Notes under the pieces: generated by a model
Told to the model about the DNA's origin: nothing
What the model saw: the letters and a program-made list of their open reading frames with translations, nothing else
Database searches by the model: none
Shown here: piece by piece, positions 1-64,000 of the stretch
Layout: each line of letters begins with the position of its first letter
Numbering within the stretch: position 1 is the first letter of the stretch
Assembly: GCF_000877395.1 (NCBI RefSeq)
Contig: NZ_JYFE01000046.1
Location: forward strand, 1-64,000
Length of the DNA stretch: 64,000 bases
Reading direction: 5' to 3'
Origin: Jannaschia aquimarina
Lineage (GTDB): Bacteria > Pseudomonadota > Alphaproteobacteria > Rhodobacterales > Rhodobacteraceae
Program-made: the position numbers and the translations under genes

Positions 1-14
1 CCCCCGCGCCTCCA

Positions 15-43
15 CCCCCGGCCCGATAACGGCCGGGGGTTTT
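15..43 (+). terminator. Rho-independent terminator of an upstream gene
   Basis: A perfect 9-bp GC stem (CCCCCGGCC/GGCCGGGGG) with a 7-nt loop is followed directly by TTTT. It must end a rightward transcript that enters from outside the window, so RNase R probably has its own promoter or relies on read-through. Confidence 0.85.
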
Positions 44-93
44 GCATGCGCCGCGCGTTGGCCGCCCCGCCGGACCGTGCTAGCTGCCGCCCC

Positions 94-2319
94 ATGACGT
101 TGCCAACGAAGTCGCAGGTCCTGCAATGGATCGCAGACAACCCCGCAAAGACCTCCAAACGCGACATCGCCAAGGCCTTCGGCATCAAGGGCGGTGAGCG
201 GATCGACCTCAAGCGCCTGCTGCGCGAGATGGAGGACGAGGGTCATCTGTCGAAGCGCAAGAAGAGCTTCGATGACCCGAACCGCCTGCCGCCCGTCTCG
301 GTGCTGACGGTCACGGGGGTGGACGCGGATGGCGATCTGTATCTCGCCCCCCATGACTGGCGTGGCGACGCGCCGGAACCTCGCGTTCTGTACGTCCCGG
401 CCGAGCGCGATCCGGCGCTGGCCGCAGGCGACCGGGTGCTGGCGCGCCTGACGGAGATCGGCGGAGAGGATCACAGCCACGAGGGCCGCCTGATCCGCCG
501 TCTGGCGACGGGGCCCAAGCGGCTGCTGGGCATCTATCGTTCAGGTGGCGAGGGCGGTCGGCTGATCCCGGTCGGCAAGGGCGACGACCGCGAGTGGCGC
601 ATCCCGGCCGGTGCGACCGGCGGCGCGCGCGATGGCGAATTGGTCGAGGCGGAGCAGTCCGGGCCGAAGGGCCGCATGGGGCTGCCGCAGGCGAAGGTCG
701 TCACCCGGCTGGGCGATCCCGGCGCGGCGAGATCGGTCAGCCTGATCGCCATCCACGAGCACGGGCTGCGCGACGATTTCCCCGACGACGTGATCGAAGA
801 AGCGGCGGCCGCCGAGCCCGTGACAGAGTTGGGCATGCGCACCGACCTGCGCGACCTGCCGCTGATCACCATCGACCCGTCGGATGCGCGCGACCATGAC
901 GACGCGGTCTGCGCTCTGCCCGACGATGACCCAAAGAATGCGGGCGGCCACGTCCTGTGGGTCGCTATCGCCGATGTCGCCCATTACGTCCGCCCCGGCA
1001 GCGCGCTGGATCGGGAGGCGCGCGAGCGCGGGAACTCGACCTACTTTCCCGACCGGGTCGTGCCGATGCTGCCGGATGCGTTGTCGGGCGATCTGTGCTC
1101 GCTGCACGAAGGGGTGGATCGCCCCTGCATCGCGGTACGGATGCAGCTTGCGCCCGACGGCGAGAAGATCGGGCACCGCTTCGTGCGGGGGCTGATGCGC
1201 TCGCCGGCGTCGCTGCATTACGAGGAAGTGCAGGCCGCCATCTACGGAGAGGTCTCGGACCGCGTCGCGCCGCATCTGGACGGGCTGTGCGTGCTCTGGT
1301 CGGCCTACGGGACGCTCCGGCAGGCGCGCGCCCGGCGGGAGCCGCTGGATCTGGACCTGCCGGAGCGGCGCATCGTGCTGGATGCGGACGGCACCGTCAC
1401 CAGCGTCGCCTTCAAGGACCGGCTCGACGCCCACCGGCTGATCGAGGAGGCGATGATCCTCGCAAATGTCGCCGCCGCCGAGACGCTGGAAGGTGGTCCG
1501 CTCCTGTTCCGGGTCCACGAGGAGCCGCCTGAGGACAAGCTGGACAGCCTGCGGGAGACGGCCGAGGCGTCGGGCTTCAAGCTGGGCAAGGGACAGGTCC
1601 TGCGCCCGGCCCAGTTGAACCGCCTGTTGCGGGACGCCGCCGACACCGAGCTGAGCGAGCTGATCTCGATGGCGACGCTGCGCTCGATGCAGCAGGCCTA
1701 TTACGCGCCGCGCAATTTCGGTCATTTCGGTCTGGCCCTGCGGGCCTATGCGCATTTCACCTCGCCGATCCGGCGCTATGCGGACCTGATCGTGCACCGC
1801 GCTCTGATCGCCAAGCATGGCTGGGGCGACGATGGCCTGTCGGCTTGGGATATCGAGCATCTGGAGCGAACGGGCGAGGTGATCTCGGCCGCCGAGCGGC
1901 GCTCGATGATGGCGGAACGGGATACGAACGACCGCTATCTGGCCGCGTTCCTGGCCGACAAGGTGGGCGCCGAGTTTCAGGGCCGCGTGACGGGGGTGCA
2001 GGGCTTCGGCGCCTTTGTGCAACTGGCCGAGACGGGGGCCGACGGGCTGATCCCCGTGCGCAGCCTAGGGGCCGAATACTTCCGCTACGACCGGGACGAG
2101 CAGACGCTGACCGGATCCGAAAGCGGGCTGGTGATCGGAATGGGCCAGCCGGTGACGGTGCGGCTGGCCGAGGTCGTGCCGGTCACCGGTGGCCTGACGC
2201 TGGAATTGCTGTCGGTGGACGGCGCGGCGGTGAAGCGCGCGAAGGGCGGCGGCAGAAAACCGTCCCGCGGGCGAGGCAAGCCGAAGTCGCGGCTCCGCAA
2301 GGTGAAGCGGCGCAGGTAG
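94..2319 (+). CDS. rnr: Ribonuclease R (3'-5' exoribonuclease)
   Basis: Processive 3'-5' hydrolase that degrades structured RNA in the cytoplasm. The 741-residue protein begins with a winged-helix-like segment (about 1-60), followed by cold-shock/OB domains, the RNB catalytic domain and an S1 domain from about residue 630. The RNB metal-binding aspartates are visible in DPSDARDHDD (about 261-270), and a second RNB signature, HFTSPIRRYADL, lies near residue 554. The C-terminus is a Lys/Arg-rich tail, typical of RNase R and absent from RNase II. The ATG at 94 (MTLPTKSQ) is preferred over the ATG at 46 because family proteins start close to this winged helix and the extra 16 residues look non-coding. 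Length fits the family. Confidence 0.95.
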   Translation: MTLPTKSQVLQWIADNPAKTSKRDIAKAFGIKGGERIDLKRLLREMEDEGHLSKRKKSFDDPNRLPPVSVLTVTGVDADGDLYLAPHDWRGDAPEPRVLYVPAERDPALAAGDRVLARLTEIGGEDHSHEGRLIRRLATGPKRLLGIYRSGGEGGRLIPVGKGDDREWRIPAGATGGARDGELVEAEQSGPKGRMGLPQAKVVTRLGDPGAARSVSLIAIHEHGLRDDFPDDVIEEAAAAEPVTELGMRTDLRDLPLITIDPSDARDHDDAVCALPDDDPKNAGGHVLWVAIADVAHYVRPGSALDREARERGNSTYFPDRVVPMLPDALSGDLCSLHEGVDRPCIAVRMQLAPDGEKIGHRFVRGLMRSPASLHYEEVQAAIYGEVSDRVAPHLDGLCVLWSAYGTLRQARARREPLDLDLPERRIVLDADGTVTSVAFKDRLDAHRLIEEAMILANVAAAETLEGGPLLFRVHEEPPEDKLDSLRETAEASGFKLGKGQVLRPAQLNRLLRDAADTELSELISMATLRSMQQAYYAPRNFGHFGLALRAYAHFTSPIRRYADLIVHRALIAKHGWGDDGLSAWDIEHLERTGEVISAAERRSMMAERDTNDRYLAAFLADKVGAEFQGRVTGVQGFGAFVQLAETGADGLIPVRSLGAEYFRYDRDEQTLTGSESGLVIGMGQPVTVRLAEVVPVTGGLTLELLSVDGAAVKRAKGGGRKPSRGRGKPKSRLRKVKRRR

Positions 2320-2430
2320 CCCCCCACCCGACCGATCGTGGGCATCCAGCCGCGCGCCGCAGGAAGACCGTTTTCACCGATTCCCGGATGCATTAGAATC
2401 GCGCCAAACGTTTCCACGAGAGGGACGACG

Positions 2431-3693
2431 ATGAGGCTGTTTCTTCCGTTGATCGCGGTCGCGCTGGCATGTCAGGCTCAGGCGCAGGTGGACCGGTCGG
2501 ACCGTCCGGCGATGCGACCGGCCGTGACCCAGTCGCCTGCTCCGCCTCCGGCGCAGGTCCCGGTGGCGAACCTGCCCGATCTGCAGGCCTGGGCTGCCGG
2601 TTTCCGCCCGCGCGCGCTGGCCGAGGGCATCCCGCCCGAGATCTTCGACCGCGCATTGGCCAGCGCCGAAATACTGCCGGACGTGGTGCGGCGCGACCGC
2701 AACCAGTCGGAATTCACCAAGACGCTGTGGGACTATCTGGAGACGGCGGTCAGCCCCTTGCGGGTCCAGAACGGTCGGACATCGCTGGCGCGCCACCGCG
2801 ACACGCTGGAGGCGATCGAGGCGCGCTACGGCGTTCCCAAGGAAATCGTTGTCGCAGTCTGGGGCCTGGAATCGGCCTATGGCACCTTCCGGGGCGAAAC
2901 GCGCACGATCTCGGCCCTCGCCACGCTTGCAGCCGAAGGGCGGCGGGCACGGTTCTTCGAGGCGCAACTGATCGCAGCGATGCGGATCCTGGCGGCCGGC
3001 GACGTGGATCCCAACGGCATGCGCGGGTCATGGGCCGGTGCGATGGGGCACACCCAGTTCATGCCCACCTCCTACTTGGAGCATGCGGTGGACTTCACCG
3101 GTGACGGGCGGCGCAATATCTGGGGCGACGACCCGACGGACGCCTTGGCCTCGACGGCCAATTACCTGCGCGCCTTCGGTTGGCGCAGCGGAGAGCCGTG
3201 GGGGATGGAGGTCCGCCTGCCCGACGGCTTCGACTTCTCGGTGACCGGAGAGCAGATCACGAAACCGGCCGCCGAATGGGCACGGATGGGCGTGACCCGG
3301 ATGGACGGCAGCGCCCTGCCCGCCAATGACCGCGTCAGCATCCTGGTGCCCGCCGGGGCACAGGGGGCCGCCTTCGCGCGCTATCCGAACTTTGCCGTGA
3401 TCGAGCGCTACAACCCCGCCGACGCCTATGTGATCGGCGTCGGGCATCTGGCCGACCGCATCGCCGGGGGCCCGGCTATCGCCGGCGACTGGCCACGGGG
3501 CGACCGGGCCCTGACCTTCGCCGAGCGCCAGGAGATGCAGCGCCTGCTCGCGCGCGAAGGCTTCGATCCGGGCGGCGTGGACGGGCGGGTCGGTCCGCTG
3601 ACGTTGGCGGCGATCCGCGCGTGGCAAAGCGCCGAAGGCATGACGCCAGACGGTTATCTGCCACCCCGGATGCTGGACCGGTTAAGGCGCTGA
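2431..3693 (+). CDS. Lytic murein transglycosylase (MltB/SLT_2 type) with peptidoglycan-binding domain
   Basis: Periplasmic enzyme that cleaves peptidoglycan glycan strands with formation of a 1,6-anhydro product. The 420-residue protein has a cleavable-looking signal peptide (1-19, ending AQAQ). An SLT_2 domain follows, with the catalytic Glu in VWGLESAYGTF (E147) and the companion motif GAMGHTQFMPTSY. A C-terminal PG_binding_1 repeat spans about 369-420 (GGVDGRVGPLTLAAI). The ATG at 2431 is chosen because it gives the signal peptide and has AGAGGGA upstream; an in-frame ATG at 2338 would add 31 unlikely residues. No lipobox is visible, so it is probably soluble periplasmic rather than a lipoprotein like E. 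coli MltB. Confidence 0.93.
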   Translation: MRLFLPLIAVALACQAQAQVDRSDRPAMRPAVTQSPAPPPAQVPVANLPDLQAWAAGFRPRALAEGIPPEIFDRALASAEILPDVVRRDRNQSEFTKTLWDYLETAVSPLRVQNGRTSLARHRDTLEAIEARYGVPKEIVVAVWGLESAYGTFRGETRTISALATLAAEGRRARFFEAQLIAAMRILAAGDVDPNGMRGSWAGAMGHTQFMPTSYLEHAVDFTGDGRRNIWGDDPTDALASTANYLRAFGWRSGEPWGMEVRLPDGFDFSVTGEQITKPAAEWARMGVTRMDGSALPANDRVSILVPAGAQGAAFARYPNFAVIERYNPADAYVIGVGHLADRIAGGPAIAGDWPRGDRALTFAERQEMQRLLAREGFDPGGVDGRVGPLTLAAIRAWQSAEGMTPDGYLPPRMLDRLRR

Positions 3694-3706
3694 GCGGGCC
3701 GCCGCG

Positions 3707-4195
3707 TCAGGCCACCGACAGCCGAAACCGGACCGGCACCTCGATCACCTCATGCCCCATGAGGTCGGTGGGACGGGCCTGCCCCTCGATGCCGCCGATG
3801 CGCGCGTAGAAGCGCCTCGCGCGCGGATTGTCGCGCAGCACGGTCAGCTCGGCCGTCGCGCGGCCAGAACTCCGCAATCGGTCGAACAGCGCAAGCATCA
3901 GCGCCCGTCCGATGCCCGCGGATCGGCGCGCCGGGGCGGTGTGAAGGTTGTCGATGTAGGGGACCGCCCGGTCGGTCAGGCAGTGCACGAAGCCGCGTAT
4001 GCCGCCCTCATCGGCCACCAGCGTGATCGCGGTCCCGTCCAGCGGGCGGGTGCCCCATTTCTCCGACAGGTCTTCGGCCAGCGCACCATCGAGGTAGTCG
4101 TCCGGCAACTGGCCGCGATAGGCGTCCCGCCAACTTGCGAGATGCAGCGCGGCGATGGCGTCCCGGTCCGCCTCGACGGCCCTTCGGATCAGCAC
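3707..4195 (-). CDS. GNAT family N-acetyltransferase
   Basis: A 162-residue single-domain acetyl-CoA-dependent acyltransferase. The N-terminus IRRAVEADRDAIAALH is typical of GNAT strand 1/helix 1. The acetyl-CoA pyrophosphate-binding motif A is present as RRSAGIGRALM, and NPRARRFYARIGG matches motif B. The start is GTG at 4195, which overlaps the end of the upstream MOSC gene by 7 nt (GTGCTGA), indicating translational coupling. It is the last gene of the leftward fRMsr-MOSC-GNAT operon. The substrate cannot be read from sequence. Confidence 0.85.
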   Translation of the reverse strand: MLIRRAVEADRDAIAALHLASWRDAYRGQLPDDYLDGALAEDLSEKWGTRPLDGTAITLVADEGGIRGFVHCLTDRAVPYIDNLHTAPARRSAGIGRALMLALFDRLRSSGRATAELTVLRDNPRARRFYARIGGIEGQARPTDLMGHEVIEVPVRFRLSVA

Positions 4196-4653
4196 GGGGT
4201 CACCGCGTCCCCGATCTCGAACTGGCCGGGAAAGATGCCTTCGGCACACCAGCCGCCATGATGACGGACCGCGGAATATCCGCCCGGACCCAGCGTCTCC
4301 TCCATGCGGGAGCAGGGCGCGCAGGGGCCGGTGATGCGGATCCGCGCCGCGCCGATGGTGATGTCGCGCCCGCGCAAGGCGGCGAGGTTGATCCCCGCGA
4401 CGACGACGTTGCGGCGCAGCGCCTGAGGCGTCGCTTCCGTGCCGCAGAGCGCCGAGATGACGGGCAGATGCTCCGCCTGAACGAGCGTCACGCATCGTTT
4501 GCCCGGCCGTGCCTTGTCCCCTTCGAGCCCCGACGGCCCCAGTGTGACCCGGTCCACCACTTTCATGGGCGCCCGGCGCTCCGGCCGCAGACCGATCCAG
4601 GCCACGCTGCCTGTCCGGTGGTGCCGCGCCATGAGCTCGCGGAGCGTCTCCAT
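4189..4653 (-). CDS. MOSC domain protein
   Basis: A 154-residue stand-alone MOSC (molybdenum cofactor sulfurase C-terminal) domain. Characteristic blocks are the early GLEGD, the core RRNVVVAGINLAALRG, and the conserved cysteine region GPCAPCSRME. MOSC proteins are known or predicted to carry sulfur or Moco-related ligands, and several are N-hydroxylated-compound reductases; the reaction here is unknown. The ATG start shares one base with the stop of the upstream fRMsr gene (TGATG), so the two are translated together. Linkage to a methionine-sulfoxide reductase suggests a role in sulfur or oxidative metabolism, which is inference. Confidence 0.85.
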   Translation of the reverse strand: METLRELMARHHRTGSVAWIGLRPERRAPMKVVDRVTLGPSGLEGDKARPGKRCVTLVQAEHLPVISALCGTEATPQALRRNVVVAGINLAALRGRDITIGAARIRITGPCAPCSRMEETLGPGGYSAVRHHGGWCAEGIFPGQFEIGDAVTPC

Positions 4654-5105
4654 CAGCGCGCGAGAGTCGCCGACAGGATCGCCGCCAGCGCTTCGGCATC
4701 CGTCTCACCAAAGGCATCGGGGCGGTCGCTGTCGATGTCGAGGACGGCGATCAGCGCGCCCCGTCGATCGCGGACGGGCAGGACGATCTCGGACCGCGTG
4801 GAGGAGGCGCAGGCGATGTGGCCAGGAAAGGCATCCACGTCCGGCACGATCTGCACCTCACCCGTGCGGGCGCAGGCGCCGCAGACCCCCCGGTCGAACG
4901 GAATCACGAGGCAGCCGTGCCCGCCCTGATAGGGACCGATCTTCAGCAGATCGGGTGCTACGACCCGGTAGAACCCCGTCCAGTCGAAACGGTCGTCGGA
5001 ATGGTGCAACTCGCAGGCGACGGTCGCCATCAGGGCGACGGCGTCGTCCTCTCCGTCGGTCAGGGAGGCGATGCGGGCGGCGAGGTCGAGATAATCGGCT
5101 TGCAT
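4653..5105 (-). CDS. msrC: Free methionine-(R)-sulfoxide reductase (GAF domain, MsrC type)
   Basis: Reduces free L-methionine-(R)-sulfoxide in the cytosol. The 150-residue protein is one GAF domain. Cysteines at 65, 75 and 99 have exactly the 10- and 24-residue spacing of the catalytic and resolving cysteines of E. coli MsrC (84, 94, 118), in the blocks IPFDRGVCG and DAFPGHIACASSTRSE. The ATG at 5105 is preferred to the GTG at 5135 because AAGG lies at a reasonable distance upstream and the domain starts here. First gene of the leftward operon with MOSC and GNAT. Confidence 0.9.
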   Translation of the reverse strand: MQADYLDLAARIASLTDGEDDAVALMATVACELHHSDDRFDWTGFYRVVAPDLLKIGPYQGGHGCLVIPFDRGVCGACARTGEVQIVPDVDAFPGHIACASSTRSEIVLPVRDRRGALIAVLDIDSDRPDAFGETDAEALAAILSATLAR

Positions 5106-5190
5106 GTCGCGGGGGTGCCTTGCCGCGACTTTCACGGCAAGGCGAAATCGCGCGGTCCTGTGGACCGATGGAAGCCGGGTTGAGCGTCGG

Positions 5191-6351
5191 TCAGGGTCGT
5201 TCGATCGCGATCGCCGTACCTTCGCCCCCGCCGATGCAGATAGCAGCCACGCCGCGCTTGAGGCCCTTGGCTTCGAGCGCGTGGAGCAGCGTCACGACGA
5301 TCCGCGCGCCGGACGCACCGATCGGATGACCCAGCGCACAGGCCCCGCCATTGACATTCACCATTTCGGGGTCGAGCCCCATCTCGTGCATGAACGCCAT
5401 GGGGACGACGGCGAAAGCCTCGTTCACCTCCCACAGGTCCACGTCGTCCCTGGTCCAGCCGATCCGATCCAGGAGCTTCTGCGCGGCCGGCACCGGCGCG
5501 GTCGTGAACCAGCCCGGCGCCTGCGCGTGGGAGGCATGGCCGACGATGCGCGCGCGGACAGGCAGGCCGGTATCGGAGGACGCGATGACAAGCGCCGCGG
5601 CCCCGTCGGAGATCGAGGACGCGTTGGCCGCGGTCACCGTGCCGTCCTTCCGGAAGGCGGGCTTCAGATGCGGGATCTTGTCGGGGCGGGCTGTGCCGGG
5701 CTGTTCGTCGTGCTGGACCGTGATCTCCCCCTTGCGGGTCGTTACGACGAATGGCGCGACTTCGGTCCCGAAGGCGCCGCCGTCGATCGCCGCCTGCGCG
5801 CGGGAGAGGGAGCGCAGGGCATATTCGTCCTGCGCGTCGCGGGTGAACTGATACCGCTCGGCGCAATCTTCGGCGAACGTGCCCATCAGGCGGCCCTTGT
5901 CATAGGCGTCCTCCAGCCCGTCGAGGAACATGTGGTCGATGACCTGACCATGCCCGAGCCGCGCGCCGCCGCGCATCTTGGGCAGCAGGTACGGAGCGTT
6001 GGACATGCTCTCCATCCCGCCGGCCACGACGATGCGGGCCTGTCCCAGTGCGATGGCGTCATGCGCCATCATCGCGGCCTTCATCCCCGATCCGCACATC
6101 TTGTTCAGGGTCGTCGCCGGCACGTCCTCCGACAAGCCCGCGGCAAAACCCGCCTGCCGTGCGGGTGCCTGCCCCTGCCCGGCAGGAAGCACGCAGCCCA
6201 TCAGCACCTCGTCGACCTCCGGGCGGCCCGCATCGTCCAGCGCAGCGCCGATCGCGGCGCCGCCGAGATCCGCGCAGGCCACATCGGAAAAGGCGCCCTG
6301 AAACCCGCCCATCGGCGTGCGGCGGGCCGCAGCGATCACGACGTCCGGCAT
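5191..6351 (-). CDS. Acetyl-CoA C-acetyltransferase (thiolase)
   Basis: Condenses two acetyl-CoA to acetoacetyl-CoA or performs the reverse thiolysis, feeding polyhydroxyalkanoate synthesis or beta-oxidation. The 386-residue protein carries all thiolase catalytic residues: nucleophile C86 in NKMCGSGMK, H342 in ALGHPIGASG, and acid/base C372 in AICIGGGEG. It starts at ATG with a strong GGAGGAG site. It is transcribed alone, divergent from the STAS gene. A second thiolase lies at 9182-10354; the two are clearly different paralogues. No phaB or phaC is adjacent, so a PHA-specific role cannot be claimed. Confidence 0.92.
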   Translation of the reverse strand: MPDVVIAAARRTPMGGFQGAFSDVACADLGGAAIGAALDDAGRPEVDEVLMGCVLPAGQGQAPARQAGFAAGLSEDVPATTLNKMCGSGMKAAMMAHDAIALGQARIVVAGGMESMSNAPYLLPKMRGGARLGHGQVIDHMFLDGLEDAYDKGRLMGTFAEDCAERYQFTRDAQDEYALRSLSRAQAAIDGGAFGTEVAPFVVTTRKGEITVQHDEQPGTARPDKIPHLKPAFRKDGTVTAANASSISDGAAALVIASSDTGLPVRARIVGHASHAQAPGWFTTAPVPAAQKLLDRIGWTRDDVDLWEVNEAFAVVPMAFMHEMGLDPEMVNVNGGACALGHPIGASGARIVVTLLHALEAKGLKRGVAAICIGGGEGTAIAIERP

Positions 6352-6436
6352 ATGCTCCTCCGTTTACATGTTCGAAAGGTTTCGTCCCGTAGGGTGACAG
6401 CCGAACGACCCAGATGCCAGCCCCGCGAGGATTCAG

Positions 6437-6775
6437 ATGGAACTGTCCGAAGAACGTCATGGAGACATCCTGCTGATCAAGATCCACGAAGATCGCATCG
6501 ATGCCGCCGCAGCCGTGACGTTCAAGGATGGTGTCCGCAGCCTGATCGCCAATCATCCCGGCCGTGTCGTCCTCGACCTGTCCCAGGTAGAATTCCTCGA
6601 CAGCTCCGGCCTCGGGTCACTGGTCGCGGTGATGAAGATGCTCGGCGGCCGCAAGCTCGAGGTGGCGGGATCGCGCGACATCGTCCTGCGGGTCTTGTCG
6701 CTGACGAAGATGGACAGGGTGTTCGTGCTGCATCCGGATCGGGATGCCGCGCTGAAAGGTCTCGACGCCGCATGA
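6437..6775 (+). CDS. STAS-domain anti-sigma factor antagonist
   Basis: A 112-residue STAS domain of the SpoIIAA/RsbV type. The regulatory phosphorylation site is present in FLDSSGLGSLV (S56/S57). In this family the dephosphorylated antagonist binds its cognate serine kinase/anti-sigma factor and frees the sigma factor or other client. The ATG at 6437 has GAGG about 8 nt upstream. The TGA stop overlaps the ATG of the downstream HATPase gene (ATGA), so the two partners are made together. No PP2C phosphatase or sigma factor gene is adjacent. Confidence 0.9.
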   Translation: MELSEERHGDILLIKIHEDRIDAAAAVTFKDGVRSLIANHPGRVVLDLSQVEFLDSSGLGSLVAVMKMLGGRKLEVAGSRDIVLRVLSLTKMDRVFVLHPDRDAALKGLDAA

Positions 6776-7242
6776 CCGGGGCAGAACAGCAGAAACACTT
6801 GCCGCAGGCTGCGTCCAGCGCGACACCGCCGATCCTGTCGACAAGGATCGAGGGCTCCGACACCGCCGTGAGCAAGGCCCTGGCGACGCTTCAGGCGGGC
6901 CTGACGTCGGATCTCCTGCCCTGCCGCGACGATCTGATGATCGTCCTGGGCGAAGCGTTGAACAACATCGTCGAACACGCCCTCGCGCTGCGCACGGACG
7001 GCGTGATCGACCTGTCCATCGCCAACGTGAAGGACCGGGTTTCCGTGACGATCCGCGACAATGGGCGTCCCCTGCCGCCGGGCCTTCTCTCCGGGGCCGA
7101 CGCCCCCAGCGTCGACTGCGAGATTGACGACCTGCCGGAGGGTGGGTTCGGCTGGTTCATCCTCCACTCCCTCGCAGACGACATGGTCTACGAGCGCCTT
7201 GAGGGCGTGAACGAGCTCAGCTTCACGCTGACGCGGGCCTAG
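6772..7242 (+). CDS. RsbW/SpoIIAB-like serine kinase (HATPase_c_2)
   Basis: A 156-residue GHKL ATPase of the anti-sigma-factor kinase type, the expected partner of the STAS protein just upstream. Visible ATP-site boxes are the N box EALNNIVEHA, the G1 box IRDNGRPLP and the G2 box PEGGFGWFIL. By family knowledge it phosphorylates the STAS serine and sequesters a client. The ATG start overlaps the upstream stop by 4 nt. The client is not encoded nearby, so its output (sigma factor or other target) is unknown. Confidence 0.88.
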   Translation: MTGAEQQKHLPQAASSATPPILSTRIEGSDTAVSKALATLQAGLTSDLLPCRDDLMIVLGEALNNIVEHALALRTDGVIDLSIANVKDRVSVTIRDNGRPLPPGLLSGADAPSVDCEIDDLPEGGFGWFILHSLADDMVYERLEGVNELSFTLTRA

Positions 7243-7583
7243 ACTCTTTCGGGGGGAAGCGAGCCTTCGGAAATGCAGGGCCCAGGAACGGCCTTGGGGC
7301 AGCAGGGCCGACCACCTCGGTGCGACTGCGATCTCTGCATATCATGAGTGGCAATGAGGTACGCATCGGGCCCAATGCCGTATAGCTACCTGTCCGAAGT
7401 GTCAGGTCGACTTCGCGGACACATCTTCGGAGTTTGGGCAGCCACCCCGTTCAGGCCCTTCGAAACGACTGGTGGCACCTGCGCACGCCCCGATGCCGGC
7501 GCGACAGGTTCGGCCCCTCTGGTCGTCGCGGCGCCATCGGCCTACCTTCCGCCCCGGGCGCTGCCCGCGAGTTGGAGGGGACG
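7243..7583. other. Intergenic stretch without a recognisable gene
   Basis: About 340 bp between the HATPase gene and the gamma-glutamyltransferase gene, both rightward. Open frames here lack a convincing start or family resemblance. An imperfect inverted repeat (TGTCCGAAGT... ACTTCGCGGACA, around 7391-7422) is the only structure noted. The segment probably holds the downstream gene's promoter, but no clear -35/-10 pair is seen. Confidence 0.5.
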
Positions 7584-9161
7584 ATGCGAGACTTTCACCT
7601 GCCGGGACGATCCCCGGTGCTTGCCGAAGGCGGAATGGCCGCGACGTCACATCCGCTCGGCACGCTCGTCGCCATCGAGACGCTTCGCAGGGGCGGAAAC
7701 GCGGTCGATGCGGCCATCGCCGGGGCCGTTCTCCTCGGGCTCTGTGAACCGCAGATGACCGGTTTGGGCGGTGATTGCTTCGCCCTGCTCAAGCCTGCGG
7801 GAACCGAGGACATCCTGGCCCTGAACGGATCGGGCCGGGCGCCAGCCGGCGCCGATCCGGAAGCGATCAGGCGGGAAGGTCACGAGAGCATCCCGCTCCA
7901 CGGAGTGGAGGCGGTCACGGTCCCCGGCGCGGTGGATGCCTTCTGCAAGCTCTCGGACGCGCATGGCGCGCTCGGGATCCAGGACACGCTCGCACCGCTG
8001 ACGCGCTATTTCGAAGAGGGGATCCGCGTCGCGCCTCGGGTGGCGTTCGATTGGGCGGAGGCCGAAGCGACCCCGCAAGGCGCCGCGAGAGATCTGTTTC
8101 TCAAGGACGGGCGCGCCTTCCGGGCCGGCGAACTCTTCGCGCTGCCCGGCCAAGCCGAAGTGCTCCGCCGTGTTGGGGAACACGGCCGCGACGGCTTCTA
8201 TGCGGGCGAGGTGGCCGAAGACATGGTCGCCGCCCTGCGCGCCGCAGGCGGATCCCACACGGTCGAAGACTTCGCCGCGACACGCTGTGACTGGACGGAC
8301 CCGATCTTCGGCAGCTATCGCGGGACGGAAATGGTCGAGCACCCGCCCAACGGTCAGGGCGCGACGGCGATCCTGATGAATGCCATCCTGTCCCATTTCG
8401 ACATTGCTTCGATGGACCCGCTGGGATCCGCCCGGGCCCATCTGGAAGCCGAAGCCGCCAAGCTCGCCTATGACGCGCGCAACCGCTTGCTGGCGGATCC
8501 GGACCACATGGCGCGACTGGAGCATATGCTCGCGCCCGAGACCGCCGAGAAGCTGGCCGCCATGATCGATCCGACCCGTGCGATGGCGGCGGCCACGCCC
8601 CTGACCGAGGCGATCCACAAGGATACGATCTACATCACCGTCGTGGATCGCGACCGTATGGCGATCTCGCTGATCTACTCGATCTTCCATTCCTTCGGCT
8701 CCGGCATCGCCTCCGACCGGTTCGGTATCCTGTTTCAGAACCGAGGCGCGGGGTTCACGCTGGAGCCGGGCCATCCGAACGAATTGGGGCCGGGCAAGCG
8801 TCCGATGCACACGATCATCCCCGGCATGCTGCGCGAAGGCGGGCGCGTCACGATGCCATTCGGCGTCATGGGTGGCGGCTATCAACCGAATGGCCACGCC
8901 CGGCTGATCTCGAACCTCGTGGATTTCGGGCTGGACCCCCAATCGGCGATCGACGCGCCCCGCAGCTTCTCGGAAGCCGGCAGCATGAAGGTCGAGCGCG
9001 GCTATTCGGACGCCGTCCGAGCCGAACTGGCCGAGATGGGGCACGCGGTGGAAATACCGGAGACGCCATTGGGCGGGGCCCAGGCGATCCGGATCGACGA
9101 GGCCGGCTATCTGGAAGGCGCGAGCGACCCGCGAAAGGACGGCTGCGCGCTGGGCTATTGA
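7584..9161 (+). CDS. Gamma-glutamyltransferase family protein
   Basis: An N-terminal-nucleophile hydrolase that in characterised members transfers or hydrolyses gamma-glutamyl groups (glutathione and analogues) after autocleavage. Of the 525 residues, T348 in HKDTIYITVVD aligns with the catalytic N-terminal threonine of the small subunit (family pattern T-x-x-x-[ST]-V-V-D), and the Gly-Gly oxyanion region is present as GVMGGGYQPNGH. The ATG at 7584 has GGAGGG upstream; longer in-frame starts exist but lack such a site. No signal peptide is visible, so a cytosolic location is likely, unlike the periplasmic E. coli Ggt. The substrate is uncertain; related enzymes include acylases. Confidence 0.88.
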   Translation: MRDFHLPGRSPVLAEGGMAATSHPLGTLVAIETLRRGGNAVDAAIAGAVLLGLCEPQMTGLGGDCFALLKPAGTEDILALNGSGRAPAGADPEAIRREGHESIPLHGVEAVTVPGAVDAFCKLSDAHGALGIQDTLAPLTRYFEEGIRVAPRVAFDWAEAEATPQGAARDLFLKDGRAFRAGELFALPGQAEVLRRVGEHGRDGFYAGEVAEDMVAALRAAGGSHTVEDFAATRCDWTDPIFGSYRGTEMVEHPPNGQGATAILMNAILSHFDIASMDPLGSARAHLEAEAAKLAYDARNRLLADPDHMARLEHMLAPETAEKLAAMIDPTRAMAAATPLTEAIHKDTIYITVVDRDRMAISLIYSIFHSFGSGIASDRFGILFQNRGAGFTLEPGHPNELGPGKRPMHTIIPGMLREGGRVTMPFGVMGGGYQPNGHARLISNLVDFGLDPQSAIDAPRSFSEAGSMKVERGYSDAVRAELAEMGHAVEIPETPLGGAQAIRIDEAGYLEGASDPRKDGCALGY

Positions 9162-9175
9162 CGCACAGCCCAGCG
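9148..9175. terminator. Hairpin between convergent genes (possible bidirectional terminator)
   Basis: A perfect 9-bp stem (CGCTGGGCT/AGCCCAGCG) with a 10-nt loop spans the end of the gamma-glutamyltransferase gene and the 20-bp gap to the convergent thiolase. There is no U-run on either strand, so termination efficiency is uncertain. Confidence 0.4.
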
Positions 9176-9181
9176 AGCGGT

Positions 9182-10354
9182 TCAGAGCCGCTCGAACCCG
9201 ACGGCGATCCCCTGCCCGCCGCCGATGCACATCGTAGCCAGCGCGCGGCGGCCGCCCGTCCGGCGCAGTTCATAGAGCGCCTTGGTCGCGATGATGGCGC
9301 CTGTCGCGCCGACGGGGTGACCCAGCGCGATCGCGCCGCCATTCGGGTTCACTCGCGCCGGGTCCAGGCCCAATTCTCGCGTCACCGCGATGGCCTGGGA
9401 GGCGAACGCCTCGTTCGACTCGATGACGTCGAAATCTGCGTCGCCGCCCGTCCGCTCCAAGAGGGAGCGCACCGCGGGAACCGGGCCGATGCCCATCACC
9501 TCGGGGCGCACTCCGGCGTGACCGTAGCCGCTGATCCGGGCGATCGGGGTCAGGCCAGCCCGTTCCGCCGCAGAGGCGGTCGCAAGCACCAGCGCCGCCG
9601 CCCCATCGTTGATGCCGGACGCGTTGCCGGCGGTGACGGTGCCGTCTTTCTGGAAGACCGGGCGCAGACCGGACAGCGCCTCGGCCGTGGTGGCCTTGGG
9701 ATGTTCATCGGTGTCGAACGCGACCTCTTCGCGCTTGCGGCGCACCATCACGGGCGCGATCTGTTCCGCGAAATGGCCCGCTTCGATGGCGGCAGCGGCC
9801 CGCTTTTGCGAGGTCAGCGCGAAGGCGTCCTGATCTTCGCGCGTGATGCCATACTCGGCGGCAACATTTTCGGCGGTGACGCCCATATGGCCGGTGCCGA
9901 ACGGGCAATTCAGGGCGCCCAGCATCATATCCATGGATCGCATGTCGCCCATCTTGGTGCCCCAGCGCATGTCCTGCGTGGCATGAGGCGAGCGGGACAT
10001 GCATTCGGCGCCGCCCACCAGAGCGAACTCCGCATCGCCCAGCGACAGCGCCTGCGCGCCCGACACGATCGCCTGCAATCCGCTTCCGCAAAGGCGATTG
10101 ACGTTCATTGCCGGAACCGTCTCCGGCACACCGGCCTGCATCGCGGCCACGCGCGACAGGTACATGTCCCGCGGCTCGGTGTTGATGACGTGGCCGAAGA
10201 CCGTCGTGCCGATCCGAGCGCCGTCTACGCCCGCCCGCTCCAACGCGGCCTTCGCCGCCACCGTGGCGAGGTCGATGGGCGCGGTTCCCGCGAGGCTGCC
10301 GCCGAAGGTGCCGATGGCCGTCCGCGCGGCGCCGAGGATGACGATGTCTTGCAT
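9182..10354 (-). CDS. Acetyl-CoA C-acyltransferase (thiolase, BktB-like)
   Basis: Thiolase of 390 residues with nucleophile C89 ([11 protein letters not shown]), H346 ([10 protein letters not shown]) and C376 (MCIGGGQG). Compared with the thiolase at 5191-6351 it has a different N-terminal half ([15 protein letters not shown]... [12 protein letters not shown]), of the kind seen in beta-ketothiolases that accept longer acyl chains. This substrate preference is inference. The ATG at 10354 has GGGAGG at good spacing. It appears monocistronic; a hairpin follows its stop. Confidence 0.9.
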
Positions 10355-10421
10355 GAGGGCCTCCCTGCCGTTCGGCAGAACTATCGGCCAGCCCCGTGCA
10401 GTCGGAAAGCGGAACGTTCCG

Positions 10422-11201
10422 TCAGCCGGGCATCGCCGCCCGGTAGAGATGCCAGGACGCGTGCCCGAGCACGGGCAGGACGATCAACAGACCGAGGAAC
10501 CAGGGCACCATCGCCAACAGGGTGGTCACGGCGATGATCGCGGCCCAGACCATCATTATGGGCAAATTCGCGCGAACCGCCCCCAAGCTGGCCCGCATCG
10601 CGGTCACGAAATCGACCTCCCGCTCCAGCAGCATCGGCAGGCTGAGCGCGGTCAGGCCGAAGAGCAGGAATGCGCAGGCGCCACCGAAAAGGATCTGTAC
10701 GATCGCCATCGCGAGGCCCGGCCCGGACAGGTAGGCGGCCAGGGTGTCAGGTGGGCCCAGCAACGCCGTCGGCCCCATGAAGAGCGCGAACAGCATGTGC
10801 GCCACGAAGCTCCAGAACAGGAAGTAGATCAGGATGACCGCGCCCGCCCAGGGGATCTGTCGCGTCCTCTCGTTCCAGACGACGGCCAGCACTTCCGAGA
10901 AGACGAGGGGGACGCCGTCGCAACGGCGACGGCTGACCTCGTAAAGACCGACTGCCAGGAACGGCGCGATCAGCGGGAAGCCCAAGGTCAGTGTGAGCGT
11001 CCAGGTGAAGAGCCCCGCGCCGAGCTGGAGCAGCGCGAAGCCCGAGATCACGTAGATGCAGGCGAAGAACAGCCCGTATTGCGGCGCGGCGCGGAAGTCG
11101 CCCCAGCCCGCGCGCAGGGCGGCCCCCAGATCCGACAACGTGACCTGCCCCGCCCGTGGAACGGGGTCGGAGACCTGAACATCGACGGATCGGTCGGACA
11201 T
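10422..11201 (-). CDS. DUF2189 integral membrane protein
   Basis: A 259-residue protein with roughly six hydrophobic segments, for example GLFFACIYVISGFALLQLG, FPLIAPFLAVGLY, AVILIYFLFWSFVAHMLF and IMMVWAAIIAVTTLLAMVPW. The pattern GFPLIAPFLAVGLYEVSRR and the closing PVLGHASWHLYR are typical of DUF2189, a family of unknown function common in alpha- and betaproteobacteria. The N-terminal 40 residues are probably cytosolic. Located between a thiolase and serA, all leftward, but with gaps that give no evidence of one operon. Confidence 0.85.
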   Translation of the reverse strand: MSDRSVDVQVSDPVPRAGQVTLSDLGAALRAGWGDFRAAPQYGLFFACIYVISGFALLQLGAGLFTWTLTLTLGFPLIAPFLAVGLYEVSRRRCDGVPLVFSEVLAVVWNERTRQIPWAGAVILIYFLFWSFVAHMLFALFMGPTALLGPPDTLAAYLSGPGLAMAIVQILFGGACAFLLFGLTALSLPMLLEREVDFVTAMRASLGAVRANLPIMMVWAAIIAVTTLLAMVPWFLGLLIVLPVLGHASWHLYRAAMPG

Positions 11202-11242
11202 AGGCCGAGCCTAACGGCTGCGAACCGGCCTGTCATGGGGAA

Positions 11243-11270
11243 CGTGGGGGACGAAGATGCGGCCCCCACG
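11243..11270 (-). terminator. Stem-loop downstream of serA
   Basis: An 8-bp stem CGTGGGGG/CCCCCACG with a 12-nt loop sits just after the serA stop codon. It lacks a U-run, so it may act as an mRNA 3'-end stabiliser or a weak terminator. Confidence 0.35.
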
Positions 11271-11275
11271 CCGTC

Positions 11276-12868
11276 TCAGACGTCGAAGCGCAGCGGATGC
11301 ACCGAAGTGAACTTGCCCGAGTCGCGGAGCGCGGACAGGACGTCCTCGGATGGCTGCTCATCGAGATAGAGAAGAGCGATCGCTTGGTGTCCGGCTTCGG
11401 TCCGGCCCAGGGTGAAGTTGGCGATATTCACGCCTTTCTCTCCCAGCGTCTGACCCAGTGTCCCGATGATGCCCGGCACGTCCTGATTGGTCGTGTAGAG
11501 CATGTGAGGCCCGACCTCGGCGTCGATATTGACGCCCTTGATCTGGATGAACCGCGGCTTGCCGTCATGGAAGACGGTCCCGGCAGCCGAGTAATCCTGT
11601 TCGGAGGTCCGCACGACCAGCTTGATATAGCCTTCGAAAACGCCGGACTTGTCCTGCCTGGTTTGGCTGATCTCGATACCGCGCTCGCGCGCGATGACGG
11701 GGGCCGAAACCATGTTCACGTCCGGGTTCTGCGCCTTCATCACGCCCGCTATGACCGAACAGTCGAGCGCGGCGAGGTTCATCTCGGTGACGGAGCCGTT
11801 GTAAGTGATCTCGATCGCCTCGATCGGCGCATCGGTGAGCTGTCCGACGAACGCGCCCAGATGGTCGGCCAGTTTGAGCCATGGGCCCATGACCTTGGCC
11901 TCTTCCGCGGTCACGGAGGGCATGTTCAGCGCATTCGTGACGGCCCCCGTCAGCAGGTAGTCCGACATCTGTTCGGCCACCTGAAGTGCGACGTTTTCCT
12001 GCGCTTCGGTGGTCGAGGCGCCCAGATGCGGGGTGCAGACGACGCCGGGCAGACCGAAGAGCCGGCTGTCGGTCGCGGGCTCCGTCTCGAAGACGTCGAA
12101 GCCGGCACCGGCGACGTGGCCGGACTTGATGAGTTCTGCCAGAGCGGCCTCGTCGACCAGACCGCCGCGGGCGCAGTTTATGATACGGACGCCCTTCTTG
12201 GTTTTCGCCAGGTTCTCGGCAGAAAGGATGTTCTTCGTCTGCTCCGTCAGAGGGACATGAAGGGTGATGACGTCCGCCTCGGCCAAGAGCTTGTCGAGGT
12301 CCATCTTCGCCACGCCCAGCTTGGCGGCCCGCTCATCGGACAGGAACGGGTCGTAGGCACCGACCTTCATGCCCAGCCCGACGGCCTTCTGGCAGACGAT
12401 GCCGCCGATGTTCCCGGCACCGATGACGCCCAGACGCTTGCCGGTCAGCTCGACCCCCATGAAGCGCGACTTCTCCCATTTGCCGGCTTGGGTGCTGGTG
12501 TCGGCCTGGGGGATTTCGCGGGCCACGGCGAACATGAGTGCGATGGCATGTTCGGCGGTGGTGATCATGTTGCCGTAGGGCGTGTTCATGACGATCACGC
12601 CCTTGCGAGAGGCGGCGACCTTGTCGACGTTGTCGGTCCCGATACCGGCGCGTCCAACCACCTTCAGGTTGGTGGCCTTTTCCAGCAGCTTTTCGGTCAC
12701 CTTGGTGGCCGAACGGATGGCGAGACCGTCATATTCGCCGATCACCTCGGCCAGCTTGTCCTTGTCCTTGCCAAGGGCGGGGTCGAAGGTGACGTCGATG
12801 CCGCGGTCGCGGAAGATCTGAACGGCGGTTTCCGACAGCTTGTCGGACACGAGGACTTTGGGGGCCAT
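11276..12868 (-). CDS. serA: D-3-phosphoglycerate dehydrogenase
   Basis: Catalyses the NAD-dependent first step of serine synthesis, 3-phosphoglycerate to 3-phosphohydroxypyruvate. The 530-residue protein has the D-isomer dehydrogenase core with Rossmann motif GVIGAGNIGG (147-156) and catalytic residues R234, E263 and H281 (NCARGGLVDE, FETEP, PHLGAS). The long-form C-terminus carries an allosteric substrate-binding domain and a final ACT domain (VPGIIGTLGQTLGEKGVNIANF), which in this type usually mediates serine feedback. Start ATG with AAGGAG. It follows serC by 73 bp on the same strand; the two probably form a serC-serA operon. Confidence 0.96.
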   Translation of the reverse strand: MAPKVLVSDKLSETAVQIFRDRGIDVTFDPALGKDKDKLAEVIGEYDGLAIRSATKVTEKLLEKATNLKVVGRAGIGTDNVDKVAASRKGVIVMNTPYGNMITTAEHAIALMFAVAREIPQADTSTQAGKWEKSRFMGVELTGKRLGVIGAGNIGGIVCQKAVGLGMKVGAYDPFLSDERAAKLGVAKMDLDKLLAEADVITLHVPLTEQTKNILSAENLAKTKKGVRIINCARGGLVDEAALAELIKSGHVAGAGFDVFETEPATDSRLFGLPGVVCTPHLGASTTEAQENVALQVAEQMSDYLLTGAVTNALNMPSVTAEEAKVMGPWLKLADHLGAFVGQLTDAPIEAIEITYNGSVTEMNLAALDCSVIAGVMKAQNPDVNMVSAPVIARERGIEISQTRQDKSGVFEGYIKLVVRTSEQDYSAAGTVFHDGKPRFIQIKGVNIDAEVGPHMLYTTNQDVPGIIGTLGQTLGEKGVNIANFTLGRTEAGHQAIALLYLDEQPSEDVLSALRDSGKFTSVHPLRFDV

Positions 12869-12941
12869 CGGAGGCTCCTTTTTACGATTGGTACGACGCC
12901 CTGAGGGCGGTCTTCATGTTTCGTACGGAGATTCGAGGGGA

Positions 12942-14072
12942 TCAGGCGGTCGCAAGTTCCGACTGGTAGGCCCATTCGACCCACGGCATCAGCGCGGCGA
13001 CGTCTTCGGGATCGACCGTCGCGCCGCACCAGATGCGCAACCCTTCGGGCGCGTCCCGGTAGCTGGCGATGTCGAGGGCGACGCCCTCGGCCTCCAGCCG
13101 TTTGGCCATCCTCTTGGCCGTGCCTTCGGGTGCGCCGACCAGCTTGAGGCAGACCGAGGTCGTTGATCGGGTTGCCGGATCTTCGGCGAGGTTGGCGATC
13201 CAGTCGCGGCTCTCACAGAACTCCCAGATGGCGCTGGCGGACCGGTGCGCGCGGTCGATCAGGCCGGGCAGCGTGACGCCTTCGGCCCAGTCAAGCGCGC
13301 GCAGGTAATCCTCGACGCACATCATCGACGGGGTGTTGATGGTGGCGCCTTCGAAGATCCCCTCGATCAGCTTGCCGCCCTTCGTCAGACGGAAAATCTT
13401 GGGAAGCGGGCGCGGCGGCGTGTAGCTTTCCAGCCGCTCGACGGCGCGGGGCGACAGGATAAGGACGCCATGCGCGCCCTCCCCGCCCAGCACCTTCTGC
13501 CAGGAGAAGGTGGTCACATCGAGCTTGTCCCACGGAAGCTCCATCGCGAAAGCAGCAGAGGTCGCATCGCAGAGCGTCAGGCCTTCACGGTCAGCGGGGA
13601 TCCAGTCGCCATTCGGTACGGCCACACCCGACGTGGTGCCGTTCCAGGTGAAGCCCACGTCGCTGGCCCAGTCGATGGCGGTCAGATCGGGCAGCGCACC
13701 GTAGGGCGCTTCAAGGACGGTGGCATCGAGGTCGAGTTGCTTCACCGCGTCGGTCACCCAACCCTTACCGAAGCTTTCCCATGCGAGCATGGTGACGGGC
13801 CGTGCGCCCAGCATCGTCCACATCGCCATCTCGTAGGCGCCGGTATCCGAGGCGGGCACGATGCCGATGCGGTAATCGTCCGGCACGCCGAGCAGGGTCT
13901 TGGTGCGCTCGATCGCCTCTCTCAGGCGCGACTTGCCGATGGCCGCACGGTGCGAACGGCCGAGCGGCGCGGGGGCGAGGCTGTCGAGGGTGAAGCCGGG
14001 ATGCTTCTTGCAAGGTCCGCTGGAAAAGCGCGGATCGGCCGGCCGCGTGGCCGGTTGAGCGAGATCGGTCAT
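12942..14072 (-). CDS. serC: Phosphoserine aminotransferase
   Basis: PLP enzyme for the second step of serine synthesis, transferring an amino group from glutamate to 3-phosphohydroxypyruvate. The 376-residue protein belongs to the alphaproteobacterial/Methanosarcina-type SerC branch. The PLP-binding lysine is K193 in [14 protein letters not shown], and the N-terminus [14 protein letters not shown] is typical. The ATG at 14072 is chosen because it has a GGAAGG site and matches family N-termini; an open frame continues upstream but has no support. The leader just upstream contains a hairpin described separately. Confidence 0.95.
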
Positions 14073-14074
14073 GG

Positions 14075-14125
14075 TATCCTTCCAGATATTCGCGCCCCGT
14101 TGGGGGGGCGTGTCCCGCCGCCGTC
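14075..14125 (-). promoter_or_regulatory. Candidate serC leader RNA element
   Basis: The 50 nt before the serC start on the minus strand form a short GC hairpin (CGCCCC...GGGGCG, 14093-14110 region), followed by GAATATCTGGAAGGATACC running into the start codon. A structured 'serC' RNA motif is known upstream of serC in alphaproteobacteria (Rfam serC family), close to the start codon. The resemblance is from memory and was not scored against a covariance model. Overlap of structure with the ribosome-binding site would suit translational control, which is inference. Confidence 0.45.
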
Positions 14126-14211
14126 GGTATTGCGCCGAGAGGGGTCGCGCAAGACAAAAATCGCGGGCATGAGGGGCGGCGACGCGTCGATCCGTTGCCG
14201 ATAGGAAAGAG

Positions 14212-15096
14212 ATGTTCACGACGATCCTGACTTGCGATCCAGCCCGGGCCAGCCTGGATGCGCCCACGATCGAGGCTTTGCGCAATGCCTGGGGCGGCGG
14301 GGATGCCCGTTGGCTGGCGCGCGGCATCGCCGCAGAGTTCGACATGCCCGCGCGCCATGACCCGGCCGAGGCGCGCGCTGGTCTGGATGCGATGGGCGTG
14401 GATGTGAACGTCGTCCCGGCGGAGGGCCGGCGCAAGCGCCTGCTGCTGGCCGACATGGACAGCACCATGATCCGGCAGGAATGCATCGACGAGCTGGCGG
14501 CCGAGGCCGGGGTCGGCGACCGCGTGGCCGCGATCACGGCACGGGCGATGAACGGCGAGATCGGCTTCGAGGGCGCCCTGCGGGAGCGGGTCGGCCTGCT
14601 GGCCGGGTTGGACGTATCCGTGATCGACCGCGTGCTGGCCGAACGGATCACGCCGATGCCAGGCGGCGCCGTATTAGTCGCGACGATGCGAGCGGGCGGC
14701 GCCCATGCCGCGCTGGTCTCGGGCGGCTTCACGGCGTTTACCGGTGCGGTCGCGGCCGATCTGGGCTTCGACAGCCACCGGGCCAACACGCTTCTGGTGG
14801 CAGACGGGCGCCTGACCGGCGCGCCGGGCGAGCCGATCCTGGGCCGGGAGGCCAAGATCGCGCGGCTGGAAGAACTGGTCACGGAGCTTGGGATCGCTGC
14901 GGACGATGCCATCGCTGTAGGCGACGGAGCGAACGATCTGGGAATGCTGCACCGCGCGGGCATGGGCGTCGCGCTGCACGCCAAACCTGCGGTACAGGCC
15001 GAAGCCGATCTGGTGGTGAACCACGGCGATCTGACGGCGCTGCTGTATTTGCAAGGGTACCGTGAGGACGAGTTCGTTGATCCGTCACGGAACTGA
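14212..15096 (+). CDS. serB: Phosphoserine phosphatase
   Basis: HAD-superfamily hydrolase for the last step of serine synthesis. The 294-residue protein has an N-terminal regulatory-like region (about 1-75) and the HAD core with motif [10 protein letters not shown] (nucleophile D81, acid D83), motif II SGGFT (S170), motif III lysine K215 and motif [10 protein letters not shown] (237-244). Start ATG with AGGAAAG. It diverges from serC across a 139-bp region, so all three serine genes share one control region. Confidence 0.95.
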
Positions 15097-15147
15097 CGCG
15101 CACCACTGGTAGTTGCCGGGTTAGAACCAACCACGAGGAGTGGGGCG

Positions 15148-15213
15148 ATGGCAGAGATCGACCCGTTGAAATTTGTGCTTCAGGTCATCCTGCCGAAGAA
15201 GCGCCGCAGATAG
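15148..15213 (+). CDS. Possible 21-residue microprotein downstream of serB
   Basis: A short frame, ATG to TAG, with an ideal GAGGAG Shine-Dalgarno 8 nt before the ATG in an otherwise gene-free gap. The predicted peptide [20 protein letters not shown] ends in one more Arg. It has an acidic/hydrophobic first half with a run FVLQVIL and a strongly basic tail, as in small amphipathic membrane-associated peptides. It lies 51 bp after serB on the same strand. No family is recognised; the site and composition are the only support. Confidence 0.35.
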
Positions 15214-15255
15214 AAGCGGGCCGGACGGACGCGAACGACCGTCATGCGCACTTCG

Positions 15256-17691
<2,436 letters not shown>

Positions 17692-17695
17692 TCAA

Positions 17696-17724
17696 GATAT
17701 ATGCGTTTCGCAGGGGGATGTCAC
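17696..17724 (-). promoter_or_regulatory. Predicted gyrB promoter
   Basis: On the minus strand, GTGACA (-35, 17724-17719) and TATATC (-10, 17701-17696) are separated by exactly 17 bp, about 30 bp upstream of the gyrB start codon. This is a good sigma-70-type match in a GC-rich background. Confidence 0.55.
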
Positions 17725-17841
17725 GGGATCCGCACCAGATTTGGTGGTGTCCTTCGCCATCCACGGTGTGCCACCGGCACGGGCGGAAGCGCGGGGCCAG
17801 CCCCTCGCGCTCCCCGGGATATCTCCGGCAGGATGAGTGGG

Positions 17842-18639
17842 TCAGACCGCGCGGACGACCCGCCGGAAAAAGGCCTCTGCGGCCGCTTGGTCGGCGGGTG
17901 CATCGGACATCTGCGCCGTCCGGGCCAGCCAGTCGCGCGCCTGGGCGAGTTCGGCCCCGATGAAGTCGAGGAGGACCGGATCGGCAGACGGTATCTGGCC
18001 GCCTTCGGGGCGGGTGTGCTTGAGGGCGATCAACGCCTCGGTGGCGGCAATCACCTCTGTCGGCGGTGCCGCGCCATTGATCAGGGCGGCCATGTCCATC
18101 GGCGGAAAGGCCGCATCATTCCGGTGCATCCAGCGCAGCGCGAGGGCGGGGCGAAGGGCGTATAACAGCGCCTTGAGCTTGATCCCGTCGGCCGTATTCA
18201 TCCGCGCCTCCTGCCGAGCGGCAAGGTTCAGGTAGTGCCAGGTGGCAGGGCGCCTGCGCAAAGTGGCGGCCGCCAGTCGCGCCAGATCGTCGGTCAGCGG
18301 ATCGCGGCGATAGACGATTGGCGAGCGGAGCCATTCGCCTAGGACCGCGTTGCCCGCCAGCATCAGGTTCAGCGCCTTGCGGAGGTCCCAGCCGGAGATG
18401 TCGAGTTCGTCGTCGAGCGGGCGTTCGATCACGTCTCGGCCGGGCTCGAGCGACAAGTGCGAGTCGACGGGTCGGGCATAGACGAAGCGGACGTCCTAGT
18501 CGCTGTCGGGAGAATGGAAGCCCCAGGCGCGGCTGCCACTTTCGGCGGCCAGCAGGATGCGGACGCCCTCTTCCGTAGAGATGCGTTCGAGTTCGACTTG
18601 GATGCGAGCCCGCATGGGCGCCGGGACGGGATCGGTCAT
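17842..18639 (-). pseudogene. Nucleotidyltransferase (Pol-beta superfamily, YcgL/RlaP-like) interrupted by an amber codon
   Basis: A 265-codon frame begins at ATG 18639, overlapping the recF stop by 4 nt (ATGA). It runs to 17842 with one in-frame TAG at codon 48 (18498-18496). The stop lies inside the active-site motif ESGSRAWGFHSPDSD-[stop]-DVRF, where family members have Tyr between the two aspartates (DSDYDVRF). Everything downstream stays in frame and intact (GWDLRKALNLMLAGNAVLGEWL, ATWHYLNLAARQEA). Family members lie in this recF-gyrB position in related genomes. Either a single TAC/TAT-to-TAG change has inactivated the gene, or the base is a sequencing error, or the codon is read through. 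A TTG at 18456 could restart translation but would lack the catalytic motif. Confidence 0.8.
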
Positions 18640-19706
18640 GCCTGCTGCACCCGGCTCTCGCCGGCCTCCTCTGTGACCTCAAGATGCTGGGCGTCGAGCC
18701 CATCGAACAATTCCGGCCCCGTGCCCGTCAGAAACGCCTGCGTACCAAGCGCCGCCAGTTCGGCATAGAGCGCGGCCCGGCGACCCGCATCCAGATGGGC
18801 GGCCACCTCGTCGAGAAGCAGGATCGGAGGCTCGCCCTCGCGCGAGGCCAAAGCGCGGGCATTGGCGAGGATGAGCGAGATCAGGAGCGCCTTCTGCTCG
18901 CCCGTCGAACAGAGACGCGCCGCCATGTCCTTGGCGGCATAGGCGCCGTCGAGATCGGTGCGGTGAGGCCCGACCAGCGTGCGGCCGGCGGCCATGTCGC
19001 GGGGGCGGGACGCGGCGAGCGCGTCGAGCAGGCCGGCCTCGTCGCGCGGATCCTCGTCGGGGCCGGACAGCGCAAGTGCCGCGGCGGGGAAAGGCCCGGC
19101 CTCGTCCTGCGCGGCGGCCAGCAAAGCCAGCGCCTCGGTGCGGCGTGCATGGAGGGCCGCACCCACACGCGCCATCTGCACCTCGAGCGCCTCGTACCAA
19201 AGCGCGTCGCGGACCCCGTCGCGCAGCAGCCTATTGCGGTCGCGCATCGCCTTTTCATAGGCCAATGACGCCTCGGCATGGTCGGGAAAGAAGCTGAGCG
19301 TCATGCGGTCGAGGAAGCGGCGGCGCCCCTCGGCCCCTTCGAGCCAGAGCCGGTCCATGGCGGGCGTCAGCCACAGCACCCGCGTCAGTCGGGCGAGCGC
19401 AACCTGGGGCGCGGCCTTGCCGTCGATGCGGGTGCTGCGGGGCTGGCCGGGCTCTGCGCGAAGCTCCACCTCGTGATCGCCGAGCGTGGCGAGGACGCGC
19501 CATCCCACCGCTTCGGGGCGTCGAATGATTTCCTCGGCGGCGGCGCGGCGCATCCCTCTGCCCGGCGAGAGGAGGGACACCGCTTCGAGCAGGTTGGTCT
19601 TGCCGGCGCCGTTGGGGCCATGGACGGCGATCAGCGGTGCGTCGAAGGCGAGCCGCGTCCGTCGGTGCGAACGGAAATGAGAGAGCGCGAGGGAGGCGAC
19701 CCGCAC
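18636..19706 (-). CDS. recF: DNA replication/repair protein RecF
   Basis: SMC-like ATPase that helps load RecA at single-strand gaps. The 356 residues include Walker A GPNGAGKT (30-37), an ABC-type signature region and Walker B ILLLDEVAAHLD (D299). The N-terminus LALSHFRSHRRTRLAF is typical. The start is GTG at 19706, one base after the dnaN stop, so it is co-transcribed with dnaN; its stop overlaps the next gene by 4 nt. Confidence 0.95.
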   Translation of the reverse strand: MRVASLALSHFRSHRRTRLAFDAPLIAVHGPNGAGKTNLLEAVSLLSPGRGMRRAAAEEIIRRPEAVGWRVLATLGDHEVELRAEPGQPRSTRIDGKAAPQVALARLTRVLWLTPAMDRLWLEGAEGRRRFLDRMTLSFFPDHAEASLAYEKAMRDRNRLLRDGVRDALWYEALEVQMARVGAALHARRTEALALLAAAQDEAGPFPAAALALSGPDEDPRDEAGLLDALAASRPRDMAAGRTLVGPHRTDLDGAYAAKDMAARLCSTGEQKALLISLILANARALASREGEPPILLLDEVAAHLDAGRRAALYAELAALGTQAFLTGTGPELFDGLDAQHLEVTEEAGESRVQQA

Positions 19707-19707
19707 C

Positions 19708-20826
19708 TCAGACGCGCATCGGCATCACGACGTAGATGGCCGAGGCGTCTCCGCCCTCCTGCATCAGGGTCGGGTCGCCCGCATTGTTGAAGCGGAACAC
19801 CGCATTCTCGCGGTCGACCTGTGCGGCGATCTCTTCGAGATACTTGGCGTTGAAGCCGATCTCGAGCTTCTCGTCCCCGTAGGCCACGGCGAGTTCCTCT
19901 TCGGCAGTGCCCGAGTCCGGAGCGTTGACCGAAAGGATGAGGCGATCCTCGTCGAGCGACAGCTTCACCGCGCGGGAGCGTTCGGAGGACACGATGGCGA
20001 CGCGACGCACGGCGGCGGCGAAGTCGGAGGCGTCCACCTCCATCGTCCGGGGGTTGGCCTGAGGGATGACCCGCGCATAGTCCGGGAAGGTGCCGTCGAT
20101 CACCTTCGATGTCAGCGTGATCTCGGGCGTGGCGAAGCGGATCTTGGTCTCGGAGACGGAGACGGCGATCTGCGCCTCGTCGTCATCCACCAGCTTGCGC
20201 AATTCGCCCACCGTCTTGCGGGGCACGATGACGCCGGGCATGTCGTCTGCCCCCTCGGGCAGGTCCGCATCGACGCGGGCGAGGCGGTGTCCGTCGGTGG
20301 CTACGGCACGCAGGACGCGGCCGCCCTCGCCTTCGGCCACATGCAGGTAGACGCCGTTGAGGTAGTAGCGCGTCTCTTCCGTCGAAATCGCAAAGCGCGA
20401 CTTGTCGAAGAGACGCCGCAAGACCGGCGCGGGACAGGAGAAGTTCGCCGCGTAGTCAGACGACGCCATCACGGGGAAGTCTTCCTTGGGGAGCGTCTGA
20501 AGCTGGAAACGCGACCGGCCGGCGGTGATGTTGATCCGGCCTTGGGCCTGATCCTCTTCGATCGCGACGAGCGCACCATCGGGGAGCGCGCGCACGATCT
20601 CGTGCAGGGTCTGGGCGCTGACGGTGGTGCCGCCTGCGCGCTCGACCTGAGCGGGGGCGCTGTCGATGACCTCGATATCCAGGTCGGTGGCCTTGAAGCG
20701 GACCTGATCGCCCTCGGCCTCGACGAGGATATTGGCGAGAATGGGGATCGTGTTCCGCCGCTCGACGACCGATTGCGCCTGACCGACCGCCTTGAGAAGC
20801 GCGGCCCGCTCGATGGAGAATTTCAT
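19708..20826 (-). CDS. dnaN: DNA polymerase III beta subunit (sliding clamp)
   Basis: Ring-shaped processivity clamp that tethers DNA polymerases. The 372-residue protein begins MKFSIERAALLKAVGQAQSVVERRN and ends with YVVMPMRV, matching the family at both ends; three clamp domains fit this length. The ATG at 20826 has GGTGAGG upstream; a start further 5' would add 14 unlikely residues. It follows dnaA by 63 bp and precedes recF by 1 bp, the classical dnaA-dnaN-recF order. Confidence 0.97.
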   Translation of the reverse strand: MKFSIERAALLKAVGQAQSVVERRNTIPILANILVEAEGDQVRFKATDLDIEVIDSAPAQVERAGGTTVSAQTLHEIVRALPDGALVAIEEDQAQGRINITAGRSRFQLQTLPKEDFPVMASSDYAANFSCPAPVLRRLFDKSRFAISTEETRYYLNGVYLHVAEGEGGRVLRAVATDGHRLARVDADLPEGADDMPGVIVPRKTVGELRKLVDDDEAQIAVSVSETKIRFATPEITLTSKVIDGTFPDYARVIPQANPRTMEVDASDFAAAVRRVAIVSSERSRAVKLSLDEDRLILSVNAPDSGTAEEELAVAYGDEKLEIGFNAKYLEEIAAQVDRENAVFRFNNAGDPTLMQEGGDASAIYVVMPMRV

Positions 20827-20889
20827 CTGACCCTCACCTGCCTTGGGACGCGCAGAATACCCGCGCATGCCTGCGGCGCAATGTCCGAC

Positions 20890-22212
20890 TTAGCTTTCGA
20901 GGCGGCGTTGCAGAAGCTGTGCGTCCTCGGCAAGTTGCGGGTCCGACTGGATCAGCTCTTCGATCTTGCGAACGGCGTAGAGGACGGTGGTGTGGTCCTT
21001 GCCGCCGAACTTGCGGCCGATCTCTGGGTAGGAGCGGGGCGTCAGCTTCTTGGCGAGGTACATCGCCATCTGCCGGGGCCGCGCCACGCTGCGCGAGCGG
21101 CGGGCGGAAGTCATGTCGGACATCCGGAGCGAGTAGTGATCGCAGACCTTCTTCATGATCTCGTCGATGGTCAGCTTGCGCTCGGACGCCCGAAGGAGGT
21201 CGCCTAAGACGTCGGGCAGCTGCTCCACCCGAATCTCGCGGCGCACGAGGCCCCAATAGTGGAAGAGGCGCGTCATGACGCTTTCGAGGACGCGGATGGA
21301 CGTGTTTATGCGGCCCGCGAGGAATTCGATCACGCCGTCGGCGAGAATGAAGTCGGGCGCTTCCTCGCGGCACTGCTCGTAGCGATGCATCAGAATTCCG
21401 AGGCGCAGTTCGTAATCGGCGGGATGCAGATCGACGACCAGGCCCGAGTGAAGCCGCGAGGTGATCCGCTCCTGCACGTCGGAAATGTCCGAGGGGGAGC
21501 GATCGGCCGAGATGACCACCTGCTTGCCGTTGTCCACAAGCGCATTGAACGTGTGGAAGAACTCTTCCTGCGTGCTTTCCTTGCCGGCGATGAACTGGAC
21601 ATCGTCCACCAGTAGCACGTCGACAGAGCGAAACATCTCCTTGAAGGACATGGTGGATTGCTCGCGCAGGGCTTGCACGAAGCGATACATGAACTGCTCG
21701 GCGGACAGGAACAGGACGCGGCAGCCGGGATCACGCTCCCGGAGTTGCCAGGCGATGGCCTGCATCAGATGCGTCTTGCCGAGCCCGACGCCGCCATGGA
21801 GGAAGAGCGGGTTGAAGCTGACGGGGCCACCTTCGCCGACACGGCGCGCGGCGGCATGGGCCAGCTCGTTGGATTTGCCGACGACGAAGCTGTCGAAGGT
21901 GAACCGCGGATCGAGGCCGTCCTCGGTGCGCGAGCGGACGGGCGAGGCCGGCGCGGATTCTGCGACCGGCGCAGCGCCGGCGGTGCAGATCACGCGGCTG
22001 GCGCGGATCCCGGCGGCATCGACATGCCGCAGGATGATGTCGGAAAAGTTCTGCACAACCCAGCGACCGATGAAATCGGTCGGCGATGCAAGCGACAGGG
22101 TCCGGTCATCAAGAGAGCGAAATTGAAGGGGTTTGATCCAGGTAGCGAAGTTGTTCGCGCCCACATCCCTCTCTATCCCGCTCTTCACGAGGTCCCACGT
22201 TTCGCCTGTCAT
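20890..22212 (-). CDS. dnaA: Chromosomal replication initiator DnaA
   Basis: AAA+ ATPase that binds DnaA boxes and opens oriC. The 440-residue protein contains domain I (1-75), a short linker (80-100), the AAA+ domain with Walker A HGGVGLGKTH (139-148) and Walker B LLVDDVQF (D203/D204), and the domain IV helix-turn-helix (RRSRSVARPRQMAMYL, GRKFGGKDHTTVLYA). The linker is short, as is usual in Rhodobacteraceae. No cluster of DnaA boxes was found in the adjacent gaps, so the origin itself is not placed here. Confidence 0.97.
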   Translation of the reverse strand: MTGETWDLVKSGIERDVGANNFATWIKPLQFRSLDDRTLSLASPTDFIGRWVVQNFSDIILRHVDAAGIRASRVICTAGAAPVAESAPASPVRSRTEDGLDPRFTFDSFVVGKSNELAHAAARRVGEGGPVSFNPLFLHGGVGLGKTHLMQAIAWQLRERDPGCRVLFLSAEQFMYRFVQALREQSTMSFKEMFRSVDVLLVDDVQFIAGKESTQEEFFHTFNALVDNGKQVVISADRSPSDISDVQERITSRLHSGLVVDLHPADYELRLGILMHRYEQCREEAPDFILADGVIEFLAGRINTSIRVLESVMTRLFHYWGLVRREIRVEQLPDVLGDLLRASERKLTIDEIMKKVCDHYSLRMSDMTSARRSRSVARPRQMAMYLAKKLTPRSYPEIGRKFGGKDHTTVLYAVRKIEELIQSDPQLAEDAQLLQRRLES

Positions 22213-22242
22213 GTCTTTCGGCCCTTTCTGCTCTCTTCTCGT

Positions 22243-22689
22243 TCAGGTCTGACGCCAAGCCAGACCCCGGGCCTTCCAACCGTTCAGGCCCCCCCTGTGA
22301 GACGAGCCGTCCAGATCACCTTCGAACCCTTCGGCCACGTTGATGCATTCCACCTGCTCTCCCTTCTCGGAGAGAGTCCGGGCGACCGCCTGAGCGGCCT
22401 GCATCGAACGTGCGCCGGAGCGGCAGATGAACAGCATCCGGGTTGGCAGCCCCGGAAGCTGATCCATCAGCGCCCCGACGAATGTCGGGTTCGGCGACAT
22501 GCCGGGCCAGGCCGCCCATTCGACGCGGATCGCGTCACGGCCGAGCTCGGACAGATCGGGCCCACCCACGAAACCCCATTCGGGGGCGGACCGGACATCC
22601 ACAAGGACGGCGTCTTCGTCTTCCGACAAAATCTTCCACGCATCCCGAGGCCCCACCTCGGCGATTTGCGGACCGCCGCCCGTCGTCAT
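22243..22689 (-). CDS. Rhodanese-like domain protein
   Basis: A 148-residue single rhodanese domain; such proteins carry persulfide sulfur on an active-site cysteine. The expected catalytic loop is FICRSGARS with C89, and the domain signatures VLVDVRSAPEW and GWKARGL are present. The ATG at 22689 (MTTGGGPQ) starts the domain; the frame extends upstream without family support. It lies between rpsT and dnaA, 30 bp before dnaA, so it may share dnaA's transcript. Sulfur donor and acceptor are unknown. Confidence 0.85.
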   Translation of the reverse strand: MTTGGGPQIAEVGPRDAWKILSEDEDAVLVDVRSAPEWGFVGGPDLSELGRDAIRVEWAAWPGMSPNPTFVGALMDQLPGLPTRMLFICRSGARSMQAAQAVARTLSEKGEQVECINVAEGFEGDLDGSSHRGGLNGWKARGLAWRQT

Positions 22690-22835
22690 GAATTGTCCCC
22701 AAAGGTGCGAACTGACTCGCTGTGTGGGAGTGGATATCGCCCGGCCCGAGGGGGCTTCAACGACTCTTCTTTGTTGACTCGGGATTCCCTCGTCACGAAT
22801 CTGTCGCACGAGCCTCAAGCCGCTACGCTGCAACG

Positions 22836-22862
22836 AAAAAGGCGCATCCGAGGATGCGCCTT
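22836..22862 (-). terminator. Rho-independent terminator of rpsT
   Basis: On the minus strand, an 11-bp stem (AAGGCGCATCC/GGATGCGCCTT) with a 2-nt loop as drawn is followed by TTTTT, 46 bp after the rpsT stop codon. This is the clearest leftward terminator in the window. Confidence 0.88.
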
Positions 22863-22908
22863 CGCGAATCTCTTGATGGTGCGTTCCGATCACACCCCGG
22901 CGCGTGAC

Positions 22909-23175
22909 TCAGGCGCCGAGCGCCTTCACGCGGTGGCTGAGGCGGGACATCTTCCGGGCGGCCGTATTCTTGTGAATCACGCCCTTCGTCACGCCGCGCA
23001 TCAGTTCGGGCTGCGCCTGCTTGAGCGCCTCGGCAGCCGCGGCCTGATCGCCGCCGGCAATCGCTTCCTCGACTTTGCGGAGATAGGTCCGGATGCGCGA
23101 CCGGCGCGCCTTGTTGACGGCAAAGCGCTTTTCGTTCTGACGCGCGCGCTTCTTCGCCTGTGGAGAGTTGGCCAT
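22909..23175 (-). CDS. rpsT: 30S ribosomal protein S20
   Basis: Small basic protein that binds the 5' domain of 16S rRNA early in 30S assembly. The 88 residues match S20 across the whole length: [17 protein letters not shown] at the N-terminus, [15 protein letters not shown], and [20 protein letters not shown] near the C-terminus. It is monocistronic, ended by the terminator at 22836-22862. Its upstream region contains a long-range inverted repeat (separate entry). Confidence 0.97.
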
Positions 23176-23312
23176 GGGTTCGGTCCTTCGGTTTCGGGGC
23201 CCTCAGGGGCGTTACGACAAGCATGCGACGGGACGATTCCTCGGGCGCCGGGTTCGATACCGGACCTCTGGCCTGAGCGGGCCTCACGCGCATGGATGGG
23301 CGCCGCCTAGAC

Positions 23313-23398
23313 GATTCCCGGCGCAAAGGGAAGCCCCGCGCCCCGGGCAGCCCGGACGCAAACCCTGACGCTACGTCATTCATCGACCGCCGGGAATC
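23313..23398. repeat. Perfect 11-bp inverted repeat enclosing a 5-3-5 palindrome upstream of rpsT
   Basis: GATTCCCGGCG (23313-23323) and CGCCGGGAATC (23388-23398) are exact complements separated by 64 nt. Between them lies TGACG-CTA-CGTCA (23366-23378). The element is in the 275-bp gap between the echA 3' end and rpsT. It could be the closing stem of a structured RNA leader or a protein-binding region; nothing identifies it further. Confidence 0.5.
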
Positions 23399-23450
23399 GG
23401 GTGGTGATCAGGGCGTCGAGACGAGTCGCCGGGGCTGACCCCTACGGACC

Positions 23451-24227
23451 CTACCGGTCGCGGAACTGCGCCTCGCGCTTTTCGAGGAAGGCGGTCATGC
23501 CCTCGGACTGATCCTCGGTCGAGAAGAGACCCATGAAGAGCCGCCTCTCGAAAAGGAGGCCTTGGCTCAGCGGCATCTCGTCGGCGGCGTTCACCGCCTC
23601 CTTGGCGGCGGTCACCGCGATCATCGATTTCTCCGCGATCTTCTGGGCGGCGCCCATCGCTTCGTCCATCAGCTTCTTGCCCGGCACCACGCGGCTGACG
23701 AGGCCTGCGCGTTCTGCCTCTTCGGCGTCCATGAAGCGGCCCGTCAGGTGCATGTCCATGGACTTGGCCTTGCCGACGGCCCGGGTCAGGCGTTGGGTCC
23801 CGCCGAGCCCCGCGATGACGCCGAGATTGATCTCGGGTTGACCGAACTTGGCCGTATCGGCGGCGATGATGAAGTCGCACATCATTGCAAGCTCGCATCC
23901 CCCGCCCAGTGCATAGCCCGCCACGGCCGCGACGATCGGCTTGCGGATACGCATCAGGGCGCCCGTCTCGGGCCCGAAGAGATCGCCCATGAAAACGTCG
24001 GTGAACGACTTCTCGGACATCTCGGCGATGTCGGCCCCCGCCGCGAATGCCTTCTCGGAGCCGGTGATGACGATGCAGCGCACCTTCTCGTTGTCCTGCG
24101 CGGATCGGAGCGCCTTGGCCAGCTCACCCAGAAGCTGCGAGGACAGGGCATTGCGCGCCTCGGGCCGGTCGAGCTGCATGACGGCGACGTGGTCCGTCAC
24201 CTCGACGTTGATGGTTTCGTATCCCAT
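23451..24227 (-). CDS. Enoyl-CoA hydratase
   Basis: Crotonase-fold enzyme that hydrates 2-trans-enoyl-CoA in beta-oxidation. The 258 residues include both catalytic glutamates at the canonical 20-residue spacing, E112 in [13 protein letters not shown] and E132 in [11 protein letters not shown], and the oxyanion-hole motif [11 protein letters not shown]. The ATG at 24227 gives the usual N-terminus. It is leftward, 59 bp after mutM. The position between mutM and rpsT is recurrent in Rhodobacteraceae (from memory). Confidence 0.93.
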
Positions 24228-24286
24228 GACGGCCTCCGAAGCGGGTCAGACCCCTACGGCTGCACCGCCACCGTTCACGATTCAAG

Positions 24287-25135
24287 TCATCTTTGACACG
24301 TCGCGCAGTAGAAGCTGGACCGGCCCGATTGAACGACCCGGCGCACGATACCATCGCAGCCGGAGGTGGTGCAGGATGCCCCTTCCCGATCGTAGACAGC
24401 GAAGCCGTGCTGAAAGTAACCCAGCGTCCCGTCGGCCTGGCGGTGGTCGCGCAGCGACGATCCGCCGGCGGCGATGGCTTCGGACAAGACGTCGCGCACG
24501 ATGGGAACCAGCGCAGCCACACGGGCCGGCGCGATCCGACCGGCCTTGCGGAGCGGGCTGATGCCGGCGCGATGCAAGGCCTCGCACACATAGATGTTGC
24601 CCAAGCCGGCCACGATGCGCTGGTCCAGCAACACCGCCTTCACCGGCGTGCGCCGCCCCCGAAAGGCGGCGACCAGATGCGCCTCGTTGAAGCTGTTGCC
24701 AAGGGGTTCGGGACCCAGCTTCTCGATCAGCCAGTGCCGCTCCAGATCGGCCGTGGGCCACAGATCCATCGTTCCGAAGCGCCGCGCGTCGTTGAAGGTG
24801 ACGCGGTGACGGCCCGTCGTCAGAACGACATGGTCGTGCTGCGGCAGCCAGCCCACTTCGCGGTGAAACTGCCCCTGCTGGACATCGTCGACCACCATGC
24901 GGCCAGACATGCCCAGATGCACGATCAGCGTCTCGCCCGTGTCCAGATGCAGCAGCAGGTATTTCGAGCGCCGCCCGAGCGCGGTCACGGTCGCACCGGT
25001 CAGACGCTCTGCCATGCGGTCCGGAAAGGGCCAGCGCAGATCGGGCCGTCGCACTTCGACGCGGTCGAGCCGCGCGCCTTCGAGCGCGGGCGTCAGGCCG
25101 CGGCGGACGGTTTCGACCTCTGGCAGTTCCGGCAT
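24287..25135 (-). CDS. mutM: Formamidopyrimidine-DNA glycosylase
   Basis: Bifunctional base-excision repair enzyme that removes 8-oxoguanine and formamidopyrimidines. The 282 residues start with the obligatory MPELPEVET (catalytic P2 and E3) and include K58, the helix-2-turn-helix lysine region [18 protein letters not shown], and a C-terminal zinc finger of C255, C260, C277 and C280. It is divergent from ubiE across 77 bp. Confidence 0.97.
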
Positions 25136-25155
25136 GTTTGTCGCGGCCCCTCGCG

Positions 25156-25183
25156 TTGCAGGCAGGGCGCGCCGCCCTATAAG
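25156..25183 (+). promoter_or_regulatory. Predicted ubiE promoter
   Basis: TTGCAG (25156-25161) and TATAAG (25178-25183) are separated by 16 bp, about 30 bp before the ubiE start codon in the mutM-ubiE divergent gap. Confidence 0.5.
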
Positions 25184-25212
25184 TCAGGCGGTCACATGAG
25201 GATGCGCAACGC

Positions 25213-25965
25213 ATGACGCAAGAGAGCCCCCGCACCACCCATTTCGGCAATCGCGACGTGCCGGAGGACGAGAAGGCGGGACTCGTCCATGACGTCTTCT
25301 CCTCGGTGGCCTCGCGCTACGACGTGATGAACGACGCCATGTCGCTGGGGATCCACCGTCTGTGGAAGGACGCGATGCTGGACTGGCTGGCGCCCCGGCC
25401 GGGCCAGCGCCTGCTGGACGTGGCGGGTGGCACCGGTGACATCGCCTTCCGCTTCCTGAAGCGAGCCGAGGGATCGACGGCGACCGTTCTCGACATGACC
25501 GAGGACATGCTGAATGCGGGCCGCGACCGGGCAGATGCCGAATCCCTCTCCGACCGGCTGGACTGGGTGGTGGGGGACGCGATGACCCTGCCTTTCGAGG
25601 ACAACTTCTTCGACGCCTATACGATCAGCTTCGGAATTCGGAACGTGACCCGGATCAACGATGCCCTGCGCGAAGCTTACCGCGTTCTCCGGCCGGGCGG
25701 GCGGTTGATGGTGCTGGAATTCAGTCAGCTTCCGAATCCGCTGCTGCAACGGGCTTACGATCTGTACTCGTTCAACGTGATCCCCCGGATGGGGCAGGCC
25801 ATCGCGAATGACCGCGACAGCTATCAGTATCTCGTCGAGTCCATCCGCAAGTTCCCGGATCAGGATCGCTTTGCCGCAATGATCGTCGACGCCGGATTCG
25901 GAAACGTGAAATACCGCAATCTCTCCTTCGGGATCGCCGCGCTGCATTCCGGCTGGAAGCTGTGA
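25213..25965 (+). CDS. ubiE: Ubiquinone/menaquinone biosynthesis C-methyltransferase
   Basis: SAM-dependent methyltransferase acting on the benzoquinol ring in ubiquinone synthesis. The 250-residue protein has the UbiE signature [26 protein letters not shown] motif [14 protein letters not shown] (67-79) and the C-terminal [12 protein letters not shown]. Its stop overlaps the GTG start of ubiB by 4 nt (GTGA). Confidence 0.97.
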
Positions 25966-27494
25966 AGGGCCCTCATAACATTTGGCGGTTGATCCGGACC
26001 GCCGGCACCTTCGAGCGCACGGGCGCCATGGAGGTCGTGCTCGATCAGCTCGACGCGCCGCGCAGCTTGCGGGTTCTCGCGCGTATCCTCGGCTGGCCGT
26101 TCAAATGGCTTGGATACGAGGGCGATCCGGCTCTGCCGCCAGTGACGCGCGCGCTTACCGCGCTCGGGCCCAGCTACATCAAGTTCGGGCAGATCCTGTC
26201 GACGCGGCCGGACTTCGTCGGTGCCGAGCTGGCGATGCAGCTGCGCGTCCTTCAGGACAAGCTGCCCCCCTTCCCCACCGAGTTGGCGCGCCAGACAGTT
26301 CAGCGCGAACTCGGAATGCCGTCGGACACGATCTTCCGCGAGTTCTCGGAGCCCGTCGCCGCGGCCTCCATCGCGCAGGTCCATCAGGCGCGCATTGCGG
26401 GGGACGGGACGAAGGTCGCCGTCAAGGTCCTGCGTCCCGGCATCGCCAAGGCGTTTCGCAAGGATATCGACGCCTTCTACCTGGGTGCCTGGCTCATGGA
26501 GACGGTCGCCCCCTCGACGCGGCGCCTGCGGCCGTCGGACGTCATCGCCCATTTCGACGCCACAGTGGAGCAGGAGCTCGACCTGCGGGCCGAAGCGGCC
26601 GCCGCCAGCGAGTTCGCCGCCAACACGGCGCGCGACGACGGCTTCACCGTACCGAGCGTCGACTGGAACCTGTCGGGCCGTGAGATGATGACGCTCGAAT
26701 GGGCCGAGGGCATCCCGATGGCCGATCTCGATGCCATCGACGCGGCCGGTCACGACCGTGTCGCCTTGGCCGACCGGGTGATGCAGATGTTCCTGCGCCA
26801 CGCCCTGCGAGACGGCTATTTTCACGCCGACATGCATCAGGGGAACCTCAAGATCGCGCCCAACGGCGATATCGTGGCGCTGGATTTCGGGATCATGGGG
26901 CGCCTCGACGAATATACCCGCAGGGTCTACGCCGAGATCCTGATGGGCTTCATCCGCAAGGATTACCACCGCGTGGCCGAGGTGCATTTCGAGGCCGGTT
27001 ACGTGCCCGCCGATCGCGATGTCGACCTGTTCGCCCAAGCTTTGCGCAGCGTGGGCGAGCCGATCTTCGGGATGGATGCCTCGCGCATCTCGATGGGCCG
27101 GTTGCTGGCCTATCTCTTCGAGGTGACCGAGCGCTTCGGGATGGAGACGCGGACGGAGCTGATTCTGCTCCAGCGGACTATGGTCGTGGTCGAGGGGGTC
27201 GCCCGCTCGCTGAATCCGCATATGAATATCTGGAACGCGGCACGTCCCGAGGTGGAACGGTATATCCGCGAAAATCTCGGGCCGAAGGCCTTTGCGCGGG
27301 ATCTCTACCGAACAACGCAGGTCCTCGCCCGGTTCGGGCCTCACCTCCCACGGGCGGTGGAAGACGTCCTCAAGGGGACACGCCAGACCGTGGTTGTCCC
27401 GTCTGCCCGACAGAATATCGGAAGCTCCGCCGCGTGGTTTCTGGCCGGTGCGGGCGTTACCGCGCTGATCGGAGCGCTGGCGATCTGGGCTTAG
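25962..27494 (+). CDS. ubiB: Ubiquinone biosynthesis protein UbiB (ABC1/ADCK atypical kinase)
   Basis: Membrane-anchored protein-kinase-like ATPase required for ubiquinone synthesis. The 510 residues show the invariant KxGQ motif ([15 protein letters not shown]74-Q77), the alanine-rich loop [11 protein letters not shown], the catalytic block [11 protein letters not shown] and LDFGIMG, and a C-terminal transmembrane segment about 488-508. The start is GTG at 25962, translationally coupled to ubiE. It is the last conserved gene before the decayed region. Confidence 0.95.
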
Positions 27495-28317
27495 GCAGGG
27501 TCCGGCGCGGTATCTTTGTGAGCGAAGCTTGCGGGGCTGGCTGGTCTGCCATCTCCGCTCCAGGCGGGCGAGGCATTCGGCCCCGTGAGTCGGGCTCGCT
27601 GCAAACAGATCTCATTGCTCAAGCCCGCGATATCACGACGTTCGGTGCCGGCTCTCCTCCACGCTCTACAAGCCCTGCTGCCTCCGTCAGGACAGTCGCG
27701 GCTTCCCAAACGATGGCGCCACATCCCCTTCCGCCGGCGGCAAGCGCCTCCGACAGGTCGCTGAAGCAAAGGCGTCCTGTCCCAGAGTCCACCTGCGCCA
27801 GCCTCCAAGGAAACCTTCGACAGATCACTGGCACATTGTTGAAGCACGATCTGTCACAAGGTACGGATCGGGATCTGTGCAGGCTTCCGGGCAGTGGCAA
27901 GTTAAAGATGACAAGCGTCTTTTGCAGCGGCCCTGGACAGGAAGGCCGACCCGTAAATCGCTCGCTGACCGGCAGGCTGAGATCCTGGCGGAGCGGGGTC
28001 GACAGAAGCCCGGTCCCGCAGCGACATTCGATCAGACGTCGGAACGCTTTCCAGACACGTCGTTCGTCCAGCGCGGCTTACCCGTCCGCCGCCGCCGCTG
28101 CGGACGTACATGCCCTATGCACTCCACTTGGATGCTGTCAGATCGTAGAGGCACCAGTCGGATCCAACTCCTCTCCAAATCTTGCGGTGGAAGCCACGTC
28201 ACGCCCCCGATGGCGCGGCGAGATCCAAGACAGAGCCTGGCCGGGCAAGCCACTTCCGATCTCGATCGGGCATGGACGTTGCTGGCCCGCTGCTGGTTTC
28301 ACAAAGGACGACTTTGC
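27495..28317. other. Gene-free stretch with decayed sequence
   Basis: About 820 bp between ubiB and the IS3 remnant. Open frames on both strands are short, lack ribosome-binding sites and show no recognisable domain. Base composition looks less GC-rich than the flanks by eye. It may be debris of a mobile element or of deleted genes; no homology can be named. Confidence 0.5.
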
Positions 28318-29531
28318 TTACATCGCTCGCTCTTTGGATAGGATGGGGCTTGGATATCCAACGGGCGAGTGGCGACGTCCTGGATTGTGGAACCGCTCGA
28401 TGTCGTCGAGGACATCGGCCCTTCCCTGGCTCCGTGTTCGGTATGTCCATCTCTGTACCCGCCCGGTCTTGAGCGATGAGAAGAAATTCTCCATCGCCGC
28501 GTTCCGGGCGTTCGAACGGATTCCGGATCGTTCGATCCGCTGGCGCGGGTCCGCTTGAACTCCCGGACGCTGCCGTATCGGCTCATCCATCGCCCGGAAG
28601 ACGCACGCGGAGCGTGCGGCCGAGGGGAACCGGCCTACGACACGACGTGAGGACAGGTCGCTCACGACCGCGACATGGAGGCAGCATTCTGCGGTCCGGA
28701 CAGAGATGAAGTCGGCGACCCACTTGTGGTTCCGCCCGTCGGCGTCGAAACTTCGGTCGGGAACGTTCGGACCGAGAATTGCCCTGCCGTCGGCATCCTT
28801 TGGAAGACGCCGGCGTTTTGACCTCGCGCGCAGCCCGTGCAGGCGCACCCATCATCCGACAGGCGACATGGAAAGCAAGTCTGCCGAGAGGGGGCGTTCG
28901 ATCGCATGCAGGCCGCAATCGGTGTCCTCGGCCAACATGTCGTGCCAGACCCACCGCTTGCCGTAGGTCCGATCCGACCGCGGGAGGCTCGCACGGATCA
29001 CTGCCGAGACCTCTTTTTCGCGGATCGATTTGTCGCTGTGTGGCCATGCCGGCCAAGCATGAACGTCGCTCCGCGATACAACCCTTCGCGTCACGCATCC
29101 CATTCACCGGCCATTCGTCGGAGAAACGCCCCACTGCGGCCTTTCCCGATCCTCCCCAAGTGCTTCGCAACGAACCCGAACATTGCGGCCAGTCCCTCGC
29201 TAAGGAGGCGTCGCCAGAGGTTTTTCGGACCAATGGCGCAACCGTTGCCGACCCTTCTTGAGGGAAATACCCCGCTCCGCCTTCAGCCTGGAGGATCCTC
29301 GCCGCCGGCTTCTGAGTTCTTCATGCTCCGGTGTCAGTCTCCCATGCCGAGGAGATTCCGCTGCTCCATCAGCTCTGAAGGCCCGGACTGACGAAAAACC
29401 ACAATCGTGTGACACTCAAGATCCGTTGAAGCTTGGGCCGCCCTGATGCCACGCTTCGTGGTCAGGTCTACCGCCTCCAGCCTGAAATCGCGGTCAATAC
29501 TCTTCTCGGCATTCGATTTCGCCAGTTCCAT
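28318..29531 (-). mobile_element. Degenerate IS3-family insertion sequence
   Basis: Leftward remains of both IS3 genes. OrfA: DRDFRLEAVDLTTKRGIRAAQASTDL (first part, about 29490-29410) matches the helix-turn-helix end, and LTPEHEELRS plus LKAERGISLKKG (about 29350-29260) matches the leucine-zipper end, in a different frame. OrfB: MFGFVAKHLGRIGKG, then REKEVSAVIRAS and DRTYGKRW, then LHGLRARSKRRRLP after an in-frame TGA (28854-28852), then NHKWVADF carrying the first Asp of the DDE triad, and NAAMENFFSSLKTGRV carrying the Glu. The middle of the catalytic domain with the second Asp (SDQGSQY in relatives) is missing. Frameshifts, stops and this gap make it inactive. Terminal repeats were not identified. 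Confidence 0.85.
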
Positions 29532-29667
29532 GAAACCTTATCTCGATCTCCACGAAATCAGCATCCGGCCACTCGACCATAGGCGCAGAAACCTACCCAG
29601 TTTGGAGCGACCTAGCTCGAAGCCGATAATCTCCTCCGTCGCGCATTAGAATGGCGGGCGCGACCCA

Positions 29668-30324
29668 TCAGCCGCGGGGACGCAATCCGGAGATCTCCGA
29701 CGCGCCGACCCGGACACCGCCATCCAGGACGAGTTGGGTGGCCCCGTCGCTGATGAGTGCCTCCTGAACGACGACGTAGCGCGCGGCCTCCACGTTCTGC
29801 ATGGTTCCGCCGGCCGAGCGGGGTTCGACATGGAAGGCGTACGCACCGGGCGGAAGCGGCGCGCCGTCGCGGCCAAGCGGGGTCAAGGTCCACTCCGACC
29901 GGTCGGGGTCGATCGCCATGCGGGCGATCTCCAGCCCTGCCGGATCGGAGACGACGAGGTCGGCGGCATCTGCCGCGGCGGGTATCGAAGCCTCCAGCGC
30001 CAATTGCCCGCCATCGAAGCTGGTGATGCCCGTCGTTCGCGCTTCCATTCCGATCCAGGAAGCGAGGTCCCCGAGGCCTTGCAGTTCGATGCGACCGATC
30101 AGATCGGACAGAAGGTCGTTCGTCCGGACGCCCTGTTCCACATTCGAGAATGTCGCCAGCTGCGACGCGTATTCGGTCGAATCCGCCGGATTCAAGGGAT
30201 CCTGGTTTCGGATCTGCGCCGTCAGCAGCGTGAGGAATGTATCGAGGTCCGACGAAAGCTCTGCCGCGCCGCCTGGTTTGACGCTCGCGGGGGCCGCATC
30301 GAGACCTGTGGGCTGAATATCCAT
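29668..30324 (-). CDS. flgD: Flagellar hook capping protein FlgD
   Basis: Scaffold protein that caps the growing hook so that FlgE can polymerise. The 218 residues show the conserved N-terminal FlgD region DTFLTLLTAQIRNQDPLNPADSTEYASQLATFSNVEQ, here at about 28-65. Tudor-like and Ig-like folds follow (WIGMEARTTG, GAPLPPGAYAF). Start ATG with AGAGAGG. It lies 11 bp downstream of fliK on the same strand. Confidence 0.95.
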   Translation of the reverse strand: MDIQPTGLDAAPASVKPGGAAELSSDLDTFLTLLTAQIRNQDPLNPADSTEYASQLATFSNVEQGVRTNDLLSDLIGRIELQGLGDLASWIGMEARTTGITSFDGGQLALEASIPAAADAADLVVSDPAGLEIARMAIDPDRSEWTLTPLGRDGAPLPPGAYAFHVEPRSAGGTMQNVEAARYVVVQEALISDGATQLVLDGGVRVGASEISGLRPRG

Positions 30325-30335
30325 GATGTCCTCTC

Positions 30336-31964
30336 TCAGAGACGTATGTCGAGGCGCGCGCCGGGGGAGATTCCATCGGCCAGTCGATCTTTCTGCGGTG
30401 ATGGCTCGGCCCCCGCACGCTCATCGGGAAGGATGCCCTCGGGAACAGAACCGCGACGTTCGGCCTGCCCGTCGCCCTTTGCTCCGGCCCATGGGCCTTC
30501 TCCGTGGGACTGTCCCGCCCCTCCTTCCAGATCGAACCGCAGCCGCACTTGCCCTTCGGCCCCGGCCGCCCGTTCGAGAGCAGGCGCGTGCAGGCGGGCC
30601 ATCTCCAGGGTTTCTCCCCTCTCGGCCATGATCCGGATCGCGAGCCGGCCATCCGGGTCAGTGACCAGTTCGATCTTGAGCCGGCCCAACTCCGCCGGCG
30701 CCAGGGTGATCTCGGTTCGCATAGTCTCGGAGGGGGCCGATCCGCTGCGGACCATGAGGTCGGCAACGAAGCGAGGCAGGGCCTGTGCAAGACTGGATGC
30801 GGGAACGGGGGCGGCAATCTTCTGGGTCGTGACCTGGACGTCGCCTTCCAGCAACGAGCTGAACCCTATGGCGTCGGTCGAGATTGGTGCGGCTGGTTGT
30901 TCCGCCCTGGGGGAATTGCCGGTCAGAACACCTGGCTGCAGATCACCGATGCCGCCGCCCCGAACGGGCACACGATATTCTGCGTCTCGAGCGCGTGCCT
31001 CGGGATCGATCGGGCCCTCGCTGAGAACGTTCTGCGCCACGGTGACCTGCTCTTTTCTCGCCGAACCGTCAGAAGTGCCCTTTGCTCCGACCTCCGCCGG
31101 GTGGTCCAACTGGGATATCATTGTATCGTCCCAATTCGCTGGCCCGGAGACGATATTCTGGCGCGATACCATTCCCGGAATCCGGTCCAGGGCAGTTCTC
31201 GCGGCGAGGTCCGCCTGCCATCTGCCCGTGGACACGTCCGGGGTATGACCGCCACCCGGAAGACCCGTCACCAATTGCAGTCGCGCGTCGAGCTCCCCCG
31301 CCGCGCTGTCGGAAGCCGCCGACAAGGCCGATCGCTCTGAAGGGGATCCCTGCAAGTCGGCTGCCTTGCTGATGGGGGCCGTTGCGACACCGATCTCTCC
31401 GTCTTTGGCCGGTACTTGCGCCGCAGGACGGCGCTCACCGCTGACTGCGTGATCGGCAAATGCCGCGGGTACTGCCGTCAGAATCGCGTCCGACGGCTGT
31501 CCGCCGGGCGGGACCTCCGCCGTGGACTGACTGTTCTGGGATTTCTGACGTGCTTTGGTCTCTGAATTCGCGCGCCCTTCGCCGGGAGCAATCGCGAGAC
31601 TGTCCCCTGTATTCTTCGCTGCTTCGGTCGTCCCGTCCGGCACATTCACCCTATCAACCACCACCTGAGCTTGGTGAGCATGATCCCCCCGCCCCGTGGC
31701 GTCGGCCGGGATTTCGGTTCGGCGCATGTCCGGGGCGATCTGACCCGGAAGGTCGATAGCCGGCCCTGCGTCATGGGCCGCCTCGTCCGCCGAGGTGCCG
31801 GCCGTGTCCCCTGTATCCCCCAGAAGCTTAGACCTGTCGTGCTCGGCGGCCCCTTCGGAGCCCATGAGCAAGGCGAACTCCCCTCCATCATCCATTGCGG
31901 GTCCGGAATTGCCCGGACGGACCGCGGCGGCCTGATGCAGCTCTGTCAGTTGGATCGGAACCAT
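30336..31964 (-). CDS. fliK: Flagellar hook-length control protein FliK
   Basis: Secreted molecular ruler that ends hook elongation. The 542-residue protein has a long low-complexity N-terminal part rich in Ala, Gly and Ser, as expected for the ruler. A C-terminal Flg_hook domain carries the signature LAPAELGRLKIELVTDPDGRL. The ATG at 31964 is preferred over the GTG immediately before it because GAGGAG is optimally spaced. Only the C-terminal domain is conserved, so the identification rests on it and on the flgD neighbour. Confidence 0.88.
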   Translation of the reverse strand: MVPIQLTELHQAAAVRPGNSGPAMDDGGEFALLMGSEGAAEHDRSKLLGDTGDTAGTSADEAAHDAGPAIDLPGQIAPDMRRTEIPADATGRGDHAHQAQVVVDRVNVPDGTTEAAKNTGDSLAIAPGEGRANSETKARQKSQNSQSTAEVPPGGQPSDAILTAVPAAFADHAVSGERRPAAQVPAKDGEIGVATAPISKAADLQGSPSERSALSAASDSAAGELDARLQLVTGLPGGGHTPDVSTGRWQADLAARTALDRIPGMVSRQNIVSGPANWDDTMISQLDHPAEVGAKGTSDGSARKEQVTVAQNVLSEGPIDPEARARDAEYRVPVRGGGIGDLQPGVLTGNSPRAEQPAAPISTDAIGFSSLLEGDVQVTTQKIAAPVPASSLAQALPRFVADLMVRSGSAPSETMRTEITLAPAELGRLKIELVTDPDGRLAIRIMAERGETLEMARLHAPALERAAGAEGQVRLRFDLEGGAGQSHGEGPWAGAKGDGQAERRGSVPEGILPDERAGAEPSPQKDRLADGISPGARLDIRL

Positions 31965-32051
31965 CACGTCTCCTCTTCCGGGGTCGCTCTAGCCGGTCCG
32001 AGTTGACGTTTCCTTTACGCCGACCTGCGAGAGAGGCTGCGGAGGTGCACG

Positions 32052-32339
32052 ATGATCGACACGCAATTCGCCAATCCCGTGCCGGCCCCCCAGCCCAAGC
32101 CGGATCCGAAGGACCCGCTCTGGCAAAAGGCGGTCGAACTGGAAGCGGTACTCTTCGCCCAGATGCTCGAAGTCGCCGGCGTCGGGGGGCTTCCGGTCGC
32201 TGGCGGGGCAACCGGTCAGGCCGGCAGCCAGTTCGACAGCTTCCTGCGCCGCGAGCAGGCCGAGGCTGTGGCCCACAGCGGTGCGACCGGCCTTGCGCAG
32301 GCTCTCTACAGGGAACTGGCGGCCCGCGCGGGCGCCTAG
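32052..32339 (+). CDS. Rod-binding protein (FlgJ N-terminal domain)
   Basis: A 95-residue protein equal to the rod-capping half of FlgJ without the muramidase half, the usual form in alphaproteobacteria. The motif LWQKAVELEAVLFAQMLEVAG and the following SFLRREQAEAVAHSGATGLAQALY match the Rod-binding family. It has a strong GGAGGTG site before the ATG. It is divergent from fliK and overlaps the 3' end of the next, convergent gene by 4 bp. That neighbour encodes an SLT-type protein, which could supply the missing peptidoglycan-cleaving activity (inference). Confidence 0.85.
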   Translation: MIDTQFANPVPAPQPKPDPKDPLWQKAVELEAVLFAQMLEVAGVGGLPVAGGATGQAGSQFDSFLRREQAEAVAHSGATGLAQALYRELAARAGA

Positions 32340-32920
32340 CGACAGCGCGGCAATTGTTGCCGGTACGTGTCCGCCCGGGCGGCCACCTCGCCCGACACGC
32401 GGATCAGCCATGCCTTCCGCTTCCAGGTCCCGCGGCGATAACCCGACCGTCCGTCGTGATAGGCGAGGTACTGGTTGCGCGCATCGGTCAGCGGGATGCC
32501 CAGTTCTTCGCGGGACTTGGACATGTACCAGCCCATGAAATCCGTCGCGTCGCGGATCCGGTCCCGCTTGGCGCGGGGGCGGCCCTGCTCTCGCTTGTAT
32601 TCCTTCCAAGTCCCGTCCAGCGCCTGGGAATAGCCGAACGCGCTGCTTTGCCGCCCGACGGGGATCACCCCCAGCGCGAACCGGAGCGGCGTGCGCGCAT
32701 CGGCGACGAATTTCGACTCCTGGTAGATGGTCGCCATCTGGACGTGGACGGGAACACCCCATTTCCGCTCCGTCGCGCGGAATGCACGCCTGTAATCCGG
32801 TTTCTGCGCTAGGATCGCGCAGGCATTGTCGAGGTTCGAGGGCGCCCGCCCCACGTCGCCACCGCCCCCGCAGGCGGCGAGGCCCGCAAGAAGGAGCGTC
32901 GCCTTGATCAGATTTTTCAT
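32336..32920 (-). CDS. SLT-domain lipoprotein (putative lytic transglycosylase)
   Basis: A 194-residue protein with a lipoprotein signal peptide (lipobox LAAC, C17, followed by a run of Gly). The catalytic-Glu context MATIYQESKFVADAR and the following GVIPVGRQSSAFGYSQALDGTW match the lysozyme-like SLT fold. The C-terminal part (NQYLAYHDGRSGYRRGTW) resembles other Rhodobacteraceae SLT lipoproteins. It is predicted to be anchored in the outer membrane and to act on peptidoglycan. The ATG at 32920 is chosen because it gives the lipoprotein signal; the frame is open upstream. Confidence 0.8.
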   Translation of the reverse strand: MKNLIKATLLLAGLAACGGGGDVGRAPSNLDNACAILAQKPDYRRAFRATERKWGVPVHVQMATIYQESKFVADARTPLRFALGVIPVGRQSSAFGYSQALDGTWKEYKREQGRPRAKRDRIRDATDFMGWYMSKSREELGIPLTDARNQYLAYHDGRSGYRRGTWKRKAWLIRVSGEVAARADTYRQQLPRCR

Positions 32921-33012
32921 GTCACTGCCCGTATTCGGTTCTTGTCGACCGCGTATCCCAGGATCGTAGCCGATCCCGGGGCATCGCGCCACTCTGAACG
33001 GTTCGAGAACGC

Positions 33013-33927
33013 TTAGACCAGCGCCGAGAGGAGAGCCGGCAGCGCCACGATCGACAGAAGCGTCGAGGCGACGACCAGGCCGGCCACGGGCTGCGCATCG
33101 GCGCCGTACTTCTCGGCCAGCAGGTACGACGTCACCGCGACCGGCATCGCGAGTTGAAGCGTGAGGACACCCGCGGCCGCACCCTCCAGCCCAAAGGCCA
33201 GAGCGGTGCCCGCGCCCAGCGCCGCACCGGCTGCCAGTTTGGCCGCTGCAAGCGCCGTCACCATTCCCATCGCCTTGACCCGCAATCGGGCGACCGCCAC
33301 GCCCAACGTGATCAGCATCAGCGGGATGGCCATCTGCCCGACGAGCCCAAGCGCGTTCGCGGCGACCGCGGGCAGGCGCCACCCCTGCCAGAGCATCAGC
33401 GCGCCCAGCAGCGTCGCGGCCACCATCGGCTCTCGCAAGGCACGCAGGGGCGACCCGCCCCCGGCGACGATCCATAGCCCCAGTGTGAACTGGATGATTG
33501 CCGAACAGGCGAAGACCACGACCGCCAGAGCCAACCCCTCGGCCCCGAACGCGAAGAGCGCGAGCGGCAGGCCCACATTGCCCGTATTCCCGAAGGCCAG
33601 CGGCGCGACCCAGGTGCGCCGCTCCGCGCCGACAGCGGCGCAGGCGACAGCCCAGAGCGCCAGCGCGATGCCATAGGCCGTCAGGGCCGCAAGGGCCATG
33701 CGCGCGACAGCGGCCGGATCCAGCGTCGTCTCCGCGAGAGCGGTGAGGATCAGGGCCGGCACCGCAAGTGTCATCGCCAGACGCGTCACGAAGACGGTGT
33801 CGTAGGACAGTCCCAGACGCACCCAGCCCCATCCGATCGCAGCCAGAAGGAAGACCGGCGCGGTGATTCCGAGTACTGTCAGAGCGAGAGTCACAGAGTG
33901 TTTCCACCGATTCGCGGGGGCATGCAT
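33013..33927 (-). CDS. AEC family transporter (auxin efflux carrier type)
   Basis: A 304-residue membrane protein with about ten hydrophobic segments in two repeats, the AEC/bile-acid-type fold. Typical motifs are PALILTALAETTLD, the FGNTGNVGLPLALFAFG block of the first repeat and QLAMPVAVTSYLLAEKYG of the second. Bacterial members transport dicarboxylates such as malate or are of unknown substrate. The ATG at 33927 has GGAGGGG at good spacing, better than the internal GTG at 33894. Divergent from hspQ. Confidence 0.88.
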   Translation of the reverse strand: MHAPANRWKHSVTLALTVLGITAPVFLLAAIGWGWVRLGLSYDTVFVTRLAMTLAVPALILTALAETTLDPAAVARMALAALTAYGIALALWAVACAAVGAERRTWVAPLAFGNTGNVGLPLALFAFGAEGLALAVVVFACSAIIQFTLGLWIVAGGGSPLRALREPMVAATLLGALMLWQGWRLPAVAANALGLVGQMAIPLMLITLGVAVARLRVKAMGMVTALAAAKLAAGAALGAGTALAFGLEGAAAGVLTLQLAMPVAVTSYLLAEKYGADAQPVAGLVVASTLLSIVALPALLSALV

Positions 33928-33981
33928 TGATCTGCCCCTCCCCGCGGAGGTAGGTGACGGTGAGGGGTTAGGGCAAACGAT

Positions 33982-34308
33982 ATGCATACAGCGCTTGCAA
34001 AATTCGGGTTGGGCGAAGTGGTTCGCCACAGATCTCATCCCTTTCGGGGGGTCATCTTCGACGTCGACCCGGAATTCTCGAATACGGAAGAATGGTACGA
34101 GTCGATCCCGGCCGAGGCGCGGCCGAGCCGCGACCAGCCGTACTACCACCTGCTCGCCGAAAACGAGAACAGCTACTACGTGGCCTACGTCTCCGAGCAA
34201 AACCTTGTCCGGGACCGCTCCGGAGAGCCGGTCGATCATCCGGATCTGCCTGACCTATTCGGAGCGTTCGACGGCAAGGGCTATCCGCTGCATTTCGACC
34301 TGAACTGA
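33982..34308 (+). CDS. hspQ: Heat shock protein HspQ
   Basis: A 108-residue member of the HspQ/YccV hemimethylated-DNA-binding-like family; in E. coli it modulates Lon and, earlier, DnaA stability. Diagnostic segments are GEVVRHRSHPFRGVIFDVDPEFSNTEEWY (about 11-39), QPYYHLLAEN and YVSEQNLV. ATG at 33982 fits the family start although the upstream Shine-Dalgarno is weak. Monocistronic, divergent from the AEC transporter gene. Confidence 0.93.
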   Translation: MHTALAKFGLGEVVRHRSHPFRGVIFDVDPEFSNTEEWYESIPAEARPSRDQPYYHLLAENENSYYVAYVSEQNLVRDRSGEPVDHPDLPDLFGAFDGKGYPLHFDLN

Positions 34309-34424
34309 CGGCTCTACCGCTGAAGTCAGGCCTGTGACCCCCGGACCCGCCGCGGCGAAGGCGCTGCGTTAACTACACTTTCACCCGCTAATGTCAGAAG
34401 CGCCCCGACCGGTACGAGGGGCGG

Positions 34425-36524
34425 ATGGACGGCTTCCGAGAAGACGACGTGATCCTGGCCGAGCGGCGTAAGCGGCTCGCTGCGGAGCAGATGCTCGACC
34501 ATGTTCGCGGCGAATTGCTTGCCGCACATCGGAGCCTGTCCGACCATGTGGAGCGGGTCACCGCCCAGTACATGAAAGAGCGCGAGGCCCGCATCGCCGA
34601 GACGGGCCTCGTCGACCGGGTCTCGGCGGAACGGCGTGTCGCCGAAACCCGCGCCGACAGGGCCGGCCGTCGTCTCTGGCATGCGATCGAGGCGATCCGG
34701 GACGGCTTCGCGGTCTGGGACCCGGACGGGACCCTCGTGCAGTGCAACCAGCCCTTCCAGATGCTCTTCGACGGCGCGCTGGATCCGCTCCCCGGGACGA
34801 CCTTCACCGACCTGTTCCGCGCCGCCGCCGAGGACGGAATTTTCGACCCCGGCGAAAGCGAGGTCGATGACTGGGTCGACACGATCCTTGCGCGGCGCAA
34901 GGCCGAAACCGACACGCCTGTCCTCCTGCGCCTCTTCGATGGCCGCTCGATCAGTTTGCATGACCGTGTGACGGAAGACGGCGATATCGTCAGCCTCGCC
35001 ATCGACGTCACCGCCGAGGAGGAGCGTGCCGCCGCGCTCGAAGCCGCCCGCCGCGAGGCGGAGGATGCGAACCGGGCCAAATCGCGGTTCCTGGCACGGA
35101 TGAGCCATGAATTCCGGACACCGATGAACGGCGTGATCGGCGTGTCAGACCTCCTGCTCGAAGGGGATCTCGACGAGGAGACGCGGCTCTATATCCAGAC
35201 GATCCGCGATAGCGGCCTGTCGCTTCTGGAGATCGTGAACGACGTGCTCGACGCGGCCCGACTGGAGGCCGGCAAGCTGACATTGCGCCCCGCTCCTTTC
35301 GATCTGGAACAGACGTTGACGCAGGTCGTCCGTCTCGCCGCGGTATCGGGGGGCGCGGCCGCGGGGATCGCCCTCGACTACCCGCTCGACGCGCCGACGC
35401 GTTTCATGGGCGACGAAGCACGGATCCGCCAGATCGTCACCAACCTGGTGGGCAATGCGGTCAAGTTCGCCGCCGGCGGAGATGTGCTGGTGACGTTCCG
35501 TGCGACTCGCCCCGGGGGCGAGGAAACGGCGCGCCTGGAGATCGAAGTCCGGGATACAGGACCCGGCATCCCCGCCGACCGGAGGGAGCAGGTCTTCGGC
35601 GAGTTCACCCGGGTTGAAGGGCGCTCTGGCGAGGGAACCGGGCTGGGTCTCTCGATCGCACGGGACCTGGCGCACCTCATGGGCGGCACGATCGCGCTGT
35701 TGGACGACCCCGAGGCGGAAGCGCAGGGCGCCTGTTTCGTGTTCTCGGCGACGCTGCCGACGACCCGGAAATGGCCCAGCCGCCCCGACCTGCCGGACGC
35801 GGTCCGGATGCCCGTGGCGGAGACCTTGGTGGGACGGGCTCTGCGGACGCGGCTCAGGGCGTCGGATGTCGACGTGCTCGGCGGATGGGACAGCGGAGAC
35901 GGCAAGGCGCCCATGATCCTGCCCACCGACCTCGATCCCGAATTGCAGGTCCGGGCTACGGCCGGAGCCGGAACCGCGCCCCTGATCATCGTCGGACGTC
36001 GGCAGGACGCGGCGGCCGATGCGCTCGAAAGGGCCGATTTCGTCCTGCCCGATCCCTGCGATGGCCCGACGCTCCTGGCGGCATTGAATGGGCGCCACGA
36101 CCGAGCGCGCGAGGGTACGGACGTCCAATCCGAAAGAAAGCTGCGGATCCTCGTCGCCGACGATGTGGCCACGAACCGCCTGCTGATGAGCAAGATGCTC
36201 GCCGACCCGGCCCACGAGGTCGAGGTGCTGGACGATGGCGACGTGGCCGTGGAAGCCTTCGAGGCGGATCCACACGACCTCGTACTGCTCGATATCTCCA
36301 TGCCCCGGATGGACGGCAGGGAAGCGGCGAAACGCATCCGGGAATTGCCGTCCGGGGCGGCGGTTCCCATCGTCGCACTCACCGCTCATGCCGACCCTGC
36401 CGAGGCGGAGCGGATCCTGACATTCGGGCTGGACGAGGTTCTCGTGAAGCCGGTGCGCAGAGCGGATCTGCGGGCACTGCTCGACAGGCTCGCCCATCGT
36501 CTGCCGCGCAGCCCGCGGAAGTGA
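34425..36524 (+). CDS. Cytosolic hybrid sensor histidine kinase (coiled coil-PAS-HisKA-HATPase-REC)
   Basis: The 699-residue protein has no transmembrane segment or signal peptide. Order: N-terminal coiled coil (about 1-85, rich in Glu/Arg), a PAS_7-like domain (about 85-200), HisKA with H228 in [15 protein letters not shown], HATPase_c with [17 protein letters not shown] and GTGLGLSIA, a linker region (about 455-585), and a C-terminal receiver domain with phospho-accepting D623 in [13 protein letters not shown] and KP at the C-terminal end. The linker contains pieces reminiscent of a degenerate receiver lacking the Asp. No cognate regulator is adjacent; signal and output are unknown. Confidence 0.9.
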
Positions 36525-36722
36525 GTTTGGGTCGCGGAATACAACTGACGTTGCTGGAAAGGTCGTAGCGGGGGCCGGAGAGCATCCGGCCGGATGTGTG
36601 GACGCCGACTGTGCCGGGTCGGCCGGGAACGCCGGTCGCGAGCTTCCCGCAGAGCAAATGGGCACTGTAGTCCCATGCGTTCGGTTGGCCCCCATGAAGC
36701 AGGTTGCCTGCCGACCGATCTC

Positions 36723-37685
36723 CTAGAGGACGACCTCGTAATGACCGGTCACAAGACCGCGCCGGTTCCGGATCGGTCCGTGGGTCAGCCGGCGGGCGAC
36801 ATCACTCTGTGGGTCGAGCAGACCCAACCGAACCAGAAGCGCAGCGATGACGGCTTCGGCCGCGCGGGTTGCGCCATCGGCGATCTTGACCGCGATGCCC
36901 AGTTTCTGAGCCGGGACGATCGCCACGAAGACCGCCTCGGCCCCCGTCTTGACCGCGACGCCCGGTGCGGCGCGCATGAGGTCGGTGCAGGCGCGCCCCT
37001 CGCCTGCGACAAGGACGGGATGCGCCATCATCGCATCGCGCAGAGCGACCATCGCCCGGCCGCGCACATCACCGCCCGAAGCTGCGAAAGCGGCCATCGC
37101 AAGCGCCAGACCATCCAATCGGCACGCGAAGTTCGGGGCCGAGCATCCGTCGATCGCCCAGCCGGGGCTTTCAGCACCGGTGACCTCTTCGAATGCCTCC
37201 CGGACGGCACGCTGAACCGGATGGTCGATCTCGATGTAGTCCGGATCCGCGCCGAGATGTTTCGACAGGGCGAGGAAGCCGGAATGCTTGCCGGAGCAGT
37301 TGTTGTGCAACTGGCCGGGGGCCTCCCCCGCGCGGATCAGGTCCGCTGCGGCATCTTCCGAATAGGGCATGTGCGACCCGCATCGCAGATCCGGTTCGCC
37401 CAATCCCAGCTCGTCAAGCCAGGCGGACGCCGTTTCCACATGAACCCGCGCGCCCTGATGGGAAGCGCAGGCAAGGGCAAGGCGCCGCGGATCGCTCTCC
37501 AACCCGGCTTCGACAAGCGGCAGCGCCTGGATCATCTTGCAGGAAGAGCGGGGATAGATCACCGCGCCGGGCGCTCCCCAGACCTCGACCGGGCCGCCCG
37601 GGCCGGCAATCACGACGGCACCGCGATGGACGCTCTCGACGCGATCGCCGCGGATCACCCGCACCAATTCCGGCCAGTCCCGCAT
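36723..37685 (-). CDS. Asparaginase (Rhizobium etli ReAV type, PF06089)
   Basis: Hydrolyses L-asparagine to aspartate and ammonia. The 320-residue protein matches the PF06089 class, unrelated to E. coli AnsA/AnsB. The SxxK catalytic pair is S47/K50 (YPRSSCKMIQALPL). The metal-site residues of ReAV (C135, K138, C189) correspond to C130 and K133 in HNNCSGKHSGF and C181 in DGCSAPNFA, with near-identical spacing. ATG at 37685 has GGGAGAGGG. It stands alone, convergent with the histidine kinase gene across 198 bp that holds only a palindrome at 36583-36596 (CATCCGGCCGGATG). Confidence 0.88.
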   Translation of the reverse strand: MRDWPELVRVIRGDRVESVHRGAVVIAGPGGPVEVWGAPGAVIYPRSSCKMIQALPLVEAGLESDPRRLALACASHQGARVHVETASAWLDELGLGEPDLRCGSHMPYSEDAAADLIRAGEAPGQLHNNCSGKHSGFLALSKHLGADPDYIEIDHPVQRAVREAFEEVTGAESPGWAIDGCSAPNFACRLDGLALAMAAFAASGGDVRGRAMVALRDAMMAHPVLVAGEGRACTDLMRAAPGVAVKTGAEAVFVAIVPAQKLGIAVKIADGATRAAEAVIAALLVRLGLLDPQSDVARRLTHGPIRNRRGLVTGHYEVVL

Positions 37686-37837
37686 CGCCCTCTCCCTACG
37701 CGAAATTCCGCCGCACGGGGTTCCGCCCGGCATCGGAATGCGGCTATCATCCGGCCGCGTTGATGGGAACCGCGCCATGATCCGGGACAACCCGGGCGGA
37801 GCGGTGAGGTGAGATGAAAAGCACAGAGGCAGTGACG

Positions 37838-38356
37838 ATGATGAAGCAGGCCATTCCGATGCTTCTGGCACTCGCGCTCGCGGCACCCGCCGCCGCGCAG
37901 GAAAGCCAGAACCGCGTTTCGACCGAGACGGACTGGTCCGTCTTCGTCGAGGACAATCCCACACAATGCTGGATCGTGTCGGCGCCGAAGTCGATCCGAA
38001 ACACCCGCGACGGCCAAGAGGTCGCAGCCCGGCGCGGCGACATCCGGCTGTTCATCAGCTACTGGCCAGGTGAGGGCAAGAAGGGCGAGGTCTCGGTTAC
38101 CGGCGGCTACCCCTATCGCGACGGATCCACGGTCACGATGACGATCGGATCGGACACGTTCGAGCTGTTCTCGGACGGAGAGTTGGCCTGGGCGGCGAGC
38201 CCGACAGAGGACGAGCGTATCGTCGCGGCCATGAAGCGTGGCGCGCAGGCCGTCGTGGTCGGCGTCTCGGGCCGGGGCACGCGCACGGAGGACACGTTCA
38301 GCCTGCTGGGCTTCACCGCCGCGGTCGAAGACGCGTCGCAGCGCTGCAGCGGCTGA
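37838..38356 (+). CDS. Invasion-associated locus B (IalB-like) family protein
   Basis: A 172-residue secreted protein with signal peptide MMKQAIPMLLALALAAPAAAQ. The mature part matches the IalB family: W/C-containing DWSVFVEDNPTQCWIVSAPK, FISYWPGEGKKGEVSVTGGYPYRDGS and a final segment with a second cysteine. IalB was described in Bartonella erythrocyte invasion, but free-living alphaproteobacteria have many paralogues of unknown role. Starts at 37838 or 37841 are favoured by GAGG and the signal peptide; an ATG at 37814 would add 8 residues. Confidence 0.85.
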   Translation: MMKQAIPMLLALALAAPAAAQESQNRVSTETDWSVFVEDNPTQCWIVSAPKSIRNTRDGQEVAARRGDIRLFISYWPGEGKKGEVSVTGGYPYRDGSTVTMTIGSDTFELFSDGELAWAASPTEDERIVAAMKRGAQAVVVGVSGRGTRTEDTFSLLGFTAAVEDASQRCSG

Positions 38357-38377
38357 CGCCAGAGTTTGAGATTTCCG

Positions 38378-38410
38378 ACGGGCGCCTCTATATGGGGCGC
38401 CTGTTTCGTT
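38378..38410 (+). terminator. Stem-loop terminator after the IalB-like gene
   Basis: The stem ACGGGCGCC/GGCGCCTGT (one G-T pair) has a loop of about 9 nt and is followed by TTCGTTTCC. The U-run is weak, but the position between the IalB-like gene and rlmN fits a terminator. Confidence 0.45.
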
Positions 38411-38423
38411 TCCGGAGAGAGCC

Positions 38424-39599
38424 ATGACCGCGCCCAAAGCGCCCGTCACGCAGGACGTCGTCACGATCCCCCGCAAGTCCGAGGGGCGGCCGAACGTGAT
38501 CGGTCTCACGCGCGGGCAGCTTCAGGCGGCGCTTGCGGAGATCGGCATCCCGGAAAGACAGCTCAAGATGCGCGCGGGTCAGATCTGGCAATGGATCTAT
38601 CATTGGGGCGTCCGCGACTTCGATGCGATGACCAATGTCTCCAAGGAGATCCGTGCCAAGCTCGCCGCGCAGTTCGACATCGCCGTGCCCGAAGTGGTCA
38701 GCCGCCAGGTCAGCGCCGACGGGACGCGCAAGTATCTGGTCCGCATCGCGGGCGGCCACGAGGTCGAGACGGTCTACATCCCCGAGGCGGATCGCGGGAC
38801 GCTCTGCATCTCCAGTCAGGTGGGATGCACGCTGACCTGCTCGTTTTGCCATACCGGCACGCAGAAGCTGGTCCGGAACCTGACGGCCGCGGAAATCGTC
38901 GGCCAGATCCTGATCGCCCGCGACGATCTGGGCGAATGGCCTGTTCCCGGCCAGCCCAAGGACGAGACGCGACTTCTGTCGAATATCGTCCTGATGGGGA
39001 TGGGTGAGCCGCTCTACAATTTCGAGAACGTCCGGGATGCGATGAAGATCGCGATGGATGGCGAAGGGATCGCCCTGTCGCGCCGCCGGATCACGCTGTC
39101 CACTTCCGGTGTAGTGCCGGAAATCGCGCGCACGGCGACCGAAATCGGCTGCCTGCTTGCCGTCAGCTTCCACGCCACCACCGACGAGACGCGCGATGTG
39201 CTGGTGCCGATCAACAAGCGCTGGAACATCGAGACATTGCTGGCCGCTCTGAAAGAGTACCCGAAGGCATCGAACTCGGAGCGGATCACCTTCGAATACG
39301 TGATGCTGGACGGCGTGAACGACACGTTCGAGGATGCGCACCGGCTGGTGAAGCTGCTGGAGGGGATCCCGGCGAAGGTGAATCTGATCCCTTTCAACGA
39401 ATGGCCGGGTGCGCCCTACAAACGCAGCAGCAACAACCGGATCCGTGCCTTTGCCACGATCCTGATGGAGGCGGGCTACGCCACGCCGATCCGGACCCCG
39501 CGGGGCGAGGATATCATGGCCGCCTGCGGACAATTGAAATCCGCGACGGAGCGGGCCCGGAAGTCGCGTGCGCAGATCGCGGCCGAAGCAGGGCTCTAG
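38424..39599 (+). CDS. rlmN: 23S rRNA (A2503-C2)/tRNA (A37-C2) methyltransferase RlmN
   Basis: Radical-SAM enzyme that methylates C2 of A2503 in 23S rRNA and of A37 in some tRNAs. The 391 residues carry the CxxxCxxC cluster motif (C135, C139, C142 in GCTLTCSFC), the methylated catalytic cysteine C368 in IMAACGQL, and C128 in [10 protein letters not shown]. The C-terminus is somewhat longer than in E. coli and Lys/Arg/Ala-rich. Start ATG with GAGAG upstream. Monocistronic; the following MerR gene has its own promoter. Confidence 0.96.
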
Positions 39600-39630
39600 C
39601 CGCCCTGCCCGTCCGCCTCGAACCGGGGCC

Positions 39631-39661
39631 TTGACCTTCCAGAGAGTGGAAGCCTTATCTG
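39631..39661 (+). promoter_or_regulatory. MerR/CueR-type promoter-operator
   Basis: TTGACC (-35, 39631-39636) and TATCTG (-10, 39656-39661) are separated by 19 bp, the overlong spacer characteristic of MerR-activated promoters. The spacer contains the dyad CTTCCA-GAGAG-TGGAAG (39636-39652), very like known CueR operators. The promoter points into the regulator's own gene. Confidence 0.75.
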
Positions 39662-39668
39662 TGAGGCC

Positions 39669-40082
39669 ATGGTAGAGGTGCTGAATATCGGGAAGGTCGC
39701 CGAACGCTCCGGCGTCCCGGCCAAGACGATCCGTTACTACGAGGACATCGACCTCGTCGTGCCGATACGGGCGGCGAACGGGTATCGCGCCTTCCGCGAA
39801 AGCGACGTTCAGAAGCTGATCTTCGTCGGCCGCGCGCGGTCGCTGGGCTTTTCGATCGAGGATTGCCGCGCGCTTCTGGCCTTGTGGGAGGACGACGCGC
39901 GGCCTTCGGCCGAGGTCAAGGCGATTGCGTCCGAACACCTTTCGCAGATCGACGCCCGGATCCGGGACCTCCACGCCATGCGCGAAACGTTGGGGGCGCT
40001 GGTCGAGGCCTGCGCGGGCGACGAGCGGCCCGATTGCCCGATCCTGAAGGCCATGGCGCCGGATGGGGTGCCCGAAGCCTAG
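39669..40082 (+). CDS. Cu(I)-responsive MerR-family regulator (CueR-like)
   Basis: A 137-residue MerR protein with an N-terminal winged helix-turn-helix (NIGKVAERSGVPAKTIRYYEDIDLV) and the CueR-type metal loop C115-x7-C123 (CAGDERPDC), which in CueR binds a single Cu(I) or other monovalent coinage-metal ion. By homology it untwists a 19-bp-spacer promoter when metal-bound. Such a promoter lies directly upstream, so it is probably autoregulated. No copA or multicopper oxidase gene is in the neighbourhood, so its other targets must be elsewhere. The ATG at 39669 lies only about 7 nt after the -10 element (possible leaderless mRNA); a GTG at 39678 is an alternative start. Confidence 0.88.
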   Translation: MVEVLNIGKVAERSGVPAKTIRYYEDIDLVVPIRAANGYRAFRESDVQKLIFVGRARSLGFSIEDCRALLALWEDDARPSAEVKAIASEHLSQIDARIRDLHAMRETLGALVEACAGDERPDCPILKAMAPDGVPEA

Positions 40083-40127
40083 CTGGTCCGGTCCGCAGCG
40101 TGCAGTCGGCGCCGATCCGTCCGCGCC

Positions 40128-40901
40128 TCAGCCCCCATCCGTCACCAACCGCATCAGAGCGTTGGAGGCGGCCAACATCTGCGGAAGATAGGTCCGGGCA
40201 CGCTCCAGATCGAAGCGTTGGGCCGGGGCATGAAAGCTGAGCGTCGCCATCAGACGTCCCTCTGGGCCGTAGATCGGAACGGCCAGCGCGACCATGTCAT
40301 CCATGAATTCCCCGTCATCCGTCGCGTAGCCTTCTGCGCGGATGCGGGCGATTTCTTGGGCGAGGGCCTCGCGGTCGGTAATCGTGTTCGATGTCCGCGC
40401 CTCGAGGCGGGTCGCGACGAGCAATTGATCCAGGTGCCGCTCATCGAGGGAGGAGAGATAGAGTTTGCCGGATGCCGTGCAGGTGAAGGGGACGCGCGTG
40501 CCGATGGGCAGCTGGATGCGCAGGGGCCAGTCCGTTTCGGCCCGGTCGACATAGACCATCGCGTCCCTGTCGGGCAGCGCGATATTGCAGGTCTCTCCGA
40601 TCTCGTTGGACAGGCGCTGCAGGATGGCCTGCCGGGCCGTGCGGATCCGAAGGCTGGAGAGCACATTGCCGGCAAAGCTGCGCAGGCGCGCGCCGGGCGA
40701 ATAGCTGCGCCCGTCGATGTCGCGCTGAACGAACCCTTCCTGTTCCAGCGTGGCAAAGAGCCGGTGGATCGTCGGCTTGGGCAGGCCGAGTTCGGCATTC
40801 ACCTCGGTCGGCGTGACCGGCCCGCCGGCACGCGCAAGTTCCTCCAACACCAGAAGCAGGCGCAGGTTCGTCGGGATCGGATCGTCGCGTCCGCCATCCA
40901 T
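40128..40901 (-). CDS. IclR family transcriptional regulator
   Basis: A 257-residue protein with an N-terminal helix-turn-helix (TPTEVNAELGLPKPTIHRLFATLEQEGFV) and the C-terminal IclR ligand-binding domain (VPFTCTASGKLYLSSL, EGYATDDGEFMDDMVALAVPIYG). It starts 2 bp after the stop of the TRAP large permease and is therefore the last gene of the leftward dctP-dctQ-dctM-iclR operon. It probably controls the transporter and the divergent GMC oxidoreductase according to a substrate-derived effector (inference). A palindrome suited to an IclR site lies in the 44381-44524 gap. Confidence 0.9.
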   Translation of the reverse strand: MDGGRDDPIPTNLRLLLVLEELARAGGPVTPTEVNAELGLPKPTIHRLFATLEQEGFVQRDIDGRSYSPGARLRSFAGNVLSSLRIRTARQAILQRLSNEIGETCNIALPDRDAMVYVDRAETDWPLRIQLPIGTRVPFTCTASGKLYLSSLDERHLDQLLVATRLEARTSNTITDREALAQEIARIRAEGYATDDGEFMDDMVALAVPIYGPEGRLMATLSFHAPAQRFDLERARTYLPQMLAASNALMRLVTDGG

Positions 40902-40903
40902 CG

Positions 40904-42277
40904 TTATCTCTCTGGCAGAAGGGCCGTGCTGAGACCGGGAACCAGCGCGATGGTGAACCACGCCAGGATCAGCGCCACGAGATAGGGCAAGATGTAGCGC
41001 AACAACCGGAAATAGGGCACGCCGGTCACGCCGGACGCGACGTAAAGGTTCAGGCCGTAGGGCGGCGTGATGAAACCGATGGATGCGCCGACAAGGAAGA
41101 TCACGGCGAACTGGATCGGATCGACGCCGACGCCGGCGGCAATCGGCGCCAGGATCGGAGCGAGGATGATCGTCACCGGAAGGCTTTCGAGCACCATGCC
41201 GGACACGAAGACGATCGCCATCGCCGTGAACAGGACCGCGTGATAGCCGCCCATCGAGGTGACGAATGCGCTGATCGCCTCCTGCGCGCCGAGGACGGAC
41301 AAAATCTGCTGCATCACGACGGAGACCGCGATCAATGGCGCCAGAATCCCCGTGATCTGCGCCGAGCGCATCGTGATGGAAGGCAGCTCCGTCGGGCCGA
41401 ACCCCTGAACCAGAAGCATCTCGGCGAAGCCGCGTTCCTCAATTGCGCGGTCCTCGGGCTTCTCGCCGTCGCGGCGGTGCATCAGCTTGTAGAGCGGCAG
41501 GCAGAGGAAGCCCACGATGATACAGAAGCCGACGGTGACGCCCGCCGCTTCGGTCGGAGAGAACTTGCCGGTGTAGATCCCCCAAAGAACCAGCCCGATG
41601 GCGAAGAAGCCGAGCCATGCGCCGATACCGGTCTTGATGACCCGTGCGGGCGAGAGGCCGATCAGGATACCCCAACCGTTCCGCCAGCAGACGATGAAAC
41701 AGGCGGTCATCATCGCTCCTGCCATCAGGATGCCGGGCAGGATGCCCGCAACGAACAGATCGCTGATGGGCAGGTTCAGGAGGAAGCCGTAAACGATGAA
41801 GATGATCGACGGCGGGATGATGATGCCGAGGGTGCCGCCGGCCGCGGCCGTGGCAGCAGAGAACCGTTCGTCATAGCCGCCCTTCGTCATCTCGGGATGG
41901 AGCATCGAGCCGATCGTGGCCGTGGTGGCGGAGTTGCTTCCCGAAATCGCCGCGAACAGCCCGCAGGCCCCGATGGATGCCATCGCCAGCCCGCCACGGA
42001 TCCAGCCGAGGCACGAATAGGCGAAGTCGGAGAGGCGCCGCGCGATCCCCGACCGGTTGATGAGGTCCCCGGTCAGGATGAAGAGCGGCATCGCCAGTAG
42101 CGCGAAGCCGTCGGTGAAGACATCCGACAGGGCCGCACCGATGTTCAGGAGCGGCAATCCCAGGACGAAGGACATGCCGACGACCCACCAGCCGATGACC
42201 AGGAAGACGGGCACGCCCAGCATGAAGAGGATGGTGACGCCGATCGAGATCATCGTGACGATGGTTCCATCGGTCAT
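40904..42277 (-). CDS. TRAP transporter large permease subunit (DctM type)
   Basis: A 457-residue integral membrane protein with about 12-13 hydrophobic segments. It has the DctM pattern GVPVFLVIGWW, FALLAMPLFILTGDLINRSG, ISGSNSATTATIGSMLHPEM, GIIIPPSIIFIVYG and GFITPPYGLNLYVASG. It forms the Na+-coupled elevator domain with the DctQ subunit and accepts substrate from the DctP binding protein. A central loop of about 45 residues (KLMHRRDGEKPEDRAIEERG) is longer than usual. Overlaps the DctQ gene by 4 nt. Confidence 0.95.
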   Translation of the reverse strand: MTDGTIVTMISIGVTILFMLGVPVFLVIGWWVVGMSFVLGLPLLNIGAALSDVFTDGFALLAMPLFILTGDLINRSGIARRLSDFAYSCLGWIRGGLAMASIGACGLFAAISGSNSATTATIGSMLHPEMTKGGYDERFSAATAAAGGTLGIIIPPSIIFIVYGFLLNLPISDLFVAGILPGILMAGAMMTACFIVCWRNGWGILIGLSPARVIKTGIGAWLGFFAIGLVLWGIYTGKFSPTEAAGVTVGFCIIVGFLCLPLYKLMHRRDGEKPEDRAIEERGFAEMLLVQGFGPTELPSITMRSAQITGILAPLIAVSVVMQQILSVLGAQEAISAFVTSMGGYHAVLFTAMAIVFVSGMVLESLPVTIILAPILAPIAAGVGVDPIQFAVIFLVGASIGFITPPYGLNLYVASGVTGVPYFRLLRYILPYLVALILAWFTIALVPGLSTALLPER

Positions 42278-43002
42278 GCGTCACCCCCGATCACGGCCCG
42301 CTCGATCATCGGGCCCCCGGACCGGTAGCGCGCGACGTCGTCCATCAGGTTTTCGATCACCCGCCCCGACAACAGGATCCAGGCCAAAGGGACAGAGATC
42401 AGGAACCACCATTGCATCACGTTGTCGGTGCCCAGCATGATGCGGAAATTCGAGGCGGCGTTCACCGTTTCCTTGCCGGCGGTCACGATCACGATCCAGG
42501 CGAAGCCGAGCCACAAGACCGCATCGAGGACAAGACAGGCGAACTGCCCACCGCGCGGCATCGCCGTCCGAAACTCGGCGAAGGCGAGATGGGTCCGCAA
42601 CTTGACGTTCCAGCTGCACCCGACCCAGGTCATCACCAGGAATAGGAAAGGTGGCAGCGTCGTCGACCATGACGGCTGGCCTGCCAGATAGGGCGCGAGC
42701 AGGTCACCCAGCCAGCTGCCGACGAGAAAGTCGGGAACCGAGCCAAACCGCTGGATCACGCCAGAGAAGATGATCGCTCCGATGGCAAGATAGCTGACCA
42801 CCATGACTGTCGGCTCCAGGTACCGCTCGGTCAGGGGCACATGGCGGTACATCTGCGCGGTCAGGTATCCGCCGAGCAACGTGATCAGCAGACCAAGCAC
42901 CCAAGCCGACGGCGCATTCGCCCGCAGCGCGTCCGCCAGCATCCAGGCATCGTTGCCGAACAGGGCCGAGATGATCTCGCCCATTCCGCCGAAAATCTCC
43001 AT
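42274..43002 (-). CDS. TRAP transporter small permease subunit (DctQ type)
   Basis: A 242-residue membrane protein with four main hydrophobic segments after a longer N-terminal region (WVLGLLITLLGGYLTAQMY, VVSYLAIGAIIFSGVIQRF, LVLDAVLWLGFAWIVIVTAG, QWWFLISVPLAWILLSGRVIENL). DctQ proteins are usually about 160-200 residues; the extra N-terminal helix makes this one long. The motif WNVKLRTHLAFAEFRTAMPR corresponds to the conserved cytoplasmic loop of the family. Its stop overlaps the dctM start; it is separated from dctP by 145 bp containing a strong stem-loop. Confidence 0.88.
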   Translation of the reverse strand: MEIFGGMGEIISALFGNDAWMLADALRANAPSAWVLGLLITLLGGYLTAQMYRHVPLTERYLEPTVMVVSYLAIGAIIFSGVIQRFGSVPDFLVGSWLGDLLAPYLAGQPSWSTTLPPFLFLVMTWVGCSWNVKLRTHLAFAEFRTAMPRGGQFACLVLDAVLWLGFAWIVIVTAGKETVNAASNFRIMLGTDNVMQWWFLISVPLAWILLSGRVIENLMDDVARYRSGGPMIERAVIGGDA

Positions 43003-43097
43003 CGACGGTCCCTCCCTCTTGCCTCACGATGCTTCGGGCCGTTGCGGAAGGCCCCCGACGCGGATCGCATCGTATCTGCCGGTCGATACCGGTCGAT

Positions 43098-43120
43098 GCC
43101 GGGCGCGCGGCGCGCCCGGC
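43098..43120 (-). other. Intercistronic stem-loop between dctP and dctQ
   Basis: A perfect 10-bp GC stem (GCCGGGCGCG/CGCGCCCGGC) with a 3-nt loop stands 28 nt after the dctP stop. On the minus strand it is not followed by a U-run. Such hairpins after binding-protein genes commonly protect the upstream mRNA and limit permease expression; that role here is inference. Confidence 0.55.
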
Positions 43121-43147
43121 CCGTTCTTTGCCGATTGGGATCGCGCC

Positions 43148-44380
43148 TCAGCCCTTCCACCACCGCCGAGGCTCGACATTCTCGGGCAGCGTGTCCTCGG
43201 GGATCTGGCGCGCGACGTCGTAGATCACCTGATAGGTGTCCTGTCCGCCGGACCAGCCATTCAGCCGCTCGCGCCACTGCTCCCAAGCCTGAGGCTGATA
43301 TTCGGGCGAGCACATCTCTTCGGCCATCTTGATCTGCTCGGGCGAGAGCTCGGCCACGCGGACGCCATTCTCCTCGAAGATCGTGCCCGGAAGCTGCGGG
43401 TTCGAGAAGCCGACCGTCTTGACCAGTGCCGCCTCGTTGGCCGCCTGGACGTGGACCTGCGCCAGATAGGCGGATTCCAGAACCGCCTCCTGCAATTCCT
43501 CCGACAGGCCGTCGAAGGCGCGGGCCGACATGGCCGTATGCTCGGTCCCGCAGAAGAAGCGCAGATCCACGGATTGCGTGACCACGGGCGCCATGTTGGC
43601 GTAGGCCACCGCACTGGCCCATGTTTCCGCGCCGTCGATCAGGCCCTGCTTTAGGCCATCCAGCGTTTCCTCCCAGGCGATCGGAACGGGGTTCAGGTTC
43701 AGAAGCTGCATCGCGATCCGGCCGAGCTGCGTGCCGGTGACGCGGTTCTTGGTTCCGAAAAGCTCCTCGATGGAGGTGATCGTCGGCTTGTCCGCAAAGC
43801 TGGACCCGGTCTGGATGCCGCGCAATTCGCAATGGGTGAAAAGGAACTTCAGCCCGTGCCGCTGCTCGAACGGGTCGCGCAGAACGCTCACGGATTCCGG
43901 GCTGTAGAAGAAGTGGTACTGATCCGCGCGGGTGCGGAACATGTAGGCGTAGTCCAGCACGTTCAGATATGGCGCGCCACCGGCCGAATTCTGTGTAGAG
44001 GCCGCATACATGTCGATGATGCCTGACTGGGCTTTCTCGACGCAATTGGGCTGGGTGCAGATCTGGTTGTCGCCGATGAACTCGACCCGGATCTCTCCGT
44101 CGGTCCGCTCTTCGAGGTCCAGGGCGAATTGCAGGACGCCCGCCCGTTCGATCAGGAGGTTACGCTCGTTAAAGCCTGCCGCGCCCAGTTTGAAGGTATG
44201 CCGGGGTTCGTTCGCGTAGCGCTTTTCGTAGCTGGATTGCGCCGCTTTCGCGAGCTCGGGCAGCGTGGCGGCTGCACCGAACGCGCCCGCGCCCATCAGG
44301 ACCGATGACATCCCGTACTGGCCGGACAGCTTGAACAAATCCCGGCGGGAGATCCCGCTGAGGGCTTTCGAGACTTTCAT
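43148..44380 (-). CDS. TRAP transporter substrate-binding protein (DctP type, TAT signal)
   Basis: A 410-residue periplasmic binding protein. The N-terminus has a twin-arginine signal (GISRRDLFKLSG) rather than a Sec signal. The mature part has the DctP fold: FKLGAAGFNERN near the start, IGDNQICTQPNCVEKAQSGIIDM, and GTQLGRIAMQLLNLNPVPIAWEETLDGLKQGLIDGAETW, the carboxylate-binding region. The ATG at 44380 has GGGAGGA. First gene of the operon. The substrate is probably an organic acid, but it cannot be named. Confidence 0.93.
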   Translation of the reverse strand: MKVSKALSGISRRDLFKLSGQYGMSSVLMGAGAFGAAATLPELAKAAQSSYEKRYANEPRHTFKLGAAGFNERNLLIERAGVLQFALDLEERTDGEIRVEFIGDNQICTQPNCVEKAQSGIIDMYAASTQNSAGGAPYLNVLDYAYMFRTRADQYHFFYSPESVSVLRDPFEQRHGLKFLFTHCELRGIQTGSSFADKPTITSIEELFGTKNRVTGTQLGRIAMQLLNLNPVPIAWEETLDGLKQGLIDGAETWASAVAYANMAPVVTQSVDLRFFCGTEHTAMSARAFDGLSEELQEAVLESAYLAQVHVQAANEAALVKTVGFSNPQLPGTIFEENGVRVAELSPEQIKMAEEMCSPEYQPQAWEQWRERLNGWSGGQDTYQVIYDVARQIPEDTLPENVEPRRWWKG

Positions 44381-44405
44381 GATGTTCCTCCCTCGCAGTC
44401 GTTTT

Positions 44406-44420
44406 GAGACTTGCAGTCTC
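44406..44420. promoter_or_regulatory. Perfect 6-3-6 palindrome, candidate IclR operator
   Basis: GAGACT-TGC-AGTCTC lies 26 bp upstream of the dctP start codon, in the divergent gap with the GMC oxidoreductase gene. IclR-family operators are often 13-15 bp palindromes with this layout, and an IclR gene is in the operon. Confidence 0.45.
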
Positions 44421-44524
44421 GATTTTGACGGCCCTAATGTCGAGTTGGCAAGAAAATTCTTCGCTGCGTCCGCAAAGGTTTCAGCGAAGAGCTCGGCCGT
44501 GGCTTCGACCGGGGAGGGGTCGTC

Positions 44525-46159
44525 TTGGAGGATATCGAGGCCGACTATGTCATCGTTGGCGCCGGAAGCGCGGGCTGCGTTTTGGCCAACCGCCTGTCGG
44601 CAGATCCCTCTGTCCAAGTGGTGCTGCTGGAGGCCGGGGGCCGGGACTGGAACCCGTGGATCCACATCCCGGTCGGCTACTTCCGAACGATGCACAATCC
44701 CGCCGTGGATTGGTGCTACAGGGCCGAACCCGATCCGGGCCTGAACGGCCGGGCGATAGACTGGCCGCGTGGCCGGGTCCTCGGCGGATCCTCGTCGTTG
44801 AACGGTCTGCTCTACGTTCGCGGCCAGCCACAGGATTACGACCGCTGGCGCCAGATGGGCAATCCGGGCTGGGGCTGGGATGACGTCCTGCCGCTCTTCA
44901 AGCGGAGCGAATGGCAAGAACGGGGCGCAGACGACTTCCACGGTCAGGACGGGACGCTGGCGGTCACGGATATGCGTCTGAGCCGTCCGATCTGCGACGC
45001 CTGGGTCAAGGCCGCACAGGCGGCGGGATATCCGTTCAATCCCGATTACAACGGGGCGACGCAGGAAGGCGTGGGCTATTTCCAGTTGACGGCACGCAAC
45101 GGGCGCAGATGCTCGGCGGCGGTCGCGTTCCTGAAGCCGGCACGAAACCGCCCCAACCTGCGGATCGTCACGAACGCCCCCGCCGCGCGCCTGACCTTCG
45201 AAGGCCGGCGTTGTACCGGTCTGTCGGTTCGAGGGAAAGGAGGGCGGGAATGTCGGGTGCGGGCCCGGGCGGAGGTCATCCTGTCGGCCGGAGCCATCGG
45301 TTCGCCGCAGATCCTCGCCTGTTCGGGGATCGGCCGGGCCGACGACCTGCGCGCCGCCGGGATCGATCCGCGCCGCGACCTGCCGGGCGTGGGCTACGGG
45401 CTACAGGACCATCTGCAGGCGCGGCTGGTCTTCAAGTGCCACGAGCCGACGCTGAATGACGAAGTGCGAAGTCTTTCGCGCAAGGCAGCGATCGCGTTGC
45501 GTTATGCCCTGACGCGGTCGGGGCCGATGACAATGGCCGCCAGCCTCGCCGTCGGCTTCATGCGCACGGGCGACCATGTGGCGACACCCGACATCCAGTT
45601 CCATGTCCAGCCCTGGAGCGCCGATAGTCCCGGAGAGGGCGTGCACCCTTTCTCGGCCTTCACGATGTCGGTCTGCCAGCTTCGTCCCGAAAGCCGGGGA
45701 CGGCTGGAGGTCGTGTCGCCGGACATCCGGATCGCCCCAAAGATCCACCCCGCCTACCTGTCGACCGAGACCGATTGCCGAACGCTCGTCGCGGGGGTCA
45801 ACATCGCGCGGGATATCGCCAGACACAGCCCCCTTCGCGAGGCCATCAGCGAACCCTTCCGGCCGCCTGCCACGCTTGCGATGGACGATTACGAGGGAAC
45901 GCTCGAATGGGTCCGCAACAATTCGGTCTCGATCTATCATCCGACCGGAACCTGCCGGATGGGGCCGGCCTCCGACGCCTCCGCCGTGGTCGATCCGCGG
46001 CTGCGCGTCCACGGGATCGCCGGGTTGCGGGTCGCCGATTGCTCGATCATGCCGGAAATCGTCTCGGGCAACACGAATGCGCCCGCGATCATGATCGGAG
46101 AAAAGTGTTCGGACCTCGTGGCGGAGGATCGGAAGGCCGGACGTTCGGCCCCCGCCTGA
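44525..46159 (+). CDS. GMC family oxidoreductase (choline dehydrogenase-like)
   Basis: FAD-dependent alcohol or sugar oxidoreductase. The 544 residues begin with the FAD dinucleotide motif YVIVGAGSAGCVLANRLS (8-25), then the GMC signature PRGRVLGGSSSLNGLLYVRGQ and SAGAIGSPQILACSGIG. The active-site pair H472 (YHPTGTCRMG) and N516 (SGNTNAP) has the same 44-residue spacing as H466/N510 of choline oxidase. The start is TTG at 44525 with a strong GGAGGGG site; no ATG is available near the FAD motif. Divergent from the TRAP operon, so its substrate is probably what the transporter imports. A short hairpin (46152-46173) follows the stop. Confidence 0.9.
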   Translation: MEDIEADYVIVGAGSAGCVLANRLSADPSVQVVLLEAGGRDWNPWIHIPVGYFRTMHNPAVDWCYRAEPDPGLNGRAIDWPRGRVLGGSSSLNGLLYVRGQPQDYDRWRQMGNPGWGWDDVLPLFKRSEWQERGADDFHGQDGTLAVTDMRLSRPICDAWVKAAQAAGYPFNPDYNGATQEGVGYFQLTARNGRRCSAAVAFLKPARNRPNLRIVTNAPAARLTFEGRRCTGLSVRGKGGRECRVRARAEVILSAGAIGSPQILACSGIGRADDLRAAGIDPRRDLPGVGYGLQDHLQARLVFKCHEPTLNDEVRSLSRKAAIALRYALTRSGPMTMAASLAVGFMRTGDHVATPDIQFHVQPWSADSPGEGVHPFSAFTMSVCQLRPESRGRLEVVSPDIRIAPKIHPAYLSTETDCRTLVAGVNIARDIARHSPLREAISEPFRPPATLAMDDYEGTLEWVRNNSVSIYHPTGTCRMGPASDASAVVDPRLRVHGIAGLRVADCSIMPEIVSGNTNAPAIMIGEKCSDLVAEDRKAGRSAPA

Positions 46160-46187
46160 CCCCACGGAGGCGGCCACATCCAACCGG

Positions 46188-46313
46188 TCAGTCCAAGCGA
46201 ACCGAGTCGCCCGTCCGCTCGCCCTCGGTATAGGGGACGACATCGTTGAGCACCCACCACGCTCCGACCGACAGCACGGCCGTCAGCACGATCCCCAACC
46301 CGATTGCCTTCAT
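46188..46313 (-). CDS. Small (41-residue) single-pass membrane protein at the end of the formate dehydrogenase operon
   Basis: The ATG at 46313 overlaps the TGA of the WD40-cytochrome c gene by 4 nt (ATGA), so it is translationally coupled. The protein begins MKAIGLGIVLTAVLSVGAWW, one transmembrane helix, followed by VLNDVVPYTEGERTGDSVRLD, a short polar tail. It is shorter than usual gene-calling limits. Small single-helix subunits are common in respiratory complexes, so an accessory subunit of the formate dehydrogenase membrane part is a reasonable guess. No named family is recognised. Confidence 0.7.
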   Translation of the reverse strand: MKAIGLGIVLTAVLSVGAWWVLNDVVPYTEGERTGDSVRLD

Positions 46314-47572
46314 TTCGTGGTCTCCGTGGCGTCCCTGAGAAATGCGATGAGGTCTGCCCTATCTTCCGGCCGGGCAATGACCTGCATCGGCATCTTCGTA
46401 CCCGGCACATAGTGATCCGGGCCCTGGTCGAACAGCGCATCGATCGTCCGGTCGGTCCAGACGATGTCGCCCCGGCTAAGGCGTTCGGAATAGGGATAGC
46501 CTTCGAGGGTGCCCGACCGGCGGCCGAAGAGGCCCGCGAGGCTTGGCCCGGCACGGCGCGACGGCCCCGGGGACAGCGCGTGGCAGATGGAGCATTTCCG
46601 CATGAACTGCCGCTCGCCATTCGACATCTCGGCGGGCGGGCGCAGGAACTGCTGCTCTCCAGCGTCGATAGGCTGCACATCACCGTCGAGGGCGAAGCCG
46701 TGGATCGCCTGGTCCAACCCGCCGGCCCAGAGCGTCGCGCCGTCCGCCGAGAAGGCGAGCGCCCAGACCGGGCCGCTCTTCATCGCGCGGAAGTCGCGCG
46801 CCAGTGACCAGTCTGCGGTGTTAAGCACCATGATCCAGCCATCGCCATCGCCGACCGCAAGCAAACCATGCCGAGGCTCATGCGCCATCGACAGGATCGG
46901 CCGCCGGTCCAGCGTGTAATCCCTGAGGCTGTCGCCGGTCAGGGGATCCACGATCCGGGTCACGCCATCCACGGCACCGTAGGCCAGCCATCCGTCGCCC
47001 AGCACCATCCTGTTGATGCCGAACCCATGGCGAACGATGGGACGGGACGTGCCGGAAGCGACGTCCCATAGCCGGATCGACCCGTCGGAGGAGGCGGACC
47101 AGAGGCGACCGGACGGACCGAGAACGACTGCGTTCACCCCCGCCTCATGTCCGGCAAGCTGGATCGCCTTGCCGCCGTCGAGGGGCCAGAGCGCGATCGT
47201 CCCATCCCAACTGGCGCTGATCACGTGATCGCCGCTGGCCGCCAGGTCAGAGATCTTGCCGGCGTGCCGTCCAAGCTCGACCGGCGCGGCGTCGGACCCG
47301 GACCAGAGCAGGACGCGAAAGTCATCGCCTGCGGAGACGAGCGCACCGTCCGGCAGCGGCAGGATCGCGGTCACGGCGGCCTGATGCCCCTCCAACCACG
47401 CCGGAACCCCCGCGGAGGACCACAACCCGACGGAGTTGTCGAAACTGGCCGAAACCACACGCCCCTGCTCGGTGACCGCGAGATCCATGATCGGCCCGCC
47501 ATGTCCGTCGAGCCGACCCTGCGCCCCGGCCGCGCCTGCCCAGAGAGCCAGAAGCCCGGCGAGGACGCGCAT
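46310..47572 (-). CDS. WD40-repeat beta-propeller fused to cytochrome c
   Basis: A 420-residue periplasmic protein: signal peptide (1-17, AAGAQG), then about seven WD40-like repeats (residues about 20-310; for example GRLWSASSDGSIRLWDVASG and VISASWDGTIALWPLDGG), then a class I cytochrome c domain with heme motif CSICH (C327, C330, H331) and a likely distal Met in PGTKMPM (M394). The start shares one base with the stop of the fdh cytochrome b gene (TGATG). Combining a propeller with a monoheme cytochrome in a formate dehydrogenase operon suggests an electron acceptor or assembly platform for the dehydrogenase (inference). Confidence 0.85.
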   Translation of the reverse strand: MRVLAGLLALWAGAAGAQGRLDGHGGPIMDLAVTEQGRVVSASFDNSVGLWSSAGVPAWLEGHQAAVTAILPLPDGALVSAGDDFRVLLWSGSDAAPVELGRHAGKISDLAASGDHVISASWDGTIALWPLDGGKAIQLAGHEAGVNAVVLGPSGRLWSASSDGSIRLWDVASGTSRPIVRHGFGINRMVLGDGWLAYGAVDGVTRIVDPLTGDSLRDYTLDRRPILSMAHEPRHGLLAVGDGDGWIMVLNTADWSLARDFRAMKSGPVWALAFSADGATLWAGGLDQAIHGFALDGDVQPIDAGEQQFLRPPAEMSNGERQFMRKCSICHALSPGPSRRAGPSLAGLFGRRSGTLEGYPYSERLSRGDIVWTDRTIDALFDQGPDHYVPGTKMPMQVIARPEDRADLIAFLRDATETTK

Positions 47573-48810
47573 CACTCCGCCGGCGTGGCGGATCCGGGGG
47601 CGCGCCGTTCGGGCGCCTCTCCCTTCTGGCGCAACTCCTCCAGCCAGAGCGCGTGGTGCTGCTTGGCCCAGCGTTCGTCCACCCGTCCGCTGGTCATCGC
47701 CTGATGCGCACCCTGCATGCCGATCGACCCGATATAGATATGTGCCAGCGCGATCGCCATCAGCACGAAGGAGACGATGGCGTGCCACGCCTGCGCCAGC
47801 TGCATTTCCTCCTGCGGGGACAGGGCTTCCGGCAGAGGAGCCATGCCCATCAGGCCGGGCAGCCCGAGGGCGTTGAGCTTTTCGAAGGTCACCGCGAAGA
47901 GGGAGAACTGGAACGGGAAGAGGAGCGACAGGCCGGAGACGGACAGCGAGCCCCCGAGAAGGATCACCGACCAGAAGATCAGCTTCTGACCGAAATTGAA
48001 CTTCTTGGCGGGCGGATGCTTGGAGCCGACGATCCCGCCTGCCTGCTTGATCCAGACCCAGTCCGTGCGGTTGGGGATGTTGTGCCAGACCCACAGGAAG
48101 AATACCGCGACCAAGGCCGCCATGAATGGCCAGGCCACGTTGTTGTGAACCCATTTCGAAACGACCAGAATGCTCGCATTCGCTTCCGCACCGAAAAGCG
48201 GGATCAGGACGGTCCGGCCGAACAGGCTGGCGAGTCCGGTCAAGCCCAACGCGATGAAGCTGATGGCGAGGACCCAATGGGCCGTCCGCTCCCAGAAGCG
48301 AAAGCGCAGGACGGTCCGGCCGATCGGTCCGCCCTCGATCGGGATGCGTCCGCGCAACAGCAGGAACAGCGCCAGCGCACCGATCGTGCCTGCCAGAAGC
48401 CATCCGCCATATGTGCGCAGCGGGCCGTCGCGGAACTGGTACCAACGCATCCCGCCATCCTGCACGAGGACCTTGGCCACATCGCCCCCTGAGGACACGC
48501 TGACGTTCGGCGCATCGTCATAGCGAAGCGCGCGCCAGAGATCGGCATCCGAGGCGCCGCCCAGTGTCCCGAGCTGGGCCGCGATCCCGGCGGCGCTGTC
48601 GGGATCGCCTGTCGCGGCTCGGCGGGCGCTGTCGTCGACGGGCAGACCCTGTTGACGACGCAGAATGTCCTCGAGCGTCTGAGCGCCCCCAGTCGCGGAG
48701 CGGTCGGGGACGACATTCACGGCATCGTCGGGGGGACGGACGTCCTGTGCTGCCGCCGGCACCGCGAAGACACCGGCGAGGACGAGGAGAAAGGCGAGGA
48801 TCGATCTCAT
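47572..48810 (-). CDS. fdhC: Formate dehydrogenase gamma subunit (cytochrome b556 type)
   Basis: A 412-residue membrane subunit that passes electrons from the Fe-S subunit to quinone or to a periplasmic acceptor. It has a signal peptide (1-21), a periplasmic N-terminal extension of about 120 residues, and four transmembrane segments with heme-ligand histidines (FWERTAHWVLAISFIALGLTG, WVHNNVAWPFMAALVAVFFLWVWHN, LSVSGLSLLFPFQF, WHAIVSFVLMAIALAHIYIG). Typical family closing motif is GSIGMQGAHQAMTSGRVDERWAKQHH. The start has AAGGA upstream. It is separated from fdhB by a secreted protein gene on the opposite strand. Confidence 0.92.
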   Translation of the reverse strand: MRSILAFLLVLAGVFAVPAAAQDVRPPDDAVNVVPDRSATGGAQTLEDILRRQQGLPVDDSARRAATGDPDSAAGIAAQLGTLGGASDADLWRALRYDDAPNVSVSSGGDVAKVLVQDGGMRWYQFRDGPLRTYGGWLLAGTIGALALFLLLRGRIPIEGGPIGRTVLRFRFWERTAHWVLAISFIALGLTGLASLFGRTVLIPLFGAEANASILVVSKWVHNNVAWPFMAALVAVFFLWVWHNIPNRTDWVWIKQAGGIVGSKHPPAKKFNFGQKLIFWSVILLGGSLSVSGLSLLFPFQFSLFAVTFEKLNALGLPGLMGMAPLPEALSPQEEMQLAQAWHAIVSFVLMAIALAHIYIGSIGMQGAHQAMTSGRVDERWAKQHHALWLEELRQKGEAPERRAPGSATPAE

Positions 48811-48953
48811 GGCGGTCGTCCTTTCGGATCGGTCGGGCGGCCGTGGTAAGGGAAACCCACCTACGACTGCACCGGGTCCTGCGTTAACATTTGAACGGGG
48901 CCGAAATCCCTGCGCCCCGCTTGTCTTGAGTCTCAGAGTACCGGGAGGTTCCC

Positions 48954-49586
48954 ATGCGCACCCAACGCATTCTTTTCGCATGTCTTTTTTCCGCCATCCC
49001 GCTTTCGGCGGATGCCAACAACCATCTGCTTCCGAGCGGCGGTGGAGTCGAGACGACTCCGGGCGCGGATGCAGGTTTCGTCGTCCTTCGCCAGCCGCGC
49101 GCCGACCATCGCATCACGATGACAGTGAGGCCGATCTCCGGACAGGGCGGCAATCCCGCCAACTGGAACTGGGAGCGGACGGAACCTGGCGGGGGCGGCT
49201 ACGCGGCCGCGCGGACCATCCGCTGGAACGCGACCGCGTCCTGTTCCGAGGGGATCCAGTGGATCCGCATCACCGGGCCCGGAGGAACCCAGACGCAGAC
49301 GCTGAATGGAACGCGCAACGCGATATCGGGGCATGTGAACTACGACAGCTTCGATCCCGATGCGCTGGACGCGGTCTGCATCGGCTGGGGCGAGGCCCAG
49401 AGCGGCGCCTGCTTCCAGAATCCCGACGAGGGCGGATGCGAAACCGAGCGGACGTTCGACGAAAACCATCGCGCCATCGTTCGGGGCAGCGCGCCCATCA
49501 TGGTCAGCGGAGCCTGCACCGACGGGCCCATGCCCGACGAGACCTACCAGCCTCGCCTGGAACTGGTCTGCCGCTGGGATCCGTGA
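48954..49586 (+). CDS. Secreted cysteine-containing protein of unknown function
   Basis: A 210-residue protein with a Sec signal peptide (1-21, SADA) and a GGGAGG ribosome-binding site. The mature part has six cysteines (97, 142, 153, 162, 188, 206), an even number that suits three disulfides. It is rich in Gly, Trp and Thr (NPANWNWERTEPGGGGY). No family is recognised. It is on the opposite strand inside the formate dehydrogenase gene set, between fdhC and fdhB, and is followed by a hairpin. Good codon use and the signal peptide support a real gene; the link to formate metabolism is positional only. Confidence 0.75.
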   Translation: MRTQRILFACLFSAIPLSADANNHLLPSGGGVETTPGADAGFVVLRQPRADHRITMTVRPISGQGGNPANWNWERTEPGGGGYAAARTIRWNATASCSEGIQWIRITGPGGTQTQTLNGTRNAISGHVNYDSFDPDALDAVCIGWGEAQSGACFQNPDEGGCETERTFDENHRAIVRGSAPIMVSGACTDGPMPDETYQPRLELVCRWDP

Positions 49587-49604
49587 CACGTGTCCACCGA
49601 TTGA

Positions 49605-49628
49605 CGAAGCCCCACGTGAGGGGCTTCG
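49605..49628. terminator. Hairpin between the secreted-protein gene and fdhB
   Basis: A perfect 9-bp stem (CGAAGCCCC/GGGGCTTCG) with a 6-nt loop lies in the 67-bp gap between two convergent stops. No U-run. It probably ends both the rightward gene and the leftward fdhAB transcript, which would give fdhC a separate promoter. Confidence 0.5.
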
Positions 49629-49653
49629 CCACAGCGATCGGCGCGCCGTACGA

Positions 49654-50247
49654 TCAGCCGCCCTTCTGCTCATAGGCCGTGCCCCAGCCCCAAGCTCCCG
49701 AGCCAAAGCCGCGGGCGACCACGCGCTCGCGGTAGATGCCCGAGACCACGTCGCCGTCGCCGGCAAGCAGGGCCTTGGTCGAGCACATCTCGGCGCAGAT
49801 GGGCAACTTGCCCTCGGCGATCCGGTTGCGCCCGTACTTGGCGAACTCGGCCTGCGAGTGGGTCTCTTCGGGGCCACCGGCGCAGAAAGTGCACTTGTCC
49901 ATCTTGCCGCGCGACCCGAAGTTGCCGGCCTGCGGATATTGCGGCGCGCCGAACGGGCACGCGTAGAAGCAATATCCGCAGCCGATGCACAGATCCTTCG
50001 AGTGCAGGACGACGCCTTCCTCGTTCTGGTAGAAGCAATCCACCGGGCAGACGGCCATGCAGGGCGCGTCCGAACAATGCATGCACGCCACCGAGATCGA
50101 GCGCTCGCCGGGCGTCCCATCGGCAATCGTCACGACACGCCGACGGTTGATGCCCCACGGCACCTCATGCTCGTTCTTGCAGGCGGTCACGCAGGCGTTG
50201 CATTCGATGCAGCGCTCGGCGTCGCAGAGGAACTTCGCTCTTGCCAT
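49654..50247 (-). CDS. fdhB: Formate dehydrogenase iron-sulfur subunit (FDH3 beta type)
   Basis: A 197-residue ferredoxin-like subunit linking the catalytic subunit to cytochrome b. Four [4Fe-4S] sites can be read: CIECNACVTACKNEH, CMHCSDAPCMAVCP, CIGCGYCFYACPFG, and the split motif CTFC...CAEMC. There is no signal peptide, so it is expected to cross the membrane folded with the TAT-bearing catalytic subunit. There is no C-terminal transmembrane anchor as in E. coli FdnH; the protein ends GWGTAYEQKGG. The gene starts 12 bp after fdhA. Confidence 0.95.
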   Translation of the reverse strand: MARAKFLCDAERCIECNACVTACKNEHEVPWGINRRRVVTIADGTPGERSISVACMHCSDAPCMAVCPVDCFYQNEEGVVLHSKDLCIGCGYCFYACPFGAPQYPQAGNFGSRGKMDKCTFCAGGPEETHSQAEFAKYGRNRIAEGKLPICAEMCSTKALLAGDGDVVSGIYRERVVARGFGSGAWGWGTAYEQKGG

Positions 50248-50259
50248 TGTCTCTCTCCC

Positions 50260-53200
50260 TTACGCCGCGGTGATCTTGCAGAGGGTGGCCTTGGTCTCCT
50301 GCATCTGGGTGACCGAGTCGTAGCCGTAGGTCTGGGCGGTGTTGGTGGATTCGCCCAGCACGTAAGGATCGGCACCATCGGGATACTTGTCCCTGAGGTC
50401 CTGACCCTGGAAGTGGCCGCCGAAATGGAATGGCATGAAGGCCACGCCCGCCCCGACGCGCTCGGTCAGCATGGCCATGACCTTGACCTTGCCGCCCTCC
50501 GGTCCTTCGACCCAGACCTGTTCGCCGTCGCGGATGCCCAGATTGTTGGCGTCGCGCGGATTGATCTCGACGAACATGTCCTGCTGCAACTCTGCCAGCC
50601 ACGGATTCGACCGCGTCTCGTCGCCGCCGCCCTCGTACTCGACCAGACGACCGGAGGTCAGGATGATCGGGTAGTCACTGGCGAAATCCTTCTCCTGGAT
50701 CGACGCGTACATCGTCGGCAGCCGATAGAACTTGCGGTCTTCGTAGGTCGGGTAGTCGGCCACCAGGTCACGCCGGTTGGTATAAAGCGGCTCGCGGTGG
50801 ACGGGGACCGGATCGGGGAATGTCCAGACGACGGCGCGGGCCTTGGCATTGCCGAAGGGCGCGCAGCCATGCTTGATCGCGACCCGTTGGATACCGCCCG
50901 AGAGATCGGTCTTCCAGTTCACCGCGCTCGCCCGTTCGTTGAAGTCGGACGGGAAGGGCGACATGGACTGTTCGCCAACCTCTTCGTTCGAGGCTTGATC
51001 ACCGCTGGCATCGGTCGTGCCGTCGGGTGTCGCGCCCTCCTGCAGATTGTCGAGCACGATGCCGGCTACCCGGGCGATCGAGCCCTTTTCCTCGTCGGTC
51101 AGATCGGCGTCCCAGCCAAGGTCCACCAGCATCTGGTAGGTGAACTCGGGATAGCCGTCCTGGATCTCGGACCCGACACTGGCGACACCATCCGCAAGAA
51201 GGTTGTCCCCGTCCCGTTCCACGCCGAAGCGGGCGCGGAAGGTCAGGCCGCCTTCGGCGACAGGCTTGGACATATCATAGAGGTTCGGCGTGCCGGGATG
51301 CTTCATCTCGGGCGTTCCCCAGCAGGGCCAGGGCATCCCGTAATAGTCGCCATCGGCGGGGCCACCATTCGCCCGCAGCGTCGTGCGATCGAAGGTGTGC
51401 TGGTTGGCCATGTGCAGCTTGATGCGCTCTGGACTCTGGCCGGTATAGCCGACCGTCCACATCCCGGCATTGAACTCGCGCGTGACCGACTCGATCACCG
51501 GGGTGATGCCGTCCTCTTCCATCTCGATGTTGCGGAAGAAGCGGTCGGCCCATCCGAACTTGTTGGCGAAAAGGCCGATGATCTCGTGATCGGTCTTGCT
51601 TTCGAAGAGCGGAGCGACGACCTGGTCGCGCCACTGGATCGAGCGGTTGGACGCCGTCACCGAGCCGCGGGTCTCGAACTGCGTGGCGGCGGGCAGCAGG
51701 TACACCCCGTCCGTCCGGTCATGCAGCACGGCGGAGACGGTGGGATACGGGTCGATCACGACCAGCATGTCCAGCTTCTCCATCGCCGTCTTCATCTCGG
51801 TCATGCGCGTCTGCGAGTTCGGCGCATGCCCCCACAACACCATCGCGCGCACATTGGCGGGCTGGTCCATGTTGGCCGGATCCTCCAGCACGCCGTCGAT
51901 CCAGCGGCTGACAGGAATGCCGGTCAGGTTCATCAGCGGCTTCTCTTCGCCGTCGACCTCCGCCGTGGCGAACTGGCTCTTCAGCCAATCCAGATCCTCG
52001 CCCCAGACGCGAGACCAGTGACCCCAAGCGCCCTCGGACAAACCATAATAGCCGGGCAAGGTATGAGACAGCACACCGAGGTCGGTCGCGCCCTGCACAT
52101 TGTCGTGGCCGCGGAAGATGTTCGTCCCGCCGCCTTCCGTGCCCATGTTCCCCAGCGCGAGCTGAAGGACACAGTAGGCGCGGGTATTGTTGTTGCCGTT
52201 GGTGTGCTGGGTGCCCCCCATGCACCAGATGACGGTGCCCGGACGGTTGTTGGCGAGTGTGCGGGCCACGCGCTTGAGCTGCGAGCCGGGAGTGCCGGTG
52301 ACACGCTCCACCTCTTCGGGCGTCCAGCGTGCCACCTCCTCCCGGATCTGATCCATGCCCCAGACGCGGGTGCGGATGAATTCCTTGTCCTCCCACCCAT
52401 TCTCGAAGATGTGCCAGAGGATACCCCAGACCAGCGCGACGTCGGTGCCGGGCCGGAAGCGGACATACTCATCCGCGTGGGCCGCGGTGCGGGTAAAGCG
52501 CGGGTCGCAGACGATCAGAGGCGCGTTGTTCTCTTCCTTGGCCTTCAGCACGTGCAGCAGCGAGACGGGGTGGGCCTCGGCGGGGTTGCCGCCGATGATG
52601 AAGATCGCTCGGCTCTTGTGGATGTCGTTGAAGCTGTTCGTCATGGCGCCGTAGCCCCACGTGTTCGCCACGCCGGCGACGGTGGTGGAGTGGCAAATGC
52701 GCGCCTGGTGGTCGACGTTGTTCGTGCCCCAATAGGCCGCGAACTTGCGGAAGAGATAAGCCTGCTCGTTATTGTGTTTGGCCGAGCCCAGCCAATAGAC
52801 GCTGTCAGGACCGCTCTCGTCGCGGATCTGCATCATGCCGCCGCCGATCTCGTCGATCGCCTGCTCCCAGGAGATGCGCTTCCACTCGCCACCCTCCTTC
52901 TTCATCGGATATTTCAGCCGCCGCTCGCCATGGGCGTGCTCACGGACCGAAGCGCCCTTGGCGCAGTGCGCGCCTAGGTTGAAGGGGCTGTCCCAGCCGG
53001 GTTCCTGTCCGACCCAGACGCCGTCGGAAACTTCGGCGACGACGGTACAGCCGACAGAACAATGGGTGCAGACCGATTTGACGGTTTCGACCGCACCGGC
53101 CGCAGCGGTGGCGGCGGTTGCGGGGCGGACCGTCCCGCCGGTGGCGCCGATCGCGGCGAGGCCGCCGATCGCGAGGCCCGATCCGCGCAGGAACGCGCGG

Positions 53201-53286
53201 CGGTCGACCGAGGCGCCTGCGGCGCGGCTCAGGATCTTGGGGCGGTGGGTCTGACGGGCGGTTCCGTCTGTCTTCTTCCTCAGCAT
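50260..53286 (-). CDS. fdhA: Formate dehydrogenase catalytic subunit (periplasmic, Cys-type, Mo/W-bisPGD)
   Basis: Oxidises formate to CO2 at a molybdo- or tungsto-bis-pyranopterin guanine dinucleotide. The 1008 residues carry a TAT signal (SVDRRAFLRGSG, R29-R30), a [4Fe-4S] motif C73-x2-C76-x3-C80-x27-C108 with K110, and active-site C198-H199 (DHQARICHSTTV). The codon is an ordinary Cys, so no selenocysteine is needed. The molybdopterin oxidoreductase fold follows (IFIIGGNPAEAHP, MGGTQHTNGNNNTRAYC), and the C-terminal dinucleotide-binding domain contains LTSGRLVEYEGGG. Residue counts and the TAT signal indicate the FDH-N/FDH-H-like periplasmic class. The nearby tungstate importer suggests tungsten as the metal (inference). 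Confidence 0.96.
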   Translation of the reverse strand: MLRKKTDGTARQTHRPKILSRAAGASVDRRAFLRGSGLAIGGLAAIGATGGTVRPATAATAAAGAVETVKSVCTHCSVGCTVVAEVSDGVWVGQEPGWDSPFNLGAHCAKGASVREHAHGERRLKYPMKKEGGEWKRISWEQAIDEIGGGMMQIRDESGPDSVYWLGSAKHNNEQAYLFRKFAAYWGTNNVDHQARICHSTTVAGVANTWGYGAMTNSFNDIHKSRAIFIIGGNPAEAHPVSLLHVLKAKEENNAPLIVCDPRFTRTAAHADEYVRFRPGTDVALVWGILWHIFENGWEDKEFIRTRVWGMDQIREEVARWTPEEVERVTGTPGSQLKRVARTLANNRPGTVIWCMGGTQHTNGNNNTRAYCVLQLALGNMGTEGGGTNIFRGHDNVQGATDLGVLSHTLPGYYGLSEGAWGHWSRVWGEDLDWLKSQFATAEVDGEEKPLMNLTGIPVSRWIDGVLEDPANMDQPANVRAMVLWGHAPNSQTRMTEMKTAMEKLDMLVVIDPYPTVSAVLHDRTDGVYLLPAATQFETRGSVTASNRSIQWRDQVVAPLFESKTDHEIIGLFANKFGWADRFFRNIEMEEDGITPVIESVTREFNAGMWTVGYTGQSPERIKLHMANQHTFDRTTLRANGGPADGDYYGMPWPCWGTPEMKHPGTPNLYDMSKPVAEGGLTFRARFGVERDGDNLLADGVASVGSEIQDGYPEFTYQMLVDLGWDADLTDEEKGSIARVAGIVLDNLQEGATPDGTTDASGDQASNEEVGEQSMSPFPSDFNERASAVNWKTDLSGGIQRVAIKHGCAPFGNAKARAVVWTFPDPVPVHREPLYTNRRDLVADYPTYEDRKFYRLPTMYASIQEKDFASDYPIILTSGRLVEYEGGGDETRSNPWLAELQQDMFVEINPRDANNLGIRDGEQVWVEGPEGGKVKVMAMLTERVGAGVAFMPFHFGGHFQGQDLRDKYPDGADPYVLGESTNTAQTYGYDSVTQMQETKATLCKITAA

Positions 53287-53332
53287 CGGGGTCTCCCTGG
53301 CTGGCCAGCGGCTGGCGGGGTGGGTCGGTCGC

Positions 53333-53515
53333 TCAGAAGCGGGCCGAGGCGTAGTAGGCGCGGGTATGGGCGGTGTCCTGCATCCGCTCGTCGGTCAGGT
53401 CGGGCTCGGCGGCCTGTGCGGCTTGTCCCGTCGCGGTGACGATCGCGGCAGCGGGTGCGGCGGCGACCGCAGCTTTCAGCATGCCCCGGCGCGTGGGGTT
53501 GGATGTGTCGGACAT
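53333..53515 (-). CDS. Small TAT-signal protein of formate dehydrogenase operons (FdhX-like)
   Basis: A 60-residue protein that is almost entirely a twin-arginine signal (TRRGMLKAAVAAAPAAAIVTA) plus about 28 further residues (AEPDLTDERMQDTAHTRAYYASARF). This matches the small formate-dehydrogenase-associated TAT proteins found just before the catalytic subunit gene. The AGGAGGG site before the ATG at 53515 is strong. It lies 14 bp after the TorD gene and 46 bp before fdhA. Its function is unproven; it may be a structural subunit or an export chaperone decoy. Confidence 0.85.
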   Translation of the reverse strand: MSDTSNPTRRGMLKAAVAAAPAAAIVTATGQAAQAAEPDLTDERMQDTAHTRAYYASARF

Positions 53516-53529
53516 GGATCCCTCCTGTG

Positions 53530-54135
53530 TCATGCGGGTGCGGCCGCGCTCATGCGGAAACCTTCCGCTTCGATATCGAGAAAGGCACGTCCGAGCGTGC
53601 CGACGGAGGCGTAGAAGACGGAGTTCTTGGCCGCCTCCAGATCGCCGAAGAAATGTCGTGCCCAAGGGGCGATGTGCTTGTTGTGGAACTCTCGCTGGTC
53701 CTCCAGCGAGGCGGGGGGGCCGAACCGTCCGACGATCAACGCGGCCATCATCTCCAAAAGGGAGGCGATGTTGTCCTCGGGCTCGTAGACATTTTCCGAC
53801 CGCGCCAGGCCCCGGGCTGCCATGTCCCTGCGCAGCGCGGCGAGTGGTTTCTCGTTCAGGAAACCTGTCAGATAGTAAGACGCATATGGCAGCAACTCGC
53901 CGCGGCCGAGGCCAATGAAGAGCTTGTTGAACTCAGTCTCCAGCGCGGCGGGCCTGGCCTTGGCAGCCATCCGGGCCAGCGCGTCGATGGCATCGCCGAC
54001 CTCGCCACCGTCCCCCGTGAGGCCTGCGACCTGATCCAGAAGAAGCTGTTCAGGCGGGCGCGCAAGGAGAACGCCGAGAAAGTTGTATAGGTCGGCTCGG
54101 AGCCGATCCTCCGGCAGGATCTCGGCGGCACTCAT
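53530..54135 (-). CDS. TorD/DmsD-family redox-enzyme chaperone
   Basis: A 201-residue all-helical cytosolic chaperone, expected to bind the TAT signal of FdhA and hold it until cofactor insertion. Family hallmarks are LYNFLGVLLARPPEQL, the acidic/aromatic EFNKLFIGLGRGELLPYASYYLTGF and the EPEDNIASLLEMMAALI and HKHIAPWARHFF blocks (the latter reads NKHIAPWARHFFGDLE). The start overlaps the DUF3306 stop by 4 nt. Confidence 0.92.
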   Translation of the reverse strand: MSAAEILPEDRLRADLYNFLGVLLARPPEQLLLDQVAGLTGDGGEVGDAIDALARMAAKARPAALETEFNKLFIGLGRGELLPYASYYLTGFLNEKPLAALRRDMAARGLARSENVYEPEDNIASLLEMMAALIVGRFGPPASLEDQREFHNKHIAPWARHFFGDLEAAKNSVFYASVGTLGRAFLDIEAEGFRMSAAAPA

Positions 54136-54719
54136 GCAGCGTCACCCGGGAAAGTGAAGGCCATGCGGCGCGGAGCGGCCGCGACGGGCTCCGCCACGGC
54201 GACCGTCTCAGGCTCCGCCGCCAAGGGCTCATCGGTCGCGGTAACGGCCGGGCGTACCTCGTCCTCGGTGATGTCTTGCATCACGTCGGCCGGAGCATCC
54301 GGTGCGGCGTCCTCCTCGTCCTCCGCCTGGCGCGCCAGTTCCATCACATGCGCCGCCATGCCCTTGCCGACCTGATAGGCTGTGGACAGGTTTTCGACGA
54401 CGGTGGCGGCATCGGTGAAATCCTCGCCGTAATCGACGAGGCCGTCGAGATTGGCGAGCGCGGGGTTCACTTTCCACAACTGCCGCAGCGCGCGGCGGCG
54501 GATCAATTCGGGCACACCTTCCCGAAGGAAGGCGGTCACCTCGTCACCGGCTTTCAGGCTTTCGGGCACGGGCAGGTCGAGCGCGTCCAGCGCTTCGGCC
54601 TCGTCCATATCCTCCAGCCTGGCGATCTCGGCCTTGACCTGCGCCTCACGCGCGGCGCGCGTCTCGACCTCAGCCTCGGCGGCAACGGCTTCGCGACGGC
54701 GAGACCAGAAATCGCTCAT
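54132..54719 (-). CDS. DUF3306 protein (formate dehydrogenase-associated)
   Basis: A 195-residue protein starting MSDFWSRRREAVAAEAEVE, diagnostic for DUF3306, with the conserved core VPELIRRRALRQLWKVNPALANLDGLVDYGEDFTD. The rest is acidic, Ala/Pro-rich and likely disordered. DUF3305 and DUF3306 genes accompany periplasmic formate dehydrogenases and are thought to be maturation factors; no biochemistry is known to me. ATG at 54719 overlaps the DUF3305 stop; its own stop overlaps the TorD start. Confidence 0.9.
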   Translation of the reverse strand: MSDFWSRRREAVAAEAEVETRAAREAQVKAEIARLEDMDEAEALDALDLPVPESLKAGDEVTAFLREGVPELIRRRALRQLWKVNPALANLDGLVDYGEDFTDAATVVENLSTAYQVGKGMAAHVMELARQAEDEEDAAPDAPADVMQDITEDEVRPAVTATDEPLAAEPETVAVAEPVAAAPRRMAFTFPGDAA

Positions 54720-55246
54720 GCGACCTTCCCCCGGCGTGAGGTGGGCGAGCGATAAACATCGGCGATCTGGCGGATCCGCGCGTCGCCGATGCCATCCTCG
54801 ACGACATCGATATCCTTGCGATCGCGGCGACGCTTCTTGAAGGGTTCCTCGACATGGTGCCGTGCGACGAAGTCCTCGACCCATTCAAGGATGGCGGCAG
54901 GCATCGGGATCTTCTCGACCAACTCCTCGCCCGACTCGGCATAGTCCTGTGCCTCGTAGGGCGAGGCCGTCAGCAAGACCAAGTCTTGCGGACGTCCACT
55001 GCCTTCCCGCATCACGGCGTAGAGGCAGGGCGTGCGGGCGGCGAGATTGTGGGCATAGGCCTCGGCCTCGGCCCCATGCAGTTCGAGCGTCAGCGTTCCC
55101 GCATGTATTTCCGCCACGTCGCCCTCTCGACGCAACTCTTTCCAATCCGCAGGGCCAGCACCGGGCAGAACGGAGGTCGCACGCCAGACCAAAGGAGCCC
55201 AGCGCGTGACGCCGGGCCGCTGGGTGAGGACGATGCCCATCGGCAT
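54716..55246 (-). CDS. DUF3305 protein (formate dehydrogenase-associated)
   Basis: A 176-residue protein matching DUF3305: MPMGIVLTQRPGVTRWAPLVWRATSVLPGA at the N-terminus, LYAVMRE with PVLLTASPYEAQDY-like LVLLTASPYEAQDYAESG, and a basic C-terminus EEPFKKRRRDRKDIDV. The ATG at 55246 with GAGG upstream is preferred over a TTG at 55276. It is the first gene of the leftward operon DUF3305-DUF3306-torD-fdhX-fdhA-fdhB, all with gaps under 50 bp or overlaps. Confidence 0.88.
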   Translation of the reverse strand: MPMGIVLTQRPGVTRWAPLVWRATSVLPGAGPADWKELRREGDVAEIHAGTLTLELHGAEAEAYAHNLAARTPCLYAVMREGSGRPQDLVLLTASPYEAQDYAESGEELVEKIPMPAAILEWVEDFVARHHVEEPFKKRRRDRKDIDVVEDGIGDARIRQIADVYRSPTSRRGKVA

Positions 55247-55314
55247 CGCCTCGTATCTCTCGGGATCGCGGATCAAGGTGTGGTCGTCCTCCGTAGAGCG
55301 AATTGTGACTCCGG

Positions 55315-55342
55315 CAAGGGGGTGGGGCTACCCCCCACCTTG
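55315..55342. promoter_or_regulatory. Strong hairpin in the divergent fdh control region
   Basis: CAAGG...GTGGGG-CTAC-CCCCAC...CTTG forms an interrupted stem of about 10 bp, located about 90 bp upstream of the polyferredoxin gene and 70 bp upstream of the DUF3305 gene. It may be a leader-RNA structure or attenuator for the rightward transcript. No known riboswitch is assigned. Confidence 0.35.
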
Positions 55343-55430
55343 GTCGTAGATGCAGCCGCGAAACAACCGATCCGACATTGCGGCCCCCGCCTGAACCTGT
55401 AGCGTGTCGCCGCCAGGGAGGAGGGCCGCC

Positions 55431-57377
55431 ATGACACGTCAGATCGTGCTCTGCGATTGCGCCGGCAGTCAGGACATCGACGCAGATGGTCTTTCGAGCG
55501 CGACCGGGCTGTCGGCCTCCAAGGCGTGCTCGCATCTTTGCACGCGTCAGATCGACGTGGCCGCCAAGGCGTTGAAGGCCGGGGACGCTTTGATCGCCTG
55601 CACGCAAGAGGCGGATACCTTTACCGCACTGGCCGAAGACCTGGGCCTGCCCGCCCCCGCGCTCGTCGATATCAGAGATCGCGCCGGTTGGACGGATGAC
55701 GGGCGTCCGACGCTGCCCAAGATGGCGGCGCTCGTGGCGGAGGCACAGCTTCCAGCCGCGCCCCACCCCACATTGGACGTGATCTCGGAAGGACTGTGCC
55801 TGATCGCGGGCCCTGCGGATGTCGCCTTCGAGTCGGCCGACCGGCTGAAGGATCATCTGTCGGTCACCGTGCTCATTGGACCGGACGATGCGGCCGACCC
55901 GCCGATAGATCGCGGCTGGGACCTCGTGAAGGGGACGATCCGCAATGCGACCGGCTCCTTGGGACGGTTCAGTCTACGGCTCGATCGGTTGCAGCAACTG
56001 GATCCGGCGGGACGGGACCGGACCTTCACATCCCCGCGGGACGGCGCCGAATCCGCCTGCGATATCCTGGTCGACTTGCGCGGCGAACCACCCCTCTTTC
56101 CCGCGCCCGAAAAGCGCGATGGGTACCTGCGCGCCGACCCCGGACATCCGCAGGCCGTCGCGGACGTCATTCTGGCTGCCTCGCACCTGTCGGGGACCTT
56201 CGAGAAGACGCTGCACGTGCGGACCGAGCCGCTGCTTTGCGCGCATTCGCGGGCCGAGCAGGTCGGCTGCACACGGTGCCTGGACCTCTGTCCGACCGGG
56301 GCGATCACTCCGAACGGAGAGCATATCTCCGTCGATCCCCTGATCTGCGCGGGCTGTGGGGCATGTTCCGCCGCCTGTCCGTCAGGGGCGATCGCGCTGG
56401 ATGCGCCACCGGTCGATGCGACGATGCGGCGGGTGCAGACACTTGCGACCGCCTACCGGATGGCAGGCGGCGACGCGCCGCGATTGCTGGTCGTCGACCC
56501 TCACGGCACCGAGATGATCGCATTGGCGGCACGCTATGGGCGTGGCCTGCCATCCGACGTCATTCCCATCGAGGTGGACGCCTTGAATGGGTTCGGGCAT
56601 GCCGAGGCGCTTGCGGGTCTGGCTGCGGGTTTTGGCGCGGTGATCTGGTTGCCTGCCCCGCGCACCGACAGGGCCGCGCTGGATGCGCAGGTGGCGCTGA
56701 CGCGCGCGCTTGCGCCGGATGCGTCGGCTCTCATCTTGGATGTGGGCGATCCCGATGCGATGGCGGACGCCCTGCGCAGCGATGCGCCTCCCGCGATCCA
56801 AAGCCCGATCCGTCCGATGGGCACTCGCCGCCAGATTGCCCGTCAGGCCGCCACGGCACTGAACGGCGGTGACGCGACCCTGCCTCTGCCCGACGGGGCG
56901 CCCTACGGTGCTGTTCTCGTCGACACCGAGGCCTGCACGCTCTGTCTGAGTTGCGTGTCGCTCTGCCCATCGGGAGCGCTCGGCGACAATCCGGACCGGC
57001 CGCAGCTCCGGTTTCAGGAAGATGCCTGCCTGCAATGCGGGCTCTGCGCCAACATCTGTCCCGAGGATGCGATCACGCTGGATCCGCGGATGGATACCAG
57101 TCCCGCCGCTCTCTCGCAGCGCGTGCTTCACGAGGAAGAACCGGCGCTCTGTATCGAATGCGGGGCTGCGTTCGGGGTCGCATCGACCATCGAGCGGATC
57201 GTGGCGAAGCTGGAAGGCCATTCCATGTTCGGCGGCGACCGCGCGCGCCTGATCCGGATGTGCAACGATTGCCGGATCGCCGCGCAGGTTCATTCCGCCG
57301 ACAATCCCTTCGCAAGCAATCCGCGCCCCCGCCCCCGCACCACCGCGGACGAGTTGTCGAAGCGGCGGGATCACTGA
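55431..57377 (+). CDS. Polyferredoxin-like 4Fe-4S protein of the formate dehydrogenase region
   Basis: A 648-residue cytosolic protein with at least four ferredoxin-type cluster motifs: CTRCLDLCPTGAI (from 280), CAGCGACSAACPSGAI (about 306), CTLCLSCVSLCPSGAL (about 502) and CLQCGLCANICPEDAI (about 533). Further cysteines lie near the N-terminus (8, 10, 33, 37) and in CIECG...CNDC near the C-terminus. The region between the two cluster pairs (about 330-480) resembles the HdrA/MvhD-like delta domains of electron-transfer proteins. GGGAGGAGGG precedes the ATG at 55431. It is divergent from the fdh operon. Its role is likely electron delivery or Fe-S/cofactor assembly (inference). Confidence 0.85.
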   Translation: MTRQIVLCDCAGSQDIDADGLSSATGLSASKACSHLCTRQIDVAAKALKAGDALIACTQEADTFTALAEDLGLPAPALVDIRDRAGWTDDGRPTLPKMAALVAEAQLPAAPHPTLDVISEGLCLIAGPADVAFESADRLKDHLSVTVLIGPDDAADPPIDRGWDLVKGTIRNATGSLGRFSLRLDRLQQLDPAGRDRTFTSPRDGAESACDILVDLRGEPPLFPAPEKRDGYLRADPGHPQAVADVILAASHLSGTFEKTLHVRTEPLLCAHSRAEQVGCTRCLDLCPTGAITPNGEHISVDPLICAGCGACSAACPSGAIALDAPPVDATMRRVQTLATAYRMAGGDAPRLLVVDPHGTEMIALAARYGRGLPSDVIPIEVDALNGFGHAEALAGLAAGFGAVIWLPAPRTDRAALDAQVALTRALAPDASALILDVGDPDAMADALRSDAPPAIQSPIRPMGTRRQIARQAATALNGGDATLPLPDGAPYGAVLVDTEACTLCLSCVSLCPSGALGDNPDRPQLRFQEDACLQCGLCANICPEDAITLDPRMDTSPAALSQRVLHEEEPALCIECGAAFGVASTIERIVAKLEGHSMFGGDRARLIRMCNDCRIAAQVHSADNPFASNPRPRPRTTADELSKRRDH

Positions 57378-58102
57378 TGCTGCAACGGAGCGCCCAAATC
57401 CGCCGCCGGAAGATCGGCGACATAGGCCAAGATCGCGTCGAGATCTTCGAGCGTCATGTCGACGGGCGCGATGGGGGACGGACGATCGATCGGAAAGGGC
57501 GGCGTGACGTCCGCGATCTGCGTGAAGGCGGGATGCGGATTGAGGACATAGAAAGTCTCGAAGCGCTGCGGCCAGTCATCCAGCGTGCGAAGCACCATGA
57601 AGGACGGCGAGGATCCGATCGCGTTCAGGCGACCGGCTTCCTCGACCGCGTGGCAGCGGGCGCAATGAACGCGGGAGATATCCAGGCCGAGAAGGGCATC
57701 GCCCTCGAAGCCACGATCGGCCGGACCCGCGCTGATCGTGGGCGGGCCCGTAAAGAGCGGATCGCCGCCAGGTGCATAGCTCGTCACCGTTTTGCGGCCC
57801 GTCTCGGACAGAAGCCAGTCCACGAAGGCCGGTCCGTCAGGGTGATCTTCCACGGACCTGATGTGCCAGACCTGCGTCTGGCCCTCGAAGACGGCCTGCC
57901 CCGTCTCTCCGAGGACCAGATCGGCCGGCGCGTTCCCATTCACCTGTTCGATCCGGACCCCGTACTTGAGAGAATAGCGCGGGGCGACGTGATCGATCAG
58001 CCCGGTCTCGGCAAGCTGGTCCGGTACGGCCACCCGCAAGGGTTCTGCCAAGGCCGGCATGGCGATGCAGAAAGCGGCGATGGCAGAGAGACATCGAAGC
58101 AT
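57371..58102 (-). CDS. Fusion of a reduced TupA-like binding domain and cytochrome c
   Basis: A 243-residue periplasmic protein. After a signal peptide (1-19) residues 21-118 align by eye with TupA of this window at both ends: LRVAVPDQLAETGLIDHVAP versus MRLAVTTSFHNSGLSDVLLP, and FVDWLLSETGRKTVTSYAPGGDPLF versus LEDWLTSATAQALIDDYRIAGEQLF. The whole central lobe of TupA is absent. A monoheme cytochrome c domain follows with CARCH (C147, C150, H151) and a possible Met ligand at M216. Convergent with the polyferredoxin gene (7-bp overlap). Its function is unknown; it may be an electron carrier for formate dehydrogenase. Confidence 0.75.
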   Translation of the reverse strand: MLRCLSAIAAFCIAMPALAEPLRVAVPDQLAETGLIDHVAPRYSLKYGVRIEQVNGNAPADLVLGETGQAVFEGQTQVWHIRSVEDHPDGPAFVDWLLSETGRKTVTSYAPGGDPLFTGPPTISAGPADRGFEGDALLGLDISRVHCARCHAVEEAGRLNAIGSSPSFMVLRTLDDWPQRFETFYVLNPHPAFTQIADVTPPFPIDRPSPIAPVDMTLEDLDAILAYVADLPAADLGAPLQHQ

Positions 58103-58157
58103 GCCGACAGGGTAGCCGTTCCACTCATCTCTTCAACCTTAAGCTGAAGGCAGATCC

Positions 58158-58349
58158 ATGAGCGACGATTTCAACATGTCGATGCGCAAGTTCCTCAAGC
58201 AGGTCGGCGTTACCTCGCAGCAGGCCATCGAAGAGGCGATGCGTGAGAACGATACCGCCGGCAAGAGCTTTACCGCCCGGGCCGTCATCACGATCGATGG
58301 CCTCGATCTTGAGCACGTCGTCGAAGGCAAGATCGAAGGCGCGCAGTGA
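58158..58349 (+). CDS. DUF6494 small protein
   Basis: A 63-residue cytosolic protein (SDDFNMSMRKFLKQVGVTSQ then QAIEEAMRE and FTARAVITIDGLDLEHVVEG). It matches a small alphaproteobacterial family annotated as DUF6494, from memory. AAGG lies before the ATG. Its TGA overlaps the GTG start of the Mrp gene (GTGA), so it heads a four-gene overlapping operon. Confidence 0.8.
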   Translation: MSDDFNMSMRKFLKQVGVTSQQAIEEAMRENDTAGKSFTARAVITIDGLDLEHVVEGKIEGAQ

Positions 58350-59401
58350 TCGACCGTGAGACCGCCCTTGCGGCCCTGAAAGCCATCGAGACACCGGCAG
58401 GGGGGGACGTCGTATCGGCGGGCGTCGTTCGGGCGTTGACAGTGTCGGACGGCGCCGTCCGTTTCGTCATGGAGATCGACCCGGCGCAAGCACAGGCCTT
58501 CGAGCCGATCAAGACCGCTGCCGAAGCCGCGCTGAAAGCCGCGGGCGCTGACGCTGTCTCGATCGTCTTGACCGGCCACACCGAAAAGGCCCCGCCCGAC
58601 GTTCGGATGGGCAAAAAATCGGAGCCTAAGGGACCAGAGCCCGTGCCGGGCATCGCGCGACTGATCGCCGTCGCCAGCGGGAAGGGCGGTGTCGGAAAGT
58701 CCACGGTCTCTTCGAACCTCGCCTGCGCGCTTGCGCAAAAGGGCCTGCGGGTCGGATTGCTGGACGCTGATGTCTACGGCCCTTCACAACCCCGTATGCT
58801 GGGCATCTCGGGCCGTCCAAGCAGCCCCGATGGCAAGACCATCCTCCCGATGCGCAACCACGGCGTCACCGCCATGTCGCTGGGCCTGATGACAAATGAC
58901 GATCAGGCAGTGGTTTGGCGCGGTCCCATGTTGATGGGCGCGTTGCAGCAGATGCTGTTCCAGGTGCAATGGGGGGCCCTGGACGTCCTGTTGGTCGATC
59001 TGCCGCCGGGAACGGGGGACGTGCAGATGACGCTGGCCCAGAAAGCACGCGTCGATGGGGCCATCGTCGTTTCCACGCCGCAGGATGTCGCGCTGCTCGA
59101 CGCCCGCAAGGGGATCGACATGTTCCAGCAACTCAACGTCCCGCTCCTCGGGCTGATCGAGAACATGAGCACGCACATCTGCTCCAAGTGCGGGCACGAG
59201 GATCCCGTTTTCGGTCATGGAGGGGTTGCGGCGGAGGCGCGAAAGCTGGGTGTCCCGCTGCTCGCCGAGATCCCTCTGCATATCGATATCCGGCTCGCCG
59301 CCGATGGAGGGGCGCCGATCGTCGTCAGCAAGCCCGAAAGCGCACAGGCCCGCGCCTTCCATCAGGTTGCGGATGCCCTGACGGAGAGCGTTCTGGCATG
59401 A
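58346..59401 (+). CDS. Mrp/ApbC-family Fe-S cluster carrier ATPase
   Basis: A P-loop ATPase that binds and transfers Fe-S clusters. The 351 residues have an N-terminal MIP18/DUF59-like domain (1-80), the deviant Walker A ASGKGGVGKSTVSSN (about 110-124), LLDADVYGPSQPRMLG, the switch DLPPGTGDVQMTLAQ, and the dimer-bridging CxxC pair C279/C282 (HICSKCGHED). The N-terminal domain lacks the usual DPE/DPEL motif (reads IETPAGGDVVSAGVV). Start GTG at 58346. Presence here suggests it supplies clusters to the Fe-S-rich formate dehydrogenase proteins (inference). Confidence 0.93.
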   Translation: MIDRETALAALKAIETPAGGDVVSAGVVRALTVSDGAVRFVMEIDPAQAQAFEPIKTAAEAALKAAGADAVSIVLTGHTEKAPPDVRMGKKSEPKGPEPVPGIARLIAVASGKGGVGKSTVSSNLACALAQKGLRVGLLDADVYGPSQPRMLGISGRPSSPDGKTILPMRNHGVTAMSLGLMTNDDQAVVWRGPMLMGALQQMLFQVQWGALDVLLVDLPPGTGDVQMTLAQKARVDGAIVVSTPQDVALLDARKGIDMFQQLNVPLLGLIENMSTHICSKCGHEDPVFGHGGVAAEARKLGVPLLAEIPLHIDIRLAADGGAPIVVSKPESAQARAFHQVADALTESVLA

Positions 59402-60075
59402 ACCTGCCGCCTCTGTTCCAAGGCGTCGAGGTGGAACATGACCCGCTCGCATACCTGCGTCAGCGGGCATCGGAGGGATGCGATGCGGGGTTGCTGGCAT
59501 ATCGTCTGACGGCACAGGATCTGTCGGCGGCTCTCGTCCTTGCGCCGGAAGTGCCGCTTTCCCAAGCGGTGGCGATGCTGCCGGTAGCGTCCGTTGGATT
59601 GCAGAATGCACTCGGCGCGATCGGTCCGCCGGAGGTTGCGGTTCATTTGGGCTGGGACGGCACGATCTACCTGAACGACGGAATATGCGGACACATTGCT
59701 ATCACGGCAGATACCGACGTTCCGGAGGCGACACCGAATTGGTTGATCGTCAGCATAACGCTCGTCTTGCAGCCGAAGGAGGGGGAACAATCCCCGCCCA
59801 CCGAAACCTCACTCGCAGCGGAGGGTTGCGGTGAAATCGACCCCGAACAGCTGTTGGAAGCGTGGGCTCGCCACACTCTCGTTTGGATCGACCGATGGGA
59901 GTCCGAAGGGCCGCGACCCGTCCATGCGGAGTGGTCCGGGCTACTCCGCGGCTTGCATGAAACGACGCCGGCGGGCACCTTTATCGGAACGGATGAGGCG
60001 TTTGGAATGCTGCTGCGTGATGCGGAGGGCCAGACGACCCTGGTCCCTCTGACAACCCATCTGGAGCGGCCATGA
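59398..60075 (+). CDS. Biotin/lipoate protein ligase-like protein (BPL_LplA_LipB_2)
   Basis: A 225-residue protein similar to the BPL_LplA_LipB_2 family: ALVLAPEVPLSQAVAMLPV, GLQNALGAIGPPEVAVHLGWDGTIYLNDG, and a C-terminal block with WARHTLVWIDRWESEGPRPVHAEWSGLLRG. It keeps the ligase core pattern (NALGAI...PPEVAVHLGWDG...G-x-C-G) but its substrate is unknown; the nearby Fe-S and cofactor genes hint at a modification step other than biotin attachment. The ATG at 59398 overlaps the Mrp stop by 4 nt. Confidence 0.82.
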   Translation: MNLPPLFQGVEVEHDPLAYLRQRASEGCDAGLLAYRLTAQDLSAALVLAPEVPLSQAVAMLPVASVGLQNALGAIGPPEVAVHLGWDGTIYLNDGICGHIAITADTDVPEATPNWLIVSITLVLQPKEGEQSPPTETSLAAEGCGEIDPEQLLEAWARHTLVWIDRWESEGPRPVHAEWSGLLRGLHETTPAGTFIGTDEAFGMLLRDAEGQTTLVPLTTHLERP

Positions 60076-60551
60076 GACTTGCCCGCGCGATCCACTTCGA
60101 TGAGAGCGACCAGCGCGTTTTCGCCAGCCCGGCACGAACCGGCGAATGGTGCATCTCGGGCGGGTTCGAATTCTCCGATTGGACAGAGGCCGATCTCACG
60201 GGCAAGCCGAGGCAGGCATTCGCGAATGGATGGTTTGGGCTGGAAACCTTTGGCCGCGTCACCTTCGTCGCCGTGACTGAAGCCACGCAGGTCGAGATCG
60301 ACGCGCTGACCGATGCTTTGGCCGCACATTTCGTCACCTATTATGGCGCACCTTCCATCGAGGCCGCCCGTCCGGTCGCCATGGAGGAGGTGCGCCACAT
60401 GGCCGAGCTCTGTGACGATCATGCGCCGAATACCCTTCTGACAGTTGCCAGAGAGCTGACACCGTCGGGCGTGCGCGAAGCGTTTCGAGTCATCGAACCG
60501 CGCGAAGCCGGGCTCGACCAGTTCGCGATCCACGGCTCGCCCGACGGGTGA
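60072..60551 (+). CDS. DUF6505 protein
   Basis: A 159-residue cytosolic protein (MRLARAIHFDESDQRVF at the start, then GEWCISGGFEFSDWTEADLTGKPRQAFANGWFGLETFGR). It matches the Rhodobacteraceae DUF6505 family, recalled as a steady neighbour of the ligase-like gene. Its ATG overlaps the upstream stop (ATGA). Last gene of the DUF6494-mrp-ligase-DUF6505 operon; the convergent tupA begins 3 bp after its stop. Function unknown. Confidence 0.8.
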   Translation: MRLARAIHFDESDQRVFASPARTGEWCISGGFEFSDWTEADLTGKPRQAFANGWFGLETFGRVTFVAVTEATQVEIDALTDALAAHFVTYYGAPSIEAARPVAMEEVRHMAELCDDHAPNTLLTVARELTPSGVREAFRVIEPREAGLDQFAIHGSPDG

Positions 60552-60554
60552 CGC

Positions 60555-61358
60555 CTATTCGTCGCGCGGCTGGGCGTTGAAGACGAAGAGCTGTTCGCCC
60601 GCGATCCTGTAATCGTCGATCAGCGCCTGCGCGGTGGCCGATGTCAGCCAGTCTTCGAGCGTTGCGGCCGCATCCGCCTTCACGTGCGCGTGACGAGCAG
60701 CGCTCACGGGAAGGTAGGCATATTGATTGAACAGGACAGGATCACCTGAATAGAGCAACTCCATCCCGTCCTTATTGCCGAAGTTCAGCCAGGATGCGCG
60801 ATCCGACAGGATATAGGCGCCCAATCCCGCGGCCGTGTTGAGGGCCGCGCCCATACCGGCGCCGACCTCACGATACCAACCCTCATCGATCGACGCATCG
60901 GATGCGGCCCAGAGGGACAGCTCCATCTTGTGGGTTCCGCTATCGTCGCCTCGGCTCACGAAGGGGACGCGCGTGCTGGCGATCCGTTCCAGCGCGACGA
61001 CGGCACTTTCAGATGCGGAGATGCCGGCGGGATCCTCGCGCGGCCCGACCAAGACGAAGTCGTTGTACATTATCTCTCGCCGGTGGGTTCCGAAACCGTT
61101 GGCGACGAAGGCGTCCTCGGCTGCCCGAGAATGAACGAGGATCGCATCGACATCGCCGGCCTCGCCAAGGCGGATCGCCTGCCCGGTCCCGACAACCAAG
61201 AGCTGAACCTCGAGACCCGTATCCCGCTCTATCGCAGGCAAGAGCACATCAGAGAGGCCGGAATTATGGAATGAGGTCGTGACCGCAAGCCGCATCGTCT
61301 CGGCTTGAGCCACAGCTCCGACACATGCGAACACCATCGCGACGAGGAGTCTGATCAT
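60555..61358 (-). CDS. tupA: Tungstate-binding protein TupA-like (ABC transporter)
   Basis: Periplasmic binding protein of a tungstate (possibly molybdate) importer. The 267-residue protein has a signal peptide (1-19) and the TupA signature LAVTTSFHNSGLSDVLLP, GTGQAIRLGEAGDVDAILVHSRAAEDAFV, and SRGDDSGTHKMELSLW with conserved oxyanion-contact residues. The start overlaps the tupC stop by 4 nt. TupA selects tungstate over molybdate in characterised systems, which fits a tungsten formate dehydrogenase. Confidence 0.9.
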   Translation of the reverse strand: MIRLLVAMVFACVGAVAQAETMRLAVTTSFHNSGLSDVLLPAIERDTGLEVQLLVVGTGQAIRLGEAGDVDAILVHSRAAEDAFVANGFGTHRREIMYNDFVLVGPREDPAGISASESAVVALERIASTRVPFVSRGDDSGTHKMELSLWAASDASIDEGWYREVGAGMGAALNTAAGLGAYILSDRASWLNFGNKDGMELLYSGDPVLFNQYAYLPVSAARHAHVKADAAATLEDWLTSATAQALIDDYRIAGEQLFVFNAQPRDE

Positions 61359-62068
61359 TCGACGATATCTCCATTCAGGAAAGCGCGTGCCGATGGGGTT
61401 TGTGGATCCGTCAGGAAATTGGCTGCAGGCCCACTCTCATGCAAGCGGCCCCGGTGCAAAAACCATATCTCATCCGCAAGCCGGCGGGCCTGCCCCATAT
61501 CGTGGGTCGACATCACGATCCGTGTTCCCGAAGCCGCGGCTTCCAGGAGCAGGGCTTCGATCTCTCGGATCGCGGATCCATCGAGAGAGGCACAGGGCTC
61601 ATCAAGGAAGACGAGGTCTGGCTCGATGACGAGGGCGCGGGCGATCGCGAGCTTCTGGGACTCGCCTCCGGAAAGGTCCGTTCCCGGACGATCTGCCATC
61701 TCGTCGAGACCGACCCGCCTGACCCAGGCCATTGCCCGTTCGCGCGCAACGCCCCGCGCCACGCCGCGAAGTCTGAGTGGGAAGGCCACATTCGCGAGCA
61801 CCGAGCGATGCAGGACCACCGGGCGTTGAAATACGAACGCCTGACGTTTGCGCGCCTCATCCATGGGACAGGCCCATTCGATCCCTCCCTCGGAAAGGCG
61901 GGCAATGCCATGCAGCATCCTGAGAAGGCTGGTCTTTCCCGAGCCGTTTGGACCGATCACGATCGTGATCCCCATCCCTTCCAGTCTTACGTCGATGGGT
62001 CCCGCGAGGATCTTTCCACGGCGTCGCGTGACCGCCCCTCGAACATTGAGCGGAAGAAGTGTCACCAA
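61355..62068 (-). CDS. tupC: ABC transporter ATP-binding protein (TupC-like)
   Basis: A 237-residue ATPase with Walker A IGPNGSGKTSL (38-48), the Q-loop in QAFVFQRPVVL, signature DLSGGESQKLAIARAL, Walker B LVFLDEP and the H-loop in MSTHDMGQARRLADEIWFLHRGRL. It powers tungstate uptake with TupA and TupB. Its start overlaps the tupB stop by 7 nt and its stop overlaps the tupA start by 4 nt. The gene order tupB-tupC-tupA is one operon. Confidence 0.92.
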   Translation of the reverse strand: MVTLLPLNVRGAVTRRRGKILAGPIDVRLEGMGITIVIGPNGSGKTSLLRMLHGIARLSEGGIEWACPMDEARKRQAFVFQRPVVLHRSVLANVAFPLRLRGVARGVARERAMAWVRRVGLDEMADRPGTDLSGGESQKLAIARALVIEPDLVFLDEPCASLDGSAIREIEALLLEAAASGTRIVMSTHDMGQARRLADEIWFLHRGRLHESGPAANFLTDPQTPSARAFLNGDIVE

Positions 62069-62766
62069 CGGCCCTCTACCTCTGTTCGGCCAAGGCGATG
62101 GATTGCCAGATTAACTGCAACCGCAAGTCCTATGAGGACGAAGCCGAGACCGAGTGCGAGGGCGAAGTCTCCGCGCCCCGTTTCAAGCGCGATCGCTGTC
62201 GTCAGGACACGGGTCGCGTTATCGATGTTGCCACCGACGATCATGATCGCCCCCACCTCGCCGATCGCCCGGCCGAAGCCGGCCAGTGCGGCTGTCAGGA
62301 GCGCCCTTCGAGCGTCCCAAAGCAAGGCCCGAATCCGCTGCCCTTGCGTCGCGTTCATCGAGATCAGCAGATCGTGATACTGCGCCCAGAGATCTCGCAA
62401 CGATTGATGTGCGATCGACGCGATCAACGGGACGATGATGATGACCTGGGCGATGATCATCGCAGTCGGCGTGAACAGCAGACCCAGCACACCGAACGGT
62501 CCGCTTCGCGATAGAAGGACGTAGACGATCAGGCCGACGACAACTGGCGGCAGGCCCATCAGGGCATTCAGCACCGCAATGACGAGCCGACGCAGTCTGA
62601 ACCGCCTGACCGAGAGGAGTGCGGCGACCGGGAACGCAATAAAGCATGCAATCACGAGCGCTGTGAGAGTCACCTGCAACGATCGGAGGGTGATCTCGAC
62701 GAGTTCCGGGTCGAGCGTGATCACAAGCCAGCCGGCTTGAACCAGTCCGTCCCACAAGTCGTTCAT
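62062..62766 (-). CDS. tupB: ABC transporter permease (TupB-like)
   Basis: A 234-residue membrane subunit with about five to six hydrophobic segments (LTALVIACFIAFPVAALLSV, LIVYVLLSRSGPFGVLGLLF, IIAQVIIIVPLIASIAHQSL, ADFALALGLGFVLIGLAVAVNLAIH, the last read as GDFALALG...). The cytoplasmic EAA-like loop AALAGFGRAIGEVGAIMIVGGNI docks the ATPase. First gene of the tupBCA operon. Confidence 0.9.
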   Translation of the reverse strand: MNDLWDGLVQAGWLVITLDPELVEITLRSLQVTLTALVIACFIAFPVAALLSVRRFRLRRLVIAVLNALMGLPPVVVGLIVYVLLSRSGPFGVLGLLFTPTAMIIAQVIIIVPLIASIAHQSLRDLWAQYHDLLISMNATQGQRIRALLWDARRALLTAALAGFGRAIGEVGAIMIVGGNIDNATRVLTTAIALETGRGDFALALGLGFVLIGLAVAVNLAIHRLGRTEVEGRW

Positions 62767-62825
62767 CGGGCCCCTCCCGATCGCGGACGTTATGGGTTAC
62801 GCGGCCCGGACGGAAGGCGCCCGCC

Positions 62826-62858
62826 ACGAAAAACGCCGCCTGAGGGCGGCGCTTTCGG
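62826..62858 (-). terminator. Rho-independent terminator next to a tRNA 3' fragment
   Basis: On the minus strand the stem GCGCCGCC...GGCGGCGT, loop CTCA, is followed by TTTTTC. It stands where the terminator of a tRNA gene would be, directly after the CCA-like end at 62860-62872. Confidence 0.75.
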
Positions 62859-62859
62859 C

Positions 62860-62872
62860 TGGTTGCGGGGGC
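62860..62872 (-). other. 13-nt tRNA-fMet-like 3' end (possible integration scar)
   Basis: GCCCCCGCAACCA on the minus strand equals the acceptor 3' strand plus discriminator and CCA of bacterial initiator tRNA. The sequence upstream (CGTGAGTTGCAA) cannot form a T-arm, so no tRNA is present. With the terminator that follows, it looks like the retained end of a tRNA attachment site. Confidence 0.5.
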
Positions 62873-63047
62873 TTGCAACTCACGATTTCTGCGGTTGGTC
62901 GAGAGCGTGGTCCCGCGGCTTGCGGCGTAGAAGTGGCCACCAAATCGTGCAACAGGGCCAACAGTGCTCTTTCAACCCTCGCGACGACAAAGGGGAGAGC
63001 CGAGACATCCTGTGCACGCGATCCGCACATGCAGCACCCCAACCGCG

Positions 63048-63965
63048 CTAAATTGCTGTGGCTTCGGTCCGATTCCCCATGGCAGTTGCATGTTCGGGTA
63101 CCGCAAGTCGCACCACAACTCCGGCCGTAAGATCACAAAGGGCACCCGGCCGTCCTGAATAGCTCCCAGAGACCGGCACGAGATGATGAATGTCGCGACC
63201 GACTGCAACTGGAATCAGGTTCTGCGACCCGACGCTTCGGTTCGTTGGATCAAAGGCAATCCAACCAGCCCCTGGGACAAATATCTCGACCCAAGCATGC
63301 GTAGACCCTGAACCCAGCGACCCAACGAGGCTCATTTCGGGATCGGACAGATAGCCGGAGACGATGCGAGCTCCCAGGCCAAGACGGCGGGCTGCCTCTG
63401 CAAGCAGGACCGCGAAGTCGCGACACGAGCCCCATCGCCGGTCGAGCGTCTCGATCGGTGACTGGGTGCCTTCAGTGTCGCGGCTTTGGTAGGCAATCTG
63501 GGTGAACACACCATTGCTGATGTCCTTCAGCAGAGACAGCGTGTCGGTCGGACGCGCCATGACAAATCCCTCGACCCATCGGGAAAGCCGGCCGTCCGGG
63601 TCGGGGTATTGCGGAACAGTCAACGCGCCCAGATCAGTCCATTCGTCGGCAGCGTAGACAAAGGGGTAACTGGCAGCCGAGGCAGCTATGGCAAAGACCG
63701 GCCACGCAGGCGCGGTGAGCTCCACGGTGGCGCGGCTCTCGATCACCAGATGATCTGTCAGGCCGTCAAAAACAGCGGTGGCGACAGCGTTGCCGGCCAC
63801 GTCGTGCGCCCAAGTCACCGTCGCCGTCGGAGAAATGGAGAGGGCATGTGCCAGTAGTCGCAGTTCCCTTGTTTCTCGGGGACGTAGCATCGCCCGATGG
63901 GGTCCAAGAGGGACCTTTTGACGGTATCTGTAGGTCGTGGTGTGAACGATCTCGAGGCAGGCCAA
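63048..63965 (-). CDS. Transglutaminase-like protease family protein
   Basis: A 305-residue protein with the bacterial transglutaminase N-terminal domain ([32 protein letters not shown]) and a Transglut_core domain with the complete triad C181 ([13 protein letters not shown]), H223 (STHAWVEIF) and D239 (FDPTN). Such proteins are papain-like cysteine peptidases, often cytosolic in alphaproteobacteria; substrate unknown. The start is uncertain: a TTG at 63965 gives the expected N-terminus, but the frame stays open to the window edge (NPDWNIILA), so the true start may lie beyond it. Confidence 0.85.
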
Positions 63966-64000
63966 AATGATGTTCCAGTCAGGATTGAGGAAGACGGCGC

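Follow-up and report, generated by a model that had tools for sequence, protein, structure and literature searches.

A single TupA-like lobe joined to a one-heme cytochrome c beside the formate dehydrogenase genes of Jannaschia aquimarina

Proteins with a binding-protein fold are generally regarded as having two lobes. One lobe by itself can be a folded yet non-binding protein (PMC10601554). The closest described relative of the protein reported here is the tungstate-binding protein TupA (NF041772), with 3muq, 5my5, 3lr1 and 3kn3 given as TupA-type structures in PMC5517513. A functional parallel only is offered by methanol dehydrogenase operons (PMC7391723), in which the binding-protein-like MxaJ/XoxJ works beside the dedicated cytochrome MxaG/XoxG; there, too, a periplasmic dehydrogenase is served by a part with a binding-protein fold together with its own cytochrome c. 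The heme part is comparable to class I cytochromes c with a His/Met heme (PF00034; outgroup L149, L150, L154, L157 and L159) and to lobe-less alphaproteobacterial cytochromes from fdh/tup neighbourhoods (L165, L167, L168, L171, L173 and L203), for which no family name was found. The window, a stretch of 64,000 nucleotides, encoded a protein (Table 1) built, from the N to the C terminus, of a signal peptide, about 104 residues corresponding to TupA lobe A without lobe B, and a cytochrome c with one single CxxCH. It shared with TupA the lobe A fold, the end-to-end order and some core positions, but had no lobe B (hence no two-lobe cleft) and no oxyanion ligands, and carried an attached cytochrome and the new invariant residues R42 and K46. 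In contrast to the two separate proteins of the methanol dehydrogenase systems, here one polypeptide combined a single lobe of TupA kinship with a heme domain, beside a formate dehydrogenase. The lobe-less cytochromes were 29-52% identical to its heme domain, shared its motifs, its lack of a Met ligand and genomes with the same FdhA, but had no TupA lobe. With class I cytochromes it had the CxxCH, the PH motif and the C-terminal helix in common, whereas the Met at H+3 was replaced, by Phe in the family of the window. As the earlier note had supposed, no description of this architecture was found in the literature searched, which covered few subscription papers.

Table 1. Features of the fusion-protein locus, with positions in the window
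Feature	Position	Strand	Basis
Fusion-protein gene, 243 aa	57371..58102	(-)	ORF; relatives in 93/248 same-family genomes
Signal peptide, residues 1-19	58046..58102	(-)	read by inspection; model helix 2-13
TupA-like lobe A, N-terminal part, residues 20-65	57908..58045	(-)	hhalign E 1.7e-8; profile matches 3muq, 3lr1, 3kn3
Lobe A, C-terminal part, residues 66-122	57737..57907	(-)	hhalign E 3e-10; 5my5, 3cvg; VIA-align 2 Z 14.6 over 19-122
Linker, residues 123-133	57704..57736	(-)	pLDDT ~58 at 121-130; average column identity 0.35 across 121-133
Cytochrome c domain, residues 134-243	57374..57703	(-)	Pfam Cytochrom_C 0.0067 at 146-231, below cut-off; model
CxxCH heme motif, residues 147-151	57650..57664	(-)	C147, C150, H151 in 69/69
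His190, candidate second heme ligand	57533..57535	(-)	H190 in 69/69
4Fe-4S protein, convergent neighbour	55431..57377	(+)	Pfam Fer4 families
Small DUF6494 gene, divergent neighbour	58158..58349	(+)	Pfam 5.1e-29
mrp/ApbC-type iron-sulfur carrier NTPase	58346..59401	(+)	
tupA, intact two-lobed tungstate-binding protein	60555..61358	(-)	NCBIfam TupA 4.1e-54, below curated cut-off
tupC, beyond tupA	61355-62068		identified by position and sequence
tupB, beyond tupC	62062-62766		NCBIfam TupB 1.3e-47, below curated cut-off
fdhA, formate dehydrogenase catalytic subunit	50260..53286	(-)	NCBIfam Fdh-alpha 8.1e-145, below curated cut-off
fdhB, beyond fdhA	49654-50247		
Cytochrome b561-type subunit, beyond fdhB	47572-48807		Pfam Ni_hydr_CYTB 1.2e-21

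The earlier note had claimed that the N-terminal half matches both ends of TupA, lacks the central lobe and precedes a CxxCH cytochrome, and profile comparisons bore this out, with each end matching TupA beyond chance. The N end aligned with TupA at a hhalign probability of 95.4 (E 1.7e-8; 69 relatives against 35 TupA, signal-peptide columns included), and the C end alone, with the signal peptide excluded, at 96.8 (E 3e-10). When a profile of residues 20-123, built from the relatives only and excluding the signal peptide, was searched against 177,635 PDB sequences, nine matches were obtained at E<=10; these were 3muq (1.6e-6), 7rdr (2.5e-6), 5my5 (3.8e-5), 3lr1 (4.8e-4), 3kn3 (1.3e-3), 3cvg (0.0054), 9xor, 4g23 and 8j0s, and in 7rdr, a 'circular tendon repeat protein', no single stretch passed alone. 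In its own genome, TupA (E 0.006) was the sole match at E<=10 besides the fusion protein itself. The full-length family profile matched eight ORFs at E<=1 in 20 further loci, all of them TupA and together all eight TupA ORFs present there; each was matched at both ends in the correct order (best E 1.7e-12), with individual ends as weak as i-E 0.53. The single sequence scored weakly against NF041772 (E 5e-4, 19.5 bits; curated cut-off 400), a cut-off against which the tupA product of the same window reached only 183.7 bits. Across the 69 relatives, Pfam gave two isolated weak matches to the lobe and no others.

The AlphaFold2 model of the N-terminal half (pLDDT ~97 in the lobe) superposed best on crystal TupA, with residues 19-122 aligned to 5my5 residues 2-251 at Z 14.6 and an rmsd of 1.8 Å over 104 residues, showing that the binding-protein fold was present. 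The absence of lobe B was evident from these same figures, just 104 aligned residues covering the 5my5 chain from 2 to 251, and the sequence alignment agreed. Foldseek returned nothing at E<=0.001 on either model (best for the lobe, 3muq at 3.7e-3), and the structural claim therefore rests on VIA-align 2 over the candidates of Foldseek. The two-domain architecture, lobe A and cytochrome c with lobe B missing, is well supported.

The ligand residues of TupA were replaced or deleted in the lobe. They were taken as named in PMC5517513, and their mapping onto the window TupA is our own. T27, T28, S29, H76, R136, T142 and D186 were each found in 35/35 TupA sequences, and none was conserved in the family. 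The TTTS motif of lobe A, which reads V/S-TTS in TupA of the window type, was replaced: position 27 was Pro in 68/69 members, position 28 was mixed and position 29 was Ser in only 5/69. No His was found at positions 64-67, the expected place of the lobe-A His in the family. Among the ligands named in that paper, R118, T124 and D170 were located in the excised lobe B. Core positions of TupA were kept, including G34, P41, and W96, G113 and F117, which equal W237, G254 and F258 of the window TupA. R42 and K46 were invariant in the family (69/69 each) and W79 was present in 68/69; TupA was variable at position 42 and had Asp at 46 in 22/35 sequences.

The heme domain scored 18.2 bits against Pfam Cytochrom_C (PF00034; cut-off 21.3), which 52/69 relatives matched at E<=0.1. 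Its fold match was modest (best Z 6.9, 7zs0), with cytochromes among the rows, and the pTM of the full model was 0.57, leaving the placement of the two domains relative to each other uncertain. At residue 193, the usual place of the axial Met, Phe was found in 69/69 relatives. A Met at H+3 was present in 5/5 outgroup cytochromes versus 0/39 family members (one row, L044, was read by inspection of the alignment); one fused row, L201, had a Met at H+4. The heme domain is thus without the usual methionine ligand, which is a new observation. Judged by conservation alone, ligation may be bis-His; the Met-bearing outgroup also has this His, however, so the heme may not be ligated by His190. A likeness to cytochrome c549/PsbV, which we take to be bis-His, appeared at E 0.57 and 0.76 and was rejected, as it was gone once the heme motif was removed, with no cytochrome c among 17 rows. 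The motifs I-x-S-T/S-P-S-F and PH occurred throughout the family.

At its 3' end the fusion-protein gene shared 7 bases with the convergent 4Fe-4S gene, and it lay 2.45 kb from tupA; scans of 57000-58500 revealed no promoters or terminators. Conservation of this arrangement beside fdh genes, which had been raised as a check, was found in 77/80 fetched loci, where the cytochrome gene stood between mrp and the 4Fe-4S gene of the formate dehydrogenase cluster, on the strand opposite to both in 77/77. An orthologous FdhA was found in 112/248 Rhodobacteraceae-type genera, leaving out six genomes (G030, G035, G037, G066, G179 and G216) whose sole FdhA match was 58-62% identical. The cytochrome occurred in 93/248, with the lobe in 91 of those 93; seven weak matches (G030, G048, G050, G094, G122, G144 and G179) were left out, six of which, all except G050, overlapped the 3' end of a TupA gene. 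Among FdhA-positive genomes 90/112 had the cytochrome, 88 of them with the lobe, as against 3/136 FdhA-negative ones. In a sample of the class, a fused or unfused cytochrome was detected at E<=1.3e-12 in 14 genomes, all of them among the 49/337 with FdhA. Of the 22/112 FdhA genomes without the cytochrome, 20 loci were read (all except G122 and G236), and in 12/20 the 4Fe-4S gene was directly beside mrp, showing that the fdh cluster exists without the cytochrome. The cytochrome tracks formate dehydrogenase yet is optional. In a single genome collection, scanning yielded 326 stretches confirmed to encode relatives, and five copies in plasmid records were annotated 'c-type cytochrome' or 'hypothetical protein'.

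Two members from the same bacterial family, G004 and G054, had no lobe, so that a lobe-less form of the cytochrome exists there as well. In a tree of 44 rows, from which near-copies and duplicate loci had been removed and in which the lobe-less copy of G004 was not included, lobe-less relatives formed earlier branches than the fused forms and were found in the same clusters; lobe-less L052 and L165 were placed within the fused part. A single origin of the fusion was not rejected (AU p 0.258), though not demonstrated, and the long branches L174, L157, L173 and L201 made parts of the tree unsure.

The reading that we favor, at a probability of about one half, is that of a periplasmic one-heme cytochrome c dedicated to FdhABC, with a remodelled, ligand-free TupA lobe A as docking module. 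The protein would be exported and would serve the periplasmic formate dehydrogenase FdhABC, the lobe probably docking on a protein partner that the invariant basic Arg42 and Lys46 would face. On the heme, His151 would be one ligand and His190 probably the other, unless the second side stays open; electrons may run between this heme and the dehydrogenase complex, in either direction, over an optional route additional to the one through cytochrome b and quinone. Any such function is inferred; for the heme part, electron carrier, as the earlier note had it, is the likeliest role. Counting against the favored reading are the quinone exit that the cytochrome b subunit already provides for formate dehydrogenase, the FdhA genomes without the cytochrome (the 22 above), the lobe-less G004 and G054, the uncertain placement of the two domains and the modest cytochrome fold match. 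The further part of the earlier proposal, that this carrier senses an oxyanion, a metal or formate, drew on TupA kinship and on the place in the fdh cluster; since only one of the two ligand-enclosing lobes is left and the oxyanion ligands have been deleted or exchanged, sensing of metal or oxyanion was not upheld and this reading is very improbable. Equally low credence is given to a lobe that takes the position of TupA on TupB, so that tungstate uptake is gated by the heme redox state. TupA genes occurred in 92/93 cytochrome-bearing genomes and one lobe-less relative lay directly before tupBCA, but TupA was equally common with FdhA anyway (111/112), tupA was within the fetched stretch in only 35/80 loci, the shared invariants look structural and R42 and K46 are not TupA residues.

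Absence of the Met at H+3 in all 39 members, the two family-wide motifs and the optional presence of the cytochrome would also suit a heme-based sensor or protection factor, whose open or weakly ligated heme binds O2, NO or similar or reports redox while the lobe signals to formate dehydrogenase or a partner. We consider this unlikely, since the invariant His190 could occupy the site, Pfam revealed no signalling domain in the fusion protein, and a periplasmic place would allow only an indirect link to cytoplasmic maturation. Somewhat less credible still is a lobe that is a passenger, a tolerated leftover of gene fusion beside a cytochrome that works alone. Lobe-less forms do exist, with L052 and L165 falling among the fused sequences in the tree and G004 in addition, and the lobe was more variable than the heme domain (average pairwise identity 0.49 versus 0.62; median dN/dS 0.46 versus 0.35, a weak estimate, dS approaching saturation in the 542 non-independent pairs); however, it had nine invariant residues among 50 sequences, the new invariants R42 and K46 and a confidently modelled fold, and was kept in nearly all cytochromes of the same bacterial family. 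A more speculative variant, to which we give little weight, is a redox-coupled docking arm, whose Met-free heme would respond to redox state or to a small gas molecule and whose lobe would dock on TupB or formate dehydrogenase redox-dependently, tuning tungstate import or formate oxidation.

The fusion protein represents a natural family, present in many marine bacteria, in which one lobe of a metal-oxyanion binder is coupled to a heme beside formate dehydrogenase. It is a candidate periplasmic redox partner for formate dehydrogenases of this kind and illustrates in detail how a transport receptor can be put to another use.

When the fusion protein was scanned against Pfam, a weak cytochrome c match under the Pfam cut-off (E 0.0067) was the only match found; the sole NCBIfam match was a weak N-terminal one to TupA (E 5e-4). 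The 69 relatives, scanned singly, matched Pfam cytochrome families, with two single weak matches and nothing else. In profile alignments with family profiles built from relatives only, the N end matched the TupA profile at E 1.7e-8 (signal-peptide columns included) and the C end by itself at 3e-10. A search of the PDB with the profile of residues 20-123 (E<=10) returned nine matches, four of them TupA-type chains; the repeat protein 7rdr was also among them (2.5e-6; no single stretch passed alone). Within its own genome, the same profile retrieved, besides the fusion protein, nothing but the TupA of the window (E 0.006). Among 20 further loci searched with the family profile (E<=1), eight ORFs were matched; every one was a TupA, with its two ends hit in the correct order (best E 1.7e-12; weakest single-end i-E 0.53). 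At least 30 of 337 class genomes, counted by eye, also had reading frames of TupA size with this two-ended pattern. The AlphaFold2 model of the fusion protein had a pLDDT of about 97 over residues 21-120, and its residues 19-122 were superposed on residues 2-251 of the TupA chain 5my5 with Z 14.6 and an rmsd of 1.8 Å over 104 residues; the majority of the 50 structures listed were named as binding proteins. According to the available part of PMC5517513, lobe A of 5my5 comprises residues 2-76 and 201-251 and lobe B residues 91-200. The N-terminal domain is therefore TupA lobe A without lobe B. In the window TupA the excised lobe, read from the alignments, runs roughly from residue 77 to 204. 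Thus the two-end profile matches and the superposition upheld the earlier note's claim of a TupA-like domain lacking its central lobe and joined to a cytochrome c.

Coordinates and settings of the fusion gene, neighboring cluster genes and relatives at other loci
Feature	Position	Strand	Description
Fusion gene	57371-58102	minus	ORF, 243 residues
Signal peptide	residues 1-19		read by eye
N-terminal domain	residues 20-122		followed by short linker, then cytochrome c domain
CxxCH heme motif	residues 147-151		single copy, in cytochrome c domain
WD40-cytochrome	46310-47575	minus	second cluster cytochrome; WD40 beta-propeller repeats, then cytochrome c domain
DUF6494 gene	58158-58349	plus	little-known cluster gene
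DUF6505 gene	60072-60551	plus	little-known cluster gene
Lipoate/biotin ligase-like gene	59398-60075	plus	little-known cluster gene, with DUF4444
L165			lobe-less; between mrp and 4Fe-4S gene, same place as fusion gene
L167			lobe-less; mrp on one side, tupA on the other
L168			lobe-less; flanked by tupA and WD40-cytochrome
L171			lobe-less; 4Fe-4S gene nearby
L173			lobe-less; adjoins WD40-cytochrome
L203 (larger stretch L205)	L205, 8165-10840	one strand	lobe-less; immediately 5' of tupBCA, with tupB, tupC, tupA following directly
L204 (Sulfitobacter sp. S190 plasmid)	4195-13960		plasmid carries the tup genes with a large share of the accessory genes of the fdh cluster, fusion gene among them
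L046 (genome G050)	C11:15006-15311		weak match to query residues 51-147 (E 1.4e-5), lying in a frame of 2135 residues

The earlier note had also proposed a possible metal- or formate-sensing electron carrier, and the sensing part of this reading was not supported. When the published TupA ligands were mapped onto window TupA numbering by us (D186 being the least sure), T27, T28, S29, H76, R136, T142 and D186 were each present in 35/35 rows of the TupA alignment. In the family, position 27 was Pro in 68/69 rows, position 28 was mixed and position 29 was Ser in 5/69; no row (0/69) had a His at 64-67, the expected place of TupA His76, and R136, T142 and D186 fall inside the excised lobe. Since the TupA ligands are replaced or excised, the lobe should not bind oxyanions in the TupA manner, leaving oxyanion or metal sensing unsupported. 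Single lobes of ribose-binding protein can be stable and non-binding, as described in the available part of PMC10601554. The first helix had gained two invariants, R42 and K46 (69/69 each), at places where TupA was variable (42) or had Asp in 22/35 rows (46). W79 was also newly conserved (68/69), and the three residues could plausibly form a new contact surface.

The heme domain had a modest fold match to cytochromes c (best Z 6.9). Beyond CxxCH, fused and lobe-less members alike conserved I-x-S-T/S-P-S-F, an Arg and PH. The outgroup rows, from cytochromes related to the family, had PHxxM in 5/5; a Met at that place was found in 0/39 family members (L044 read by eye), with a nearby exception in L201, where a Met lies one residue further on. 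Phe193 was invariant in the 69-row alignment, and H190 was the sole invariant second His. Because the outgroup cytochromes share that His, H190 may or may not be a heme ligand, and the heme would be either bis-His or without a strong sixth ligand.

In the same-family sample (248 genomes, one per genus), the cytochrome was present in 93 genomes and an FdhA orthologue in 112; both occurred in 90, cytochrome only in 3, FdhA only in 22 and neither in 133 (Fisher p 5e-42, indicative only, as the genomes are related). The lobe was present in 91/93 (89 by match span, G168 and G244 by locus reading), and G054 and G004 carried a lobe-less form. TupA was found in 92/93 genomes with the cytochrome and 111/112 with FdhA. 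Loci were fetched for the top 80 of the 326 confirmed stretches, with Roseovarius, Ruegeria, Phaeobacter, Tateyamaria and Roseibium among the named relatives. In 77 of these 80 the gene sat between mrp and the 4Fe-4S gene, on the strand opposite to both in 77/77; the exceptions were two loci without detected mrp and one contig end. Within the fetched stretch, fdhA was present in 71/80 loci and tupA in 35/80. Among the 22 FdhA-positive genomes without the cytochrome we read 20 loci: the 4Fe-4S gene adjoined mrp in 12, with order otherwise similar, 2 had another order, and 6 were cut or had no visible mrp/4Fe-4S junction. The gene is therefore tied to this formate dehydrogenase yet optional. Another type of FdhA, with 58-62% identity to that of the window, was the sole FdhA match in G030, G035, G037, G066, G179 and G216 (cytochrome in 0/6), and both types occurred in G006, G047, G071, G170 and G177. 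The genome search of G050 gave no TupA match. Four more plasmid records, three from Sagittula and one from Tateyamaria, carried the fusion gene.

Strong heme-domain matches (E<=1e-24) in a phylum sample of 349 genomes were confined to the same class. Lobe-less cytochromes were found in other Alphaproteobacteria; 6/11 lobe-less tree members sat in fdh/tup clusters and the other 5 lay away from them, within the stretches read. The L205 arrangement suggests co-transcription with the tungstate uptake genes. FdhA was found in 12/12 genomes searched (those of the 11 lobe-less tree members and G533). In the class sample (n=337), all 14 genomes with the cytochrome (6 fused, 8 not) were within the 49 with FdhA (cut-off E<=1e-250; Fisher p 3e-13). 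In a tree of 44 heme domains with His/Met cytochromes as outgroup, lobe-less members were basal and the fused ones fell in a supported part (99/97) that holds two lobe-less members; a single fused clade was not rejected (p 0.258). Our reading of these sequences is that a methionine-less cytochrome of the fdh/tup neighborhood came first and that a tupA piece was joined later, probably once, the lobe perhaps being lost again more than once. Some distant members kept longer loops between the lobe halves, and one of them weakly matched a solute-binding family of Pfam (SBP_bac_11, 8.7e-4).

The WD40-cytochrome gene (Pfam WD40 3.3e-28, Cytochrom_C 5.4e-9) directly follows the cytochrome b subunit, and its product has a signal-peptide-like start. 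No paper pairing two of DUF6494, DUF6505, DUF4444 and formate dehydrogenase was found. The available part of PMC4464133 describes DUF3305/DUF3306 and TorD genes close to fdh genes, and that of PMC13197769 tungsten-cofactor maturation in another alphaproteobacterium; neither part mentions the fusion protein. The papers searched held no description of the lobe-cytochrome architecture. Methanol dehydrogenase operons encode MxaJ/XoxJ, which resembles a binding protein, and the cytochrome MxaG/XoxG, both serving one dehydrogenase, and loss of xoxJ or xoxG equaled loss of xoxF1 and xoxF2 in methanol-lanthanum medium (PMC7391723, available part).

From sequences and family matches, the cluster encodes FdhA, whose start is twin-arginine-like, the iron-sulfur protein FdhB and a cytochrome b subunit, and catalysis by a formate dehydrogenase of such a class is therefore expected in the periplasm. 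Because the exported cytochrome tracks the formate dehydrogenase across genera, the simplest reading is that it would act as the redox partner of this enzyme; we infer that the lobe may fix the cytochrome to the formate dehydrogenase or to some further partner.
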